Assembly: GCA_003598055.1 (NCBI GenBank)
Contig: QZKI01000131.1
Span: 1-64,000 of the forward strand
Direction of reading: 5' to 3'
From: Candidatus Abyssobacteria bacterium SURF_17
GTDB taxonomy: Bacteria > Abyssobacteria > SURF-5
DNA length: 64,000 nucleotides
Shown: positions 1 through 64,000 of the stretch, piece by piece
Layout: each line of letters opens with the position of its first letter
How positions within the stretch are numbered: the stretch's first letter is position 1
Position numbers and translations under genes: made by a program
Notes under the pieces: model-generated
The model's database searches: none
The model's input: the letters and a program-made list of their open reading frames with translations, nothing else
What the model was told of the DNA's origin: nothing

Positions 1-173
1 GAAGCAATCTCTGTGTGTATGTTCAATGCTACCAATGAGATTGCTTCGGTCGCTTCGCTCCCTCGCAATGACCCAACGGTGGCCAGTTTCTTAGGAGGAA
101 CGTAGCGACGAAGCAATCTCTCCTTATATGAAGATTGCTTCGCTCGGGCGTGACGCCCTCCGCTCGCAATGAC
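1..173. repeat. Two tandem copies of a dispersed fold-back repeat (GAAGCAATCTC...GAGATTGCTTCG...CTCGCAATGAC)
   Basis: GAAGCAATCTC at 1-11 with GAGATTGCTTC at 37-47 and CTCGCAATGAC at 62-72; second copy GACGAAGCAATCTC 107-120, GATTGCTTCG 133-142, CTCGCAATGAC 163-173; third copy near 18.6 kb. Confidence 0.8.
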
Positions 174-236
174 GCCGCTCGGAAAATCACGACAGAGATG
201 GGACCTCGAAAATGAGTAACAGAGGAGGGGACGGCC

Positions 237-635
237 ATGAGAATCCCGCGCGAAGTGAGAGAAATGATCCGTACGGACCACGTAGTGCAGGTGGCGACAT
301 CAGACCCACAGGGCATTCCGCACATCGCCGCGGCAAAAGGGCTTCAGATTCTCGATGAGGAGCATCTCGTCTTCGAGAACTGGTTCTGCTTCCAGACGCT
401 TGAAAACCTCTCGTCGAATCCGCACGTCGCAGTTTCTATCCTGAACCCGGGCGGCGAAAATGGGTATCAGCTCGTTGGAACCGTCGAACGCACCAGTGCA
501 ACGGAAATGCTCGACGGCCATATCCCGGGCGAGTTTGAGCGATTTGGGGCCATCCCACAGACGAAGACGCAATTGCAGGTAAAGGTGGAGAAAGTCCTCG
601 AACTTTCCACTGGCCCACACGCGGACGATGTGTGA
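237..635 (+). CDS. Pyridoxamine 5'-phosphate oxidase-like FMN-binding protein
   Basis: IRTDHVVQVATSDPQGIPHIAAAKG...LVFENWFCFQTLENLSSNPHVAVSI pattern of the PNPOx-like split-barrel fold. Confidence 0.75.
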   Translation: MRIPREVREMIRTDHVVQVATSDPQGIPHIAAAKGLQILDEEHLVFENWFCFQTLENLSSNPHVAVSILNPGGENGYQLVGTVERTSATEMLDGHIPGEFERFGAIPQTKTQLQVKVEKVLELSTGPHADDV

Positions 636-1061
636 ATCGGCGAATCCATGGAATTGACCGAATACCTCGAAACCCAGAATGGGGGAAAGCACCGGCGAAC
701 CCGGAGAGATTTCAATTCTGTATCTCAATCCTGCCATTTTGTTCCGAGGGGACAAATCCATTATGTGATTAAGTCCAGCAATATCAACCCCTTCTGCCTT
801 CTCTTCCATTGGCATTTTCCTTGCTTAACTCCTTTACAGGAGGTGTATAACCGCAAAACCGACGATGTAAGACGGATTTTTTCCTGCAAAGGACGCGAAG
901 GAATAGCGGGCAAAAGGAGCAAGGCGAAGGGCGAAAGAAGAAACAGGCTTCCCATTTTTGCTCTCTCTTTCGGCCCGAAACTCGGAATTTGAAGTCCGGC
1001 GCCTTTCGCGCAGGTCCTCTCTTGCCCCCATTTCGTTCATGGGAGAAATCAGGAGACGGCA

Positions 1062-1424
1062 ATGCTTCAAGAAGAAAGACGCAGGTTTCCCAGGTATCAT
1101 ACTCCTGCATCGTTCACGGCTGCTGGTGAATTCTCGTCCCATGGAGAATGCTGCCTGAAAGTCATAGAAATGAGCATTGACGGCCTCCGCTTTGTCACCG
1201 AGAAGGACGTATCCAGGGAAGCTGTATTCAGCCTTTCATTCGGCGTTACAAATAAGAGAGGCGACGCAGCGCGGATAAGCGCACTCGCGTGCATCAGATG
1301 GTATGTCTACAACAAGGAAGCCTCCCTCTATACAGCAGGGGCTCAGTTTCTCGGCTTGACACAGTCCGACCGGGAGCTCTTGAAAGATTTCTTTGAGACG
1401 CTAGAGATGAGAAGCGGCCGCTAA
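1062..1424 (+). CDS. PilZ domain protein
   Basis: N-terminal ERRRFPRYHTPASF (RxxxR) and following D/N-x-S-x-x-G-like 'EMSIDGLRF'. Confidence 0.75.
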   Translation: MLQEERRRFPRYHTPASFTAAGEFSSHGECCLKVIEMSIDGLRFVTEKDVSREAVFSLSFGVTNKRGDAARISALACIRWYVYNKEASLYTAGAQFLGLTQSDRELLKDFFETLEMRSGR

Positions 1425-1715
1425 ATTCTGTGGTGGGGTGAATACACGCTCCAATATTTTCCCCTCACGGGGCTGGGCGCAGCCGAGAGTGGGGTGCTTA
1501 GTTGCAGAGGTTCGCGTGATTCTCGTGGGCTATCTGTGGGCGCGAATCCCCGATTGGATTCGAGGACAGGCTAATTCGCATTAACCGTTCCATGTCTCTG
1601 CCGAATGAATTCGGCTCTACAGGCTTCATCCGTTTGGCTTTTGGCCCCGTCGCATACCCGGAATATGTACCGATGGTTTCTCGGGTCCATCGGTTGAGTG
1701 AGCAGGTCTGCGGTT

Positions 1716-3086
1716 TTAGTCTGACTGACGGCGTCTGCTTTTTTCGGGTATCTCGATGCCCAAACGCTTCATCTTGCGCCAGAGGGTGGTCTTGTGCATG
1801 CCGAGCGCCTTGGCCGTCGCAGAACGGTTCCCGTTGTGTCGGCGAAGCGTATCTCTAATGAAACGTGCCTCGAGCTCCTGCATGCTGGCCACGCCGGATG
1901 AAGCGGCGGCTGCCTCCGCCAGTGGCCGGAGATAGTGAGGCAGATGCTCGGGCAAGATTACGCTGTTTCGGCACAATACGAAAGCGTGCTCAATGATGTT
2001 TTCAAGTTCGCGCACGTTGCCCGGGAAGTCATGACTCATGAAGATTGCCAATACTTCAGGGGACACCCCGACAATATCTTTGCCACGAAGTCGATTGAAC
2101 CGGGCCACGAGGTGGTCAACGAGAAGCGGCACATCTTCCATCCGCTCACGAAGCGGAGGCAGCGTGAGCTTGACGACGTTGATGCGATAGTAGAGGTCCT
2201 GCCGAAAGACTCCTTTCGCAACGAGTTCGCCCAGATCCTTGTTCGTTGCGGCGACCACGCGCACGTCGGCTTGCACCGGCTCCGTCGCACCGAGTGGCTC
2301 GTACGTTCTTTCCTGCAACACCCGGAGCAATCTGACTTGGAGAGCCGCAGACACATCTCCAATCTCATCAAGGAAAATCGTGCCTCCCCTTGCCAATGTA
2401 AACCGTCCCGGTTTATCCTTCTTCGCATCCGTAAAGGCGCCGGCCTTATAACCGAAAAGCTCTGACTCAAGCAACGTGTCGGGAAGCGCGCCGCAATTCA
2501 CCACCACCATTGGTCTTTTGCGGCGAGAGCTCAAATTATGAATAGCTCGTGCAAACAACTCCTTTCCAGTCCCGCTCTCGCCCTCGAAAAGCACGGTACT
2601 GTCGCTTTCAGCGACCTCCGGCAGGATATCGAAGAGCTTCTGCATCTCATGGTTCTTGCTGATAATATCCCCGAACGTGTATTTGCGCGTCAGTTCTTTG
2701 CGGAGGTCTTCAACAATGCTTAGGTCGCGAAATGTCTCCACACCGCCGATGGCCCGGCCCAATGCATCGCGCAAAATAGCGGTGGAAATGCTGATAGGAA
2801 CGCGCTCACCATCAGCGTCAATGATGTAGACGGCCTTATTTACAATCGGGCGGCCGGTCTCGAGCGTACGCTTCAGCGAACAATCGGTCTCGCAAATGCT
2901 CGCCTTGAATACATCGCAACAGCGGTTTCCAATCGCCTCTTCCCGGGAAATTCCCGTTATCTCCTCGGCCGCACGGTTAAACGACGTGATGTGCCATTGC
3001 TCATCCACGGTGAAGACGCCGTCGGCGACGCTGTCGAGGATTATGTCTCGGCCTTCCATAGCTCCATTCTTATTCCAACTTGTCAT
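1716..3086 (-). CDS. PAS-domain sigma54-dependent transcriptional activator (Fis-type HTH)
   Basis: PAS N-terminus, Walker [15 protein letters not shown] loop, FLDEIGD Walker B, C-terminal Fis HTH; start taken at MTSWNK (ORF opens at 3104). Confidence 0.93.
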   Translation of the reverse strand: MTSWNKNGAMEGRDIILDSVADGVFTVDEQWHITSFNRAAEEITGISREEAIGNRCCDVFKASICETDCSLKRTLETGRPIVNKAVYIIDADGERVPISISTAILRDALGRAIGGVETFRDLSIVEDLRKELTRKYTFGDIISKNHEMQKLFDILPEVAESDSTVLFEGESGTGKELFARAIHNLSSRRKRPMVVVNCGALPDTLLESELFGYKAGAFTDAKKDKPGRFTLARGGTIFLDEIGDVSAALQVRLLRVLQERTYEPLGATEPVQADVRVVAATNKDLGELVAKGVFRQDLYYRINVVKLTLPPLRERMEDVPLLVDHLVARFNRLRGKDIVGVSPEVLAIFMSHDFPGNVRELENIIEHAFVLCRNSVILPEHLPHYLRPLAEAAAASSGVASMQELEARFIRDTLRRHNGNRSATAKALGMHKTTLWRKMKRLGIEIPEKSRRRQSD

Positions 3087-3509
3087 TGCTCGAAACTCCC
3101 TCACCTGTATTCACTACAACTTCGTAATTTCGGACCCTTTATCCGGAGCACTCTTCCCTGAACGAGCGCCGTTAGTGGTATTTGTTCGATCTTGCTCCTC
3201 GGTATGCCCGCAAGCTTGAACAACATGACAGCCCATAGTTCCGGGGAATGGCGACATTTTTGGTGCCCTCGGTATCGCGCTCTGTCTGACTCATACTTCG
3301 GAACATTCATGACCACTGCTCCATTATAGCGAGGATCTTGCATTTCGTCAATCAAGCCAGTGCAGTGATGCAATATTCTTCCGAATTCGGCCGTTGCGCA
3401 ATTGCAAGCCTAGGGCCTGGGATTTCATCGTGGTCGCTTTAATCATGCTCGGCTCTATCTCGTTGTAGTAAAAGCAGATATCGCAATCCAACGGGGATGA
3501 ACCCCCGCA

Positions 3510-3526
3510 ATGGCACGGTCAATGCT
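3510..3526 (+). promoter_or_regulatory. Sigma54 (-24/-12) promoter
   Basis: TGGCACGGTCAATGCTT: GG-N10-GC, 31 bp before the ATG at 3557, divergent from a sigma54 activator gene. Confidence 0.8.
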
Positions 3527-3556
3527 TAATACCGAGTTGTTGGAGGCAATGCGATC

Positions 3557-3970
3557 ATGAGAGTGGCAGTTCCAATTTGGCAACAGCGAGTCTCACCCGT
3601 GTTTGATACAGCGGCCCGGCTGCTCCTGCTCGACGTGGAGGGGGGGCTTGAGGTTTCGCGTACCGAGCAATTCATCGGAGGGCTTTCGTTGCCGGCGCGG
3701 ACACATCGACTGGCCGAATTGGGCGTTGACGTGCTCTTATGCGGTGCGATATCGCGAGAGCTTGAAAGCATGTTAGCGGCATCGGGCACGAAAGTGGTTC
3801 CGTGGGTGTCGGGCAACGTGGATGACGTCATGAGTTGCTACATCAGCGGGAAGCCGCTGGACGGTCGCTTTCAAATGCCCGGCTGTGGGAGGTGTCGGCG
3901 TCGGTACGGCGGACCTCGCAGGCAGGATACAGCTCGCTATTGGGCGGGGAGAATGGAGGAAACAGAATGA
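3557..3970 (+). CDS. NifX/NifB-type dinitrogenase iron-molybdenum cofactor domain protein
   Basis: MRVAVPIWQQRVSPVFDTAARLLLLDVEGG...LLCGAISRELESMLAASGTKVVPWVSG. Confidence 0.85.
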   Translation: MRVAVPIWQQRVSPVFDTAARLLLLDVEGGLEVSRTEQFIGGLSLPARTHRLAELGVDVLLCGAISRELESMLAASGTKVVPWVSGNVDDVMSCYISGKPLDGRFQMPGCGRCRRRYGGPRRQDTARYWAGRMEETE

Positions 3971-4329
3971 AAATCGCAATAACGGCGCAGGGTGACCAGA
4001 TGGACAGCCCTGTTGATCCGCGCTTCGGACGCGCAAAGTGGTTTGCAGTCATTGATACCGAAACGGGTAGCCACCGGTTCGTGGACAATGCGCAGAACTT
4101 TGCTGCAGCACAGGGCGCAGGCATTCAAGCCGGCAGCAATGTGGCGAAGCTCGGGGTCGGGGCGGTCGTCACCGGCAATGTGGGCCCAAAGGCATTTGCT
4201 ACCCTCCATGCGGCCGGCATAAAGGTGTATCTGGGAGCGAACGGAACCGTTCAGGACGCATTGAACCAATATACCGCCGGGACGCTTACGTTGGCCCAGG
4301 ACGCGAATGTGGCTGGCCATTGGGTGTAA
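3967..4329 (+). CDS. NifX/NifB-type dinitrogenase iron-molybdenum cofactor domain protein
   Basis: MKIAITAQGDQMDSPVDPRFGRAKWFAVIDTETG...VVTGNVGPKAFATLHAAGIKVYLG; internal ATG of ORF 3835, overlaps upstream stop. Confidence 0.9.
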   Translation: MKIAITAQGDQMDSPVDPRFGRAKWFAVIDTETGSHRFVDNAQNFAAAQGAGIQAGSNVAKLGVGAVVTGNVGPKAFATLHAAGIKVYLGANGTVQDALNQYTAGTLTLAQDANVAGHWV

Positions 4330-4339
4330 AAGCAAGCCA

Positions 4340-5209
4340 ATGAAAACGTACTTTGATTGCATTCCATGCTTCGTGAATCAGACTCTGCAGGCTGTTCGGA
4401 TGGTATCGAACGATGAGCGCATTCATGAACAGGTGCTCCGTCGAGTTCTGGAACATATAAGCGAAATGGACATGCAACAATCGCCGCCTGCGATGGGGCA
4501 AACGATTCATCGGTTGATACGGGAGGCGACAGGCAGCCCGGACCCGTATCGCGAATATAAGAGAAAGTGGAACACATTTTCGTTGCAGCTCTTTCCTGAA
4601 CTCAAGCGGCGAATCGAGGACGCTGCGGACCCGTTCGATACCGCAGTCCGCATGGCTGTTGCGGGGAACATCATAGATTTCGCCGCGAGGCCACGAGTGA
4701 ACGAAGCGATTGTGAGACGGTCAATCAGTGCTGCGCTGAGCACCCCGTGGAAGGACACCGCAGTGGAGACCCTTTACAGAGAAGTCATGCGTGCTCGAAG
4801 AATTCTTTACCTGACCGATAACGCCGGAGAAATCGTCTTTGACCGCCTGCTCATCGAGAGACTTCCCATGGAAAACGTGACCGTTGCGGTGAAGGGCAGC
4901 CCTGTGTGCAACGATGCAACCATGGAAGATGCTGTGGAGGCGGGCCTGAAAGAGCCGGTGAACGTTATCCCGAACGGGTCCGATGCTCCCGGAACGATGC
5001 TCAAAGAATGTTCGGTGCAATTCAAGGGAGAGTTTGCGCGTTCCGATGTGGTAATCGCAAAGGGGCAAGCCAATTACGAAACTCTGAGCAAATGCAACCA
5101 TAACGTGTTCTTCATTCTCATGGCGAAATGCCCGGTAATAGCGAGGGAAATCGGCTGCAAGCAGGAGAACCTTATGGTTTTCCGTGAGTTCTCACAAGGG
5201 ACGATTTAA
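4340..5209 (+). CDS. DUF89 (ARMT1-like / damage-control phosphatase) family protein
   Basis: MKTYFDCIPCFVNQTLQAVR..., YLTDNAGEIVFDRLLIERL, VKGSPVCNDATMEDA, IAKGQANYETL. Confidence 0.9.
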   Translation: MKTYFDCIPCFVNQTLQAVRMVSNDERIHEQVLRRVLEHISEMDMQQSPPAMGQTIHRLIREATGSPDPYREYKRKWNTFSLQLFPELKRRIEDAADPFDTAVRMAVAGNIIDFAARPRVNEAIVRRSISAALSTPWKDTAVETLYREVMRARRILYLTDNAGEIVFDRLLIERLPMENVTVAVKGSPVCNDATMEDAVEAGLKEPVNVIPNGSDAPGTMLKECSVQFKGEFARSDVVIAKGQANYETLSKCNHNVFFILMAKCPVIAREIGCKQENLMVFREFSQGTI

Positions 5210-5233
5210 TGAACGCGAAAGGGGGTGAACGAT

Positions 5234-5614
5234 ATGCCACGCGGTGATGGAACTGGACCTGCGGGGCTCGGCCCGATGACCGGCAGGGGCGCTGGCTACT
5301 GCGCCGGATTCTCAACGCCCGGGTTTGCGAACCCTGTCCCCGGAAGAGGTGGATGGGGAAGGGGGCGAGGACGCGGATACTGGGGCGCCGGCGGTGGTCG
5401 CGGATGGCGCCACTGGTACTATGCTACGGGCGTGCCTGGTTGGGCGCGTGCCGGCTGGGGCTTTGGCCCCCCTGCTCCCTACTGGCCTCCAGTGGGTCCT
5501 TCAATGACAAAGGACCAGGAAGCGGAGCTTCTCAGCGAGCAGGCTAAAGACTTCACCGAAGCGCTCGAAGAAATCAAGAAACGTCTTGAAGAACTGAGCG
5601 CCAAGGAGAAGTGA
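5234..5614 (+). CDS. DUF5320-like Gly-rich protein
   Basis: MPRGDGTGPAGLGPMTGRGAGYCAGF start and C-terminal coiled-coil LSEQAKDFTEALEEIKKRLEEL. Confidence 0.85.
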   Translation: MPRGDGTGPAGLGPMTGRGAGYCAGFSTPGFANPVPGRGGWGRGRGRGYWGAGGGRGWRHWYYATGVPGWARAGWGFGPPAPYWPPVGPSMTKDQEAELLSEQAKDFTEALEEIKKRLEELSAKEK

Positions 5615-5689
5615 GCGGCCGGGACGACTCCTCGGGGAAGGGTTCGGGCCCACCCTTTCCCGCCCGGCTGAGCAAGGCACAGAGCCTTG

Positions 5690-5739
5690 CGAATGAATTG
5701 GAATCTGCAAGGCCGCCTTTGCAGGTTCAAATTCATTCG
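5690..5739. repeat. 21-bp imperfect hairpin in the intergenic region between DUF5320-like genes
   Basis: CGAATGAATTGGAATCTGCAA (5690-5710) / TTGCAGGTTCAAATTCATTCG (5719-5739), few mismatches, 8-nt loop. Confidence 0.8.
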
Positions 5740-5929
5740 AATGCCGATTGATGGATGGCAAGGAGTTAACCAAATCGCTCACATGCTGAAGGGAACGGCC
5801 TTCATTCCATGAGGGCACAGCTGCCAATCGGCAGAGACTTACTGGCGTGAGAGAGTTGCCCCCCTAAGCAACAGGCTCGCGCCTCGATGGGAAGGCCGTT
5901 CCCACCGTTTGAAAAGGAGGGCTTTTGCA

Positions 5930-6163
5930 ATGCCACGAGGAGACGGAACAGGACCGATGGGGCAAGGCCCCGGAACCGGACGCGGCATGGGCCGCGGTCA
6001 AGGCGGCCGACGAGGCCGGATGGGCGGATTCGCCGCTGGACCGGGCGGCAACTGCGTGTGTCTCAAGTGCGGGCACTCAATTCCGCACGAGGCTGGGGTG
6101 CCGTGCCCGCAGATAAGCTGCCCCAACTGCGGAACTCCCATGAGCAGACAACGATATGGGTGA
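5930..6163 (+). CDS. DUF5320-like Gly-rich protein with zinc-ribbon-like C-terminus
   Basis: MPRGDGTGPMGQGPGTGRGMG... CVCLKCGHSIPHEAGVPCPQISCPNCGTPM. Confidence 0.75.
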   Translation: MPRGDGTGPMGQGPGTGRGMGRGQGGRRGRMGGFAAGPGGNCVCLKCGHSIPHEAGVPCPQISCPNCGTPMSRQRYG

Positions 6164-6167
6164 AATA

Positions 6168-6233
6168 GGGACAGAGCCCCTTGGGGATGCGTTTTCACAT
6201 TCGCCTCATGCGGCAGGAAGAGGGCTCTGTCCC
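6168..6233. repeat. REP-like inverted repeat
   Basis: GGGACAGAGCCC (6168-6179) and GGGCTCTGTCCC (6222-6233), perfect 12-bp arms. Confidence 0.8.
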
Positions 6234-6268
6234 TTCTCATGGCCACTGCCGAAAAAGAGGGCATGTAC

Positions 6269-7132
6269 ATGAAAATCGCAGTCGCTAGCGGAAAGGGCGG
6301 CACAGGCAAGACGACCATAGCCACGAACCTGGCCGTTTCATTATCCTCTCAGGGACATCGCGTGCTCTACGCAGATTGCGATGTCGAGGAACCGAACGGC
6401 CACATCTTCCTGAAACCCTGCATCAGACGCGTGGAGCACGTCGGCGTCCCGATTCCGGATGTTGATGCATCGCGCTGCAGCAATTGCGGCGCATGTGGCG
6501 AAATGTGCCAGTTCAGTGCGATCGTGTGCATCAATGACAGGGTGCTGACATTTCCCGAACTCTGTCATGGATGCAACGGCTGCATTCTCGTGTGCCCCGA
6601 AAGCGCCATCCGTGAGGTCCGGCGCGAAATCGGCGTCATCGAATGGGGGAATTCAAATGGAGTGGAGTTTGTTCATGGCACCTTGAGGATAGGCGAGGCC
6701 ATGGCGGCTCCGCTTATTCGCGCGGTCAAGGAACACCTGCCGGCGGATGCAATTTCCATCATCGATGTTCCGCCGGGAACGTCGTGTCCGGTCATAGAGG
6801 CCGTCAGAGACACCGACTTCGTTCTCCTCGTGACCGAGCCGACTCCATTTGGCTTCAATGACCTGCAACTGGCCGTGGAGATGGTTCGCGCACTGAAGCT
6901 CCAATTCGGCATCATCATTAACCGATGCGACGTCGGAAACGACGAAGTCCGAAGGTATTGTATCCGCGAGAACATTCCCCTTTTACTCGAAATCCCCGAT
7001 GACCGCAGAATCGCCGAAGCATACTCGAGAGGTCAGATGGCGGTCGAGGCAGTGCCGGCAATCAGGGAACAATTGCTCGAATTGTGGAACGCAATGGTCT
7101 CTCGACGGAATCACTTTCAAAGGCAACCATGA
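6269..7132 (+). CDS. MinD/Mrp-superfamily P-loop ATPase with inserted 2x[4Fe-4S] ferredoxin domain
   Basis: MKIAVASGKGGTGKTTIATNLA; CSNCGACGEMCQF and CHGCNGCILVCPE. Confidence 0.93.
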   Translation: MKIAVASGKGGTGKTTIATNLAVSLSSQGHRVLYADCDVEEPNGHIFLKPCIRRVEHVGVPIPDVDASRCSNCGACGEMCQFSAIVCINDRVLTFPELCHGCNGCILVCPESAIREVRREIGVIEWGNSNGVEFVHGTLRIGEAMAAPLIRAVKEHLPADAISIIDVPPGTSCPVIEAVRDTDFVLLVTEPTPFGFNDLQLAVEMVRALKLQFGIIINRCDVGNDEVRRYCIRENIPLLLEIPDDRRIAEAYSRGQMAVEAVPAIREQLLELWNAMVSRRNHFQRQP

Positions 7133-8991
7133 CCAAATCTGAAAAAGCTGCTGTCTTCTCGATTCTGACCAACAGTGTGTTGACCGTGGTAAAATTCCTG
7201 CTCGCTTCGATTACGGCGAGCGTGGCATTGCTTGCGGAGGCGTATCATTCATTCGCCGATATTCTCTCGTCAGTCATGGTTCTTCTGGCTCTTCGAGCGG
7301 ACCGCCGCGCAAACTCACAAGGCGTACAGTCACAGCAGGCGGAAGAGACGCAGGTATCCAAACCGGGAAGGAAACTGTTTTCACCCGGCAACTGGGAAAA
7401 CAAAGTGGCAATCGGGATAGGCGTGTTGCTGGTTATTGTTGCGTTAAGCATCTTCGGGAAGGTCAGCCAGCCGGGCATAGTTCCTCTGCGGTATCCATCA
7501 ATCGCGGCCATAGTCGTCGGCTTCCTTGCTTTATGCTCGTACTTGCTTTACCGCTTTGAGGTGTCTGTAGCCAGAGAAACCGGTTCGACTTCATTGACCG
7601 CCGACGGCCACCACGCTCAGTCAGACATGTTGACGTCGGTCCTTGTGGTGATTGCCCTTGTCGCCACTAAGGTCGGATTGGCTCTCGACAGAATCGCAGC
7701 GGCGATAATCGGAATTTTTATCCTCAGCAGCGCGATGTATATTCTGGCGCAGGCAGTCCGCTCATACTCGGCTTCAATCAAAGGGCGCGAGTTTTCGCGC
7801 GGAGTCATATATGAGGACATTCTGTTCCTCCTGCTGTTTCGCACGTATGCAAAGCTCGATAGAGCGCTGTGGAAGCGAATTGAAACAGTTCCATGGTTGC
7901 AGGGGCCACCCGAATCAATGAGGAGGAAGCTTACCATGGCGCTTCTCGGGGTGGCCATTTTCCTTGCCGGATGCGCGTATGCGTTTTCCGGCGTCTATCT
8001 CGTGCAGCCGGGTGAACGGGCCATCATAGAGCGTTTCGGAAAACCGCTGCAACCGGATTCGCCCCTCGGGCCGGGTCTTCATTATCATTGGCCATGGCCC
8101 ATTGAAGCTGTGAAGAAGGCGGATGTAGAGGGCATCAGGCGGCTCAGTGTTGGATACAAAACCGGGGATCAGAAGGGCTTGATCCTGTGGACGAACATTC
8201 ACTACCTGCGCGAATATTCGGTCATTACAGGAGAAGGTCCTTTTCTTGATGTTGCCATGAATGTCCACTATGGAATCGAAGACCTTTATAAATACTTGTA
8301 CACCAACGCTGATCCCGACGCGACCATCGAAAAGATCAGCTACCATGTGCTCCGCGGGACCCTTGGCACAAGGCCGTTCTTCTCGTCGATGACAATCGAA
8401 CGAGACACTCTGGAGACGCTTATACTCGAAGAAATCCAGAAGCGCGCCGACCAGCATGCACTCGGCCTTCGGATTCTGAATGTCTGCTTCCGCGATGTCC
8501 ATCCGCCAGCCCAGGTGGCGTTCGCGTTCGAGGATGTAGTGAGCGCGCAGGAAGATTATGAGACCTACATAGAACAGGCCAATCGCTACCGAAAGGATAT
8601 TCTGCCGCGTGCCCGGGGTGAGGCAGCAACCGCGCTGAGCACGGCTCAGGCCTATCGTCACGCGGCCATAGCACAGAGCGTAGGCAAGACGCAGTCGTTC
8701 ATTTTACAAGAGAGAGTTTTCTCCCAAGCGAGGGAATTGACGGAAACGCGGATGGTATTGGAGACGGTCGAGGAGACTCTCTCGGATATCCCCAAATATG
8801 TCATTGACTCCGGCAACGGTGAGAAACCCGATCTTTGGTTTTACCTCTCGCCGGCGGCCGGTTCAGCCTCGGGCGGCAGCCGGGAAGTCGAACCGACTCA
8901 GGTCCATGAAAAGGGAAAGACCAGGATTTCGTCCGAGGAAGACCTGATCGATGCAATTTTGCGGTTTCATCAGGGGCAGGAGGGGAAATGA
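7129..8991 (+). CDS. Cation diffusion facilitator (CDF)-like N-terminal domain fused to an HflK-type SPFH domain
   Basis: CDF motifs AEAYHSFADILSS and ADGHHAQSDMLTS, then VQPGERAIIERFGKPLQPDSPLGPGLHYHWPWPIEAVKK and the HflK heptad-rich C-terminus; one uninterrupted frame; ATGA overlap with upstream CDS. Confidence 0.85.
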   Translation: MTKSEKAAVFSILTNSVLTVVKFLLASITASVALLAEAYHSFADILSSVMVLLALRADRRANSQGVQSQQAEETQVSKPGRKLFSPGNWENKVAIGIGVLLVIVALSIFGKVSQPGIVPLRYPSIAAIVVGFLALCSYLLYRFEVSVARETGSTSLTADGHHAQSDMLTSVLVVIALVATKVGLALDRIAAAIIGIFILSSAMYILAQAVRSYSASIKGREFSRGVIYEDILFLLLFRTYAKLDRALWKRIETVPWLQGPPESMRRKLTMALLGVAIFLAGCAYAFSGVYLVQPGERAIIERFGKPLQPDSPLGPGLHYHWPWPIEAVKKADVEGIRRLSVGYKTGDQKGLILWTNIHYLREYSVITGEGPFLDVAMNVHYGIEDLYKYLYTNADPDATIEKISYHVLRGTLGTRPFFSSMTIERDTLETLILEEIQKRADQHALGLRILNVCFRDVHPPAQVAFAFEDVVSAQEDYETYIEQANRYRKDILPRARGEAATALSTAQAYRHAAIAQSVGKTQSFILQERVFSQARELTETRMVLETVEETLSDIPKYVIDSGNGEKPDLWFYLSPAAGSASGGSREVEPTQVHEKGKTRISSEEDLIDAILRFHQGQEGK

Positions 8992-9893
8992 AATCGATGA
9001 TTATTTCGATCAGCATCATCGCAATCGGCCTCTTGGCTGTCAGTTCGTTCTTTATTGCGGTCAATGAATCCGAATATGTCGTGGTGACACAGTTCGGCAA
9101 TCCTGTCAATACGATTGATCAGGCAGGACTCCACCGCAAGCTTCCATGGCAGACGGTTAACCGATTCGACCGGCGCGTGCAGCTCTACGAATCTCCCATG
9201 ATTGAATATCTCACCGGCGACAAGAAGAATGTCGTCTTGCAGTCGTTTGTCTGCTGGCGAATCGAGGACCCACTTGAGTTCTTCCGCGCCGTGCGAACAT
9301 TTGAGAGCGCGACACAGAAGCTTGACGATCTAGTGTGCGCTTCCATCGGCGCAAAACTCGGCGATTACAAAATGGCGAACCTCATTTCCGTCAATCCAGG
9401 TGAAGTGCTAATCCCCGAAATGGAAAGTGTGATTGCGGACGAGGTCAACAAGAAAACGGCTGACGGGTACGGTATCTCGGTTATGCGGGTGGGAATATCG
9501 AGGCTCGCGCTGCCGGAGGACAATGCCCAAAGCGTGTATAAGAGGATGGAGGCGGAACGTTCGGCAATCGCCAGCGAGTATAGGGCGCTTGGAGAAGAAG
9601 AGGCCGAGAGAGTCAGGGCACAGGCTGACCGAGAGAAGAGCGATATTATCGCCGATGCGTATAGACAGGCGCAGATGATCAGGGGCGAGGGCGATGCTCA
9701 AGCTGCGAAAATCTACGCCGATGCATACTCGAAGGCACCCGATTTCTTCAGGCTGGTGCGAAGCCTCGAAGCCTACAAGAAGATGCTTAACAAACAGTCC
9801 GTGGTCGTGATGTCCGCCGATTCAGACTTGCTCAAATACTTGAATGGCGCATGCCTGGCCGAGCATGAGGGAAACAGCGCCGGAGCGAAATAA
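8988..9893 (+). CDS. hflC: HflC-like SPFH protein
   Basis: VNESEYVVVTQFGNPVNTIDQAGLHRKLPWQTVNRFDRRVQLYESP; ERSAIASEYRALGEEEAERVRAQADRE. Confidence 0.85.
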   Translation: MKSMIISISIIAIGLLAVSSFFIAVNESEYVVVTQFGNPVNTIDQAGLHRKLPWQTVNRFDRRVQLYESPMIEYLTGDKKNVVLQSFVCWRIEDPLEFFRAVRTFESATQKLDDLVCASIGAKLGDYKMANLISVNPGEVLIPEMESVIADEVNKKTADGYGISVMRVGISRLALPEDNAQSVYKRMEAERSAIASEYRALGEEEAERVRAQADREKSDIIADAYRQAQMIRGEGDAQAAKIYADAYSKAPDFFRLVRSLEAYKKMLNKQSVVVMSADSDLLKYLNGACLAEHEGNSAGAK

Positions 9894-10903
9894 TGAACTG
9901 GAAGGCCGAGTTCTCACCTGAAATTTCGATGCTCACAAGGATAGGCCGGCGATTGGCACTATGTCTTGTGGCGCTCCTGGCGCTCGCCTATCTGCTGAGC
10001 GGAATCTATGGCGTCGGAGTAAATGAAACCGGCGTGCTCCAACGGTTCGGTCGTATCGTGGATGCCCGAATCCCTCCAGGGCTTCACTACAGGGTTCCGT
10101 GGCCTATGGACAGAGTTGTGAAAGTTCCGACGGGAGAGATCCATCACCTGGTGGCGGGATTCGGAGCGGACCCCGAGCAAGTTGCCGAATTCGAGCGCGG
10201 TTACGGTCCGGTGAACGAATCCGGGTTTGGCTCATTCATCATCCCGTACTGCATCACAGGGGACAAGAACATTATTCACCTTAAGCTGGTCGCGCAGTAT
10301 CGAATCACCGATCCAGAGAAATACGTGTTCGGGTTCAAGGACGCTAAGAGCGTCGCAGTGAGATGCATCCAGTCGGCCATAGTTCGCACCATAAGCAGAA
10401 GCGATGTCGATTCTACTCTCATGACCGGGCGGGTCATACTCCAAAAACAGATACTTGAGGATGTTCAACAGCAACTCAGTGAACTGGGTACCGGCATTGC
10501 GGTGTTCTCGACCGAGATGAAGAATGCGCGTCCGCCTGCCACTGTGGCGCAGGCTTTCAAAGATGTAATCAATGCCCGGGAGGAGTGTCGAACCAAAGTT
10601 CACGATGCTCAAGCGCATAGAAACCGCATAATACCTCAGGGCAAAGCAGAAGCGTCGCGCATGCTGAATGACGCCGAAGCGTATAAGAACCGAAAGATTG
10701 CCCACTCCAGGGGGGAATCGCAAAGATTCGAAATGCTGGCGTGCGAATATCTGAAGGACAAGGAGACTACCGGCCAGCGGTTGTACCTCGAAGCAGCTTC
10801 TGAGATTCTGCCCGTCGTCAACAAGGTTATCCTGGGCACTAACAACGGAGAGAGTATTGCAAATGTGAAGTTTTTCACACAGGAAGATGTGGTGGGCAAA
10901 TGA
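9893..10903 (+). CDS. HflK-like SPFH protein
   Basis: VNETGVLQRFGRIVDARIPPGLHYRVPWPMDRVVKVP; DAQAHRNRIIPQGKAEASRMLNDAEAYKN. Confidence 0.85.
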   Translation: MNWKAEFSPEISMLTRIGRRLALCLVALLALAYLLSGIYGVGVNETGVLQRFGRIVDARIPPGLHYRVPWPMDRVVKVPTGEIHHLVAGFGADPEQVAEFERGYGPVNESGFGSFIIPYCITGDKNIIHLKLVAQYRITDPEKYVFGFKDAKSVAVRCIQSAIVRTISRSDVDSTLMTGRVILQKQILEDVQQQLSELGTGIAVFSTEMKNARPPATVAQAFKDVINAREECRTKVHDAQAHRNRIIPQGKAEASRMLNDAEAYKNRKIAHSRGESQRFEMLACEYLKDKETTGQRLYLEAASEILPVVNKVILGTNNGESIANVKFFTQEDVVGK

Positions 10904-11850
10904 AGGAAATGACCGTCATAAGCGGCAAGGGAGGTACAGGGAAGACAAGCATTGTTGCCTCCTTTTCCGCCCTCGCCAAGAACAAAGTCCTGGCCGATTG
11001 TGATGTCGACGCCGCTGACCTGCATCTCGTGGTCGGCGCGCGCATCCGCCATCGAGAACCGTTTCGAGGGGGGAAGAAGGCCAGAATCATCCCAGAGCGC
11101 TGCAACGGATGTGGCGAATGCCACAGGCTGTGCAGATTCGGCGCGGTCGATCCGTTGGTCGGCGCCGGGGGGAACAAAGAAAATATTTTTGTGATTGACC
11201 CGATCGCTTGTGAAGGATGCGGCGTATGCGCGCACTTCTGTCCGGTCGAAGCAATCGAATTCAAGGACGTCGTAAATGGCGAGTGGTTTATATCCGACAC
11301 ACGCCACGGCCCGATGGTCCATGCGAAACTCGGAATCGCGGAAGGGAACTCGGGCAAGCTTGTTTCGGTAGTCAGGAGCCAGGCGAGAGGAATCGCTCTC
11401 AAGCAGGGTCTCGACATAGTCCTGATTGACGGTCCGCCAGGTATTGGGTGTCCCGTGATAGCGTCGGTTACCGGCACAGACCTCGTGTTGGCTGTGACCG
11501 AACCGACGCTATCAGCCCTTCACGACCTCGAACGAGTCAGACAGTTGGCAAACCACTTTAACATCAAGACCGTGGCCTGTGTCAACAAATGCGACCTGAA
11601 TCCACAGATGACCTTACACATCGAAGAGCATTGTCGTGAGGCGGGGGTAGAAGTTGTCGGCCGCATTCCGTACGATAGAGCAGTTACCGACGCCCAGATA
11701 CGGCAAACGAGCGTTGTCGAATATTCCGACGGCTTAATATCAAAGGAAATTGTTCGGATGTGGGAACATATCGCTCACCTTCTCGGGCTCCGCGCCTCAC
11801 AAGCGGCTCACATCGTGGAAGCGACGAGGACGCCAAACTCGGGAAGGTGA
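10900..11850 (+). CDS. MinD/Mrp-superfamily P-loop ATPase with inserted ferredoxin domain
   Basis: MKEMTVISGKGGTGKTSIVASF; CNGCGECHRLCRF, CEGCGVCAHFCPV. Confidence 0.93.
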   Translation: MKEMTVISGKGGTGKTSIVASFSALAKNKVLADCDVDAADLHLVVGARIRHREPFRGGKKARIIPERCNGCGECHRLCRFGAVDPLVGAGGNKENIFVIDPIACEGCGVCAHFCPVEAIEFKDVVNGEWFISDTRHGPMVHAKLGIAEGNSGKLVSVVRSQARGIALKQGLDIVLIDGPPGIGCPVIASVTGTDLVLAVTEPTLSALHDLERVRQLANHFNIKTVACVNKCDLNPQMTLHIEEHCREAGVEVVGRIPYDRAVTDAQIRQTSVVEYSDGLISKEIVRMWEHIAHLLGLRASQAAHIVEATRTPNSGR

Positions 11851-11864
11851 CTTGGAGATAACAC

Positions 11865-12797
11865 ATGGAACATCAACCGGAGGAAAAAATGGACAAAGAG
11901 CAGAAATCGTGCGGAAGCTGCGGCGAAAGCGACTGCTCCGCAAAGAAGCAAGCGCCCGATGAAAGCACACAGGACTTCCTCGACAGACAGGCGCTGCACA
12001 GACGCATGTGTCAGGTGCAGCATAAGATTCTTGTGCTTTCTGGCAAGGGAGGAGTTGGAAAGAGCACGGTGGCGGTTAACATGGCAATGTCACTCGCGAT
12101 GGCCGGGAAGAAAGTCGGCCTTCTGGATGTTGACGTCCACGGACCGAGCATCCCGAAGCTGTTGGGTTTGGAAGATTACCGACCGGCAATTGTCGATGAA
12201 AGCATCACTCCCATACTCTTTGATAACAAAATCAAGGTGATGTCGCTGGGTTTCTTCCTTCCGAAAAAGGACGACGCGGTCATCTGGCGCGGCCCGCTCA
12301 AGATGAGCCTCATCAAGCAGTTCTTGCGAGATGTGGAGTGGGGAAAGTTGGATTATCTTGTCATCGATTCGCCGCCGGGCACGGGTGACGAGCCCCTTTC
12401 TGTGGCTCAATTGGTGGGGGACGCTTCAGGGGCCGTCATCGTAACGACGCCCCAAGACCTTGCGATTGCAGATGTGCGCAGGTCGGTCACATTCTGCAGG
12501 CAGGTTGGAGTGCGGGTGCTCGGCGTTATCGAAAATATGAGTGGCTTTGTGTGCCCAACGTGTGGCACTCGTTTCGACATATTCAAATCCGGCGGCGGCG
12601 AGCGGATGGCACGCGAAATGGGAGTGCCGTTTCTGGGCAGGATTCCGCTGGATCCCGGGGTGGTCACCACGAGCGACAGCGGCGAGCCGTTTTGCCGGAA
12701 ATTCGCCGGAACAGAAACGGCGGTAGCTTTTGCCGAGGCGATCAAGCCGATACTGAGCCTGAGCGCTGAGAAAGAGGCGGCAGTCCGCCTCACATGA
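11865..12797 (+). CDS. Mrp/NBP35 family Fe-S cluster carrier ATPase
   Basis: ILVLSGKGGVGKSTVAVNMAMSLAMAGKKVGLLDVDVHGPSIPKLLG; FVCPTCGTRFDIFKSGGGERMA. Confidence 0.93.
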   Translation: MEHQPEEKMDKEQKSCGSCGESDCSAKKQAPDESTQDFLDRQALHRRMCQVQHKILVLSGKGGVGKSTVAVNMAMSLAMAGKKVGLLDVDVHGPSIPKLLGLEDYRPAIVDESITPILFDNKIKVMSLGFFLPKKDDAVIWRGPLKMSLIKQFLRDVEWGKLDYLVIDSPPGTGDEPLSVAQLVGDASGAVIVTTPQDLAIADVRRSVTFCRQVGVRVLGVIENMSGFVCPTCGTRFDIFKSGGGERMAREMGVPFLGRIPLDPGVVTTSDSGEPFCRKFAGTETAVAFAEAIKPILSLSAEKEAAVRLT

Positions 12798-12815
12798 AGA
12801 AAAGGAGAGGATACA

Positions 12816-13154
12816 ATGAGAATTGCGATTCCAACGGCTGACGGGCGTTTGTGCCCGCATTTTGGTCATTGCGAGGCGTTTGCCCTCGTTGATGTGAACC
12901 CTGAGACGAATGAAATCGTTCAAATGGTGATGCTGCCTGCGCCCGACCATCAACCCGGGCTGCTCCCGCAATGGCTTCATCATCACGGAGCCACAGTGAT
13001 TATCGCGGGCGGCATGGGACAGCGCGCTCTCGACCTGTTCGCGCAAAATGGGATACAGGTCATCATTGGAGCTCAATCCGACCCGCCGGAGAGCGTCGCG
13101 CGTGCATACTTGACGAACTCGCTGCAAACCGGACAAAATATATGCGACCATTGA
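12816..13154 (+). CDS. NifX/NifB-type dinitrogenase iron-molybdenum cofactor domain protein
   Basis: MRIAIPTADGRLCPHFGHCEAFALVDVNPETNEI...IIAGGMGQRALDLFAQNGIQVIIGAQ. Confidence 0.9.
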   Translation: MRIAIPTADGRLCPHFGHCEAFALVDVNPETNEIVQMVMLPAPDHQPGLLPQWLHHHGATVIIAGGMGQRALDLFAQNGIQVIIGAQSDPPESVARAYLTNSLQTGQNICDH

Positions 13155-13166
13155 AGTGAACGCGCG

Positions 13167-14171
13167 ATGACATCCGCTCAGGAAAATTATGTCTTTGGGC
13201 CCGTGCCGTCGAGGCGTCTTGGCCACTCGCTTGGGCTCGATCTGGTACCATACAAGACATGCAGCTACGATTGTGTGTATTGCCAACTTGGGAGAACGAC
13301 AGAGCTTACCGTGTCTCGAAAGAGGTACGTTCCCATCCGAGACATTCTCGACCAACTGTGGAAGAAGCTTGGTGAAGGCGTTGTTGCCGATTACATCACC
13401 CTCTCCGGCTCGGGCGAGCCAACGTTGAACTCCGACATTTCCGAGCTGATAGATTCCATCAAGAAGCGCACGGATATACCGGTCGCAGTGCTGACCAATG
13501 GCTCACTCCTGTGGCAGAGAGATGTTCAGCAGGCCATTTTACGGGCTGATGTTGTCCTTCCGTCGCTTGATGCAGGCGACGCCGATGTATTCCGTAGAAT
13601 CAATCGACCACATCCCGACGTAGTGTTTGAGAAGATGGTGGAGGGTCTCGCGGAGTTCCGTCGCGTATACCGCGGAGAGATATGGCTTGAAGTGCTTCTG
13701 GTCAACGATGTCAACTCAGAGCCGTCACATATCGCGCAGATAAAGCGCCACGTGGATGTGATTCGTCCGGACACGGTGCAGTTGAACACCGTTGTGAGGC
13801 CGTCGGCCGAAGACTTTGCGAAATCGGTCCCCTCGGCCGTAATGCTGAGGGCAAAGCAGATGCTCGGAGACAGAGCCGAAGTGATAGCGGATTATGATGC
13901 GGCTTGCCCGACCGAGGCGGCGTCGCTCGCGCGGGAAGAAGTCGTAGCACTCCTCAGAAGGAGGCCATGTACGCTTGAAGATATGGTCACTGGATTGAGC
14001 GTGCACAGGAACGAGCTAGTGAAACACCTGACCATTCTGGAGCAGCAGGGTTTAGTGCAGAAAGTCGAACGCGACAACCGCGTATACTATCAGATTGGCG
14101 CCGCTCCTGCCATGGATGACTCATCCGGGATAGTCGCCCGCGGCGGCAAGGAGTCCGAGGGGCAATCGTGA
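13167..14171 (+). CDS. Radical SAM protein with C-terminal winged-helix-like region
   Basis: CSYDCVYCQLGRTTELTVSRKRYVP (CxxxCxxC), SGSGEPTLN; C-terminal LSVHRNELVKHLTILEQQGLVQKVERDNRVYYQ. Confidence 0.9.
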   Translation: MTSAQENYVFGPVPSRRLGHSLGLDLVPYKTCSYDCVYCQLGRTTELTVSRKRYVPIRDILDQLWKKLGEGVVADYITLSGSGEPTLNSDISELIDSIKKRTDIPVAVLTNGSLLWQRDVQQAILRADVVLPSLDAGDADVFRRINRPHPDVVFEKMVEGLAEFRRVYRGEIWLEVLLVNDVNSEPSHIAQIKRHVDVIRPDTVQLNTVVRPSAEDFAKSVPSAVMLRAKQMLGDRAEVIADYDAACPTEAASLAREEVVALLRRRPCTLEDMVTGLSVHRNELVKHLTILEQQGLVQKVERDNRVYYQIGAAPAMDDSSGIVARGGKESEGQS

Positions 14172-14905
14172 TCACCGAAGATATGTTTCGCATGCTCAAG
14201 AGCGAATTTGCCAGGGTCGTTGCAGAACATGGTCTCGCTGACGAACCCATCTCCATCACGGCGCGGCCGCTCACTCCGAATGAGGCCATCGGAAACCCCG
14301 AAGACAGCGATTATCCGATTCTCAAGGGCAAAGAACGAATGATGGAGGCAGTTTTCCTGAAGGCCAAGGGACAAGCGTTCACCGATATGTGCGGCAACTG
14401 GAGCGGAAAGTTGGCAGACATCCTCCGCATGGACCTCACAAACAATTTTCGGCGTGCCCTCTTCATCTCGTCGCTCAATGCCGTAATGCGGCATCTCGGA
14501 ATCACAGAACGCACTGTTCACTGCAAGAATGAAGGACCGGTTCGGTGCAGCGAGGAATGTCTGGAGATGATGACTCGGGGATTTCCCCCGTCCTCGCGAA
14601 TTTTGCTCATCGGCTATCAACCGAGAATGGCGGAGCAGTTAAGTAAGCGGTTCACGGTCAGCATTGTAGATATGGACAAGGACAACATCGGGATGCAGGT
14701 GTTTGGCACAACGATTCATGGGCCGGAGATGACGGAGCAATCGATAAAGAATGCTGATGTGCTTCTGGTGACGGGAACGACTTTCGTAAATGGCACGATG
14801 GGGCAGTTTCTCGGAAGGGAGATCCCCACAATCTTCTACGGTATTACGAGCGCCGGGGTGGCCAACCTGCTCGGTCTGCGACGCCACTGCCCCTTCGGAT
14901 TGTGA
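14168..14905 (+). CDS. DUF364-like (putative heavy-metal chelation domain) protein
   Basis: NNFRRALFISSLNAVMRHLG ... ILLIGYQPRMAEQLSKRF ... TGTTFVNGTMGQFL; ATGA-type overlap with the radical SAM gene. Confidence 0.65.
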   Translation: MITEDMFRMLKSEFARVVAEHGLADEPISITARPLTPNEAIGNPEDSDYPILKGKERMMEAVFLKAKGQAFTDMCGNWSGKLADILRMDLTNNFRRALFISSLNAVMRHLGITERTVHCKNEGPVRCSEECLEMMTRGFPPSSRILLIGYQPRMAEQLSKRFTVSIVDMDKDNIGMQVFGTTIHGPEMTEQSIKNADVLLVTGTTFVNGTMGQFLGREIPTIFYGITSAGVANLLGLRRHCPFGL

Positions 14906-14941
14906 CAACCGACAGAAACGAGTTAAATGGAGGTATCTTGG

Positions 14942-15175
14942 ATGCCGATTTATGAATTTCGCTGCGCACAATGCGGACATGTCTCGGAGATGCTCATTCG
15001 AACGAACCTTGAGAAAGAAGCTCTTTCATGCCCGGAGTGCGGTTCTCCGAGAGTTGAACGGCTAATCTCCGCACCCAATATCCCAAAGACTACTGTGGCC
15101 TCCGCCACGCGATGCGGAAAGGGAACCCCCTGCTGCGGCAGTTCAACCCCGTGCGAAAAGCCGCCGTGCTCATGA
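14942..15175 (+). CDS. FmdB-family zinc ribbon protein
   Basis: MPIYEFRCAQCGHVSEMLIRTNLEKEALSCPECGSPRVERLISAPN. Confidence 0.9.
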   Translation: MPIYEFRCAQCGHVSEMLIRTNLEKEALSCPECGSPRVERLISAPNIPKTTVASATRCGKGTPCCGSSTPCEKPPCS

Positions 15176-15235
15176 ATGGACTTGCTCTCCTTGTCGCATC
15201 CAGTCGCTCTCACCGTTGGTCAGTTCACTGTAAAA

Positions 15236-15378
15236 GGGACAGAGAGACTTCCCCATAATAGTCCATTTATGCCGGGTTTCTGCAGGTGCGAATTCATTCG
15301 CATAATATTTTCCGCTGTTTTCGTCTTGCGACGCCATAAGTTTGCACCCGCATAAATTGCGGGACTGATTCTCTGTCC
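15236..15378. repeat. ~143-bp nested imperfect palindrome (fold-back / MITE-like)
   Basis: GGGACAGAGA (15236) / TCTCTGTCC (15370-15378); ATTTATGCCGGGT (15265-15277) / ACCCGCATAAAT (15346-15357); TGCGAATTCATTCGCA (15287-15302). Confidence 0.7.
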
Positions 15379-15387
15379 GCATTAGGT

Positions 15388-15417
15388 TTGACGTCGCCTG
15401 CTCGCTCGTGTTATATA
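15388..15417 (+). promoter_or_regulatory. Sigma70-like promoter
   Basis: TTGACG-N18-TATATA immediately upstream of the metal-uptake gene set. Confidence 0.5.
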
Positions 15418-15443
15418 AGGAGTGCGTTGCCTGTGACAGACAG

Positions 15444-15809
15444 ATGCGGAATGGATCGGGGATGAAAAGCTCATTGTCCACGGCAAGCGAGGAGAAAAGG
15501 GTGAGATCACCCCATCGCGCGGGCTTCGACCGACTCCGGCGGACATTCGCGCTCATCGCGGCGGCTGCATTGTTGTCGGCATTGCTTTTCAGCACGCTCC
15601 ACCTGGTAATCCAGCATTCATCCCATCAGGCGAGCCACTGCTCGTTCTGCAAGTACTTCAATGACTCACGTGCGGAGACAATCAGCCCTGTAGTCGTTTC
15701 CAGCCAACTGTGGGGAACAGACGCCCGTCCGTATCCCATATTTTCTCCAAGTCATCTCTCGGTCATTCTCTCGCAAGACCCACGAGCGCCACCTGCCGCA
15801 ATCTGCTGA
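15444..15809 (+). CDS. Small single-TM protein of unknown function
   Basis: One hydrophobic segment FALIAAAALLSALLFSTLHLVIQHSSH followed by HCSFCKYF; start uncertain (ORF opens at 15408). Confidence 0.5.
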   Translation: MRNGSGMKSSLSTASEEKRVRSPHRAGFDRLRRTFALIAAAALLSALLFSTLHLVIQHSSHQASHCSFCKYFNDSRAETISPVVVSSQLWGTDARPYPIFSPSHLSVILSQDPRAPPAAIC

Positions 15810-15927
15810 GCCTTCTTTTTCGCACGCCATTCGAATCCAACGACAATAAACGATAGCAGAGAAATATCTATCCAACGGGAGCGGGCGGAGAAACTGGTTC
15901 CGGCCCGAATGCCCTGCGGAGGGGGTC

Positions 15928-17310
15928 ATGCACATGAGGGTTTGTGCGATGCTGTTTTTTGCCGTGACATTATTGGTGAGTGTGCCATGCCGGGCGGAGG
16001 ATGCCCCCGCTGGCTCTGAAATGCAAGCACTAAGGGAACAAATGGAAACCTTGAGAAAAGATTTTGAGCAGTTGCAGCAGCGATACGAGAGGGACGTTCT
16101 CGACCTCCAAGGCCGGGTCCGTGAGCTCTCCGACGAACTTGCGGAGCGCCGGACGATTGAAGCTGAGAGCGAAACCGTGTATGAGGACATCTATGAGCGG
16201 GCTCCGGCTGTAATATACCAGGCTCCTCAGGTGAGCGGGCAAGGCTTGGGGCAAGTCTTCAATCCGGATGTCTCGGTCATCGGTGATGTTCTCGCCCAAT
16301 ATACAAGCCACGAAAATGAAGGGGATAAGCCCGACGACGAGTTCATATTCCGGGAGCTGGAAATCAACTTCTCCGGCCTCCTCGACCCGTTCGCGCGGGC
16401 CGACGTCGTGGTCGCGCTCCACAAGGAATTTGAGCACGAAGTCGAGGAGGAACACGAGGGAGAACATGAAGAGAGCGTTCGCGGACATTCCCACGAGCAC
16501 GACTTCGCGATACACATTGAGGAGGCGTATCTTACCGCTCTTACACTTCCCTACGGATTGCAGGCACGCGTCGGCAGAATGCGCGAGCGCTTCGGAAAGA
16601 TCAACACGGTCCATCTCCATGCTCTTCCATGGGTGGATTACCCGTTGGTAGTCAAGAACTACTTCGGCCACGAAGGCCTCATGGGTGATGGTGCGGAGGT
16701 GAGCTGGCTGGCGCCAACGCAGCACTACCTCGAGCTGTCCTATGAGGTCTTCAATAACGATAACAATTCCGTATTCGCCGGAGAAGATTATGACGATTTT
16801 GCGCATTTGCTGCATGCCAAGAATCTGCTCGAATTTTCGGATGCGACCACGCTCGAGTTCGGCGGCACGGTGGCGACCGCTCCGAACGACGACGGCCACG
16901 GCGGCAGCCGCACATGGCTCGAAGGCATAGACCTCACGTTCAAATGGCGTCCGCTGCAAGAGGCGCTCTACAAGAGCCTCACGTGGCAGACCGAAGCATT
17001 GTTCTCGCAGAAAGACACAGACGAGGGCGACCGGGACACATGGGGGTTATATTCCTCGCTCGAGCACCAATTCGCGCGTCGCTGGAAGGCCGCTGCTCGG
17101 TACGACTATTCGGAACTTCCGGACTTCGAGAACCTGCGCGAACATGGTTACTCGGCATATTTGACGTTTGCCCAAAGCGAATATGTGTTCTGGAGGTTCG
17201 GATATATGTTTGTTGACCGCAACTTCCCCGACCCGGAACAAGAAGACGAACACGTGCTCTGGCTTCAGTGCAATTTCGGTCTCGGTCCGCACCGAGCCCA
17301 TGAATACTAA
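15928..17310 (+). CDS. Outer-membrane/porin-like protein with His-rich segment
   Basis: Signal peptide, N-terminal coiled coil, beta-rich body, His-rich HEVEEEHEGEHEESVRGHSHEHD. Confidence 0.7.
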   Translation: MHMRVCAMLFFAVTLLVSVPCRAEDAPAGSEMQALREQMETLRKDFEQLQQRYERDVLDLQGRVRELSDELAERRTIEAESETVYEDIYERAPAVIYQAPQVSGQGLGQVFNPDVSVIGDVLAQYTSHENEGDKPDDEFIFRELEINFSGLLDPFARADVVVALHKEFEHEVEEEHEGEHEESVRGHSHEHDFAIHIEEAYLTALTLPYGLQARVGRMRERFGKINTVHLHALPWVDYPLVVKNYFGHEGLMGDGAEVSWLAPTQHYLELSYEVFNNDNNSVFAGEDYDDFAHLLHAKNLLEFSDATTLEFGGTVATAPNDDGHGGSRTWLEGIDLTFKWRPLQEALYKSLTWQTEALFSQKDTDEGDRDTWGLYSSLEHQFARRWKAAARYDYSELPDFENLREHGYSAYLTFAQSEYVFWRFGYMFVDRNFPDPEQEDEHVLWLQCNFGLGPHRAHEY

Positions 17311-17327
17311 AGAGAGGTGACGCGTAT

Positions 17328-18392
17328 ATGGCAAAGAAAGCTTTCCTCAGATTGATGGCTGTCATCATAACGTCAGCCTCCCTTCTTTTCTCCAGCACAG
17401 GTGAATGCGCGGAAAAGCTCAATGTCTTAACAACTCACACCGTGCTCAAATCCATAGGGGAAGAAGTGGGGAAGCAGCACGTTTCCGTGTCGTGCCTCGC
17501 CACGGGCAAAGAGGACCCGCATGCAATACAGGCCAAGCCGAGTTACATGGTGAACGCACGCAAGGCCGACCTCCTCATAATAATCGGCATGGAAATGGAA
17601 ATCGGCTACGAGCAACTTGTTATTGACGGGTCTCGTAACAATAAAATTCGGTTCGGCCAGCCGGGATACTTGGACGTCTCGCTCAATGTCCTTCGCCGTG
17701 AGGTTCCCACGACACGCGTGGATAGGTCAATGGGCGACGTGCATCCGCTCGGAAATCCGCACTATTGGATGGACCCGTACAACGCTCGCATCGTCGCGCA
17801 GTCAATAGCCGAGCGGCTCGCGCAGCTCGACCCCGACAACGCTGCCGAATACCGTGCGAACTGCGCCGACTTCATGCGTCGCATTGATAGTGCGATGTTC
17901 GGCGAGGAACTCGTGAAGGAATTTGGAAGTGAGCGGCTGTGGTCGCTCGCGCTGGCGGAACAATTGGACGCCTTCCTGAAGGAAAAAGCTCGCAACGATG
18001 CGGGCAATGGTTGGTATCAGCAGCTTCAGCCCTATCGAGGCAAGCAGATTATCACATATCACCGCAGTTGGGGGTATTTCGCCGAGCGTTTTGGACTCAC
18101 CGTGGTGGCCGAACTCGAGCCGAAGCCGGGCATTCCGCCCAGTCCGGGCCATCTACTACAGGTTGTGCAGATTGCCCAGCGACACAGCGTTCCGGTGATA
18201 GTGATGGAACCCTATTACAGCATAAGAGCGGCGGACTTCGTCGCAGAGAAAACTGGGGCTAAGGTGCTCGAGGTTACAAATGCTGTCGGCGGTCAACCGG
18301 GCGTGAATGATTATGTTTCACTTATTGACAGTGCTGTCAAGAAACTGAAGGACGCACTCGCCGAATCCAGTGAAGGCATTAAGCAAATGTGA
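17328..18392 (+). CDS. Metal ABC transporter substrate-binding protein (ZnuA/TroA-like)
   Basis: Signal peptide; LTTHTVLKSIGEEVGKQHVSVSCLATGKEDPHAIQAKPS; GNPHYWMDPYNARIVAQSIAERL; TYHRSWGYFAERFGL. Confidence 0.9.
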   Translation: MAKKAFLRLMAVIITSASLLFSSTGECAEKLNVLTTHTVLKSIGEEVGKQHVSVSCLATGKEDPHAIQAKPSYMVNARKADLLIIIGMEMEIGYEQLVIDGSRNNKIRFGQPGYLDVSLNVLRREVPTTRVDRSMGDVHPLGNPHYWMDPYNARIVAQSIAERLAQLDPDNAAEYRANCADFMRRIDSAMFGEELVKEFGSERLWSLALAEQLDAFLKEKARNDAGNGWYQQLQPYRGKQIITYHRSWGYFAERFGLTVVAELEPKPGIPPSPGHLLQVVQIAQRHSVPVIVMEPYYSIRAADFVAEKTGAKVLEVTNAVGGQPGVNDYVSLIDSAVKKLKDALAESSEGIKQM

Positions 18393-18554
18393 AGGACAGG
18401 GGCAGGAAATCTGTCCGAGGACTGTAGAATGAAGGCAGGGGCGCGGTGCAACCTATCCCTACAGAATGAAGACTCTTCTGAGAGTCGGGAGCCTTCTAAC
18501 AGCCGACCCGGCTATGCCGGGTTACTTGTAGAAGAAACATGCAAGGTCGTGATT

Positions 18555-18678
18555 GTCATTGCGAGTCATGTCCTGCCTAAGGTGGGGCATGACGAAGCAA
18601 TCTCTGCGTGACCATGTGACTGCCAAAGAGATTGCTTCGATTGCTCGGGTCTGCGACCCCTTGCTCCCTTGCAATGAC
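18555..18678. repeat. Fold-back repeat with GTCATTGCGAG-type terminal inverted repeats
   Basis: GTCATTGCGAG 18555-18565 / CTTGCAATGAC to 18678, internal GACGAAGCAATCTC...GAGATTGCTTCG; same family as 1-173. Confidence 0.8.
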
Positions 18679-18712
18679 TGATAGAACGCAGTTTCTTAGA
18701 GAGGAATCACTG

Positions 18713-19576
18713 ATGAGCGATATGATGCAATTCATGGCGGCGCCTTTCGCGGCGTGTCTGATACTCACCGGCATACACTGCTACCTCGGCCTCCATGTGG
18801 TCACCCGGGGAGTCATTTTCGTCGACCTTGCACTCGCACAAGTGGCCGCACTTGGAACAACCACGGCGCTCTTGTTCGGGTTCGAGCTGAAAAGCGCCGA
18901 GGCGTATTACTTCTCCCTCGGGTTCACATTCATCGGCGCCGCCGTCTTCGCGCTCGGAAGGTTTCGCGAGGAACGAGTGCCGCAGGAGGCCATCATCGGA
19001 ATCGTGTATGCGGTATGTTCCGCCACTGCCATATTGGTACTCGACCGCGCTCCGCACGGACATGAGGCAATCACTGCGATGCTGGTCGGCAACATACTTT
19101 ATGTGACGTGGCCGGGTATCGTGAAAACTTTGCTCATCTATGCAGCCGTCGGCGTTGTTCATTTCCTGCTGAGGGACAGATTCCTGCTCATATCACTTGA
19201 CGTCCGCGAAGCATGGAATCGAGGGCTGTCAGTACGGTGGTGGGACTTCGTCTTCTACGTCACATTCGGGTTCGTGGTTACAAGCTCGGTGCAAATTGCC
19301 GGAGTTCTCCTGGTGTTCAGCTACCTGGTTGTGCCGGCTGTGTGCGCGATGCTCTTCGCCACGCGCATCTCGTCGAGGCTGTTGCTCGGATGGACAATCG
19401 GCTGCATCGTCAGCCTTCTCGGAATGGTTGTCTCGACAAGGTGGGACCTGCCCACGGGCGCATCAGTCGTCTCAGTCTTTGGGCTGGCGCTCATCGTGTG
19501 CGCGTTGCTCGCGCGGCTGAAAGCTTTCCGCGATCACGCGCCCGGGCATCGTCTTGATCCGGCGGAAAAGCGGTGA
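18713..19576 (+). CDS. Metal ABC transporter permease (ZnuB/TroC-like)
   Basis: GIHCYLGLHVVTRGVIFVDLALAQVAALGTTTALLFG; SSVQIAGVLLVFSYLVVPAV. Confidence 0.9.
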   Translation: MSDMMQFMAAPFAACLILTGIHCYLGLHVVTRGVIFVDLALAQVAALGTTTALLFGFELKSAEAYYFSLGFTFIGAAVFALGRFREERVPQEAIIGIVYAVCSATAILVLDRAPHGHEAITAMLVGNILYVTWPGIVKTLLIYAAVGVVHFLLRDRFLLISLDVREAWNRGLSVRWWDFVFYVTFGFVVTSSVQIAGVLLVFSYLVVPAVCAMLFATRISSRLLLGWTIGCIVSLLGMVVSTRWDLPTGASVVSVFGLALIVCALLARLKAFRDHAPGHRLDPAEKR

Positions 19577-19624
19577 GGGCGGAGAATCCCGATTGGCATC
19601 GGAAAAAAGGAGGGAAAAAGGAGG

Positions 19625-19654
19625 TTGACAACCGCATTGATCCACGGCTATAAT
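19625..19654 (+). promoter_or_regulatory. Sigma70-like consensus promoter
   Basis: TTGACA (19625-19630)-N18-TATAAT (19649-19654), both hexamers perfect. Confidence 0.75.
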
Positions 19655-19718
19655 ACTGGCAAGCGTTGGGCTGGTAAGCTCAGCACGATATAACGGAAGA
19701 AAACTATACAGAAAATCT

Positions 19719-19777
19719 GGCCACGAAGGCCTTTGCCGAATTGGAATTCGGCGAGCGCATTCGTGGCCTTTTCTTTT
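19719..19777 (+). terminator. Intrinsic terminator/attenuator-like nested hairpin in the leader of the TonB receptor gene
   Basis: GGCCACGAA...TTCGTGGCC outer stem, GCCGAATT/GGAATTCGGC inner stem, followed by TTTTCTTTT. Confidence 0.6.
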
Positions 19778-19878
19778 GGGCCGCGAAGCGCAGGTCTGGA
19801 CGGATTGGATGACTCGCCGAATCACCCCTTTCGCAGGCAGCGAGACCATCCCTGCAGAACCAAGGAGAGGAGGCAATC

Positions 19879-21849
19879 ATGTCCAGAAACTCGCTTCGTC
19901 AAGTACTGCAATTTGTGTTTTGTGCGTTTGCTGCCGCTGTCGTGTTTTCTTCCGCATATGCCGATGAGGAGAGCCCTGAAGAACAAGTAGTTCAAATGGA
20001 GCCAGTCGAAGTCGTAGCGTCGCCAATCGTCGAGGGAAATCTCGTCAACGAATATGGCAGCCAGGTCACCGTGGTGACAGAGGAACAGATTGAGGACCTC
20101 AACGCGCAAGACCTCCCGGCGGCTTTGAGAAGGACGCCCGGCGTGGTAATCTCACGCCACAACCCCGTTGGCAGTTTCGGCGGCGGCGAAGGCGGGTCGA
20201 TATTCATCAGGGGAATGGGAGGCTCGCGTCCGGGCGCAGAAATCCAGACCCTCGTTGACGGTGTGCCGAAATTTGTGAGCGTATGGACCCATCCGCTCAT
20301 GGACGTGCTCAGTGTAGACCCGGTTGAGAAAATCGAGGTGTACAAGGGAGCACAGCCAGTCCTCTTCGGCAACATGGCGTTCGGCGCTGTGAACCTCACG
20401 ACCAAGAAAATGGAGGAAGAAGGATTTTATACGAAGCTCGAAGGCGCATACGGCTCCTATGACACATGGGTCGAGGTTCTCGAGCACGGCGGGAAGGTGA
20501 AGAAGTTCGACTACTATCTTGTCCAGAGCTATCGGAAATCTCATGGTCACCGCGACGATGCAGATGGAGAACTCCAGGAGTATTTCGCACGGGTTGGGTA
20601 CGAGCTTTCAGAAGACTGGGATATCGACCTCCTGCTGAATCATACAAACAATTGGGCAGACGACCCGGGCGCGGAAGACGAAAACCCTCCCCCCGATGGA
20701 ACGTTTAAGACAGATGATTACTTCACCGTTGCCACTCTTTCTCATGAATACGACTGGACCAAAGGTTACGTGAAACTCTATCTCGAAGATGGCGACATAG
20801 ACTGGGTTGACCAGTTCAATGAAGGCACGAGCCTCAACACCGATGACACTCTGACCGATTACAGAAACTACGGCGTGAGAGTCCGCGAAACCGTCGAGCC
20901 ATGGGACGGTACTGAGATACTTGTCGGGCTTGACGTGGACAATATCAGTGGAGAAGTTGATCTCATTTCGCCGCCTGTTCCAGAGAGCCACTTTGACGAG
21001 GAGACCTTCCGCATCGTAGCGCCTTACGTTGCGCTCAGCCATATCATCGGCTCGAAGGATGACCTTTACGTCGTCCCGTCTGCCGGGTTCCGCTACATGG
21101 ACCATAGCGAATTCGATGACGAGTGGGCCCCTCAAGCCGGGCTGGTCCTTGGCTGTAAGAATACGGAACTCCACGGGTTCTACTCGCGCGGCGTAAATTA
21201 CCCGGGCATGTTTGTCACCGTGCAGGAGGAAATTTTCCTGCCCGGAGAGAACCAGTCCGAAGAATTAACGGCCGAGGTGCTCGACCACTTCGAGCTGGGC
21301 ATCAGCCATTCACTGGACGAGAAAGTCAAAGCGGACGTTACGTACTTCTACGATGACGGCAAGGACCGCATCGTCGTCTCGCCGCCGCCTCCATTCCCGC
21401 CGGTATTGGAAAACATCGGAGACTTCAGAACCAGAGGAGTTGAAGGAACACTCACTATGTTCCCAATCCCCGAACTTTCCCTGTTCGCAGGATTCACCTA
21501 CCTCGATGCCGACCCGAACGACCTTCCCTTCGCGCCCGACTGGACCGCAAGCGCCGGGCTCAACTACCGATTCCTCGCGAAATTTCAGCTCAGCATGGAC
21601 GCGCTCTACCTCGACGAGCATTTTGCAACATCGCGCGGCCGCACAGAGGGCACGGTGAACACGGAAAAGGTTGGTTCCGTATTCCTGCTGAATGCGAAGC
21701 TGGCCTATGACTTCTCCATTCCTTCATGGAATGCGGAAGGATATGTTTACGTGGCCGGCGAGAACTTGACGGATACAGATTACGAGTTCAAGCCGGATTA
21801 TCCCATGCCCGGAATCAACGGAATGGTCGGAGTAGCGCTGATATTCTAA
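19879..21849 (+). CDS. TonB-dependent outer membrane receptor
   Basis: Signal peptide, plug domain VTVVTEEQIEDLNAQDLPAALRRTPGVVISRHNPVG...IFIRGMGG, C-terminal beta-strand ending in F. Confidence 0.93.
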   Translation: MSRNSLRQVLQFVFCAFAAAVVFSSAYADEESPEEQVVQMEPVEVVASPIVEGNLVNEYGSQVTVVTEEQIEDLNAQDLPAALRRTPGVVISRHNPVGSFGGGEGGSIFIRGMGGSRPGAEIQTLVDGVPKFVSVWTHPLMDVLSVDPVEKIEVYKGAQPVLFGNMAFGAVNLTTKKMEEEGFYTKLEGAYGSYDTWVEVLEHGGKVKKFDYYLVQSYRKSHGHRDDADGELQEYFARVGYELSEDWDIDLLLNHTNNWADDPGAEDENPPPDGTFKTDDYFTVATLSHEYDWTKGYVKLYLEDGDIDWVDQFNEGTSLNTDDTLTDYRNYGVRVRETVEPWDGTEILVGLDVDNISGEVDLISPPVPESHFDEETFRIVAPYVALSHIIGSKDDLYVVPSAGFRYMDHSEFDDEWAPQAGLVLGCKNTELHGFYSRGVNYPGMFVTVQEEIFLPGENQSEELTAEVLDHFELGISHSLDEKVKADVTYFYDDGKDRIVVSPPPPFPPVLENIGDFRTRGVEGTLTMFPIPELSLFAGFTYLDADPNDLPFAPDWTASAGLNYRFLAKFQLSMDALYLDEHFATSRGRTEGTVNTEKVGSVFLLNAKLAYDFSIPSWNAEGYVYVAGENLTDTDYEFKPDYPMPGINGMVGVALIF

Positions 21850-21868
21850 AAGATGAGGAGGAACACCC

Positions 21869-23356
21869 ATGCAGACAACCAAGAAAACAGTCCTGATTGC
21901 ACTCATCGTTGTAATGTCGCTCTGGCCTCTCGGCTTGGCGGCTCATGAGGAGCGCATCCCCGTCATCATGGATACTGACATGGCTCTGGATGATGTGCGT
22001 GCGTTGTCGCTGTTGCTGTGTTCTCAGCACGTGCAGGTGAAAGCAATCGTCACATCGGACGGCTCATCCTCGCCCGAGGCCGGATACCGCAATCTCCTCC
22101 GCGTTCTTACCTTTATGGAAGCCACAAGTGTACCTGTAGGCGTAGGAAGGGCGCTTGACCAGCCGCCTCCGCCTTGGCGCGAACGGTCCGAGGCCTTAGG
22201 ATGGGCGGAGCTGCCAGTGACCGCTCATGAGGGAGACATCCCGGACGCCATTTCCCTGATTGTTACCCTTCTCCAGAAAGAGAAACAGCCCATCACATAC
22301 GTTTGCCTCGGGCCGATGACCAACCTCGCTGACGCTCTTCGTAAGGAGCCGTCGGTACGTGACAGGATTCAGAACATCGTCTTCCTCGGTTCACCGGTGA
22401 CCGCATCGGAGCAGGGATGGAATACGATGAGAGACCCCGAAGCCGTTCGAGCAGTTTCCGCATCCGGAATACCCATCTATTTCTTCCATCTCGAGGAGCA
22501 GCGCTTCCCCGAATTCGATTCCGGGCTTCTTGAAGATATAGAGAAATTCAGCTCGAACCAATCCCGGCTTATCGGCCTGACTCACCGGGATGAACGGATT
22601 CAGAGCCTCTTGAGAGAGGGACACCTCCGGATGTGGGATGAGACAGTAGCCCTGTTTTTGGATGACTCCTCACTCGGTACTGTGGTTCCCATCGAGGGTG
22701 AGGCTCGCCACTTTATTCTGCAGAGCTGGGATCAAGAAGCTGCACGCAAGGCATACCTGCGCCTCGTGTCGGGCTGGACCGAGCACGACCTCTATCCTAG
22801 GCAGCCGGTGGTCTTGAACCGCTATCCCACGAATCCTCAGGATTTTCAAGAGGATGTTCGCCCCTTCGTTCCCGAACTTATAACTCGCAACGGGCTGGAG
22901 GAATGGAAGGCCGTAGTCCTGACAAATGAGCTGCACCGTCATTTGGGGGTCTATTCGATACTGGGCGCAAAGATGGGCATACGCGCCCGCGAGCTTCTCG
23001 GGGCTTCACTTGACGAGCTTCGGGTCGAGAGCCATGCAGGCATCGAGCCACCCCTGAGCTGCATGAACGACGGTCTGCAGGTTTCCACCGGCGCCAGCCT
23101 GGGACGGGGAACAATCACGATATTGAACGGGAAGCCGACCCCCGCAGTCACTTTCATTCATGGCGATAAGAGTCTTCATCTCCGCCTCAAAGATGAAGTG
23201 ATTGCGCGAATCCACGCTGACTTTAAGAACGCTATTGATACTCGCGGAGCATTGACTTCGGAGTATTTCAAAGAAGTGCGCAGGCTCTCGCTTGATTACT
23301 GGATGAATGCGGACCGGCGCGATATATTCGACCAGCAAATCGAAGTCCTGAAATGA
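21869..23356 (+). CDS. Exported nucleoside hydrolase-like protein fused to an FmdE-like domain
   Basis: Signal peptide; IPVIMDTDMALDDVRALSLLL (DTDxxxDD); C-terminal LHRHLGVYSILGAKMG...PPLSCMNDGLQVSTGASLGRGTI as in FmdE family. Confidence 0.85.
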   Translation: MQTTKKTVLIALIVVMSLWPLGLAAHEERIPVIMDTDMALDDVRALSLLLCSQHVQVKAIVTSDGSSSPEAGYRNLLRVLTFMEATSVPVGVGRALDQPPPPWRERSEALGWAELPVTAHEGDIPDAISLIVTLLQKEKQPITYVCLGPMTNLADALRKEPSVRDRIQNIVFLGSPVTASEQGWNTMRDPEAVRAVSASGIPIYFFHLEEQRFPEFDSGLLEDIEKFSSNQSRLIGLTHRDERIQSLLREGHLRMWDETVALFLDDSSLGTVVPIEGEARHFILQSWDQEAARKAYLRLVSGWTEHDLYPRQPVVLNRYPTNPQDFQEDVRPFVPELITRNGLEEWKAVVLTNELHRHLGVYSILGAKMGIRARELLGASLDELRVESHAGIEPPLSCMNDGLQVSTGASLGRGTITILNGKPTPAVTFIHGDKSLHLRLKDEVIARIHADFKNAIDTRGALTSEYFKEVRRLSLDYWMNADRRDIFDQQIEVLK

Positions 23357-23822
23357 GGTCGATGATTGCACTCTTTCGGTTCTTACCATGTGCCGGTCAA
23401 AGGGCAAGACTTAACGGAATCGTTGACAAAGTATTACTCGTAGATGTAGATTGTCGTCGTGGAAATATCTGACATCCCGAGTGATGCAGGAGAATATTTG
23501 ATGGCTGTTCCGGTCAAGGATTGTTTCATTCCATTGGTGTGAGGGATAACGAGAGAGCCCGTGAGGTTCTCTGAGTCCTGCCCACCTGCCGCCTTCCCGC
23601 CATAACTCCGGCAACCCCCATGGCGCCCGGCCGCGGGATTCGGCGGCGGGCTCGTAAAGGGGGTTCTGCATGTCCGTAAATTATAGAAAACTCTGAAAGA
23701 GTCTCGGATTAGACCTCGCTGTACGCCACCATGCAGGAAGTGCACGACTCCCCTCCTTCGGTGATTCGCAAGAGAACGGAGACGATAGCAGCCAAACAAG
23801 TGCCTTAGACAAGGAGATTGCG

Positions 23823-24182
23823 ATGAATGCGAAAACTATGAGCGCTCAAGGCCCCACTCTGCTTATCCGTGCCAATTGCATCGGCCGTGGAGATGATGAG
23901 CTCGGTCTCAACCTGATGATGAATTTCATTTTTCATCTCACCAAGGCTGAGACCGTGCCGGAAACAATCATTTTGATGAATTCCGGCGTCACACTGGCGT
24001 CGGAAGGCTCAGAAGTTCTGGACGAACTAAGAGAGCTTGAAAGGAGAGGAACGTCGGTCCTCGTTTGCGGCACCTGCTTGAACTTCTTCAATATCAAGGA
24101 CCAACTCAAGGCGGGGCACGTTTCAAATATGGGAGAAATTGCCACAACGCTTCTTGATGCATCGAAGGTCATTACGGTATAG
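23823..24182 (+). CDS. yedF: YedF/DsrE-like protein (selenium-metabolism-associated family), without TusA-like N-terminal domain
   Basis: LLIRANCIGRGDDELGLNLMMNFIFHL...FLMNSGVTLASEGSEVLDELRELERRGTSVLVCGTCLNFFNIKDQLKAGHVSNMGEI. Confidence 0.8.
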   Translation: MNAKTMSAQGPTLLIRANCIGRGDDELGLNLMMNFIFHLTKAETVPETIILMNSGVTLASEGSEVLDELRELERRGTSVLVCGTCLNFFNIKDQLKAGHVSNMGEIATTLLDASKVITV

Positions 24183-24451
24183 ACGCCCATTCGAAAAGCT
24201 CACTGCTCATCATTGTGGCGGAAACAGATATCCTCGCTTTCGCTGCGAGAGAACAACCAAAAGACGGTAAGGAGAAAGTCTCATAAATACCCGCGCCTTT
24301 CAATGAGGCCCCATCAACTCCCATTCGCGGCTTCACGGGCCTTTCATGGGAACATTGAGATTTCCCGAGAGAATGCTTATAAGCAAAGCCGACACCCTGA
24401 AATTCGAGCACCTGAAATTCGAGCGTTAGTTGCATTCATGCAGGTATCAGC

Positions 24452-24469
24452 GTTGCAGATTTTTGCAAC
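24452..24469. promoter_or_regulatory. Putative enhancer/operator GTTGCA-N6-TGCAAC
   Basis: GTTGCAGATTTTTGCAAC, perfect 6-bp arms, about 110-120 bp upstream of a sigma54 promoter. Confidence 0.6.
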
Positions 24470-24577
24470 ATCGCAACGTCTCTTGCCGTAAACTCTTCAC
24501 GCGTGACATAATTAAATGGTTTCAAGCCAAGCTTTTCCAGGGCATTGCGCTGTTCAGCGCAGCATCACCATACGTAG

Positions 24578-24595
24578 TTGGCACAATATGTGCAA
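24578..24595 (+). promoter_or_regulatory. Sigma54 (-24/-12) promoter
   Basis: TTGGCACAATATGTGCAA: GG-N10-GC, about 40 bp before the activator ATG at 24636. Confidence 0.75.
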
Positions 24596-24635
24596 CAGTA
24601 GTTATTCACGGTGCAACTGAGGTTAGGTGTGCAAC

Positions 24636-26000
24636 ATGAGCGAGCGACAAATTCTTATGGAAAACTACGAGATTGACCAGAAAGCCATATCTGAGATCAT
24701 TTTTGATAGCATCAGCGAAGGCGTTTTCACGACCGACCATGGCTGTCGAATCACTTCATTCAATCGCGCAGCGGAGAGGATCTCCGGTTTCAGCCGTAGC
24801 GATGCCATCGGAAAATACTGCTTCGACATTTTCCGTACCGACCTCTGCCAGGCCGGATGCGCACTGAGAAACACGCTTGAAAACGGAAATCCCGTATCGA
24901 ACGTCCGAGTCACCATCATCACGCGCGACGGTCGCAAAGTGCCCATCAGCGTGAGTACCACGCTGCTTCACGACGAATCGAGCCATTGCATCGGCGCAGT
25001 GGAATTTTTTCGCGACCTCTCGGAAATTGAAAGCCTTCAGGACAAGGTCTCGAAGCTGAACCGGTTCGAGAATCTCGTGAGCTGCAACGAGAAGATGCAG
25101 CGGCTCTTCAAACTGCTCCCAGAAATCGCGGAGTCGGAATGCAACGTTCTGATTCAGGGCCCGAGCGGTTCAGGGAAGGAACTGCTGGCACAAGCCCTTC
25201 ATAACCTGAGCCCGCGCAAGCACAATGCCTACATCCGCATCAACTGCGCGGCGCTGCCGGAAACGCTCCTGGAGTCCGAGCTGTTCGGTTACGTGAGAGG
25301 CGCTTTCACGGACGCCAAGCGAGACAAGCCCGGCATGTTCTATCTCGCACAGGGTGGCACGCTGCTCCTCGACGAAATCGGCGACATGCCGGTCGCACTC
25401 CAGGTGAAACTGCTGAGAGTTCTCAATAACGGGGAATACCAGCCCCTTGGCTCCACCAGAATGCTGCAAACCGATGCCCGAATCATCACGTCATCAAATC
25501 AAGACATCAAGCAGATGGTCGAACAGGGTTCTTTCCGTGAAGACCTCTATTATCGAATCAATGTCATCAACATCCAGATTCCGCCGCTATGCGAGCGACT
25601 GGAAGACCTGCCGCTTCTCATCGAGCATTTCGTCCAAAAGTTCCGCGCCAAGCGCAAGCGTGATATTCGCGGAGTCTCGCCGGACGTGCTCAAATCCCTG
25701 AGGAAGTATGATTTCCCCGGCAATGTGAGGGAATTGGAGAACGCGATCGAGCATGCCTTCGTTATTTGCCGCGGAAACATCATCGGAGTGGAACATTTAC
25801 CCGAGAGAATTCTGGATGCAGTTCGAACTGACGAGGAAAGCTCACGCCGAGCTTCGTATGGACAAAGCTCCGAAGAATCAATCATCCGCGAGGCGCTTGC
25901 GAGGAACAGTGGAAATCGAGAGAAAACCGCGGAAGAACTCGACATGCACCGCTCCACCCTGTGGAGGAAAATACAGAGGTACGGTATCACTTCCCCGTGA
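24636..26000 (+). CDS. PAS-domain sigma54-dependent transcriptional activator (Fis-type HTH)
   Basis: PAS, GPSGSGKELLAQALH Walker A, GAFTDA, LLDEIGD, C-terminal HTH NREKTAEELDMHRSTLWRKI. Confidence 0.93.
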   Translation: MSERQILMENYEIDQKAISEIIFDSISEGVFTTDHGCRITSFNRAAERISGFSRSDAIGKYCFDIFRTDLCQAGCALRNTLENGNPVSNVRVTIITRDGRKVPISVSTTLLHDESSHCIGAVEFFRDLSEIESLQDKVSKLNRFENLVSCNEKMQRLFKLLPEIAESECNVLIQGPSGSGKELLAQALHNLSPRKHNAYIRINCAALPETLLESELFGYVRGAFTDAKRDKPGMFYLAQGGTLLLDEIGDMPVALQVKLLRVLNNGEYQPLGSTRMLQTDARIITSSNQDIKQMVEQGSFREDLYYRINVINIQIPPLCERLEDLPLLIEHFVQKFRAKRKRDIRGVSPDVLKSLRKYDFPGNVRELENAIEHAFVICRGNIIGVEHLPERILDAVRTDEESSRRASYGQSSEESIIREALARNSGNREKTAEELDMHRSTLWRKIQRYGITSP

Positions 26001-26064
26001 GCCTGTCTGCCCAAGATCGTCACGCCACGATACGACACGCCGGACGCGCAAAGCAGTGCAAGAA

Positions 26065-26136
26065 GGGAGAGGGCCCTATCCCCGAAACCGCATGCGGCAC
26101 ATGAGCAATCGAAGCCAGGAACAGGGCTCTGTCCCT
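26065..26136. repeat. REP-like element related to 6168-6233
   Basis: GGGAGAGGGCCCTATCCC...CATGCGGCA...ACAGGGCTCTGTCCC; shares CATGCGGCA and AGGGCTCTGTCCC with 6207-6233. Confidence 0.5.
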
Positions 26137-26145
26137 ATCATTCCT

Positions 26146-26706
26146 TTATGCTTTTACCGTCGCAGACTTCTCCTCGGCATCCACCTGAATCTCCTGCCAT
26201 GAACCGGGTGACAGATTCATCCTGTCAACAATAAGCACCGCCGGAGGATTCAGGTAATACTGGGCAGGCTTGTCCGGCCCGACGAGCACAACCGGCGCCT
26301 GGAATCGGTAAGCAAACTCCTCAATGGGAACATTGCCGAATGTGATTTCCCGTTCGAGGTACGGGATAACCAGCAACTGGTATTCCCTGTGCATGAGGCA
26401 TGTCCGCAGTTCTTTGGCGTGCCTGCTCTCCTCACACACTTTGAAGCCTACGTCAACGAATTCGCCGAGGCACTTGTCGTAGTATTCCCGCACGCGCCGG
26501 TCAGTCTGGACGAGAATCTTGTCGTCGATCTTGCGAGGCGGGCCCGGCGGCTCGCTGTACTTCTCATAGGGCGAGCGGAGGAAATAAAAGATGTTCAACT
26601 GACACTTGCTTTCCCGGGCAAGCTGGAAAGCAAAGTCGAACGCCCAATCCCCCTTTTCCGAAAAATGGGCGCAGAGCCCGATGTCATTTATGCCGACGGT
26701 TGTCAT
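26146..26706 (-). CDS. Universal stress protein-like
   Basis: MTTVGINDIGLCAHFSEKGDWAFDFAFQLARESKCQLNIFYFL...; start taken at internal Met. Confidence 0.65.
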   Translation of the reverse strand: MTTVGINDIGLCAHFSEKGDWAFDFAFQLARESKCQLNIFYFLRSPYEKYSEPPGPPRKIDDKILVQTDRRVREYYDKCLGEFVDVGFKVCEESRHAKELRTCLMHREYQLLVIPYLEREITFGNVPIEEFAYRFQAPVVLVGPDKPAQYYLNPPAVLIVDRMNLSPGSWQEIQVDAEEKSATVKA

Positions 26707-26741
26707 GATCGTCCTCCTTCCAATATCCGCACCTCTGTTGA

Positions 26742-27713
26742 TCAAACTTCCCCGAGAATGTCCTCGATGTAGTATTTTGAGAACAGGGCACTGACCGGAT
26801 TATTCGCCAGCGACTTGTCCTTTACGAACAGGGTGGACGTGGGAGCCTCGCTGTGCTGCGTGAAAATGAAATCCACACCGACGCAGAGTCCGACCACCAC
26901 ATTGACTTCCGTGCCCAGCCTGTTCAGGACGCACGCTTGTCCTATCGGGTTGCAGACTACTCCGCTCGAAGCGGTGATAAGGTCGTGCTCGGCGTGCCCG
27001 CCGACCTTGCAGCATACGGGACTGACTCTGAAAAACCTCCGCAGCAGGCGTGTGAGTATTTCCGCTTCCCGAAACATCTCCACGCAAAACGCCACCCCAA
27101 TGTGTTTGTATTCCATGCCCATGCAATAATATATGAATTCGGCCACGCGACACAACTTCCGGTGTGTCTCCGCCGATATGTCCATCGTTACTTCCATCGA
27201 ATGGTTGAACTTGGAATAACCATCGGCCGGAAAGAGGCTCCCCATCTGGGGCATGCAGTTTTCACCCTTCAGGCATAGTCGGTCGACACACTCAACGCAG
27301 TCAATGCGGGACAATTCACTTCCCGCCTGTGCGACTGCCCCACTCGCCGCCTCCGCCGGCAGGCCTTTCCGGGCGGGCTTTGCAGGTTGGCTTTCCAGAC
27401 CGTATCCGCTCCGCAATTGCCCACCGGTGAGCGCCGTCAAAACCTCCTCCACCTCGGCCGCAACGTCCTGCACCACCTTGATACCGTAAGAATCCACCCT
27501 CTGCACAAAATCCTCGTCTATCGCCCCACAGACAAACAGGTCAATCTCAAGGTCGACCAACTGAGCAATTCGCTCTTCCTCATTCATTCCCGTCGTATCT
27601 ACCGTTTTTTTCGAAATCACGGCGTTGTCTCTCACCTGGACGAGCAGTGTTTTGTCTGAATAAAGGCACCGGGGAGAAACCCGTGTGCCGAACAGTGGAA
27701 TAGCTACTCTCAC
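26742..27713 (-). CDS. NifX/NifB-like domain fused to DUF1847-like domain
   Basis: MRVAIPLFGTRVSPRCLYSDKTLLVQV...LFVCGAID; then CVECVDRLCLKGENCMPQ...EYKHIGVAFCVEMFREAEIL...VCCKVGGHAEHDL. Confidence 0.8.
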   Translation of the reverse strand: MRVAIPLFGTRVSPRCLYSDKTLLVQVRDNAVISKKTVDTTGMNEEERIAQLVDLEIDLFVCGAIDEDFVQRVDSYGIKVVQDVAAEVEEVLTALTGGQLRSGYGLESQPAKPARKGLPAEAASGAVAQAGSELSRIDCVECVDRLCLKGENCMPQMGSLFPADGYSKFNHSMEVTMDISAETHRKLCRVAEFIYYCMGMEYKHIGVAFCVEMFREAEILTRLLRRFFRVSPVCCKVGGHAEHDLITASSGVVCNPIGQACVLNRLGTEVNVVVGLCVGVDFIFTQHSEAPTSTLFVKDKSLANNPVSALFSKYYIEDILGEV

Positions 27714-27838
27714 GATTTCCTATCCGAAGCACCTCACCCGCGAAAGGCCACCTCTTGCTGACGCACGATGAGCCTTCCTTCTCTCAAACACGGGCATCGG
27801 TCTCCTTCCCGAAGACTTGTGCTGACACGTCCATCATG

Positions 27839-27855
27839 GGCAAGAACAATGCCAA
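27839..27855 (-). promoter_or_regulatory. Sigma54 (-24/-12) promoter, minus strand
   Basis: Reverse complement TTGGCATTGTTCTTGCC: GG-N10-GC, upstream of the minus-strand gene starting at 27713. Confidence 0.7.
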
Positions 27856-27962
27856 GAGTTTCGGAGTCCTCCCGTTGAAACGGAGACGCTGGAATTTCCG
27901 GTCACTATTCGGAATTCTCTTTCGCTTCTCCGTGAGAGGCCGAGCGATTTCTTCCGGTTGTC

Positions 27963-27986
27963 GTTGCAAAGTCTGTTGCATGCAAC
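27963..27986. promoter_or_regulatory. Putative activator-binding site shared by divergent sigma54 promoters
   Basis: GTTGCAAAGTCTGTTGCATGCAAC, three GTTGCA half-sites, two forming a perfect palindrome GTTGCATGCAAC (27975-27986). Confidence 0.55.
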
Positions 27987-28141
27987 GTGATGTCGCAGCC
28001 ATATGCATCAACAACTCGCGCCCGTGTCTCATGCGCAGGAACCCGGCAAGCTCAACGACCATTGACGCATTGCAGCAAAACACGCGGATTCTCTTCGGAA
28101 TTGCGCCAACAGCGCAGATGAGCCCAAAATCACTTCTCGCC

Positions 28142-28158
28142 GTGGCACAGTTCTTGCC
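28142..28158 (+). promoter_or_regulatory. Sigma54 (-24/-12) promoter upstream of qrcA
   Basis: GTGGCACAGTTCTTGCC: TGGCAC-N5-TTGC, GG-N10-GC. Confidence 0.8.
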
Positions 28159-28285
28159 CAAGATATTCAAGGACAGTGCGACACGCAATGTTCATTGATG
28201 TGCGGAAAAGCACCCGCGCCTGCCGCACCGAACAGCCGGTTGCGTTAATATAGGCCGGATGCGATGACGAGGTCACGATACCACA

Positions 28286-28924
28286 ATGAAAATGAGGGAT
28301 ATCTCAGAAAGCCAAAGACAGTTTGCACTGCTCGGCGGCATATTCGCCGCAGCGCTCGTCGTCTCTCTCATTATGGGATGGATTCTGTTTCCCAGTCTGG
28401 CGTATGCGCGGAAGGCGCAGCCTATCAATTACAACCCGCCCTTGCACGTCGAACAGATCGGAATCACGTGTGACACGTGCCACTTCTTCTATGAGGACGG
28501 CAGTTGGGCGGGAATCCCGACGCTGGAGACGTGCGTGGATTGCCACAGCGATATCATCGGCGCCTCGCCGGAAGAAGAGAAGTTCGTCAACGAATATGTG
28601 AAGAAGAACCGGGAAGTGAAGTGGGCGCTGTATGTGAAACAGCCGGAATGCGTGTCATTCTCGCACTCATCCCATGTCAGAATGGCCAAGATAGCGTGCG
28701 AGACATGCCACGGTCCACAGGGTCATTCCGACCCCAAAGACTACCTTGCCAACAGAATAACAAACTACAGCTACGTTGTGTACGATCCGCGAGTCCCGCT
28801 CAATGCGTTCACCATCATTCGAGACAAAGGAGAGACCGTTTGGGGAACCATGCGGATGGATGAGTGTACCGCCTGTCATCGTTCGCGGGGGACAAGCACT
28901 GCATGCTTTATTTGCCACAAGTAG
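28286..28924 (+). CDS. qrcA: Menaquinone reductase multiheme cytochrome c subunit QrcA
   Basis: N-terminal TM anchor and five CxxCH motifs (CDTCH, CVDCH, CETCH, CTACH, CFICH); followed by QrcBCD-like genes. Confidence 0.85.
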   Translation: MKMRDISESQRQFALLGGIFAAALVVSLIMGWILFPSLAYARKAQPINYNPPLHVEQIGITCDTCHFFYEDGSWAGIPTLETCVDCHSDIIGASPEEEKFVNEYVKKNREVKWALYVKQPECVSFSHSSHVRMAKIACETCHGPQGHSDPKDYLANRITNYSYVVYDPRVPLNAFTIIRDKGETVWGTMRMDECTACHRSRGTSTACFICHK

Positions 28925-28966
28925 GAACGCATGGCCCATGCACGAGGAACCAAGAGGCATAAGAGC

Positions 28967-31357
28967 ATGAACGTTGACCGAAGAACATTTGTGAAAGGAA
29001 TGGCCCTGGCGGGGGGCGGCGCGCTCGGCATAATGCTGTCACCGACGCCGTGGTATCTGATAAGAGACCTCGCCTTCTGGACGCAAAATTGGCCATGGGT
29101 GCCGGCCCCAGCCCCGGGCGAACCTTCATTCGAAAAGTCGATCTGCCGTATCTGCGACGGTGGATGCGGCATCAACGTGCGGAAAGTAGACATGCGCCTC
29201 GTGCGTATAGATGGTGATAAAGAGCATCCCGTGAACCAAGGCTCGATTTGCCCGATGGGCGCTGCGGCGCTTCAGATGCTGTATGGCCCTTCGCGCACGA
29301 AGGTCCCTCTGCGGCGGGTCGGCCCGAGAGAAAACCCGGAGTGGAGGCCTATAACCTGGGCCGAGGCCATCAGAGAGGTCGCCCTCAAAGTCAGACAACT
29401 CCGCGCCGCTGGGAGACCCCACGAGCTCGCCTGCATAACAAACAGCGCACATAGCACGGTCAACCAGTTCTTCGAACGGTTCCTGCACGCGGTGGGCTCA
29501 CGGAACTTCATGCAAATGAACTCTGCACTTGAGGCCCACAGCACCGTTCTCGCTCTGATGCAGGGTGTCGATGAAGGCATAGCATACGATATCGAGAACG
29601 CGCGATATCTCTTGAGCTTCGGATGCAATTTGCTCGAAGGGTGGGGGGCATGCGGTCGGATGTATCATGCACACGCAAATCGGTCCGCACATGAAGGCGG
29701 CAACAGCCTCGAAATCGTCCAGATAGAGCCGAACCTTTCGGTGACGGCAAGCAAGGCCTCCCGCTGGATTCCCATCAAACCGGGAACCGATGCCGCGCTC
29801 GCCCTCAGCATCGCGCACGTGTTGATATCCGACGGGCTCTATGACAAGACATTCGTTGAACGACATACGTTCGGGTTTGAAGATTGGAAGGATTCCGACG
29901 GCAAGCGACGCCGAGGATTCAAATCAGAAGTCCTTGGCCGCTACTCGCCGCGTTCGGTCGAACTCATTACCCAGGTGCCGGCGAACGTCATTGAAGAGGT
30001 CGCTCACGAGTTCGCCGCGAACCAGCCGGCGCTCGCCCTGGGTGGAAGATGCGATGGCAGCTTGTTTGCCGGCATCTACGAGTTGATGGCAATCCACAGC
30101 CTCAACGCGCTTGCGGGAAATCTCTCGCGGCCCGGCGGAATCTTTCTGCAATGCGATGTCCCGCTGAAGTCGCTGTCACCGGTGAAGATGGATGAGCAAG
30201 CCGAGCAGGGCTTCGCGATACCCCGCAGTGACGGAGCTGGGAGCAAAGAGCATCCTCTCGCCCGACACTTGCCACACAACCTCGACGCCGGCAAGGTCGG
30301 CGTACTCCTCATACATGAGGTGAACCCCTCGTACGCTTTGCCCAACCGGAAAGTCGCACGCGCCATTTTCGAGGACATTCCGTACATTGTCAGCTTCTCC
30401 TCTTTCATTGATGAAAGCTCCATGCAGGCGGACCTGATTCTTCCCATCTCGACCCCGCTGGAGCGATGGGATGACCACACCGGCGCCCCCGGGATTCCAT
30501 ACCCAATTTACGGCCTGAGCCATCCACTCGTGAATCCGCTCTATGAAAGCAGGAACGCCGGAGATGTTCTCATAGAGATTGCCCGTGAGCTGGGAGGCAC
30601 AATCGCAGAGTCATTCCCGTGGAACAATACGGTCGAAGCTCTTAGAGAACGAGCTGCGGGATTGTATGAATCCGGAACAGGGGTTATCCACACCGCCGAA
30701 TTCTCGGCGACATACATGAGCCAGACAGCTACCCCGACGGAAGTAAAGTCTTTTCCGACATTTTCTGATTTCTGGAATGCGCTCGTTAAGAACTGTTGTT
30801 GGTCCGACCCACAATGCACGACCGATCAGTTGGAACAGACTCTTAAGACTCCCGGCAAAAAATTTGAATTCTTCAGCCAGCGATTGCAGAAGACCTTCGG
30901 GTACAGCAATGACCTCGAATGTATGCCTCACTATCATGAGCCGCCGCCCAACCCGCAAGGGTTCGACCTGTTGATTATGCCTGAAAACCTGATAACCATG
31001 GCCGATAACGGCCTCGGCACACCGCCCCTCCTCATCAAACAGCTCAGCAATGATGTGCTGTCGGAAAACGACTTGTTTGTTCAGGTTAACCCCATTACTG
31101 CCATGTACCAGGGATTGAAGGATGGCGAAAGCGTGATCCTCGAATCTCCAGCAGGCAAGGTTCGGGTGCGCATACACACGTTCGCCGGAGTGCGGGAGGG
31201 AGTGGTGCTGATCCCACTCGGCTTCGGCCACACGGCATATGACCGGTTTCTGCGCAACAAAGGCGTGAATGCGCTTGAGATATTTGATGCAAAGATGGAT
31301 ACCGTCAGCGGCCTCGCCGTCTGGTGGGCCGTGCCCGGGAAAATATACAAGGTGTGA
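28967..31357 (+). CDS. qrcB: Menaquinone reductase molybdopterin-oxidoreductase-like subunit QrcB
   Basis: Tat signal NVDRRTFVKGMALAGGG; ICRICDGGCGINV cluster; molybdopterin oxidoreductase fold sequence; gene context. Confidence 0.85.
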   Translation: MNVDRRTFVKGMALAGGGALGIMLSPTPWYLIRDLAFWTQNWPWVPAPAPGEPSFEKSICRICDGGCGINVRKVDMRLVRIDGDKEHPVNQGSICPMGAAALQMLYGPSRTKVPLRRVGPRENPEWRPITWAEAIREVALKVRQLRAAGRPHELACITNSAHSTVNQFFERFLHAVGSRNFMQMNSALEAHSTVLALMQGVDEGIAYDIENARYLLSFGCNLLEGWGACGRMYHAHANRSAHEGGNSLEIVQIEPNLSVTASKASRWIPIKPGTDAALALSIAHVLISDGLYDKTFVERHTFGFEDWKDSDGKRRRGFKSEVLGRYSPRSVELITQVPANVIEEVAHEFAANQPALALGGRCDGSLFAGIYELMAIHSLNALAGNLSRPGGIFLQCDVPLKSLSPVKMDEQAEQGFAIPRSDGAGSKEHPLARHLPHNLDAGKVGVLLIHEVNPSYALPNRKVARAIFEDIPYIVSFSSFIDESSMQADLILPISTPLERWDDHTGAPGIPYPIYGLSHPLVNPLYESRNAGDVLIEIARELGGTIAESFPWNNTVEALRERAAGLYESGTGVIHTAEFSATYMSQTATPTEVKSFPTFSDFWNALVKNCCWSDPQCTTDQLEQTLKTPGKKFEFFSQRLQKTFGYSNDLECMPHYHEPPPNPQGFDLLIMPENLITMADNGLGTPPLLIKQLSNDVLSENDLFVQVNPITAMYQGLKDGESVILESPAGKVRVRIHTFAGVREGVVLIPLGFGHTAYDRFLRNKGVNALEIFDAKMDTVSGLAVWWAVPGKIYKV

Positions 31358-31364
31358 GCTAACC

Positions 31365-32114
31365 ATGAAAACTGAGTCCGGCGACCAGAGAATCGCGCGA
31401 TACGGAATGACGATAGATGTGGATAAGTGCACCGGATGCGGCACGTGCGCAGTCGTCTGCCATATGGAGAACAACGTCCCGTTCACGGTCGATGAGAGCG
31501 ACAAATCCCGCAATATGGCTTGGATGCGGATTTACAAGGTGGATAACGGATTGGATTACCCGCACGTGCGCGTTGTCTATTTTCCGCGCCCGTGCATGCA
31601 GTGCGACCATCACACGCCGTGCGTTTCTGTGTGTCCCGCCAGCGCCACCAACTATGACGGTCTCACGGGAATTGTGGATCAGATAAACACACGCTGCATT
31701 GGATGCCGCTATTGCATGGCAGCGTGCCCATACATGGTGCGCTGCTTCAACTGGTGGGACCCGGTCTGGCCGAAAGACATGGAGAAGCATCTGAATCCGG
31801 ACGTCGCGCCGAGAATGCGCGGTGTGGTGGAAAAATGCACGTTCTGTTCGCACCGCTACCTGAAGGCAAAGGACAAGGCTCACAATGAAGGAAGAGACTA
31901 CCTACGGGAAGATGAATATGTGCCCGCTTGCGTCGAGGCGTGTCCCGTAGGAGCGATGCGCTTCGGCGACCTGAACAATCCGGAGCATGCCGTAGCGCAG
32001 CTCATCCAAAGTCCGCGGGCCTTCCGGTTACTGGAGAATCTTCACACTGAACCGAAGGTCTACTACCTCAGTTCTTATGAATGGGTGAGAAAGCTTGCAG
32101 ATAATTTCGCGTGA
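31365..32114 (+). CDS. qrcC: Menaquinone reductase iron-sulfur subunit QrcC
   Basis: Ferredoxin motifs CTGCGTCAVVCH, CMQCDHHTPCVSVCP, CIGCRYCMAACPY, CTFCSHRY. Confidence 0.87.
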   Translation: MKTESGDQRIARYGMTIDVDKCTGCGTCAVVCHMENNVPFTVDESDKSRNMAWMRIYKVDNGLDYPHVRVVYFPRPCMQCDHHTPCVSVCPASATNYDGLTGIVDQINTRCIGCRYCMAACPYMVRCFNWWDPVWPKDMEKHLNPDVAPRMRGVVEKCTFCSHRYLKAKDKAHNEGRDYLREDEYVPACVEACPVGAMRFGDLNNPEHAVAQLIQSPRAFRLLENLHTEPKVYYLSSYEWVRKLADNFA

Positions 32115-32166
32115 CAGCGGCCGTCCAAGAGCCACGGGATAACCCGAGAATGAACAAAGGAACACC

Positions 32167-33393
32167 ATGACTTCAGAGCACACCACACCGAAACTCGAAC
32201 GATGTTCCCGGCAGAAGTTCCTCGTTTGGCTGTCCGTATGGGGATTGCTGCTGGCATGGGGACTGTACGGCGCATTCCTCTGCCTGTTCAAAGGCCTGAA
32301 TCAGACGGGCATGAACAACTATTTCGTCTTCGGACTCTGGATAACCGTTGACCTCGCAATCATAGCGCTGGGGGCCGGCGCCTTTTTCAGCGGGTTCCTC
32401 TTCTATATCCTCAAAGTGGACCATCTCAAAGACTTGATAGGGGCGGCTGTCGTCATAGGGTTTATCTGCTACAGCGGCGCCATTGGAATGCTCACCATTG
32501 ACATCGGGCAGCCGTTGCGCGGCTACTTCAGTTTCTGGCACGCTAACGTGCACTCGATGCTTACGGAAGTGATTTTCTGCATAACCTGTTATCTGTTTGT
32601 TCTTACAATCGAGTTCACGCCGCTGATTCTTGAGAACAAGCGATTGAGCGAATTCCCCCTGTTCAAGTACATCGGCGAAAACCTCCATGGAATCATGGCG
32701 GTGTTCGCGCTGGTGGGGACCTTTCTGTCATTCTTCCATCAAGGGTCGCTCGGCGGAATGTTCGGCGTCTTGTTCGCGCGGCCATTCGCGTATCGTACCG
32801 GCGTCGCCATCTGGCCGTGGACATTTTTCCTCTTCATATTGTCGGCCATTGCCTCGGGTCCGGCACTGACCACGCTCGTGGTCTGGACAACACAGAAGGT
32901 GACCGGAAAACAACTCGTGCGCAGGTCCACGCTGTCAAAACTTGCAAAACTCTCAGCGACGTTATTCTTCGTATATCTGATTTTGAAGGCAGCCGACACC
33001 GTGTATTGGGCAAATGTCACCGCGCCACAGATGGGATTCGCGTTTACTCGGTTCTATCAGGGACCCTACGGAATGGAGCTGTTGTTCCTCGAGCTGTTTG
33101 TCTTCGGGCTGCTGCCGGCCGTGCTCCTGCTGATTCCCAAGGCGCGCGAGCACGATTTTTCGCTCGTCATCGGATGTCTGTTCATCTGCATGGGTATCGT
33201 CCTCAATCGTTTTGTTATGACGGTGCAGACTCTTTCAATACCCGTGCTCCCGTTTGAAAAGTTCGTCGCGTATGCGCCGACCTGGCAGGAATGGGCCGTT
33301 GCAGCGGCGGTTCTCGGATATGGGGTCATCGTGTATTCGCTCAGCTATCGGTACCTTCACCTCTTTCCCCGGGAACATGAGCTGAACGCATAG
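32167..33393 (+). CDS. qrcD: Menaquinone reductase integral membrane subunit QrcD (NrfD/PsrC family)
   Basis: Multi-TM NrfD-like: VDLAIIALGAGAFFSGFLFYIL...FTPLILENKRLSEFPLF. Confidence 0.87.
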   Translation: MTSEHTTPKLERCSRQKFLVWLSVWGLLLAWGLYGAFLCLFKGLNQTGMNNYFVFGLWITVDLAIIALGAGAFFSGFLFYILKVDHLKDLIGAAVVIGFICYSGAIGMLTIDIGQPLRGYFSFWHANVHSMLTEVIFCITCYLFVLTIEFTPLILENKRLSEFPLFKYIGENLHGIMAVFALVGTFLSFFHQGSLGGMFGVLFARPFAYRTGVAIWPWTFFLFILSAIASGPALTTLVVWTTQKVTGKQLVRRSTLSKLAKLSATLFFVYLILKAADTVYWANVTAPQMGFAFTRFYQGPYGMELLFLELFVFGLLPAVLLLIPKAREHDFSLVIGCLFICMGIVLNRFVMTVQTLSIPVLPFEKFVAYAPTWQEWAVAAAVLGYGVIVYSLSYRYLHLFPREHELNA

Positions 33394-33424
33394 GGTTGAA
33401 TTCGAACGAAAGGAGTGAAGAAGC

Positions 33425-33649
33425 GTGCTGCCAACAACGTTCGAGTTCCGATGGGATGCCGGTCATATGATCTTTTTCGGCGTCTTCTACGCAGTGGTCA
33501 TCGCAATATTCACGAGTCTCGTCTATGTTGCGGTCAAATCCATCATTGACGTGTATCGAGACATGACAGCCAGGAACGAAGCCAATGCCTCAGAGCATCC
33601 GGAACACCCGCACGAAGCAACGAACGAGGCTGTCATAGCGAAGAGTTGA
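33425..33649 (+). CDS. Small single-TM protein between qrc and tmc genes
   Basis: 74 aa, GTG start with upstream GGAG; TM segment HMIFFGVFYAVVIAIFTSLVYVAV; co-directional and tightly spaced. Confidence 0.6.
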   Translation: MLPTTFEFRWDAGHMIFFGVFYAVVIAIFTSLVYVAVKSIIDVYRDMTARNEANASEHPEHPHEATNEAVIAKS

Positions 33650-33696
33650 GGCGAAAGCATGGGAGTATCTGATACAAAGGCCGAATCGAGAGAGGG

Positions 33697-35016
33697 ATGG
33701 ATGATTTGATGGAAACATTAGGCGCAATCAAAACAACGGTCGCAGTGAATAGCGCGTCTGTCGGCGATACGTGGGATTGGGAGACCGCAGAAAAACGGAT
33801 CGCTGACCTTCTGGAAATCAGGGGACGCTTTGCCGAAGTGCACGAGGTGACCGTAAGCGCAGACGGGGAGAAAATCGCCGCTCCCGTTAAGACGGATGAT
33901 GGAAATTTCACCGCATGCGTGAACGGTGAGGTCTGGCCTGAGATGTTTGAGCTTCTATGGTATCTCAAATTCAGCCCGGACGGAAAGCTGACGGCCTTAA
34001 CGAAAAGCGACGACCAGTGGACCATCGCGGTGGACGGCGAATGCTGGGAGGAGAAGTTCGAGTACATCTGGAACACTCAATTCAGCGCCGACGGTAAGGT
34101 CATCGCGGCTCAGGCGAAACGCGAAATGGATTATCTGATTGTCGTAAACGGAGCCGTCTGGAGCAACATATTCGTTTCAACCCGAGGACTGGCCGTGAGC
34201 AATGATGGAAGGAAGGTTGCAGCGGTGGTTCAGGCGGTCCCGCTCAAAGAGGCGGACATTTTCGGTTTCCTCGAGGGCACATGGACCCTCGCAGTAAATG
34301 ACAAGAAATGGGATAGGAATTTCATCAATGTGTACCGCCCCACCATCAGTCCCGACGGGAGACACGTGGCCGCAGAGGTGCGGTTGGATATCTGTGAGTA
34401 TACGGTTGCAACAGACGGCGAGCCATGGCAACAACGATTCGGCTGTGTCTGGGAACCCCTGTTCAGGGGTAACCAATCGCTGCTTGCTCCCGTCAGAGTC
34501 GACGGAAACTGGACCTTGGCTGAGAACGGACGCCTCATCTGGAAAGGAGCCTATAATCAACTCTGGTACCAGAGATTCAGCCCGGACGGAAGCAGAATAG
34601 CTGCAGTGGTTTCCCCCGCCTTCGGCAAGTGGACCATCGCTGTGGACGATAAACTGTGGAAAAAGACCTACAATGACGCTGTACTGGAGCCGTTCTTTTC
34701 GCCCGATGGACGGCGGGTGGCAGCTATTGTCAAGGATCAGAACAGATGGACGATTGCCGTCGACGGCATACCCTGGACCGAGACGTTCGATATGGTGTGG
34801 AATCCGGTGTTCAGCCCCGACGGAAACGATGTCATCGCGAAGGTCAATAAGAACGGGCGGTTTACGATTGCCCTGAATGGAAGGGCGTGGAGACGCGATT
34901 TCGAGGCGGTGTGGGAGCCCGTGTTCAGCCCAGACGGAACAAAGGTCCTTGTCAAAGCCGTCGAAGATGGAAAGTATTATCGGCGCGTCGTTCCCATACA
35001 GGAACTCATGGGTTGA
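33697..35016 (+). CDS. tmcD: TmcD-like tryptophan-rich beta-propeller protein
   Basis: About ten repeats of WTIAVDGxxWxxxFxxxWxPxFSPDGxxxAA; next to TmcC/TmcB-like genes. Confidence 0.75.
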   Translation: MDDLMETLGAIKTTVAVNSASVGDTWDWETAEKRIADLLEIRGRFAEVHEVTVSADGEKIAAPVKTDDGNFTACVNGEVWPEMFELLWYLKFSPDGKLTALTKSDDQWTIAVDGECWEEKFEYIWNTQFSADGKVIAAQAKREMDYLIVVNGAVWSNIFVSTRGLAVSNDGRKVAAVVQAVPLKEADIFGFLEGTWTLAVNDKKWDRNFINVYRPTISPDGRHVAAEVRLDICEYTVATDGEPWQQRFGCVWEPLFRGNQSLLAPVRVDGNWTLAENGRLIWKGAYNQLWYQRFSPDGSRIAAVVSPAFGKWTIAVDDKLWKKTYNDAVLEPFFSPDGRRVAAIVKDQNRWTIAVDGIPWTETFDMVWNPVFSPDGNDVIAKVNKNGRFTIALNGRAWRRDFEAVWEPVFSPDGTKVLVKAVEDGKYYRRVVPIQELMG

Positions 35017-35038
35017 AAACGCTAGAGGAGAACATGAG

Positions 35039-35686
35039 ATGTACGAATTCGCTCGAGGACCGCTGGTTTGGATAGCGCTGCTCGTTTTTGCGGGCGGATG
35101 CCTGTACCGCCTTGTCTGGATGGTCCGGGCAGCCAAACAAGACAAGGTGGTTATTCCTTACATGAGCTGGAAATACGGCCTGCGCTCGCTCCTCCACTGG
35201 ATTGTTCCGTTCGCAAGCCGCAACATGAGGCTGCATCCCGTGATGACCGTCGTCACGTTCGTCTTTCATATCTGCTTGCTGCTGACCCCGATTTTCCTCC
35301 TTGCCCATAACGTGCTGTGGCAACAGTCATGGGGCGTCAGTTGGTGGAGCCTGCCGTCCCGTTTGGCAGACGTCATGACGGTCGCAGTGATGGCAGGCGG
35401 CATATTCTTCATCGGGAGAAGGCTGAGGTTGCCGGAGGTCCGCAACGTCACGGACTACTCCGACTACCTCCTGATTGCCGTGGTATTAGCCCCGTTCGTG
35501 ACGGGATTCATTGCATCTCAACAATGGTTTGCTTACAGGACAATGGTGATCCTTCACATGTGGACGGGCGCCCTCATGCTCATGGCAATTCCGTTCACAC
35601 GACTGAGCCACATGCTGTATTTCATATTCACCAGAATGTACATGGGCTCTGAATTTGGCGCGGTCCGAAACGCCAAGGACTGGTAA
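35039..35686 (+). CDS. tmcC: TmcC-like membrane cytochrome b (NarI-type)
   Basis: Multi-TM, VTFVFHICLLLTPIFLLAHNVLW, MVILHMWTGALMLMAIPFTRLSHML. Confidence 0.78.
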   Translation: MYEFARGPLVWIALLVFAGGCLYRLVWMVRAAKQDKVVIPYMSWKYGLRSLLHWIVPFASRNMRLHPVMTVVTFVFHICLLLTPIFLLAHNVLWQQSWGVSWWSLPSRLADVMTVAVMAGGIFFIGRRLRLPEVRNVTDYSDYLLIAVVLAPFVTGFIASQQWFAYRTMVILHMWTGALMLMAIPFTRLSHMLYFIFTRMYMGSEFGAVRNAKDW

Positions 35687-35722
35687 TGTCCTCGCGAGCC
35701 CTTGAAATGGAGGGTGTTAAAC

Positions 35723-37117
35723 ATGGTCGAGAAGGCTGGTAGCCAGGCAGCACAGGCTGTCGCAGACCCGGAAATCGAAACGAAGGCTAAGAAAATCCGA
35801 CCGGAACAGATGGTAAAGGACCCGGGGCTGGACGAGACCATAAAAAGGCTAACGCCTGAGCAAATTGAAAGCGTTATCAAAAGGGTATTGACGAAAGAGA
35901 CCGCTGCACGGCTCCGAGTGTACCTGGATACGTGCGTTCACTGCGGACTGTGTGCAGAAGCCTGTCACACGTACCTCTCTCGCGACAGAGACCCGGAATA
36001 TTCACCGGTCGCAAAGGTGAAGAACACCCTGTGGGAAATAGTAAAAAGAAAGGGCAAGGTAGATGGAGAGTTCCTGAAGAACGCATCCAGAATCGCGTTC
36101 ACCGAATGCGCCGTATGCCGTCGTTGCAGCATGTATTGCCCCTTTGGAATCGACATCGCCTATCTCTTAATCGTCGTGCGCAGAATACTGAATCTCTTGT
36201 ACGTAGTGCCCGCCTATCTGCAAGACACGACCAACAGCCACGCCGTCACCATGAACCAGATGTGGGTGCAGGAAGATGAATGGATCGACACGCTGCAGTG
36301 GCAAGAAGAAGAAGCGCGAATGGAAATGGCAAAGGCCAGAATCCCGCTTGACAAAGAGGGGGCCGACATAATGTATTCCGTCATCGCGCCCGAGCCGAAG
36401 ATCCTCGCCCAGCTCATCAATTACATGGCGCAGATCATGACCGTCGCGGGCATGGACTGGACGATGCCCGCGACCGACGGCTGGGACAACAGTAATATGG
36501 CAATGTATTCGGGCGACTTTGAGACGATGGGGCGCGTCGAGCGGCAACACTATGAGACAGCGTTCAGGCTGAAAGTAAAAAAGATCGTTATGGGAGAGTG
36601 CGGCCATGCGTTCCGCGGGGCTGCATACGATGGCCCAAAATGGCTCGTGTGGAAACATCCCCCCGTTCCGCTCATCCATGCCGTCGAGTTCTATTACGAC
36701 TTGCTCAAAACAGGCACGATCAAGATTGCCAAGAAATTCCCCGAACCGACAACGGTCCAAGACCCCTGCAACATAGTCCGGGGCAAGGGGCTGGGCAAGA
36801 AGCTGCGCTACGTCATGAATGCACTGTGCGAGGACTTCAGAGACGTGAACCCGAGACTCGAGCACAACTACTGCTGCATGGCGGGCGGCGGCACCATCAA
36901 TTGCGGTCCGCCGTGGACCAGGTCGAGGATGGTAAGCAACAAGGTAAAGGCGGAACAGTTCAAAGCCACAGGCGCAAAAATCATCGTGACCCCGTGTCAC
37001 AACTGCCACAGCGGTATCGAACAACTTGTTTCGTTCTATAAGCTTGGCATGCATGTGAAATTTATCAGTGAAATCCTTGTCGAATGCATGGAAGTTCCCC
37101 AACACTTGAAGGTGTGA
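35723..37117 (+). CDS. tmcB: TmcB-like Fe-S/CCG-domain protein (HdrD-like)
   Basis: CVHCGLCAEACHTYLSRDRDPEYSPVAK, CAVCRRCSMYCPFGID, C-terminal CCMAGGG and CHNCHSGIEQL. Confidence 0.82.
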   Translation: MVEKAGSQAAQAVADPEIETKAKKIRPEQMVKDPGLDETIKRLTPEQIESVIKRVLTKETAARLRVYLDTCVHCGLCAEACHTYLSRDRDPEYSPVAKVKNTLWEIVKRKGKVDGEFLKNASRIAFTECAVCRRCSMYCPFGIDIAYLLIVVRRILNLLYVVPAYLQDTTNSHAVTMNQMWVQEDEWIDTLQWQEEEARMEMAKARIPLDKEGADIMYSVIAPEPKILAQLINYMAQIMTVAGMDWTMPATDGWDNSNMAMYSGDFETMGRVERQHYETAFRLKVKKIVMGECGHAFRGAAYDGPKWLVWKHPPVPLIHAVEFYYDLLKTGTIKIAKKFPEPTTVQDPCNIVRGKGLGKKLRYVMNALCEDFRDVNPRLEHNYCCMAGGGTINCGPPWTRSRMVSNKVKAEQFKATGAKIIVTPCHNCHSGIEQLVSFYKLGMHVKFISEILVECMEVPQHLKV

Positions 37118-37120
37118 ACT

Positions 37121-38698
37121 ATGGATAAGATGGCTCGCAGTCAAACGGAAACGTTCTTTGCGGCAATGCTGTGTCTTCTTCTCCTCGTGGCTGCCACAGG
37201 GTGTGGGCGGTCGGCCGAAGGAGAAACGTATGGGGAGATAGTGCAGCCGGCAATCGTTGAGGCGTTGGCCCAAAACCAGATCGAAACGCGCGTTGTGATG
37301 GCCCGGCCGGGTGAGTTCAAGAAACTGGAGCGCGCGCCGGTTCTCTTTGACCATCTCAAGCATGTCGATTCACTGAAGAAAGAAGGCTGCGGCACGTGTC
37401 ACACACCCGACGAAAAAGGCAGGGTTACGTATGAATTCTGTGCCGTGAAGCGGGACATGGACAGGCAGGCCCTCATAAATGCCTACCACGAGAAGTGTAT
37501 GAAGTGCCACGACGGACGCGATGAAGCCGCGAAAGAAGCACGCGCGCTCGGCTGCGGCGAGTGCCATGCGGAAAAGGCGGAATACAAGACCGTGGAATGG
37601 TATCAGGCCACATTCGACCATTTCCACCATATCGGTGAGATGGAGAAAGGCTGCGACACATGCCATCATCTCTATGATGAGCAGCAAGCCAAGCTCATAT
37701 ACAAGAAAGGCGAAGAAGTCGCTTGCGGAAAATGTCACAAAGACACGGACGAAGAAAACAAAGAATCGTTGAGAAAAGTGGGCCATACGAGTTGCATTGG
37801 CTGCCACGAGAAAAAATTCCTCGCGGCCGAGACCAAGATGGACCCATACGCATGCGGCAATTGTCATAGACCGGAGGCCAAGCCGCGGCCGCCCGAACCT
37901 AAGGCGCTCGTCGCTCGGTCATACCAGGCGGATCCGACAAATCTGCTTATAAGCTATCCCGGAACGATATTGCCGCCTGTCCCGTTCGACCATGAGAAGC
38001 ACGAGAAACAAGGCGGCAAGGAGGACTGCAACAAGTCATGCCACCATTTCCACGTGCGAACGCTCGTGGCATTCGACCCGCCTTTCCTCAAGACAGGCGA
38101 CGCATGTCGGCAATGCCACGCGCAGTCCAAGGTCTCGATACCGGCTGACGCCATGAGTGCCGACAAGGTCTACCATGATCCGGAGGCGTCACATAGCTGC
38201 ATCGGCTGCCACACCCTGAAAAAGAAAGAGGACGAATCAGCCAAAGGGCCTGTCACCTGCAAGCAATGCCATACGGGAGGAATAGCTCCAAAGCCGGTTC
38301 AAGTGGAACCAACTTCTCCGCCCGACAAGGGACCGGAAACTTATGTGATTGCCCGGCTCACGCGGAAATACATGCCGGTGAAATTCCAGCATGCGATGCA
38401 TACCAAGATGATTGAGGACTGCACCTATTGCCATCATCATGGTCCCGAAAAGGAACAACCCACATGCGCTACGTGTCACGGCGCGCCGCTTGACTTCACC
38501 AAAGTGACGAGACCGCGACTTCTCAGCGCCTACCATCGCATGTGCATGGGTTGCCATAAGAGCATGGGCATCGGGCCGGTCACCTGCACGAAGTGCCACG
38601 AGGAGAGAGAAGGCAGCTACATCCCGGGCCAGCGACTGCAAACGACAAAGGCCATAAACCACGAAGTGGAACTCGCAGACATGGCGAATTCCCTGTGA
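37121..38698 (+). CDS. Large multiheme cytochrome c (HmcA-like, tandem c3 modules)
   Basis: 14 CxxCH motifs plus one CX3CH (CNKSCH); repeated FDHxxH/FQHxxH heme-ligand segments; lipoprotein-like signal LLLLVAATGCGR. Confidence 0.88.
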   Translation: MDKMARSQTETFFAAMLCLLLLVAATGCGRSAEGETYGEIVQPAIVEALAQNQIETRVVMARPGEFKKLERAPVLFDHLKHVDSLKKEGCGTCHTPDEKGRVTYEFCAVKRDMDRQALINAYHEKCMKCHDGRDEAAKEARALGCGECHAEKAEYKTVEWYQATFDHFHHIGEMEKGCDTCHHLYDEQQAKLIYKKGEEVACGKCHKDTDEENKESLRKVGHTSCIGCHEKKFLAAETKMDPYACGNCHRPEAKPRPPEPKALVARSYQADPTNLLISYPGTILPPVPFDHEKHEKQGGKEDCNKSCHHFHVRTLVAFDPPFLKTGDACRQCHAQSKVSIPADAMSADKVYHDPEASHSCIGCHTLKKKEDESAKGPVTCKQCHTGGIAPKPVQVEPTSPPDKGPETYVIARLTRKYMPVKFQHAMHTKMIEDCTYCHHHGPEKEQPTCATCHGAPLDFTKVTRPRLLSAYHRMCMGCHKSMGIGPVTCTKCHEEREGSYIPGQRLQTTKAINHEVELADMANSL

Positions 38699-38791
38699 TG
38701 CCGCGCGCCGGGCCGAGAGGTATCGTTCCTGATACGACCGGCCACTCCGTGGCTCGCGCCATCAATAATCATGCAAGGATAGGGTGCTCCC

Positions 38792-40585
38792 ATGGTAGAA
38801 ACGGAATGGCAGCGGTGGCTGCACAGCCAGCTCTTTGAGCAGGTTCCGTGCTGCATTGCTGTCATAGACCGACAGTACAATATCGTCGAAAACAACCGCG
38901 CCTTTCGGGATGTGTTCGGAGAAGGCAAGGGCAAGAAGTGTTACGAGATTTACAAGGGCAGGAAAGACCGTTGTCCTGACTGCATGGCCGCCCATACATT
39001 CGCCGACGGCAGACCCCGAGTGAATGACGAAGTGGGCATTGACCATAGGGGGCGCAAGGCGAACTATCTCGTCCATGTATCACCCGTCATCGCCCCGGAC
39101 GGGTCCGTGCCATATGTTGTAGAACTTTCCACCGACGTCACCGAAACCAAGCGACTTCAAAAGGAATATCAAATACTGTTCGAGCGCGTTCCCTGCTTCG
39201 TCATGGTGCTCAATAGAGACCTGCGAGTCGTTCGCGCAAACGAGCGCGTCCGCGAGGTGTTCGGAGAATGCGTGGGCGAACACTGCTATAAAATACTCAA
39301 GCACCGGTGGGAGAAGTGCGAGGACTGTCCTGCCGAGCGCACCTTTGCCGATGGACAATCCCACAGCTCGAAACATGAGGGGACGAACAAGCATGGCGAG
39401 AAAACCCACTATGTAGTAAACACGTCCCCGTTGCTGACGGGCAACCACCATGTCGCTCATGTCATCGAGATGGCGCTCGACCTCACGGAAACGCACCGTC
39501 TGGAGAACGAGCTCGCCAAAGAGCATTTCCTCCGTGAAATCCTCATCGAAAACTCCATGGACGGCGTCATTGCCACACAGCCTGATGGAGAGGTGCTGAT
39601 CTTCAACCCGGCCGCCGAGCGCCTCCTGAAATACCGGGCGGAAGACCTCCTGAAAAAACAACCTCCGGACACGCTGTTCCCATCTGAATTTCTCGCATTG
39701 AAGGAGTCCGGCAAAGATGTGTGCGTCCTGCCGGAAACAACAATGGCCGCACGCGATGGAGAAAAAATCCCCGTTCGCTTCACTGGTGTGGCATTGAAGC
39801 AGGGCGATGAATTCATTGGAAGCGCAGCTTTCCTCCAGGATTTGCGCGAAATCAAGCAGCTCGAGCGAGAAAAAATCGAGGCCGAGCGGTTCGCCGCCGT
39901 TGGCCAGACCGTCGCAGGACTCGCCCACGGGATCAAGAACCTCGTCACCGGACTCGAAGGCGCAATGTATGTATTCAATACCGGCCTCAAGAAAGGCGAA
40001 CAATCCCGAATAGACCAAGGTTGGGAAATGCTCAACCGTAACATCGAAAAAGTGTCCGCGCTCGCAAAGAACCTGCTCGCCTTCTCGAAGGGTCGGACAC
40101 TTAAAGTGGAATGGACTGACCCGAACGAGCTGGTGCGCGAGGTCGTGGCGCTCTTTCACGATGCTGCGCGTCAGAACGGAATTGACCTCGCCGCGGAACT
40201 CCAAGAAAATATCGAGCCGGCGCCAATGGAACCGCAAGGCATCCACGAATGCCTGACGAATCTGGTCTCCAATGCGATTGATGCCTGCAAAACGAGCGAT
40301 AAGCCGCGTTGCAGCATTGTCGTGCGCAGCCGCGAGGAAGGCGGTTCACTTATACTCGAAGTCGAGGATTCCGGCTGTGGAATGGACTCCGAGACCAGGC
40401 AGAGGATATTCACCAACTTCTTCACCACCAAAGGGGCGGGAGGAACCGGTCTCGGTTTACTCATCACGCGCCGCATCGTGCAAGAACACGGCGGTACAAT
40501 CTCCTTCGAATCCATCTTCGGTAAAGGCTCGTTATTCAGAATCGTATTCCCTCGACACTTATTGCCTCAACCTCCAGAAGCGTGA
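38792..40585 (+). CDS. PAS-PAS-PAS sensor histidine kinase
   Basis: Repeated PAS with CPDC/CEDC motifs, AHGIKN H-box, DSGCGMDSETRQRIFTNFFTTKGAGGTGLGL. Confidence 0.9.
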   Translation: MVETEWQRWLHSQLFEQVPCCIAVIDRQYNIVENNRAFRDVFGEGKGKKCYEIYKGRKDRCPDCMAAHTFADGRPRVNDEVGIDHRGRKANYLVHVSPVIAPDGSVPYVVELSTDVTETKRLQKEYQILFERVPCFVMVLNRDLRVVRANERVREVFGECVGEHCYKILKHRWEKCEDCPAERTFADGQSHSSKHEGTNKHGEKTHYVVNTSPLLTGNHHVAHVIEMALDLTETHRLENELAKEHFLREILIENSMDGVIATQPDGEVLIFNPAAERLLKYRAEDLLKKQPPDTLFPSEFLALKESGKDVCVLPETTMAARDGEKIPVRFTGVALKQGDEFIGSAAFLQDLREIKQLEREKIEAERFAAVGQTVAGLAHGIKNLVTGLEGAMYVFNTGLKKGEQSRIDQGWEMLNRNIEKVSALAKNLLAFSKGRTLKVEWTDPNELVREVVALFHDAARQNGIDLAAELQENIEPAPMEPQGIHECLTNLVSNAIDACKTSDKPRCSIVVRSREEGGSLILEVEDSGCGMDSETRQRIFTNFFTTKGAGGTGLGLLITRRIVQEHGGTISFESIFGKGSLFRIVFPRHLLPQPPEA

Positions 40586-40689
40586 GATAAGACGTCCTAG
40601 CACCTTCCAAATTTTCCGTACATGAACGCGGATGCCGCAGCCCTCTTGCCTTGAGTTTCCCCTCCCCGGAATCTCCTCTTCCCATCAGT

Positions 40690-40726
40690 GTTGACTTTCT
40701 CAACAGGCCTCGTTGATTTTCTCAAC
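40690..40726. promoter_or_regulatory. Tandem palindromic sites GTTGA-N5-TCAAC, 22 bp apart
   Basis: GTTGACTTTCTCAAC (40690-40704) and GTTGATTTTCTCAAC (40712-40726). Confidence 0.7.
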
Positions 40727-40879
40727 AGCATAACCATATATTCAATATAGACTTAACGAATATGCTGATTTTTGCAATAGTTGGTAGAGTTCTTGTTACA
40801 CAGCGGGTATTCAAATAGAAACATTCGTAACCAACTGTCTCTCAATGAGATACCGCAATTTAGCATGCCCCAATTCTGT

Positions 40880-40896
40880 TAGGCAAGCAAATTGCC
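40880..40896 (+). promoter_or_regulatory. Candidate sigma54 promoter
   Basis: TTAGGCAAGCAAATTGC: GG-N10-GC with TTGC -12 element; weaker alternative TTGGTAGAGTTCTTGTT at 40781-40797. Confidence 0.5.
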
Positions 40897-40929
40897 GTTA
40901 TAGAATCACATGAGACGGGGGAAAAATCC

Positions 40930-40970
40930 GACCAGAACCGCAAGCTACAGAGCTCAGAGCTTTTCTGGTC
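40930..40970 (+). other. 5' leader stem-loop just upstream of the Shine-Dalgarno sequence
   Basis: GACCAGAA (40930-40937) / TTCTGGTC (40963-40970) with inner AAGCT/AGCTT pairing. Confidence 0.6.
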
Positions 40971-40989
40971 ACAAGGGGAGGATTTCATT

Positions 40990-41754
40990 ATGGCGCTAAT
41001 CCTGGCTGTTCTCACTATGGGAGTGTTTGTCGCCGTCAGCCTAGTTTCTGAACTGATGAAAAAGAGAATTCTTCCGAAGACAGTTTCGGAAGGATTTGCG
41101 CTGCAGGCGGCGGTTGCGGGGTTACCCGAAATCGCGGAGCCACCCGCGGTAGTGGTACTGCCGACAGCGAAGGGGAGCACTCCGCGTATTGAAGGATATC
41201 TTGTGCCGCGCTCGCTCTATTATCATCAGGGCCACGCATGGGTGGCCCTGCAGAAAAGCGGGAGTGCGGTAATTGGTGTGGATGACTTCACCAGCAAGCT
41301 GGTTGGGACGCCTGATTCAATCATTCTGCCTCGGGTCGGCCAGCGCTGCTATCAGGGTGAGAAAGGCTGGACAATCAGCGCGAAAGGGAAATGCCTTGAC
41401 ATGCTTTTCCCCCTAGATGGCGAGGTTGTGGCAGTAAACCGGGCCCTGCTTGAGAATCCCGGGCTTCTCGCAAAAGAGCCTTACGGGAACGGTTGGCTCG
41501 TGATGGTCAAGACACGGAATCCGAAACGCAATCTGCGCAATCTCCTCTTCGGCTCTGTCGCGAAACGATGGATAGAGGAATCCGCATTTGCCCTCCGGTT
41601 CATGTTTAGCGGAAAGCTGGGGATCGTTCTTCCCGACGGCGGGCTGCCCGTGGAAGGAGCGGTCGACTATTTTTCTGAAGAGGATTGGAAGGAACTCAGT
41701 GTTCGCCTCTTCACAAATGAGCGAACTGAGGACGACTCTGAAACGACCCTCTAG
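40990..41754 (+). CDS. Membrane-anchored glycine cleavage H (GcvH)-like protein, copy 1
   Basis: N-terminal TM; YYHQGHAWVALQKSGSAVIGVDDFTSKLVG...LFPLDGEVVAVNRALLENPGLLAKEPYGNGWLVMVK. Confidence 0.85.
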   Translation: MALILAVLTMGVFVAVSLVSELMKKRILPKTVSEGFALQAAVAGLPEIAEPPAVVVLPTAKGSTPRIEGYLVPRSLYYHQGHAWVALQKSGSAVIGVDDFTSKLVGTPDSIILPRVGQRCYQGEKGWTISAKGKCLDMLFPLDGEVVAVNRALLENPGLLAKEPYGNGWLVMVKTRNPKRNLRNLLFGSVAKRWIEESAFALRFMFSGKLGIVLPDGGLPVEGAVDYFSEEDWKELSVRLFTNERTEDDSETTL

Positions 41755-41772
41755 GGAAAAGGAGGCACGAAC

Positions 41773-42549
41773 ATGATCCCGGTCGCGATTCCCGCTGTCA
41801 TTGGCGCACTGACGTTTCTCGCCATCTTCATATCAGCCCTCTTCGTGTTTGCCGCAGCGGACTACATCGTTGCGTTCGTCAGGACGCACTCCGTCCGCGG
41901 ACTCGCGGCCAACGGAGCAGTCCTGGAAGCCGCAGTCGCGCCCGCCTCGGTGGCCGATACCGAGCACGAACCTGCATGGGCGCCCGCGCTACGCGCGAAG
42001 ACGCGGGTGGAAGGATATCTGCTGCCGGAGACTCTGTTCTACCACCGGGGGCACACCTGGGTGGCGCCTCAGGAGTCAGGCACAGCCCTGGTCGGCATAG
42101 ATGAATTCGCGGCTAAACTGCTCGGCACGCCTTCCTTGATTGACCTCCCTTGTGTCGGCGAACGGTGCAAACAGGGAGGCAAGGCCTGGACGCTTTCTCG
42201 AAACTACAAGAAGCTCGAGATGCTTTCCCCGCTGGACGGAAAAATCGTGGCAATAAACAAAGAGGTGATTGAGAATCCGCACGTCCTGTCGACTGACCCT
42301 TATGGCCGCGGCTGGCTGATGCTGGTCAAGGCAACCGATCTAAAACGAAATCTTCGAAACCTCCTCAATGGCAGCCTCGCCAGGAGTTGGATGGCTGATT
42401 CAGCGCTCGCGTTGCGGTCAATGTTCACTGGCAGGGTGGGTCTTGTCTTTCAGGATGGCGGCCTTCCTGAGGATGGAGTGGGCGACCATTTGAAGGCATC
42501 GGAGTGGAATGAACTTGTCAATCGCTTGTTCGGGCAAGAAGCGGACTAG
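41773..42549 (+). CDS. Membrane-anchored GcvH-like protein, copy 2
   Basis: N-terminal TM; FYHRGHTWVAPQESGTALVGIDEFAAKLLG...LSPLDGKIVAINKEVIENPHVLSTDPYGRGWLMLVK. Confidence 0.85.
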   Translation: MIPVAIPAVIGALTFLAIFISALFVFAAADYIVAFVRTHSVRGLAANGAVLEAAVAPASVADTEHEPAWAPALRAKTRVEGYLLPETLFYHRGHTWVAPQESGTALVGIDEFAAKLLGTPSLIDLPCVGERCKQGGKAWTLSRNYKKLEMLSPLDGKIVAINKEVIENPHVLSTDPYGRGWLMLVKATDLKRNLRNLLNGSLARSWMADSALALRSMFTGRVGLVFQDGGLPEDGVGDHLKASEWNELVNRLFGQEAD

Positions 42550-42602
42550 TTTGTTCGGTCAGAGCAACCAATTCGGCAGTAATCGGAAAGGAGAAAGAAA
42601 GG

Positions 42603-43322
42603 ATGGTTCCAGTAACGATTGTGGGCCTCATTCTCGCGTTCCTCGCAGTGGATGTGTTTGTCCAAATGTTTGAGCGGAGCAGAGGCAAAGAGGTGTATGG
42701 ATTCTTCATGCCGGACCCCGCGGCAGGGAATAGAGAAGGTTTACCAATCCTTTCGAGAGTCATGGGCAGACTGAGGGATTTCGGGATTGCGCCATTGCGC
42801 AACGCATACTTCCATCCGGGGCACACGTGGGCAGCGGTGAGTGAATCCGGAGACGCAAGAATCGGGCTGGACGCTTTTGCCCAAAAGGTGATTGGCCGCG
42901 TCGAAGCGATTGAGTTGCCGAAGGCGGGCCAGACCATCCGGCAGGGCCAACCCTTTTTCAGAGTCCGAAAAGGGAATCGCATGGCCGACTTTGTCGCCCC
43001 GATTGACGGTGTCGTCACATCAGTCAATGAGGCGGCGGCATCGCGCAATGAGCTGAGCCCTTCCGAGCACCTGTGCACGGTGGAACCAAGCAGACTATCG
43101 GAAAATCTGAAGGTGTTGCGGATAGCCGAAGATGCAGCACGATGGATGTACGACGAATTATTCGACCTCCACGAGATGGTTGCCGCCCGGCTCCCCAGAC
43201 TGCAAACGGTGGGAGCGACAATGCAGGACGGCGCATTAGCGCTCGATGACCTACAGGGAAATCTTGATGACGAGGCCTGGAACGAGTTCAGGAAGCGATT
43301 CCTGATGAATGCTGAAGACTGA
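42603..43322 (+). CDS. Membrane-anchored GcvH-like protein, copy 3
   Basis: N-terminal TM; YFHPGHTWAAVSESGDARIGLDAFAQKVIG...VAPIDGVVTSVNEAAASRNELSPSEHL. Confidence 0.82.
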   Translation: MVPVTIVGLILAFLAVDVFVQMFERSRGKEVYGFFMPDPAAGNREGLPILSRVMGRLRDFGIAPLRNAYFHPGHTWAAVSESGDARIGLDAFAQKVIGRVEAIELPKAGQTIRQGQPFFRVRKGNRMADFVAPIDGVVTSVNEAAASRNELSPSEHLCTVEPSRLSENLKVLRIAEDAARWMYDELFDLHEMVAARLPRLQTVGATMQDGALALDDLQGNLDDEAWNEFRKRFLMNAED

Positions 43323-43336
43323 TGGAGGAAGGACAG

Positions 43337-44143
43337 ATGCGCAAAGGGATGCTGATAGATACGACAATCTGCGTTGGCTGCCAGGCCTGTGAGGAGGCGT
43401 GCAGGGAAAAGAATAGCTTGCCCGAATGCAACCAATCGGACCTCTCCGCATGCAAGTTTACGAAAGTCTTTGAAAGGGGAGAATATTACGTTCGCAAGAT
43501 GTGCATGCACTGTCTCGAGCCGGCATGCGCTTCGGTCTGTCCGGTTGGCGCTCTAAGGAAGCTGGAGGAAGGGCCTGTCGTATATGACGAGGATAAGTGT
43601 ATCGGTTGCAGATATTGCATGCAGGCATGCCCATTTCAAATTCCGACATATGAATGGAGTAAGGCGCTCCCGCGCGTGAGAAAATGCTGGTTCTGTTATG
43701 ACCGAGTGTTGGTGGGGGAACAGCCCGCGTGTGCGGCGGAATGTCCGACGGGCGCGACCCTGTTCGGCAATAGGGAGGACCTCCTTGCCGAGGCAAGGAG
43801 AAGGATTGTGGAGAGTCCCGACCAATATCAGAAGCATATTTTCGGCGAGCGAGAGGTAGGGGGTACGTCCATGCTCTACCTGGCGGCTGTGCCGTTCGAA
43901 CAAATCGGATTCAAATCCGGCCTTATCGAAAAGCCATTGCCGCTGCTCACGTGGGCGGTGCTTTCGAAACTGCCGGATTTTGTGCTCGTCGGCGGGACAC
44001 TTCTTGGAGGAGTCGCCTGGATAATCAACCGGCGCATGACACTCGAAGAAGAGAGAATCCAACAGGCGAAGCTCGGCGGCAATCGTGACGCAAAATCACG
44101 AAACACGCTGAGCCGTCTCCTTGGTCGGCTTGGAAAGGATTAA
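43337..44143 (+). CDS. HybA-like 4Fe-4S ferredoxin subunit with C-terminal TM
   Basis: CVGCQACEEACREKN, CMHCLEPACASVCPVGAL, CIGCRYCMQACPFQIP, CWFCYDRV; C-terminal VLVGGTLLGGVAWII. Confidence 0.88.
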   Translation: MRKGMLIDTTICVGCQACEEACREKNSLPECNQSDLSACKFTKVFERGEYYVRKMCMHCLEPACASVCPVGALRKLEEGPVVYDEDKCIGCRYCMQACPFQIPTYEWSKALPRVRKCWFCYDRVLVGEQPACAAECPTGATLFGNREDLLAEARRRIVESPDQYQKHIFGEREVGGTSMLYLAAVPFEQIGFKSGLIEKPLPLLTWAVLSKLPDFVLVGGTLLGGVAWIINRRMTLEEERIQQAKLGGNRDAKSRNTLSRLLGRLGKD

Positions 44144-44189
44144 AGGAATCAAACGGTGGTCGTACTGATCAAAGAGAAAGGCTGACGAC

Positions 44190-45395
44190 ATGATCAAGAA
44201 GCTCATACAGAGGATGACGTTCTGGAAGCTGGTTCTTGCGACCATTTTCCTCATGGGACTCTACATAAGTTATGTTCGGTTCTTCAAGGGCCTCGGCGCT
44301 TCGACCGGCTTGAGTGACAAGTTCCCGTGGGGCCTATGGGTGGGATTTGACGTGCTCTGCGGTGTGGGACTAGCCGCCGGGGGGTTCACCATCACGCTTG
44401 TCGTGCATGTGTTCAACCTAAAGAAATACAAGCCGATTCTTCCCGCGACGGTATTGAGCGCGTTTCTGGGGTATCTCCTTGTAAACGCCGGGCTGCTCTT
44501 TGACATTGGGCGTCCTTACCGGGTCTGGCATCCGCTCATCATGTGGAACCCGCACTCGGTCATGTTTGAGGTGGCCTGGTGCGTGATGCTCTACACAGCC
44601 GTTCTTTCGATGGAGTTCAGCCCGCTGGTCTTCGAACGGTTGAACTGGGAAAAGCCCAAAAAAATTGTGAAATCAATCACGATTCCACTCGTGATACTCG
44701 GATTCATATTATCAAGCCTGCACCAGTCATCGTTAGGGACGGTGTTCCTGATTGTGCCCGGCAGGTTGCATCCTCTGTGGTACAGTCCGATTTTGCCGCT
44801 GATGTTCTTCACGTCGGCGATAGCGACGGGACTGTCCATGGTCATATTTGAATCCTATTTGAGCCGTCGGGCATTCAAGAAGAGACTGGAGTTGGACCTG
44901 CTGAGCGGGCTTGGCAGGGTTATCTGTGTTGTGCTGGCGGTCTACTTTGTGCTCAAGATGAAGGACTTGTATAACCGCGGCGCGCTAGCGTTTCTCCTTG
45001 ACGGCAGTCATGAAAGCAAGATGTTCGCCCTCGAAATGGTATTTGGAGTTGTAGTTCCGCTCATACTCTTCAGTCAAAGGAAGGTGCGCGAAAGTCAGGG
45101 CGGCCTCTTCATCGCATCACTTATGGTAGTCCTCGGGTTCGTTATTAACAGGCTCAATGTCAGCATAACGGGCATGCTGCGGTCTTCGGGCGTAAATTAT
45201 TTCCCTTCGTGGATGGAGATAGGGGCCACAGTGTTCCTTGTCGCGGTTGGATTCGCGTTGTTTGCCGCTGCCGTCAAGTATCTTCCGGTATTCCCAAAGG
45301 AAGAGGCAAATGCCGAGAGGGAATTCGCTTACCTCACTCCGAAGAGGGCCAACAGCATTGGCTCATTGACCGCTGAAGCAGAGGCCAAACCATGA
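44190..45395 (+). CDS. NrfD/HybB-like integral membrane subunit
   Basis: Multi-TM; GLWVGFDVLCGVGLAAGGFTITLVVHVF...SMEFSPLVFERLNWEKP. Confidence 0.88.
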   Translation: MIKKLIQRMTFWKLVLATIFLMGLYISYVRFFKGLGASTGLSDKFPWGLWVGFDVLCGVGLAAGGFTITLVVHVFNLKKYKPILPATVLSAFLGYLLVNAGLLFDIGRPYRVWHPLIMWNPHSVMFEVAWCVMLYTAVLSMEFSPLVFERLNWEKPKKIVKSITIPLVILGFILSSLHQSSLGTVFLIVPGRLHPLWYSPILPLMFFTSAIATGLSMVIFESYLSRRAFKKRLELDLLSGLGRVICVVLAVYFVLKMKDLYNRGALAFLLDGSHESKMFALEMVFGVVVPLILFSQRKVRESQGGLFIASLMVVLGFVINRLNVSITGMLRSSGVNYFPSWMEIGATVFLVAVGFALFAAAVKYLPVFPKEEANAEREFAYLTPKRANSIGSLTAEAEAKP

Positions 45396-45593
45396 TGAGC
45401 GGCGCTCTGCCCAGGAAGAAATGATGCAGTGAATCTGCCTGACAATCGAGAAGCCTAGGCGGGGGCGCCGCATATCGCGCCCCTCCTGATATAAGCCTGA
45501 AAGCCCAATGAGGGAGAAATAGCATGCCACAGTGGAGGTCGAAAAGGTTCAGACAATGCTTCCACGAAACCACCCCACCATTTGACAAAGTGC

Positions 45594-45623
45594 TTGACCG
45601 CTCACGAGACATTCGAGTAGAAT
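45594..45623 (+). promoter_or_regulatory. Sigma70-like promoter upstream of the heme-motif kinase
   Basis: TTGACC-N18-TAGAAT. Confidence 0.45.
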
Positions 45624-45757
45624 AGTTTCATGAATGGAGCGGTCCTTCAAATGGCAGGAAGCGCCTCGACGCGAATGATTCTTACCTTTTCGGCCTCTAC
45701 GTTGCTGCCGAAGGTGTAAAGTTTCGAAAACGGCACATTTCCCAGTAAGGCGACGCG

Positions 45758-47407
45758 ATGAACCTCCTCAAGAGAGTGCTTAGCATATCGAGTAGTCTGA
45801 CCATCAAGCTAACAATCTACGTTGTGGGCAGCGTCGTGGTCATTTTCAGCGTTTTCGGCTACCTGAACATTGAAAATAGTCGCAGGCACCTTGAAGGACT
45901 TGTTCTCAGCAGCGCGCAGGGCATAGGCGACATTATCAAGAGAAGCACACGACTGTCGATGCTCAGGAACCGTAGGGACGAGTTGTACCACATGATAAAC
46001 CAGATAGGCAACGAGCCCGGATTGAAAAAGATAAGAATTCTCAACAAAGAGGGCCAGATCACTTTCTCAACTGACGAGAACGAGATAGGGAGCTATGTCG
46101 ATAAGAAAGCCGAAGCGTGCTATGCATGCCATACGCAGGAGCGACCATTGGAAAAGCTCGAGCGTCCGGATCGAGCGCGAATATTCAAGGTCAATGGGTC
46201 GGAACGGTTGCTCGGTCTCATAGTGCCGGTTGAAAATGCGCCCGATTGTTACACCGCGTCCTGCCATGTTCATCCCGAGTCCAAGAAAGTTCTCGGTGTG
46301 CTTGACATCAACATCTCTCTGGAAAAGGTAGATGAGAGCATTGCTGAGTATCAGCGAAACGTAGTCCTTAACTTGTTCGTCATCATGATCGCTATTTCGC
46401 TCGTGTCCGTCGCGTTCGTGTGGCTTATGATCTACGGTCCGGTGAAGAAACTGATAACGGGAACAAAGCGGATTTCCATGGGCGACATGGATTACGTTAT
46501 CGAAACGAAATCTTCAGACGAACTCGGAGTGCTTGCAAGTTCATTCAACCGAATGACACGCGACCTCAAGCGGGCGCACGAGGAGATCACTGACTGGACC
46601 AGAACGTTGGAGGACCGCGTCGCCAATAAGACCGAGGAACTCCAAAAGGCCAACCAGATAATACTGCAGGCGGAAAAGCTCGCTTCAGTCGGAAGACTCG
46701 CGGCCATCGTAGCCCATGAACTCAACAACCCGCTTTCAGGCATTGTCACCTATGCGAAGCTCTTGAGAAAGAGAATAGACAATGACACGTTTGCAGCGGA
46801 TGGGCATGCGAAGACAAAAGAAATCCTTGACATGATTATGAGTGAAGGCATGCGTTGCGGAGAAATCGTCAAGAACCTCCTGCAGTTTTCCCGTCGGTCG
46901 GACCTTGTGATAACCCCGAATGATATTCGGGACATTATTCAGGAATCCATCCGACTGGTTGAGCACTTGACGACGTTGAGAAACATTGAGATTCGTCTGG
47001 GCTTCGGCAAAGAGATTCCTGCGCTTAATTGTGATTCCCAGAAGATTAAGCAAGTATTGCTGGCATTATTGATAAATGGCTGTGATGCAATTGTGGAAGA
47101 AGGCCTCTTGAAGATTAGCTGCAGGTACGTGCAGCTACTGAAAGCCGTGGAGATTACGGTTGAGGATAACGGCGTTGGAATGGACGAGGAAACAGCGCGC
47201 CATATCTTCGAACCGTTCTTTACGACGAAAGAAGAGGGGAACGGGGTAGGTCTCGGACTCGCAGTGGCTCTTTCCATAATCCAAAAGCATGGTGGAACGA
47301 TTTCTGTCCGGAGTATCGTGGGCGAAGGCACAACCTTCACGATTGTCCTGCCCTTGAGGCCTGCCAGCATTACCGAGGAGTCTGAACACGTTGGAGTCGA
47401 ATGCTAG
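45758..47407 (+). CDS. Sensor histidine kinase with periplasmic heme c motifs
   Basis: TM - periplasmic region with CYACH (CxxCH) and CYTASCH (CX4CH) - TM - HAMP - AHELNNPLSG H-box - ATPase domain. Confidence 0.9.
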   Translation: MNLLKRVLSISSSLTIKLTIYVVGSVVVIFSVFGYLNIENSRRHLEGLVLSSAQGIGDIIKRSTRLSMLRNRRDELYHMINQIGNEPGLKKIRILNKEGQITFSTDENEIGSYVDKKAEACYACHTQERPLEKLERPDRARIFKVNGSERLLGLIVPVENAPDCYTASCHVHPESKKVLGVLDINISLEKVDESIAEYQRNVVLNLFVIMIAISLVSVAFVWLMIYGPVKKLITGTKRISMGDMDYVIETKSSDELGVLASSFNRMTRDLKRAHEEITDWTRTLEDRVANKTEELQKANQIILQAEKLASVGRLAAIVAHELNNPLSGIVTYAKLLRKRIDNDTFAADGHAKTKEILDMIMSEGMRCGEIVKNLLQFSRRSDLVITPNDIRDIIQESIRLVEHLTTLRNIEIRLGFGKEIPALNCDSQKIKQVLLALLINGCDAIVEEGLLKISCRYVQLLKAVEITVEDNGVGMDEETARHIFEPFFTTKEEGNGVGLGLAVALSIIQKHGGTISVRSIVGEGTTFTIVLPLRPASITEESEHVGVEC

Positions 47408-47426
47408 ACCAGGATTTGGGTTTTCC

Positions 47427-48740
47427 ATGAAGCAGATGAACACAAAGGCTCGTTTTCTGATTGCCGGTATCATTGCTCTTTCGCTCTCGGGAATGATGCT
47501 CTTTGCCGGGAGCGCGGGCGCCGAAGAAGCGGGAAACGACGCCTGTCTCATTTGTCATGGAAACGAAGCAAAGGCCCGGAAGAAAATGGTCTATGTCAAC
47601 GCAGCCGTTCTCGCCGGCTCAATGCACGCAGTGCTGAAATGCGTGGACTGTCACACTGACGCGAAAGGTGAACCGATCGCTGACAAGGAACCCCCCCATC
47701 CCGAAGCAATGAAGCGGGTGAATTGTACCGGATGCCACCATAAGGGAAACTCTGAAGGGGCTCCGGACTTCACCCCGATGCAAGAATACCAAACCAGCGT
47801 ACACGGAAAAGCCTCGCTTGACAAAGGCGACCAGGATGTCGCCACGTGCTCCGATTGTCACGGCAAGCATAATATCAGGCGCACGGCCGACCCCGAATCA
47901 ACGACGCATCGCGCTAACATACCGAGGACGTGCGCCGCTTGCCACGACAATATGCAGATGGTCCTGAAACATAACATACATGCCGAACAGCCGTATCGAG
48001 AATATGAGCAGAGCGTGCATGGGAAGGCCCTCTTCAGAGACGGGCTTGCCACCATTGCAGCCGTCTGTACTGATTGCCATGGCGTGCACGATATTCAACC
48101 GAACGGTGCCGTTGACCTGAAACCGCACCAACCGGCCACATGCGGTAAGTGTCATCTGCAGGAATACCTCGCATATAGCAGGAGTATTCACGGGAATGCG
48201 TTCAAGATGGGGATCACCGATTCGCCGGTATGTGCTGATTGTCATGGCGAGCACAAGATTGAAGCCCCATGGGAGCCGGAGTCACGAGTTTCCCTTTTCA
48301 ATGTGACGGAGACCTGTGCAGGATGCCACGATGATGTTGCGAAAATGAGTAAGTATAATATTCTCACAAATAAGGTCTCGACGTTCACCAAAAGCGACCA
48401 CGGGATGGGGAAAGATATCGGGATCGTATCCGTCGCCACCTGCGTGAGCTGTCATGGCTATCACGACATCCTCCCGTCCGACGACCCGGAATCCTCCATA
48501 TACCGTGCAAATCTGAAGAAGACGTGCGGAACACAAAATTGTCACCCGAATCCGACCGGAGAGATACTGCAAAGCAAAATTCATGTTGACAAGATGAATC
48601 GAGACATCGGAAGCCTTCGACGCATCAGGACGGTTGCTCTTTGGTCGGTTGGCGCGCTGCTCGGTCTCGGACTGGTGACAGGCGCGCTCGCGTATGCAGG
48701 AGTCTTCAAGCAAGATTCAAGCCGTGTCTCAACTCCGTAG
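47427..48740 (+). CDS. Multiheme cytochrome c with C-terminal TM anchor
   Basis: Ten CxxCH motifs plus one CX4CH (CGTQNCH); signal peptide; C-terminal VALWSVGALLGLGLVTGALAYAGVF. Confidence 0.88.
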   Translation: MKQMNTKARFLIAGIIALSLSGMMLFAGSAGAEEAGNDACLICHGNEAKARKKMVYVNAAVLAGSMHAVLKCVDCHTDAKGEPIADKEPPHPEAMKRVNCTGCHHKGNSEGAPDFTPMQEYQTSVHGKASLDKGDQDVATCSDCHGKHNIRRTADPESTTHRANIPRTCAACHDNMQMVLKHNIHAEQPYREYEQSVHGKALFRDGLATIAAVCTDCHGVHDIQPNGAVDLKPHQPATCGKCHLQEYLAYSRSIHGNAFKMGITDSPVCADCHGEHKIEAPWEPESRVSLFNVTETCAGCHDDVAKMSKYNILTNKVSTFTKSDHGMGKDIGIVSVATCVSCHGYHDILPSDDPESSIYRANLKKTCGTQNCHPNPTGEILQSKIHVDKMNRDIGSLRRIRTVALWSVGALLGLGLVTGALAYAGVFKQDSSRVSTP

Positions 48741-48824
48741 AGTTGGCAATCCTGAGGCGTCGGCGATCTCCCGATCGATTCGGGGGAATCTTGACGCAAG
48801 CCGGGAAAAGGCAAGGGAACTGCT

Positions 48825-50177
48825 ATGAACGAGGGGAAGGCCCGAATCCTTATCGTCGATGACGAGCCGATTGTGCTCAGGTCACTTTCCGACTGGTTCC
48901 GGGACGACGGCTACATCGTTGCGACTGCATCCACCGGCAAAGAAGCGCTCGCCAAATTGACGGAGGGTGAGTGGGATATCTTCTTGCTCGACATCAAGAT
49001 GCCCGGCATGAGCGGACTCGAACTCCAGAAGAGGATCAAGGAAATCGACCCGGATAGTATCGTCATCATCATGACTGCATATGCCTCCGTCGAGTCGGCG
49101 GTGAACGCTCTGAAACAAGGCGCGTATGACTATCTCACGAAACCACTTGACCCCGAGCACGTAGGACACCTTATCAAGAACGCGGTCGAGCGAAAAATGC
49201 TCGCCACGGAAAATGTGAGGCTGAAAAAAAGCATCGATGAATCGATCCTGGCCCACAATATAATCGGTGAAAGCAAGGGGATGCGGGGAGTCATTGATGC
49301 GATTGAGACGGTATCGAAAACAGACACCTCGGTGTTGATTCGCGGCGAGAGCGGGACGGGCAAGGAACTCGTGGCGAAAGCGATTCATGCAAACAGCCGA
49401 AGGAAATACATGCCGATGATTATCCTCAACTGCGGCGCGCTCCCCGAGGGAATTCTCGAAAGCGAACTGTTCGGGCATGAAAAGGGGGCGTTCACGGGCG
49501 CGCAGTACCGGCGCAAGGGCAAGCTCGAGCTTGCCGACGGCGGCACGCTTTTCCTCGATGAAATCGGCGACATAAGTCAGAAAATGCAGGTGAATCTCCT
49601 GCGGGTGCTCGAGGAGAAGAAACTGAGACGCATCGGAGGAGAAAGGGAAATCGAGGTCGATTTCCGGCTGATTGCGGCGACCAACAAGAACCTCGAGGCC
49701 AACGTCGAGTCGGGCATGTTCCGCACTGACCTTTACTACCGTCTCAACGTGTTCACCATTCAGATCCCGCCGTTGCGCGAGCGCAAGCCGGACATTCCCT
49801 TGCTCGCGCGGCACTTCCTCGGGAAGTACGCCGAGTATACGAACAAGCGTATCGATGGCATTGCGCCCGAAGCGTTCGAGCGACTGATGAATTACCCGTG
49901 GCCCGGCAATGTGCGTGAGCTGGAGAATGCGATCGAGCGCGCGGTCGTCGTGTGCAAGTCCGATATGATACAGAGCAACCACCTGCCGCTTGGCACGATG
50001 CAAGCGCCAAACTTCTCGGCGGGAAGAACTCTCGAGGACATCGAGTGCGAGCATATTCGAAACACTTTGGTGGACACGAATTGGAACATTTCGCAGGCAG
50101 CGCGTTTGCTGGACATTGACCGTGTGACCTTGTATAGAAAAATAGAGAAGTATAAACTCAAGAATCCAGAAGCTTGA
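48825..50177 (+). CDS. NtrC-type response regulator (receiver, sigma54 AAA+, Fis HTH)
   Basis: [14 protein letters not shown] receiver, [31 protein letters not shown]-terminal [23 protein letters not shown]. Confidence 0.95.
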
Positions 50178-50710
50178 CTACAATCATGATTTTCCCAGTC
50201 GGCGGGGTGGACGTGTCGATTGTGGAATTCCTGGCATTCTCCCTCCCCGAGACCATGGAGCTTCCCTGCAAGGTCTCGCCTGCCGCAATCTCGCTTGAGG
50301 GCACGTACGACATCATAAGAAAGCAATGCAATTCGACCCAACTGCTGGAGAGATTGCTTGCACGGAAAACGAGCGATGATGTGAAGCTTCTGGGCGTCAC
50401 CGACGCAGACCTCTTCATTCCTCCGCTCTCCTTCGTTTTTGGCGAGGCGCAATTCGACAATCCGGCGTCGATTGTTTCCACACACAGGCTCCAACAACAG
50501 TTCTATGGACTGCCCGAGGATTCGCGCCTTCTCTATCTCAGGTGCGAGAAAGAGGCAATACACGAACTTGGCCACAGCTTCGGGCTCATCCATTGCAGCG
50601 ATTACCGCTGCGTAATGTATCTTTCTTACTCGGTTGAAGATATCGACCTCAAAACCAACAGCTTTTGCCCGCGATGCCATGGGATGCTGCGCAAACGAAC
50701 AAAGACCTAG
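50174..50710 (+). CDS. amzA: Archaemetzincin-like zinc metalloprotease
   Basis: HELGHSFGLIHC (HExxHxxGxxHC) followed by CVM and FCPRC; TTG-initiated ORF overlapping the end of the regulator. Confidence 0.85.
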   Translation: MTTIMIFPVGGVDVSIVEFLAFSLPETMELPCKVSPAAISLEGTYDIIRKQCNSTQLLERLLARKTSDDVKLLGVTDADLFIPPLSFVFGEAQFDNPASIVSTHRLQQQFYGLPEDSRLLYLRCEKEAIHELGHSFGLIHCSDYRCVMYLSYSVEDIDLKTNSFCPRCHGMLRKRTKT

Positions 50711-50932
50711 CCAGTGTTAAGAAATGATCCACATCCTGTTCGAACCTTCAGCATTCTGAAGGATCGGAACGCACAACGTTCACGTATCCGACCGTTCCGA
50801 TGTCACGCTTAAAGGGTAAAGAGTACGGCCCCTATGAACCGGCAGCAACCCTGTTGAGAATGGTCATATTCCCGAATGGCCTGATAACGAACATTTGGTT
50901 TCTCCCGCTATCCTTGTAAGGAGATTTTTCCT

Positions 50933-52078
50933 ATGGGTGCAGACTTCGAGGAAATTCGAAAGCTTTTTCCCGTAACCGAGAAGTTCACGTACTTCCTGGC
51001 AAACGGCAAATCACCGCTGCCAAAGCCCGTTGCCGACGCCGCGCACGAGATGATCGATACAATGATGAACTCCGGCATCGTAGCGACGAGGCTCGCAGGC
51101 CCGATGGTGAATGAGACGCGTGAAAAAGTAGCAAGACTCATAGGCTGCGACGCCGGCGAAGTTGCCTTCAGCCGCAACACTGCCGAGGGCATCCTTTGGC
51201 TTGCCCAGTCAATTCCGTGGCAAGAAGGCGATGAGGTGTTGATGACCCAACATGAATATCCAACCCTCGTGTACCCATTCATGGCGCAGCAGCATTATGG
51301 TGTAAGAACGATCTTGGTAGAGCAAGACGATCGACGCATAACGCCCGAGGTAATACGAGCGGGAATCACTGACCGCACGCGTCTTGTCGCGGTCAGTTGG
51401 CCTCAATTCGACACAGGCCAGCGATGCGACCTGAAATCTATTTCCACTATCTGCCATGAGCGGAACATCCTTCTCTTGGTGGACCCGATTCAGTGCCTGG
51501 GTTCTATCCGGCTCAACGTAAGGGATATGAATATTGACTGCCTCTGCGCCGGAACGTATAAGGGGCTCTTGGGCCTGACGGGACTGGGCATATTTTATTG
51601 CCGCAGGTCCCTTCTCGAGACTTTGCGACCTGTCCACGTAGGTTGGGCCAGCCTGGAAAAACAACTGGATGAGGAATATTCCACGAATTCTTACGAGTTT
51701 GAACCAGCGCGAGAGGCTCGGAGGTATGAGGAGGGAGCGAAGAACCACGTAGGAATCGCCGCTTTGAACGCGGCCCTTGATTTCATCGAAGAGATAGGCG
51801 TCGAAAACATCGAGGCCAGAGTGAAAGAGCTCACCGACTATCTGTGTGAAAAGGCAGAGGCCAAGGGGTGCAAAATCGTCAGCCCACGTCAGGGCGATGA
51901 ATGGTCGGGCATCGTGCTCATGCGCCTGCCAAAACAAGACCCATACAAGCTTGCGGAAGAACTGAGAGAGAAACTCATTCTCGTTCACGCAATGCGCAAT
52001 TGCCTGATCACAGGCGTGAATTTCTACAACAATTTTGAAGATATTGATCGCCTCCTATTCTATATAAAGGCGGACTGA
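50933..52078 (+). CDS. Class V aminotransferase / cysteine desulfurase-like PLP enzyme
   Basis: EVAFSRNTAEGILWLAQSI, VDPIQCLGSIRLNVRDMNIDCLCAGTYKGLLGLTGLGIFY. Confidence 0.85.
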   Translation: MGADFEEIRKLFPVTEKFTYFLANGKSPLPKPVADAAHEMIDTMMNSGIVATRLAGPMVNETREKVARLIGCDAGEVAFSRNTAEGILWLAQSIPWQEGDEVLMTQHEYPTLVYPFMAQQHYGVRTILVEQDDRRITPEVIRAGITDRTRLVAVSWPQFDTGQRCDLKSISTICHERNILLLVDPIQCLGSIRLNVRDMNIDCLCAGTYKGLLGLTGLGIFYCRRSLLETLRPVHVGWASLEKQLDEEYSTNSYEFEPAREARRYEEGAKNHVGIAALNAALDFIEEIGVENIEARVKELTDYLCEKAEAKGCKIVSPRQGDEWSGIVLMRLPKQDPYKLAEELREKLILVHAMRNCLITGVNFYNNFEDIDRLLFYIKAD

Positions 52079-52238
52079 GCGCTGCTTCTCGAAGGGAAAC
52101 AGAGGGGGTCGCGTCCTACACCCTTGGCGAACTCAACCGTGCCAACCGTCACGCATCTATATCCGCCCAGCGCCTGAAAATTCCGCCATCTTCTGATATA
52201 CTAGTTGTTTGAAAACCCGCCAGAGGAGCAAACAAAAT

Positions 52239-53342
52239 ATGTATCAACCACCCCTATTTCGGGCCTATCCCGGGCTGCGGGAGAAGGTCCCGTTCACCTC
52301 GATGGGCACATATCCCACCAGAGTTCACCCGTTAAAGAAATTGGGCCAACACCTCGGATGTCCCGGCTTGTGGATTAAGAGGGACGACGAAAGCAGCGCC
52401 ATTTACGGCGGCAACAAGGTCCGCATGATGGAGTTTGTGCTTGCCGATGCAAAAAGAAAGAATCGGAGCGCCCTCATCTGCTGGGGTTCGCTCGGCTCAA
52501 ACCAGGTCATGGCTTCGTGCATCTTTGGCCGTGAGTTGGGCTTCGACAAAATTTCGGCGGTATTCAGACAGCAGCCGATCCACGATTATGTGCGCCGGAA
52601 TCTTCTGATAGACGCCGCGCTCGGAGCCAGAATGGACTATGCGGAATCTTCAGCCGACCTGGTCTTGAAACTGCTGTTTCAGTATCTCAAACATACGAAT
52701 CCTTTGACCGGCAAGCGGCCATACCTTGTTCCCATGGTCGGTTCCTCCGCCCTGAGCTGTCTGGGCTATGTAAATGCGGCCTTCGAGCTCAAAGAACAAA
52801 TAGATGAGGGATTGCTACCGGCGCCGGACCTCATTTTCATCACTGTTGGCACTGGCGGGACAATGGCCGGGCTTCAGCTCGGACTGCATCTGGCTGGTCT
52901 TGAGAGCAAGGTCATCGGTGTTCGAGTGCTGGACCGGATATTCTCGAATGAACGCATCATTGCATGGGAAATCAATCGCACTGTTCGCTTCCTCAAGCGC
53001 TGCGGGTGTCCGATACATTGTCGCCGATACCGCGCAGAGGATATCATACTCATGCACGATTTCTACGGAGAGGAGTACGCCGGCTCCACCGTGGCAGGGA
53101 AGGTAGCTATCGAGATAACACAGGAACACGAGGGATTGCCGCTGGACGTGACCTATACGGGCAAGACGATGGCGGCTCTCATGAGCTTTGTCGCCACGAA
53201 CGAAAACGCAGGAAAAACAATCCTCTTCTGGCACACCCTGAACTCCGTGGACCTGAAACCTTTTCTCGAGAATGCGCCGAAACCTGAATCGCTCCCTCCG
53301 AAATTTCATCGCTACTTCCTGCCGTCACGCGATGACCAATAA
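52239..53342 (+). CDS. D-cysteine desulfhydrase / ACC deaminase-like PLP enzyme
   Basis: LWIKRDDESSAIYGGNKVRMMEFVLADA, GSLGSNQVMASCIFGRELG, VGTGGTMAGLQLGL. Confidence 0.85.
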   Translation: MYQPPLFRAYPGLREKVPFTSMGTYPTRVHPLKKLGQHLGCPGLWIKRDDESSAIYGGNKVRMMEFVLADAKRKNRSALICWGSLGSNQVMASCIFGRELGFDKISAVFRQQPIHDYVRRNLLIDAALGARMDYAESSADLVLKLLFQYLKHTNPLTGKRPYLVPMVGSSALSCLGYVNAAFELKEQIDEGLLPAPDLIFITVGTGGTMAGLQLGLHLAGLESKVIGVRVLDRIFSNERIIAWEINRTVRFLKRCGCPIHCRRYRAEDIILMHDFYGEEYAGSTVAGKVAIEITQEHEGLPLDVTYTGKTMAALMSFVATNENAGKTILFWHTLNSVDLKPFLENAPKPESLPPKFHRYFLPSRDDQ

Positions 53343-53486
53343 CCAGCAACATCCGCCTCAAATGTTCAAGGTCACAAACAAAAGGGGCAACGGATTGCGG
53401 ATACCGGCCACCCGACAACGTCGATGCGATAATTGGCGCATAGAAGTCATCGCTGGTCGACATGAGAGACGACGGCGCTGTTGGCG

Positions 53487-55061
53487 CTAGTAGTCCTCAG
53501 GTGACACATAGAAGGCCGAGTCTGCCGCATTGTTTGGGTCAAAAGCCCTCTTGATTTTCTTTATCCATTTGACAAAATCCCGCGATTGCGGCAGCGCCGC
53601 TTTCAAAGCTGATTCGTTGAAACTGAGCGCGTTCTCCAAACTGTTTATGCCGAGCCCCCACTCGACTATCTTCTTGTCGCCTTTTTCCAAGAGTTCGGAT
53701 GTCTTCTTGCATGAAGCGCGGTCGGCTGGGTCGTACATGGTGATGACCTCCACATGAGCGCCGCCGTCGCCGTAAACTACTCCCCACACGGGCTCCGGAG
53801 CCGTTTCCATAATCTGCCCGGAATCCCTCGCCTCCTTGACAATCTCTTTCTCGGATAACTCAGTCAAGGTTGTCAGAGCGTCCACGGCCTCATCGCCGAC
53901 GGGTGAGATGATGAACGACCCCGTCGAACGAAATGCCGCTCGTGTCATTCCCTGACCGGTCACCGAATTATTGAATAGCAGGCCTTGAATATGGTCATCG
54001 AAGGGGAAGACGGTTCCATCAGTCTGTTCCAAAATCATTTGGAAGCATTTCTCCTTATATTCCATTTCTCTCGCAGAACTGGCATCAAGCAAAACAATGG
54101 CGCTGAACACGGGCGCTCTGCGCTGTTCTTCGGGAATATTTTTCATCAGTTCCCAGAGTTCATCATTCGATTCAGTTGCCAGGATTGCTCCAAGAGCTGG
54201 ATTGAGTCGCTGGATGCTGAACGCGATGGATTCCTCGATTAGGAGATGGAAGAAATCATTCATCTTATCCCTGCCCGGAAGAATCACACAATACACCGAG
54301 AAGTTCTCCGGTATTACCATCCCGTAGGTCGGCGGTACGCCCTTCGGCTGCAACTTCGGCGGGCCGTACCAAGGGTAGAGTTTTGTGGCGACCTTGGTAA
54401 ATATTCCCATGCCTCCGTTGGCGCCGCCGTAACCTCTCAGCACTCCTCGAAGGCTCGGCCCGGGACCGTCACCGTTGATCCACCCGGCCCCGGTACCCAA
54501 AGAGCCAAGCCGCAGAATGTCGCCGTTAGGCAGCACCCATTCCGCGCCGAGAAGATTGCGTCCTCCAAAGTCGGTGCTGATGTTCGTCGGGCCGCTTCCA
54601 AAATGTGCTGCAGTTCCGGCAAGAACGGAAGCGCTCGGCCCGGCGCCAAGCATATTCGGGCGCAAGCCGACCTTCATCGTTTCGAGGAAGAGTCTCGCTT
54701 GCGATACATAGGGTTCCACCACGGCGAACCTGTTCGTGCGGTCTATCTCCACGACCCGGTTCATTCGCCTCATGTCAATCGGCAAGAACGGTTCCGATGA
54801 AGTAATGGCAGACGTTTCGAACCCGGTTGCGTGCGCCCTGTATCGTATTCCAAACCGGTTACACGCCCTCACAATGGCCTGAACTTCCTCGACGGTCTCC
54901 GGCAGCACTACGGCCAGAGGTCGCGGTGAGAATTTCTCCCCGAAGATGAGTTCGTTGGCCCAGACAAAACAGTAGGTGTCGAGAATCTCAGGCTCCTGAG
55001 TAACGTATTCCGGCCCGACGATATCTTCTAATGCTCGATAGGCTTCCTTGGATAGGCTCAT
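53487..55061 (-). CDS. FAD-linked oxidase (GlcD/PCMH-type)
   Basis: LAVVLPETVEEVQAIVRACNRFGIRYRAHATGFETS; LPIDMRRMNRVVEIDRTNRFAVVEPYV. Confidence 0.85.
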   Translation of the reverse strand: MSLSKEAYRALEDIVGPEYVTQEPEILDTYCFVWANELIFGEKFSPRPLAVVLPETVEEVQAIVRACNRFGIRYRAHATGFETSAITSSEPFLPIDMRRMNRVVEIDRTNRFAVVEPYVSQARLFLETMKVGLRPNMLGAGPSASVLAGTAAHFGSGPTNISTDFGGRNLLGAEWVLPNGDILRLGSLGTGAGWINGDGPGPSLRGVLRGYGGANGGMGIFTKVATKLYPWYGPPKLQPKGVPPTYGMVIPENFSVYCVILPGRDKMNDFFHLLIEESIAFSIQRLNPALGAILATESNDELWELMKNIPEEQRRAPVFSAIVLLDASSAREMEYKEKCFQMILEQTDGTVFPFDDHIQGLLFNNSVTGQGMTRAAFRSTGSFIISPVGDEAVDALTTLTELSEKEIVKEARDSGQIMETAPEPVWGVVYGDGGAHVEVITMYDPADRASCKKTSELLEKGDKKIVEWGLGINSLENALSFNESALKAALPQSRDFVKWIKKIKRAFDPNNAADSAFYVSPEDY

Positions 55062-55076
55062 CGCTTAATTCCTTTC

Positions 55077-56351
55077 CTATATCGCCTGCTCGACGAGCTC
55101 GATAATGTCATATACCTCGACCCTCGCGTCGGTATTGGGTGTGGCGTCAATGAAGTTCCGCTTGCACCATGGGCACGCGCTGACCAGTGCCTTGGCTCCG
55201 ACGACCGCTGCTTCTTCAAGTCGTCTCGCGGCGGTCCATTCTGCAAAGTCCGGATACGCTTCCTTTACGCCGCCGCCAGCGCCGCAGCACCATGCATATT
55301 CCCTGATGCGGTGCATCTCGACGAAGTTCAGGCCGGGAATTTTCCGCAAGATATCTCGTGGTGCTTCATAGACACCGTTTGCCCCACACCGTTTTTTCTT
55401 CGGCGGATCGTGCACGACCATTTGCCCGTTGACCTTGACTTTCTTTCCCTCCCAATGTACCCAGGGCTCAGCCAATCTGCCTAAATGGCAGGGGTCGTGA
55501 TACGTCACGGTCAACGGAACCCTCTTGGTCAGCCTTATTTTCCCTTCCTTCATCAGCCGATCTATAAACTCCGTGATGTGCAATACCTCCACCGCATGTT
55601 TCTGACCGGTCTTGCTGTAAAGCACTTTAAAGGCCTGATAGCAGTCGGCGCACGGGGTAACAACGGTTTTCACTCCCGCCGCCTTCCAGGTGTCGGTGTT
55701 GTGCTCGGCGTACTTCATCAGCTCGCTCGCGTATCCCATTTCATAGCTTCGCCCGCCGCAGCAGGTTTCTTCTTTGCCCAAAATGCCGATATCAACGCCT
55801 GCATTCAGAAGAATCGTTAGCGCACTTCTGCATGTCGACCATAGTTCATGGTCAAATGAGTATCTGCAACCGGCGTGAAACAGAACGTCCGCATGTTCTT
55901 TTGTGAGAACCTTGACGTTCAGGCCTTCGGCCCAGTCCCCTCTCTTCTCCTTTGACTCCATCATCATATTGTCTTCTTTCTTGAGACCGTCAATGAAAAG
56001 GAGATGTTCGGGAATGATATCGCCACGCTCGATACACATGATGCGGAGTTGCTGCATGACCTCATACGGTTCCAGATCCCTCTCAATCTTGCATGAGACA
56101 TCGCACCCGCCGCACATCTGACATTGATAAATCATGTCGAGGAATTTCTCCCCAACGTTCGTTCGACCTTTCAGCAGAGAGAGCGCCGCAATCTGTCTTC
56201 CCCCGGCGGACCAGCCGTGGAAGTTATATCTGTCGATACTGGGACACACTGTGAGAAAGTGCGAGTCTGACATCACTTGGTGCGGAATCCATTTGCAGTA
56301 TGAACACCTCGTACACCTCAGCATATCCTCTTCGTATGTATCCAGAGCCAT
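55077..56351 (-). CDS. (Fe-S)-binding CCG-domain protein (GlcF/HdrD-like)
   Basis: CTRCSYCKW..., CQMCGGCDVSC; two CCG motifs CCGGRSYEMG...PCADC and WCCGAGGGVKE...CPWC. Confidence 0.88.
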   Translation of the reverse strand: MALDTYEEDMLRCTRCSYCKWIPHQVMSDSHFLTVCPSIDRYNFHGWSAGGRQIAALSLLKGRTNVGEKFLDMIYQCQMCGGCDVSCKIERDLEPYEVMQQLRIMCIERGDIIPEHLLFIDGLKKEDNMMMESKEKRGDWAEGLNVKVLTKEHADVLFHAGCRYSFDHELWSTCRSALTILLNAGVDIGILGKEETCCGGRSYEMGYASELMKYAEHNTDTWKAAGVKTVVTPCADCYQAFKVLYSKTGQKHAVEVLHITEFIDRLMKEGKIRLTKRVPLTVTYHDPCHLGRLAEPWVHWEGKKVKVNGQMVVHDPPKKKRCGANGVYEAPRDILRKIPGLNFVEMHRIREYAWCCGAGGGVKEAYPDFAEWTAARRLEEAAVVGAKALVSACPWCKRNFIDATPNTDARVEVYDIIELVEQAI

Positions 56352-56383
56352 GTCTTATCCTCCCCAGTGAGACAATTAGCAGT

Positions 56384-57847
56384 TCAGAAACAAAGTTTTC
56401 CCGGATTCATGACGCCGTTAGGGTCGAATATGTTCTTAAGCTTCCTCTGCCCGATTACCGTCTGGGCCTCGCGACCATAGGCGATTCTAGCCCATGGGCC
56501 GTAAGGACGAGAGAAAAACGCGCCCATGTTGGCAAATATCTCGCCGCCTTCTTCAATGAATCGTTTCACCGCATCCGTTTCTTGCTGATCGTGGAGTTCA
56601 TAGCTTACGCTGAACTCTAAATGGCAGTTCGTTCCCTGCACCATTGGCTGAATATACACGCCCAGGTTTCTGACCGGGAAACGATACCTTCCGGCGAGTC
56701 CATATGCCGCATCGACAAACTCCGCACACCGGTCAAGAGTTGTTATGAAGAAGACATCCCCGCATCCTGCTCCGCCTTTAAGCTTCCAACCCGCGTCTGC
56801 AGAGGGTTGGGACAATACCGCCAATACTTCTTCTGCGCTTGTCCCGGGAACGGCCGCTTTCAATTCGAGCCCGCACGATTGGGCAATCTCGATGGCCTCC
56901 TCCTCTTGATAGGCTATTTTCTCTTCCGGCAACAATCCCGCTCCGTCAATGCCCAGGAGGAGAATCCACAGGGGTAGCTTCGCGCTCAGCATGCCGATTT
57001 CCTCTCGAGTCTCACCAACAATCGAAGCTAGATTGAAACCATTCACTATCAGCAGTTCCTCACCCAATTTCTTGTGCGTAATCCTATAAGCCATATCAAT
57101 CAAAAGCCCGAGGTCGTCGGAGGGAACAAGGAACATTCTCTTGAGCTTGGGCAATGGCCTGCATCTGACGGTGGCCCATGTGACAATGCCCATAGTACCT
57201 TGGGCTCCTTGGAGCAATCTGGTAAAGTCCACCTGCGACGGCCCCATTCCCCGTATCTGGGCGCGGCCCACCTCCCATTGTTCCTCGATGGAGCCCGGCC
57301 CGGCGGCCGACCCTGTCCGCATCAAATCACCACAGCCATAAACTACCTCGACGCATAACAATGGGTCTTGGGATTCCCAGTGGAATCTGGGCGTGGTTAT
57401 CGGCGTTCTCTCGAGGAAAGCTGTCACCACAGATTTCGAGCTGCGGGGAACCAGTGGTGTAAGAGGAGCCAGCCCTTCCTTCTCCAGTGCCGGAATCAGT
57501 TGGGTAAAAGTGACGCCGGGCTCAATCATGGCGACTCGATTGCGCCTATCAATGCGGATGATTCTCTTCATGCCGTTGAGATCGACAATTACCGCTCCAC
57601 CCACGCTAGGTACGGTATCCCCATAAGAATGGGGTGGGCCTGAACTGATGGGAACAAGTGGTGTGCGCGTTTCATTCGCCCACCTGACTATGGCTTGCAC
57701 TTCTTCAGTATTCCTTGCCTTTACGACCAATCTGGGGCTCACCCGCGGAACGAAACTGAAATCGCCGGAATGCGCTCTCAAAATGTCCTCGTGTTCCAGC
57801 AAATTATCTGCGCCAACGATAGTTGCCAAGGCATCTTGTTCGAACAT
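56384..57847 (-). CDS. FAD-linked oxidase (GlcD/PCMH-type)
   Basis: LVVKARNTEEVQAIVRWANETRTPLVPISSGPPHSYGDTVPSVGGAVIVDLNGMKRI; start taken at MFEQDAL. Confidence 0.85.
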   Translation of the reverse strand: MFEQDALATIVGADNLLEHEDILRAHSGDFSFVPRVSPRLVVKARNTEEVQAIVRWANETRTPLVPISSGPPHSYGDTVPSVGGAVIVDLNGMKRIIRIDRRNRVAMIEPGVTFTQLIPALEKEGLAPLTPLVPRSSKSVVTAFLERTPITTPRFHWESQDPLLCVEVVYGCGDLMRTGSAAGPGSIEEQWEVGRAQIRGMGPSQVDFTRLLQGAQGTMGIVTWATVRCRPLPKLKRMFLVPSDDLGLLIDMAYRITHKKLGEELLIVNGFNLASIVGETREEIGMLSAKLPLWILLLGIDGAGLLPEEKIAYQEEEAIEIAQSCGLELKAAVPGTSAEEVLAVLSQPSADAGWKLKGGAGCGDVFFITTLDRCAEFVDAAYGLAGRYRFPVRNLGVYIQPMVQGTNCHLEFSVSYELHDQQETDAVKRFIEEGGEIFANMGAFFSRPYGPWARIAYGREAQTVIGQRKLKNIFDPNGVMNPGKLCF

Positions 57848-57951
57848 ATATGGCCACCCCTCTTCCTGATGCTGAGCCAACAGTATTTGGCTCGCAGATC
57901 CCACGGTCATTCCACGGGACGCATTTCACGTTTCCCCCGTTCTTGCTATGC

Positions 57952-57977
57952 ACTATAAAACTCACGAGTTTTATAGT
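57952..57977. promoter_or_regulatory. 26-bp palindromic operator
   Basis: ACTATAAAACTC-AC-GAGTTTTATAGT, perfect 12-bp arms, between divergent genes. Confidence 0.8.
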
Positions 57978-58083
57978 ATGTATCACACAATGCGCGACTT
58001 GTCAAGAGAAAATGAACAAGAATGGCCTGACATAAGCCACAGAATTACCAATAAAAATAAATATATTAGGATAGATTTTCTTC

Positions 58084-58112
58084 TTGACAATCTGTACTTT
58101 CTGGGATAAAAT
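58084..58112 (+). promoter_or_regulatory. Sigma70-like promoter of the MerR-TetR regulator
   Basis: TTGACA-N17-TAAAAT; ATAGTGACTAT palindrome directly downstream at 58125-58135. Confidence 0.65.
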
Positions 58113-58166
58113 GTCGAAAATTGTATAGTGACTATGTGTCTATATTAGGGATTAATGCCTTACAGC

Positions 58167-59090
58167 ATGGAAGTCAAACGGGATTGGATGCGGATAAAGG
58201 AGCTATCTGCGAGGGCTGGAGTCAGCCGATATACGATCCATTACTATTTGAAAGAGGGCCTGCTTCCTCCACCCTTGAAAACCGGCCGAACGATGTCACT
58301 CTATAGCGAAGCGCACCTTGAATGCCTTAGATTTATCCGCAAGCTGAGAGAAGAGCAGGGAATGCCAATAGCCGCCCTGCGTCAGGAGGTTCGGCTCCAT
58401 TTTGGCGAGCTATGGAGAACGTCAGGTCAATCAATAGCAAGGCTCGATGTAAGTGATCGAAGGATGGGGCTAAGGGGGAAACACCAGCGACAGAGGATTA
58501 TCGAGCGGGCCCTCGACCTGTTTTCCGAGAAAGGTTATCACCATACACACGTGAGCCATATCACTGATTCCCTGCGCATATCAAAGGCAACATTCTATCT
58601 TTACTTCAAGAACAAGCATGAACTCTTTGTCGCTGTCTTTGATTATCTCATCCAAGTTCTCACGCGCACCGAAGAGAAGATAGCCGATGAGACTGATGTG
58701 GCCAGGCGCATGCACGAACGAGCCTGTGCCTACTTCGCCTCTTACAAGAGATACCACAGAGTGTTCGACATCATCCGGGCTGAATCCATCGGGCATGAGG
58801 GTAAGCCCGAGCTGAGTATTCAGGCCATCTATCGAAAGATCATCGACCCGGTGGCGAAAGACATTGAGAAGGCTCGGCAGGAAGGATTAATGACCGACAT
58901 TCAAGTGGATTCAGAACTCGCCAGCTACATGGTGGTAGGGTCCTTGGATTTCATATGCTATCGTCTCTTGATGGACGACAAATACTCTCTCGACGAGGTA
59001 TTGGGCAAATTTGGCTACTTTGGGAAATCACAATCGAGAGCCACGAGTAATGGGCGGTCCATTCATTCGGATTCTGGTAACGCTGGCTGA
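58167..59090 (+). CDS. MerR-type HTH fused to TetR-type transcriptional regulator
   Basis: MRIKELSARAGVSRYTIHYYLKEGLLPPPLKTGRTMSLYSEAHLECLRFI followed by RIIERALDLFSEKGYHHTHVSHITDSLRISKATFYLYFKNKHELF; start could be 58155. Confidence 0.88.
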   Translation: MEVKRDWMRIKELSARAGVSRYTIHYYLKEGLLPPPLKTGRTMSLYSEAHLECLRFIRKLREEQGMPIAALRQEVRLHFGELWRTSGQSIARLDVSDRRMGLRGKHQRQRIIERALDLFSEKGYHHTHVSHITDSLRISKATFYLYFKNKHELFVAVFDYLIQVLTRTEEKIADETDVARRMHERACAYFASYKRYHRVFDIIRAESIGHEGKPELSIQAIYRKIIDPVAKDIEKARQEGLMTDIQVDSELASYMVVGSLDFICYRLLMDDKYSLDEVLGKFGYFGKSQSRATSNGRSIHSDSGNAG

Positions 59091-59399
59091 GCGCGGGGCC
59101 AAAACAGGTATCTACGCGCATTCATTGTAAGGTCTTTACACAATTCTAGATTCTAGAGAAGGGTAATCATTTGCTGAGGTAGATGGAACCTCGGTGAGAA
59201 GCTTGAAGTGGCGGGGGCGCGTCTGAAGGCGTGAAGCTGGCCGCTGATTTCATTGTTGCAAGTACGCCGCCTGAAGGTTGGCGCACGCGGTTCTCTACGC
59301 TCTTGCGCTTGACTTTGGGCATATGGCTTCTCGTTCTGAGTTTTCTCGCCTCATAATAGGGGCCAAGTAAACCCCATCTATCGTTGGCTCCGGTAATGA

Positions 59400-59888
59400 T
59401 GCCAGGCGACCGACATAAATGATGGAATCTATTTCGGATTCACCCCGTACTATTTCGCCGCCATATGTTCGGATTTGAATGCGCTTCCAATCTCTCGCGC
59501 GGTTGCGGCGTCCGCCGCGTTCCCGGGGGCCTTTTCATCGGTGACATTGAAGAATTACGCCGAGAGTTGCGACTATCAGCCGCCGTTGTGGATGACCGAA
59601 GCGATCGAGCGACGAGACACCACCAGCTGCGCCTTCCATGCGGCGAGCCATCTGTTTACCTATCTTGATTCCAAGAAGAAGGCCTATATTCATCTCGTTG
59701 ACGGGGGCGTCTCCGACAACCTCGCCTTGAGAGCCCCGATGAAAGTGATTACTGCCCGCGGCGGATTGAGAGGAACTCTGCAGGATTTCGGACTCAGGGG
59801 GATCCGTCGCGTGGCCTTTATCATTGTCAATGCGGAGAGACAGAAGCGGTTTCGGCTCATGGTCACACGGTCTGTTGACAGTTGTTGA
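59400..59888 (+). pseudogene. Patatin-like phospholipase remnant
   Basis: Frame contains ATDINDGIYFGFTPYYFAAICSDLNALPISRAVAASAAFPGAF and VDGGVSDNLALRAP, preceded by in-frame stops and lacking the N-terminal GxSxG part. Confidence 0.7.
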
Positions 59889-60019
59889 ACAACGCAGATA
59901 AAATCGATTAATCATTATGGCGGAGCGTCACGTACATAAGATATGGCAAAGAGCCTTGCCGCTTCATCGAACCTTAATTTGACTCCTTTTCTTGACTTAA
60001 AGAGGAGACAATCGTCCTG

Positions 60020-60586
60020 ATGGATGCACTAAACTACCCGCTATCATCCTACTATGATTTCCAGACAGGTCAGATAGTGCCACGTGATAGTTACCGCCAG
60101 ATACACTTGAGCGACATGCGGGGATATTACCTCGCCGACCGGGAAACGTTGCATGAGCCGCTCAAGGAAGACCCCCTGCTGTATGAAGTCTACGAATGCC
60201 AGGTGCCCGCGAAGCCAGGTGAGATGGTCCCATGTTCGACTATCATCCACCCCGGCAGCGTTGGCGGCGAATTCTACATGACGAAGGGGCACTATCACAG
60301 CGACACAAACGCCGCAGAAATCTATTGTTGCTTGCGAGGGCACGGTCTTCTGCTGATGCAACACGGCGGGCAGTGCCTGGTGGAGACGATGAAACCGGGC
60401 GCCCTCGTCTATGTGCCCGCAGGCTGGGCGCACCGCTCCGTAAATGTGGGTTCTGAAGACCTCATCATATTTGCAATCTATCCGGCCGACGCAGGCCACG
60501 ATTATGGAGCAATCAGGGAAAAGGGGTTCCTGAAACGTGTTCTTCGTGGCCCCGATGGCTCTCCCGTAGTGCATGAGGCGAGCTGA
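60020..60586 (+). CDS. pgiA: Cupin-type glucose-6-phosphate isomerase
   Basis: GEFYMTKGHYHSDTNAAEIYCCLRGHGLLLMQ...GALVYVPAGWAHRSVNVG. Confidence 0.85.
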   Translation: MDALNYPLSSYYDFQTGQIVPRDSYRQIHLSDMRGYYLADRETLHEPLKEDPLLYEVYECQVPAKPGEMVPCSTIIHPGSVGGEFYMTKGHYHSDTNAAEIYCCLRGHGLLLMQHGGQCLVETMKPGALVYVPAGWAHRSVNVGSEDLIIFAIYPADAGHDYGAIREKGFLKRVLRGPDGSPVVHEAS

Positions 60587-60703
60587 GACTCAGCAAGGAC
60601 GAACACAGCACGGTGGAGCCGCAACCAAAGAAAGAAACAAAGGGAATCACGGAGTTCACGGATTACACGGATTCAAGCCGAGTTCAGGCGAGGAGACGGG
60701 AGA

Positions 60704-62161
60704 ATGACAGCAGGCAACGTGCAGATTTTCGATATTCTTATCGGCGGCGAATGGCGACAGGCTGTGAGCGGCAAAGCCATTGACGTCAAAAACCCGGCAA
60801 GCAACTCCGTGGTTGCACGCGTGCCGCAATGCGATGAGCGTGACGTCGACCTCGCGGCCCGCGCTGCTGATAAGGCATTCGCAGCGTGGTCCGAAGCGAC
60901 CGCAAAAGAGCGAGCGCGACTCATACATGCCGCCGCGGCGAACGTCCGGAAGGGGCTGGAGGAAATCGGCCGATGGCTGACCATGGAAATGGGAAAGCCC
61001 CTGGCGGACTCCCGCAAGGAAGTCGCCGACGCCGCGTCAACCCTGGATTACTTCGCCGAAGAAGGATTACGGATAGGTGGTGAGATTGCGCCCATCGGCA
61101 CGCATCAAGCAGTAAGTCTCGTGGTGAAGGAACCAATCGGAGTGTGCGGCGCCATTGCGCCATGGAACTATCCGGTCTCACTGCTTGCATGGAAGGTGGG
61201 CCCGGCTCTCGCGGCTGGCTGCACGGTTGTCTGCAAGCCGTCCACGGAAACTCCGGTTTCTCCCCTCATGTTTGTGCGATGCATCGAAGAGGCCGGCTTC
61301 CCGCCCGGTGTCGTGAATGCGGTGACGGGAAGCGGCCCCGTGGTCGGGACCGCTATCGTCGAGCACCCGCTTGTGCGCAAGATAGCATTCACGGGTACGG
61401 GCTCAGTTGGAAGGGACATCCTGGCGCGCGCTGCCAAGGGGCTCAAGCGGGTCTCTCTCGAGCTTGGGGGACACAGTCCATTGCTTGTGTTCGCAGACGC
61501 GAAATTCGAGGAGGCCGTATCGGTGGGAGTCAAGCGTTCATTTCGCAATATGGGCCAGATATGCAATGCCGTCAACCGCATCTTTGTCGAGAAGCCTCTC
61601 TATGAGAAGTATCTCGCGCGCTTCGTTGAACTGACTCAGAAACTGACGGTCGGTGATGGACTCGAAAACCCAAACGTCGACCTCGGCCCGATGCTCAATC
61701 GAAAAGGCATCGAAAAGACTATCGCGCACATTGAAGACGCCAAGGCCAAAGGAGCCAGGTTGCTCTTCGGCGGAGAATCCCTCCGAGGGCCGAAGTTCAA
61801 GAGCGAATTGTATTTCAAGCCAACCGTGCTTGCCGACACAACACTTGACATGAAGATAATGACCGAGGAGACATTCGGGCCTGCTGTGGGCATTGCTTCT
61901 TTCGAGGGCGTCGAGGATGCAATCAATCTCGCGAATAGTACGGAGTATGGGCTGGTGTCGTACGCCTATACCAGCAGCCTCGCCACGGCGCGAGCGCTTG
62001 CTCGCGGCATCAGGAGCGGAACGGTCTGCGTCAACAATACTACGGGTTCTACGTTGGAGGCTCCATACTGTGGATGGAAGAACAGCGGGCTGGGTCTTGA
62101 GCTTTCGAGACACGCACTTGACGAGTATATGCAGATAAAGCACGTCCGCATCGAGGTGTGA
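60704..62161 (+). CDS. NAD(P)-dependent aldehyde dehydrogenase
   Basis: APWNYPVSLLAWKVGPALAAGCTVVCKPSTETP, FTGTGSVGRDIL, LELGGHSPLLVFADA. Confidence 0.93.
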   Translation: MTAGNVQIFDILIGGEWRQAVSGKAIDVKNPASNSVVARVPQCDERDVDLAARAADKAFAAWSEATAKERARLIHAAAANVRKGLEEIGRWLTMEMGKPLADSRKEVADAASTLDYFAEEGLRIGGEIAPIGTHQAVSLVVKEPIGVCGAIAPWNYPVSLLAWKVGPALAAGCTVVCKPSTETPVSPLMFVRCIEEAGFPPGVVNAVTGSGPVVGTAIVEHPLVRKIAFTGTGSVGRDILARAAKGLKRVSLELGGHSPLLVFADAKFEEAVSVGVKRSFRNMGQICNAVNRIFVEKPLYEKYLARFVELTQKLTVGDGLENPNVDLGPMLNRKGIEKTIAHIEDAKAKGARLLFGGESLRGPKFKSELYFKPTVLADTTLDMKIMTEETFGPAVGIASFEGVEDAINLANSTEYGLVSYAYTSSLATARALARGIRSGTVCVNNTTGSTLEAPYCGWKNSGLGLELSRHALDEYMQIKHVRIEV

Positions 62162-62162
62162 G

Positions 62163-63146
62163 ATGGCTGATCGCGTTCTGGTCTGCGCTCGGACTGTTCA
62201 GGCGCTCGAGGGCGCTCATAAAGACGTCCTGAAACAGGCTGGATTTGAAATTGTTCCTTCAAAGCTGGACCGCCACCTGACGGCCGACGAGTTAGCGGAA
62301 CGCCTGCCGGGAATGGTCGCGGTCATCGTGGGATTAGATGAGGTCAGTCAGAAGGCTCTCGACGGCGCCGACATTCTGAAGGTTATCTCGATGAACGGAG
62401 TGGGACTCGACCGGATCGATGTCGAAGCCGCGACCGATCGTGGTATCGTCGTCACACACACGCCCGGAACGAACGCCGATTCGGTCGCCGACCATACGTT
62501 GGCCCTCATCCTCGCCCAAGCCCGGCTCATTCCGCACCATGACCGCAACGTGCGCTCCGGTGGATGGACTCGCATCGCCGGACGCGAACTCAAAGGGCGA
62601 GTGCTGGGAATCGTGGGAGTGGGACACATCGGCAAGGCTGTCGCATTGCGCGCGCTCGCGTTTGGAATGCGCGTGCAAGCATACGACCCGTTTCCGGATA
62701 GGGCGTTCTGCTCGACGCATGGAATTGATGTTGTTGACCTGAAAGATATCCTGGCCACGAGTGATGTGCTATCCCTGCATTGCCCGGTAACGCCGGACAC
62801 CGAGAATCTTATCAACGCCTCTAGCATCGCGACGATGAAGCGCGGAGCAGTCTTGATTAATACTGCCCGCGGAGAACTCGTCGACGAAAATGCCCTCATT
62901 GACGCTCTTGCTTCCGGGCCTCTCTCCGGAGCCGGACTTGACGTGTTCACGACGGAGCCTCCGCGCGAAAGCCCTCTCTGGAGGATGGAACAGGTGGTCC
63001 TCTCACCACATCTGGGAGGAAACACAAGAGAGGCCGTGCTCCGCACAGCATACCAGTCGGCTCTGAATGTCGTCGCCGTCGTGCGCGGAGGAAAAGCCGA
63101 CCGCGTCGTCAACCCCGAAGTCCTGCGCGAGATAAGGAAGGATTAA
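62163..63146 (+). CDS. D-isomer-specific 2-hydroxyacid dehydrogenase (SerA-like)
   Basis: GRVLGIVGVGHIGKAVALRALAFGMRVQAYDP, LHCPVTPDTENLINASSIATMKRGAVLINTARGELVDE. Confidence 0.93.
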   Translation: MADRVLVCARTVQALEGAHKDVLKQAGFEIVPSKLDRHLTADELAERLPGMVAVIVGLDEVSQKALDGADILKVISMNGVGLDRIDVEAATDRGIVVTHTPGTNADSVADHTLALILAQARLIPHHDRNVRSGGWTRIAGRELKGRVLGIVGVGHIGKAVALRALAFGMRVQAYDPFPDRAFCSTHGIDVVDLKDILATSDVLSLHCPVTPDTENLINASSIATMKRGAVLINTARGELVDENALIDALASGPLSGAGLDVFTTEPPRESPLWRMEQVVLSPHLGGNTREAVLRTAYQSALNVVAVVRGGKADRVVNPEVLREIRKD

Positions 63147-63150
63147 CAAC

Positions 63151-64000
63151 ATGCCGCTTCCCGGATGTATTACGGCAATGGTCACTCCGTTCGATGAGCG
63201 GGGAAATATCAATCTCGACGTTACGGCTCGACTTGCCGTCTGGCTCGCGGATAAGGGTATTGACGGGTTGTTTATCGGCGGCACCACGGGTGAGGGGCTA
63301 TTATTGAGCTTCGAGGAGCGGAAACAGTTGACTGAGGTCGTCGTGTCAGCGGTCGGCAAGCGGGTGCAGGTTATCGTCCACGCAGGCTGTTTTACGACTG
63401 CCGACACTATTGAGCTTGCAGGTCATGCGCAGAAGGCCGGCGCCAATGCCGCCGCAGTCCTCAGCCCGTTTTTCTACGCAGCCGACCGCATTGCAATGGT
63501 CGAGCACTTTGTGGCCATCGCGAGAGCAGTGCCGGGATTTCCCATCTACCTGTACAACATCCCGGACAACACGCGGAACAGGATTACCACAGACGTTATC
63601 ATGGCCGTGTTGGAGCAAACGCCCAACCTGGCCGGCATCAAAGACAGCAGCAAAGACCTCGTGTTCCTCCAAAAACTGGTCGACATGGCGCCTGAAGGTT
63701 TCTCGGTTCTAGTGGGAAGTGACAGCGTGCTGTTGCCCGGCCTCTTTGTTGGCGCGGTCGGAGGCGTTTCGGCAGCGAGTACAGCATTCCCCGAAGTCGT
63801 CGTAGGAATCGGGAAGGCGTTTCGGAACGGAGAGCTTCCCAAAGCCCGCACCTTGCAGAAACGTTTGAATGTTCTGCTCAACGTCCTCAAGATTGGGCCG
63901 ACACCGTCAGGATACAAAGCTGCTCTTGTCACGCGAGGTATTCCCGTGGGCGGTGTGCGAGCGCCGCTCAGAGATTTCACTCCGGAAGAGCGGAAACGGT
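63151..64000 (+). CDS. Dihydrodipicolinate synthase/N-acetylneuraminate lyase-family aldolase, truncated by window end
   Basis: MPLPGCITAMVTPFDERGNINLDVTARLAVWLADKGIDGLFIGGTTGEG..., YLYNIPDNTRN, GIKDSSKD; open to the window edge, not in ORF track. Confidence 0.9.
   Translation, partial: MPLPGCITAMVTPFDERGNINLDVTARLAVWLADKGIDGLFIGGTTGEGLLLSFEERKQLTEVVVSAVGKRVQVIVHAGCFTTADTIELAGHAQKAGANAAAVLSPFFYAADRIAMVEHFVAIARAVPGFPIYLYNIPDNTRNRITTDVIMAVLEQTPNLAGIKDSSKDLVFLQKLVDMAPEGFSVLVGSDSVLLPGLFVGAVGGVSAASTAFPEVVVGIGKAFRNGELPKARTLQKRLNVLLNVLKIGPTPSGYKAALVTRGIPVGGVRAPLRDFTPEERKR

Follow-up and report, generated by a model that had tools for sequence, protein, structure and literature searches.

Why would a bacterium export a protein that joins a nucleoside hydrolase to an FmdE domain, next to a TonB-dependent receptor? 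The question is raised by a 495-amino-acid open reading frame (21869..23356, + strand) in a 64,000-nucleotide stretch of DNA from Candidatus Abyssobacteria bacterium SURF_17, which we call the window. The frame contains no internal stops. Pfam places IU_nuc_hydro on residues 32-229 (E = 2e-33; 116.6 bits against a cut-off of 34.2) and FmdE on residues 355-488 (E = 8e-13; 49 bits against a cut-off of 22.9). Taking Pfam, alignment and Foldseek together, the nucleoside-hydrolase (NH) domain occupies residues ~26-300 (21944..22768, +), and the FmdE domain lies at 22931..23332 (+). AlphaFold2 modelled the fusion from 63 natural sequences with a mean pLDDT of 92.7, and the FmdE half alone with a pLDDT of 96.5. 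The best Foldseek matches of the NH half were the RihA entries 3g5i/1yoe (E ~1e-15), accompanied by other nucleoside hydrolases, and those of the FmdE half were 2gvi (1e-7) and 2glz (8e-6).

Residues 1-25 (21869..21943, +) have the appearance of a signal peptide that ends in GLAA, with predicted cleavage between VVMSLWPLGLAA and HEERIPV; all signal-peptide calls were made by alignment and inspection rather than with a dedicated program. The first-pass annotation had read the frame as a signal peptide, an NH half with intact metal-binding residues and an FmdE half in a single protein beside a TonB receptor, and the frame is confirmed as a fusion of both domains with a predicted export signal. 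Because 65 complete fusions occur in the best 80 related loci, a chance fusion or an assembly artefact is ruled out.

We determined how widely this architecture is distributed. A scan of genome contigs with the single protein returned no relatives; a subsequent profile scan over 84,980 species genomes detected 288, and we retrieved the best 80 loci for analysis. The profile query (A1) included two made-up bait rows for pattern making, and the conclusions are independent of both. Among the best 80 of the 288 relatives, 65 aligned sequences, the window's included, carry NH and FmdE in one reading frame; no fewer than nine loci encode FmdE without an NH half, and contig edges truncate most of the other non-fused loci. 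FmdE is matched by Pfam in 78 of 78 relatives and the homologues are mostly fused; the first-pass annotation would have abandoned its reading had FmdE failed to match or had homologues always been unlinked. Carriers include Verrucomicrobia, Zixibacteria, Desulfobacteria, Acidobacteria, Aminicenantes and gut Bacteroidales (Alistipes, Odoribacter, Parabacteroides). A tree built on the FmdE part, in which several branches are weak, does not group the FmdE-only forms together but spreads them out, with eight state changes; repeated loss or gain of the NH half is therefore probable. No separate NH gene lies near the FmdE-only genes at their loci.

NCBIfam holds no model for the NH-FmdE fusion, plasmid searches yielded only nucleoside hydrolases of the ordinary kind or remote FmdE proteins, and our literature search found no paper in which FmdE is connected to TonB, or in which a nucleoside hydrolase is connected to either FmdE or NikR. 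A nucleoside hydrolase adjoining SusCD-type genes, described in a paper on the Bacteroides iron stimulon, looks unrelated to the fusion family. The family is widespread and apparently undescribed in the literature searched; there, its domains and the type of pathway are already known, and the fusion as a component and its assignment appear to be new.

The FmdE half retains most of a metal site. In the solved FmdE structures, Zn or Ni is held by H15, H17, C19 and C55, and the window's H356-x-H358 (22934..22942, +) corresponds to the first two of these ligands (His15/His17 of 2glz), while C398, D401 and Q404 (23060..23080, +) correspond to the ligand Cys55 and to the second motif's Asp58 and Gln61 (PMC2954224). 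Both motifs are invariant in 65/65 fusions, and so is a change: glycine, G360 in the window, occupies the Cys19 position in all 65, leaving three of the four ligands. The solved protein 3d00 likewise does without two of the four (PMC2954224). Compared with the PF02663 structures 2gvi, 2glz and 3d00 (PMC2954224), the fusions share the fold, the His-x-His and Cys ligands and the Asp/Gln motif, but they are exported, have Gly for Cys19, lack a zinc finger and are joined to an NH domain.

The first-pass annotation had taken FmdE as a sign of the formylmethanofuran pathway, and had proposed that a nucleotide- or pterin-containing metal complex is processed after uptake by the receptor; in the pterin version of this reading, the complex would contain a molybdenum or tungsten cofactor of pterin or methanofuran type. 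The premise on FmdE is weak, since only 13 of 208 PF02663 genes lie within fmd operons and metal-ion transporters adjoin most of them (PMC2954224). Neither formylmethanofuran dehydrogenase (fmd) genes nor pterin genes are among the recurrent neighbours identified. Beyond the family name itself, the pterin proposal can point to a molybdate/tungstate-like ABC transporter near one relative (L018), and we consider it highly improbable. The wider idea of handling an imported metal complex has held up, with NikR, NikM/Q/O, DUF4198 and operator sites, as described below, pointing to nickel instead of a pterin.

A second candidate metal ligand lies at the predicted mature amino terminus. His26 (21944..21946, +) directly follows the apparent signal peptide, and a histidine occupies the same predicted +1 position in 54 of the 65 aligned fusions, mostly preceded by Ala. 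It is also present in six FmdE-only forms (L014, L020, L025, L043, L050 and L053). As a crude control using the same predictor, +1 His was found in 1 of 98 unclassified exported reading frames versus 23 of 50 family members. Such a residue could act as an amino-terminal metal chelator and may complete the FmdE site in place of the lost Cys. There is a close precedent in DUF4198, experimentally proven to be a secreted Ni2+ binder that uses its N-terminal His (Kd of 18 nM for one member) and whose genes adjoin TonB and NikR genes (Nat Commun 2025, PMC12537917). The DUF4198 nickel binders resemble the fusion in export, N-terminal His and TonB/NikR neighbours, and they share operons with it, but their fold is unrelated and they consist of a single domain without an NH or FmdE part.

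The NH half presents a mixed picture. Its residues D35, D41, D42, T151, N185 and D257 are kept, and five of them (D35, D41, D42, T151 and D257, equivalent to D10, D14, D15, T126 and D242) are conserved in 54-64 of the 65 fusions. We take these five to form the calcium and catalytic Asp cluster of nucleoside hydrolases, and Asn39, Glu166 and His241 to contact the ribose and leaving group. The latter three are S66, G183 and W256 in the window's protein, and in nearly all fusions N39 has become Ala, Val or Ser, E166 has become Gly, Ser or Asp, and H241 has become Trp. Arg44 and Trp112 are newly conserved. The Trp preceding the last Asp ligand presumably resembles that of IAG nucleoside hydrolase. 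The pocket looks like one whose ribose site has been remodelled rather than one that is dead. Relative to RihA/RihC and IAG-NH (PF01156), the fusion shares the fold, calcium ligands and catalytic Asp, but differs in its export, its changed ribose and leaving-group residues, its additional Arg44 and Trp112 and its FmdE partner.

These features bear on whether the protein scavenges nucleosides or nucleotides, with the NH half freeing bases from imported nucleosides and FmdE serving as a structural or metal-storage addition. The bona fide NH fold found by Foldseek and the almost invariant core residues would suit such a role. Against it, the family as a whole carries substitutions at the positions of Asn39, Glu166 and His241, and nine relatives dispense with the NH half while keeping FmdE and usually the N-terminal His. 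Moreover, the neighbours identified include metal genes but none for nucleoside transport or salvage. We therefore regard nucleoside scavenging as improbable.

The company that the fusion gene keeps in the relatives points to nickel. The window's TonB-dependent outer-membrane receptor (19879..21849, +; 656 amino acids; Pfam Plug and beta-barrel) ends 19 bp upstream of the fusion gene, and the two are presumed to be co-transcribed. TonB receptors belonging to a single sequence cluster are found at 36-38 of the best 80 loci, often a few bases from the fusion gene, and the pair recurs across phyla, which supports the receptor link proposed in the first-pass annotation. Nickel-related genes recur as well: nikR is nearby at eight loci, and others encode CbiM, CbiQ and an ATPase of the Ni/Co transporter (NikM/Q/O) type. 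The gene order is nikR-FmdE-CbiM-CbiQ-ATPase at L043 and nikR-CbiM-DUF4198-like-CbiQ-ATPase-fusion at L015. Further recurrent neighbours encode DUF4198 and DUF4198-like proteins and an amino-acid permease. Control by a cobalamin (B12) or other riboswitch was rejected, as Rfam gave no match in the window or in 33 loci.

As a separate observation, exported relatives of CbiF (cobalt-precorrin-4 methyltransferase) lie beside the receptor and fusion genes in Desulfobacteria (L022:5113-6021 and L040:4803-5708), and the same neighbour is found at L021, L027, L030, L031, L035, L036 and L045. A SAM-enzyme fold is odd in the periplasm, and the protein may bind a tetrapyrrole-like ligand.

We then examined regulation by the nickel repressor. 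The delta-proteobacterial NikR signal is GTGTTAC-N13/14-GTAACAC (PMC545781). An early, looser scan was weakly above expectation (17 sites versus 9 in shuffles), and it was checked by a scan of whole loci and by a search for NikR in the genomes. Scanning all loci (1.05 Mb) with the relaxed pattern GTRYYAC-N13/14-GTRRYAC and at most one mismatch, a pattern fixed after some sites had already been seen, yielded 16 NikR-type operators. Most of these immediately precede a receptor, fusion or nikR gene, and all four perfect sites (L019, L026, L028 and L087) are so placed. About ten relatives have such an operator upstream; none lies near the window locus. A search for NikR in the genomes behind 44 loci found it encoded in 20; about half lack it. 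Leaving out loci with an adjoining nikR, it was found in 7 of 8 genomes with an operator site versus 10 of 33 without (Fisher P = 0.005), and its presence elsewhere in those genomes was unseen when the sites were called.

The fusions travel with a receptor and, in many bacteria, with nickel-uptake genes and nickel-repressor sites, and the family therefore probably supplies a component so far missing from the picture of bacterial nickel scavenging. For the window's own protein, we favor, with somewhat more confidence than doubt, a role as the periplasmic partner of a TonB-dependent receptor for nickel or a nickel chelate. We infer the following steps from the domains and neighbors. The receptor would deliver the metal to the periplasm, either free or as a chelate; there the mature protein would capture it by its amino-terminal His together with an FmdE site consisting of H356, H358 and C398, the usual fourth Cys being lost. 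The NH half would bind the organic part of the chelate and perhaps cleave it. The metal would then be handed to an inner-membrane importer, which in many relatives is of the NikM/Q/O type.

A more specific version of this proposal is speculative and, in our judgment, unlikely: the imported nickel complex would have an N-glycoside ligand, a nucleoside- or nucleotide-like nickelophore, that the exported NH half cleaves so that nickel is freed to the FmdE/His site. If true, it would mean a periplasmic glycosidase that dismantles metallophores, for which we found no precedent in the literature searched.

To our knowledge, few outer-membrane nickel uptake systems have been characterized, and their periplasmic steps are largely obscure. 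Many fusion relatives have in common with the FrpB4/FecA3-type, NikR-regulated receptors both the regulator and the NikM/Q/O inner-membrane partners. Unlike that type, the window's receptor has a dedicated, two-domain periplasmic partner; among solved structures, the colicin I receptor and PQQ-type receptors are closest to it in sequence, weakly. The family supplies a testable periplasmic component across several phyla, including gut Bacteroidales. Exported FmdE domains thereby gain a likely role, in a family whose function has been unsettled ever since its structures became available. A further question is why metal uptake employs a nucleoside-hydrolase fold.

The window itself supplies evidence against nickel. 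Its genome encodes neither NikR nor a NiFe hydrogenase, no NikR-type site is present at the locus and the immediate neighbors are of Zn/Mn type. Directly upstream lies a trio of genes (15928..19576, +) for a His-rich outer-membrane barrel (15928-17310), ZnuA (17328-18392) and an ABC-3 permease (18632-19576). The trio is conserved at L115, L116 and L018, with no ATPase gene between its members in the window and in two relatives. The fusion could accordingly belong to general divalent-metal scavenging, with zinc (or cobalt) the metal here and the upstream ZnuA and permease receiving it. The same trio stands near the receptor-fusion pair of L018, and the solved FmdE proteins hold zinc (PMC2954224). 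However, both family relatives carry the trio, 63-79% identical, but no receptor-fusion pair, and the pair therefore looks like a later insertion beside it. Furthermore, although the closest receptors to the window's are those of L018 (58%) and L044 (56%), the next ones, at L014 (53%), L025 (50%) and L020 (41%), sit in loci with CbiM/CbiQ (L014) or nikR (L025 and L020). We consider the zinc or cobalt explanation a minority possibility.

Elsewhere in the same genome, contig C83 carries a probable Ni/Co uptake locus (L098:1396-6567): a porin-like protein, a DUF4198-like protein, CbiM, a second His-starting periplasmic protein and CbiQ. The DUF4198-like proteins of this locus again have His after an apparent signal peptide. 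With no NikR or NiFe hydrogenase, a CbiM/CbiQ locus elsewhere and the ZnuA trio upstream, the metal handled in Abyssobacteria SURF_17 could be nickel, cobalt or zinc.

The approach to the receptor gene has features of its own. A predicted sigma-70 promoter with the full consensus, TTGACA-18-TATAAT (19625..19654, +; 12/12 matches), is followed after less than 100 bp by the start of a strong terminator-like hairpin with a T tail (19719..19777, +; -33.6 kcal/mol, z = -4.5), and then by the receptor gene. The hairpin matches no Rfam family; it might act as an attenuator, belong to a small RNA gene or terminate the upstream operon.

Downstream of the fusion gene, we observed three further loci. At 23823-24182, a stand-alone protein of 119 amino acids matches just the C-terminal half (positions 83-193) of the selenium-metabolism protein YedF. 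At 26742-27713 (- strand), a weak Nitro_FeMo-Co match is joined to DUF1847. Finally, the genes at 28286-33393 match the Qrc menaquinone reductase complex (QrcA, QrcB and an iron-sulfur protein).

Follow-up and report, generated by a model that had tools for sequence, protein, structure and literature searches.

A probable bidirectional sigma54 control region joins a PAS-type activator to a qrc-tmc operon in Abyssobacteria and to related membrane complexes in other phyla

We describe a divergent intergenic region in a 64,000-nucleotide stretch of DNA from Candidatus Abyssobacteria bacterium SURF_17 (hereafter the window). It very probably acts as a bidirectional sigma54 control region at which the sigma54 activator (EBP) encoded at 24636 would activate both flanking operons as well as its own gene, within an old module that spans phyla. 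In the mechanism that we propose, the PAS-type EBP would bind the GTTGCA half-sites at 27963-27998 and, via DNA looping, activate two sigma54-RNA polymerase closed complexes, one driving the NifX-DUF1847/USP genes and the other driving qrcABCD-tmcDCB-cytochrome. By binding the similar half-sites that precede the sigma54-type promoter of its own gene, it would also be positively autoregulated. The two partners, NifX-DUF1847 and USP, would probably be produced in step with the complex, and could serve as signal-sensing or maturation partners feeding back on the PAS-EBP. The module may be ancient, with the EBP, NifX-DUF1847, USP and half-sites standing before Tmc/Hmc/DsrK-like membrane complexes in other phyla, and a paralogous copy within Abyssobacteria precedes an HdrABC-like operon. 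The best reading of the circuit is conserved, autoregulated sigma54/EBP control of membrane cytochrome-quinone-Hdr-type complexes.

Results

The divergent control region

The original prediction, made from the window alone, had placed two outward sigma54 promoters and a GTTGCA site between the NifX-DUF1847/USP operon and qrcABCD, and all three sequences are present (Table 1). Its inventory was sound for the two promoters and the enhancer but incomplete, having missed a sigma54-type promoter of the activator gene and a probable, weak fourth half-site (TCGCAG, 27993-27998). Both promoters have a TGGCAC-N5-TTGC context with GG and GC 10 bases apart, and they point outward with the GTTGCA array between them. 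Compared with TGGCACNNNNNTTGCW, the NifX-side promoter has two mismatches and the qrc-side promoter one, GG-N10-GC being retained in each. Since the window contains 14 sigma54-type sites with up to two mismatches, a single genome would not prove the two promoters.

Half-sites of the GTTGCA/TGCAAC type occur 47 times across the 64 kb, and the central GTTGCA element, GTTGCAAAGTCTGTTGCATGCAAC, has a single copy in the 4.64-Mb genome (assembly G000, 4,642,259 bases in 144 contigs; genome-wide counts here and below were obtained by pattern searches). TGACGCA, found in each of the three genera compared below at 77-81 bp upstream of the qrc -24 element, is possibly the site of a second regulator.

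Table 1. Predicted features of the control region, the activator gene and the flanking operons (positions in the window)
Feature	Position	Strand	Basis
Half-site cluster before activator gene: GTTGCA 24429-24434 and inverted repeat GTTGCAGATTTTTGCAAC 24452-24469	24429..24469	.	
Sigma54-type promoter of activator gene, TGGCACAATATGTGCA	24579..24594	+	GG-N10-GC, 1 mismatch
EBP: PAS, sigma54-activator AAA+ (GAFTDA loop), Fis-type HTH	24636..26000	+	Pfam
Universal-stress-protein-fold gene (USP)	26146..26718	-	Predicted structure, neighbourhood
NifX-like domain and DUF1847, invariant Cys residues	26742..27713	-	Pfam, profile match, alignments
Sigma54 promoter, NifX-DUF1847/USP operon	27839..27854	-	TGGCATTGTTCTTGCC; kept in 3 genera
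Shared enhancer GTTGCA-N6-GTTGCA-TGCAAC-N6-TCGCAG	27963..27998	.	Conserved array; candidate EBP site
TGACGCA, second conserved element	28063..28069	.	3 genera
Sigma54 promoter, qrc-tmc operon	28143..28158	+	TGGCACAGTTCTTGCC; kept in 3 genera
qrcA, multihaem cytochrome c	28286..28924	+	NCBIfam NF041781, 208.8 bits, cut-off 180
qrcB, molybdopterin-protein-like subunit	28931..31357	+	NCBIfam NF041783, 460.2 bits, cut-off 440
qrcC, Fe-S subunit (start approximate)	31365..32114	+	NCBIfam NF041782, 399.7 bits, cut-off 400
qrcD, NrfD-like membrane subunit	32167..33393	+	NCBIfam NF041784, 599.4 bits, cut-off 570
tmcD	33697..35016	+	NCBIfam NF045725, 547.7 bits, cut-off 440
tmcC, membrane cytochrome b-like anchor (start approximate)	35030..35686	+	NCBIfam NF045723, 312 bits, cut-off 240
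tmcB-like, HdrD-like CCG Fe-S protein	35702..37117	+	NCBIfam NF045724, 713.4 bits, cut-off 735
Multihaem c-type cytochrome, probable last operon gene	37121..38698	+	Many CxxCH motifs

The operons on either side

On the plus strand, the four QrcABCD subunits follow one another in order, A, B and D scoring above their cut-offs and QrcC marginally below. TmcD and TmcC are likewise above the cut-off and TmcB below; a large multihaem cytochrome then comes, and no gene of the TmcA class (acidic tetrahaem) was seen in the window's operon. The gene order through the multihaem cytochrome is the same in G002, and the G001 contig stops within qrcD. One operon probably spans qrcABCD-tmcDCB-multihaem cytochrome, and the NCBIfam assignments and gene order suggest that it unites the periplasmic cytochrome-to-menaquinone complex with a Tmc-type complex. 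The original prediction of qrcABCD as the target was thus right in putting qrc behind the promoter but too narrow: the target is probably qrc together with tmc, and the circuit is not specific to qrc. According to the published description of the genome, sat and aprAB are reported, but no dsrAB (PMC6121073).

On the minus strand, the NifX-DUF1847 protein gave a profile match to NifB/NifX-type structures, and alignments of its relatives contain invariant cysteines. Its predicted structure has a pTM of 0.49, with the DUF1847 part at low confidence. Selenocysteine at in-frame TGA codons of DUF1847 relatives was considered and rejected, these TGAs lying outside the conserved part. The USP-fold protein had no significant match by Pfam alone; its predicted structure (pLDDT 76.8) has universal stress proteins as the top PDB matches (E 2.8e-5).

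The activator gene

The start of the activator is more likely ATG 24636 or 24657 than GTG 24627. Its AAA+ domain (PF00158, 220.9 bits) is a complete sigma54-activator domain, flanked by an N-terminal PAS sensory domain and a C-terminal HTH_8 domain, and the GAFTDA loop is a variant listed as compatible with activation (PMC4641369). Orthologs 83% identical have the same gene neighbours in G001 and G002, and rpoN is found in all three abyssubacterial genomes (PF04552 above cut-off). The window's genome has two rpoN-type genes, on contigs C113 and C12 (L152 and L155), and each relative has one. Directly upstream of the EBP gene, at 23823-24182, lies a gene for a YedF-like selenium-metabolism/DsrE-family protein.

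The original prediction had matched the half-sites of 27963-27986 to those before this activator, and the same GTTGCA/TGCAAC cluster is indeed there. With six half-sites in 240 bp from 24429, it is the densest such stretch of the window, and GTTGCAN6TGCAAC at 24452-24469 is the sole exact match in the genome. Comparable clusters occur at the same place before the EBP gene in G001 and G002, where TGGCACAATCCGTGCA and TGGCATGCTATGTGCT, respectively, are the counterparts of the activator's promoter. The cluster is a probable autoregulatory enhancer.

The tie between Qrc and this activator, also put forward in the original prediction, gains support from the common half-sites, from adjacency in three genera, and from the co-occurrence of orthologous activator and cluster in other phyla (see below). 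The 24636 EBP therefore probably reads the 27963-27998 array, a pairing of protein and site that rests on co-occurrence.

Conservation within Abyssobacteria

Searches at family, order and phylum level yielded just three genomes, the window's own (G000), G001 and G002, which represent three genera and which all keep the order EBP, USP/NifX-DUF1847, divergent qrcABCD. The original prediction had staked itself on conservation upstream of qrcA, and the two promoters and the enhancer do recur in both other genera. When the divergent gap is aligned, few islands stand out from a remainder that is largely unalignable: the promoter on the minus strand, the GTTGCA array, TGACGCA and the promoter on the plus strand. 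MAFFT misaligned the first of these in G001, where it is found at 10202-10217.

Across the three genomes (about 15 Mb), there are 12 occurrences of the strict promoter form TGGCAYNGTTNTTGCC, and reversed-pattern controls gave none. Half of these occurrences are the two outward qrc/NifX-DUF1847 promoters of each genome, three lie in the paralogous module described below, and one precedes a flgB-like flagellar operon, flagellar operons being a classical sigma54 target. GTTGCRTGCAAC stands at the array position in all three genomes and once only elsewhere. The array pattern GTTRCANNNNNNGTTRCAYGCAAC, without mismatches, is limited to the window array, the G002 qrc region and the paralogous G000 module, and with up to two mismatches to the qrc and paralogous modules plus one background match each in G000 and G001; since the pattern was written from these sites, these counts speak for its rarity and are not an independent discovery. 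The G001 UAS is degenerate, its own array needing three mismatches. From the UAS to the qrc-side promoter the distance is 168, 170 and 147 bp in the three genomes, and to the NifX-side promoter 136, 228 and 139 bp, the value of 228 belonging to G001. Most UAS-promoter spacings in the qrc and paralogous modules are near whole 10.5-bp helical turns.

A paralogous module and second qrc copies

On G000 contig C21 and G002 contig C145, a second NifX-DUF1847 gene is divergent from an HdrB/HdrA/HdrC-like operon. Judged by ORF sizes, this operon had been taken for an RND efflux system, which was rejected on the Pfam and NCBIfam assignments to HdrA/B/C-like families. The module has both outward promoters and the array, with the UAS 169/170 bp from the hdr-side promoter and 136/137 bp from the NifX-side promoter; its EBP, 79% identical to the 24636 EBP, is encoded about 14 kb from the second NifX-DUF1847 gene.

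Each abyssubacterial genome also carries a second qrcABCD without adjacent tmc genes (L099, L100 and L101; G000 C55, G001 C7 and G002 C86), and no conserved sigma54 promoter was found at these three copies. Downstream of them, in all three genomes, lies a different EBP (39-42% identical). Such a different EBP is found near qrcD in G026 (L104) as well.

Homologous loci in other phyla

A search with the NifX-DUF1847 alignment against 85,462 species genomes returned 15 loci outside Abyssobacteria, all in MAGs, from phyla that include Zixibacteria, Electryonea, FCB, LCP-89, Gemmatimonadota and Acidobacteriota. In every one of them a USP relative adjoins NifX-DUF1847 and a TmcB/HmcF/DsrK-like gene lies upstream on the opposite strand. 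TmcC- and QrcC-like genes, and usually a QrcD-like gene, follow it in 14 loci, the fifteenth contig ending there. An EBP ortholog (56-62% identity) is adjacent in 14 of the 14 contigs that are long enough; L122 ends within the USP gene. The operon of L118 is DsrK/HmcF-, TmcC/HmcE-, HmcB- and HmcC-like by NCBIfam, all below equivalog cut-offs. Also at L118, positions 4460-6430 encode a fusion of an NrfD-like membrane protein with a class III cytochrome c region at the C-terminus.

The half-site from the window was then applied to these loci. In 15 of 15, the GTYGCA/TGCRAC cluster that is densest across the whole locus lies in the divergent gap, and in most gaps it stands between near-consensus sigma54 promoters; its consensus is GTYGCA-N3-GTTGCAACA-N4-GTYGCA with more TGCRAC half-sites. 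Using promoter and UAS patterns that were set after viewing the loci, and shuffles that were two-base-block and not strictly dinucleotide, we found a sigma54 pattern on the NifX side no more than 80 bp from the start in 12 loci (0.01 expected), a complex-side pattern in 13 (0.14 expected) and the UAS core in 13 (0.01 expected). In three of the 15 loci (L114, L124 and L127), the NifX-side promoter deviates from GG-N10-GC at -24 or -12. In a maximum-likelihood tree, all module EBPs fall into a single clade (support 100/100), inside which the five abyssubacterial copies group together; orp-like EBPs, whose members in this tree did not include DVU2106 itself, fall outside.

For qrcA we analysed 82 upstream regions (five of them shorter than 600 bp) from 395 genomes of the phylum of G025, presumably Desulfobacterota, and none had a sigma54-type site at one mismatch or fewer. 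Together with the second qrc copies lacking the promoter, this indicates that sigma54 control follows the EBP/NifX-DUF1847 module and not qrc itself.

Discussion

The sites, their conservation, the gene order and the orthology are established by the sequences. Chance matches of the three motifs in intergenic DNA would be conceivable from the window alone, where single sites are as common as noted above, but position, orientation and spacing are kept in three genera, in the paralogous locus and in other phyla, which in practice refutes this reading and leaves it a negligible probability. From these data we infer the use of sigma54, binding by the 24636 EBP, activation and not repression, the signal, and what NifX-DUF1847 and USP do.

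A different EBP could be the main reader of the array at genuine sigma54 promoters, either the paralog from the HdrABC-like module (79% identical) or the orp-like EBP encoded at 1716-3104, with cross-talk between paralogous circuits. In its favour, the UAS of the paralogous module is laid out and spaced in much the same way, and the EBP of that module has the HRxTLWRK recognition helix in common with the 24636 EBP. However, the site and its neighbouring EBP are both kept in G001, where the paralogous EBP has no match; the other phyla have a single orthologous EBP beside the same half-sites; and the half-sites cluster before the 24636 gene as well. We regard this alternative as unlikely. Less probable still, and in our view quite improbable, is that the array is a repressor or nucleoid-protein site and that both operons are driven mainly by sigma70-type promoters, the GG-N10-GC elements being secondary. 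Qrc is described as constitutively abundant in Desulfobacteraceae (PMC11887813), and the 82 qrcA upstream regions of another phylum, without sigma54-type sites, would also fit such a view. Against it stand the strict sigma54 elements that flank the array at near-fixed spacing in three genera and also in the paralogous module, their recurrence in other phyla, and the EBP gene adjacent wherever the contig is long enough.

Activation of both operons by the 24636 EBP thus remains the preferred reading. Because the same switch, activator and partner genes stand before related complexes in several phyla, the circuit is apparently a genuine, hitherto undescribed control of anaerobic respiration, a new regulon of established mechanism with unusually wide conservation, from Abyssobacteria to MAGs of Zixibacteria, Electryonea, LCP-89, Gemmatimonadota and Acidobacteriota. 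The control of Qrc, Tmc, Hmc and related complexes has been poorly described so far, and the circuit puts names to the sites and the activator and adds two partner proteins that are unstudied. It also connects DUF1847, a family of unknown function that our literature search did not find in any paper, with respiratory regulation. More speculatively, NifX-DUF1847, USP and the PAS-EBP might form a dedicated sensing and control unit, in some six or more phyla, that tunes HdrD/CCG-type membrane complexes to redox or cofactor state, with NifX-DUF1847 as the EBP's metal/Fe-S-cluster sensor or maturation gauge. We hold this only tentatively; if true, the unit would in effect regulate cytochrome-quinone-disulfide respiration in general, beyond the classical sulfate reducers.

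The original prediction had called such a circuit not known to be described, and our literature search likewise found no report of one. The D. vulgaris sigma54 regulome paper mentions neither qrc nor DUF1847, a recent multi-phylum survey of sigma54 regulons does not mention qrc or tmc, and a recent Qrc paper does not mention regulation at all. As in the QrcABCD and Tmc complexes of sulfate reducers (PMC13059093, PMC6303296, PMC4215793), the subunits here belong to the NCBIfam families, most of them above curated cut-offs; unlike there, qrc and tmc lie in one probable sigma54 operon, in a lineage outside Desulfobacterota. The DVU3142-ohcBAC system of Desulfovibrionales (PMC4641369) is similar in that a local EBP is predicted to control a membrane cytochrome/quinone complex via sigma54, but its target is Ohc and not Qrc-Tmc, and there it is the EBP gene that diverges from the genes of the complex. 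In the text consulted, that paper describes no NifX-DUF1847/USP partner; it shows conservation within Desulfovibrionales.

A further likeness is to the divergent orp1/orp2 operons of D. vulgaris, which depend on sigma54, the EBP DVU2106 and IHF (PMC3897727; Fievet 2011). There, as is proposed here, one local one-component EBP switches two divergent sigma54 operons jointly via palindromes between the promoters, and DVU2106 also has a GAFTDA loop (PMC4641369). The targets differ, being orp genes (ORP/Mrp) there and Qrc-Tmc and NifX-DUF1847/USP here. The DVU2106 gene is transcribed from a sigma70 promoter and negatively autoregulated, whereas the EBP gene here has its own sigma54-type promoter. 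IHF sites are needed by orp1/orp2, whereas no IHF consensus site was found here in the divergent region between qrc and NifX-DUF1847 (27714-28285), and the 24636 EBP falls outside the orp-like clade in the tree without DVU2106. NifX/ORP-type proteins also belong to the orp regulon, another point of likeness. The window has a cluster resembling orp at 1716-4329, in which a second PAS-EBP (1716-3104, of the orp-like clade) is divergent from NifX-type genes followed by Mrp/MinD-type ATPases, with a sigma54-type site, TGGCACGGTCAATGCT, at 3511-3526 that is kept in G001 and G002.
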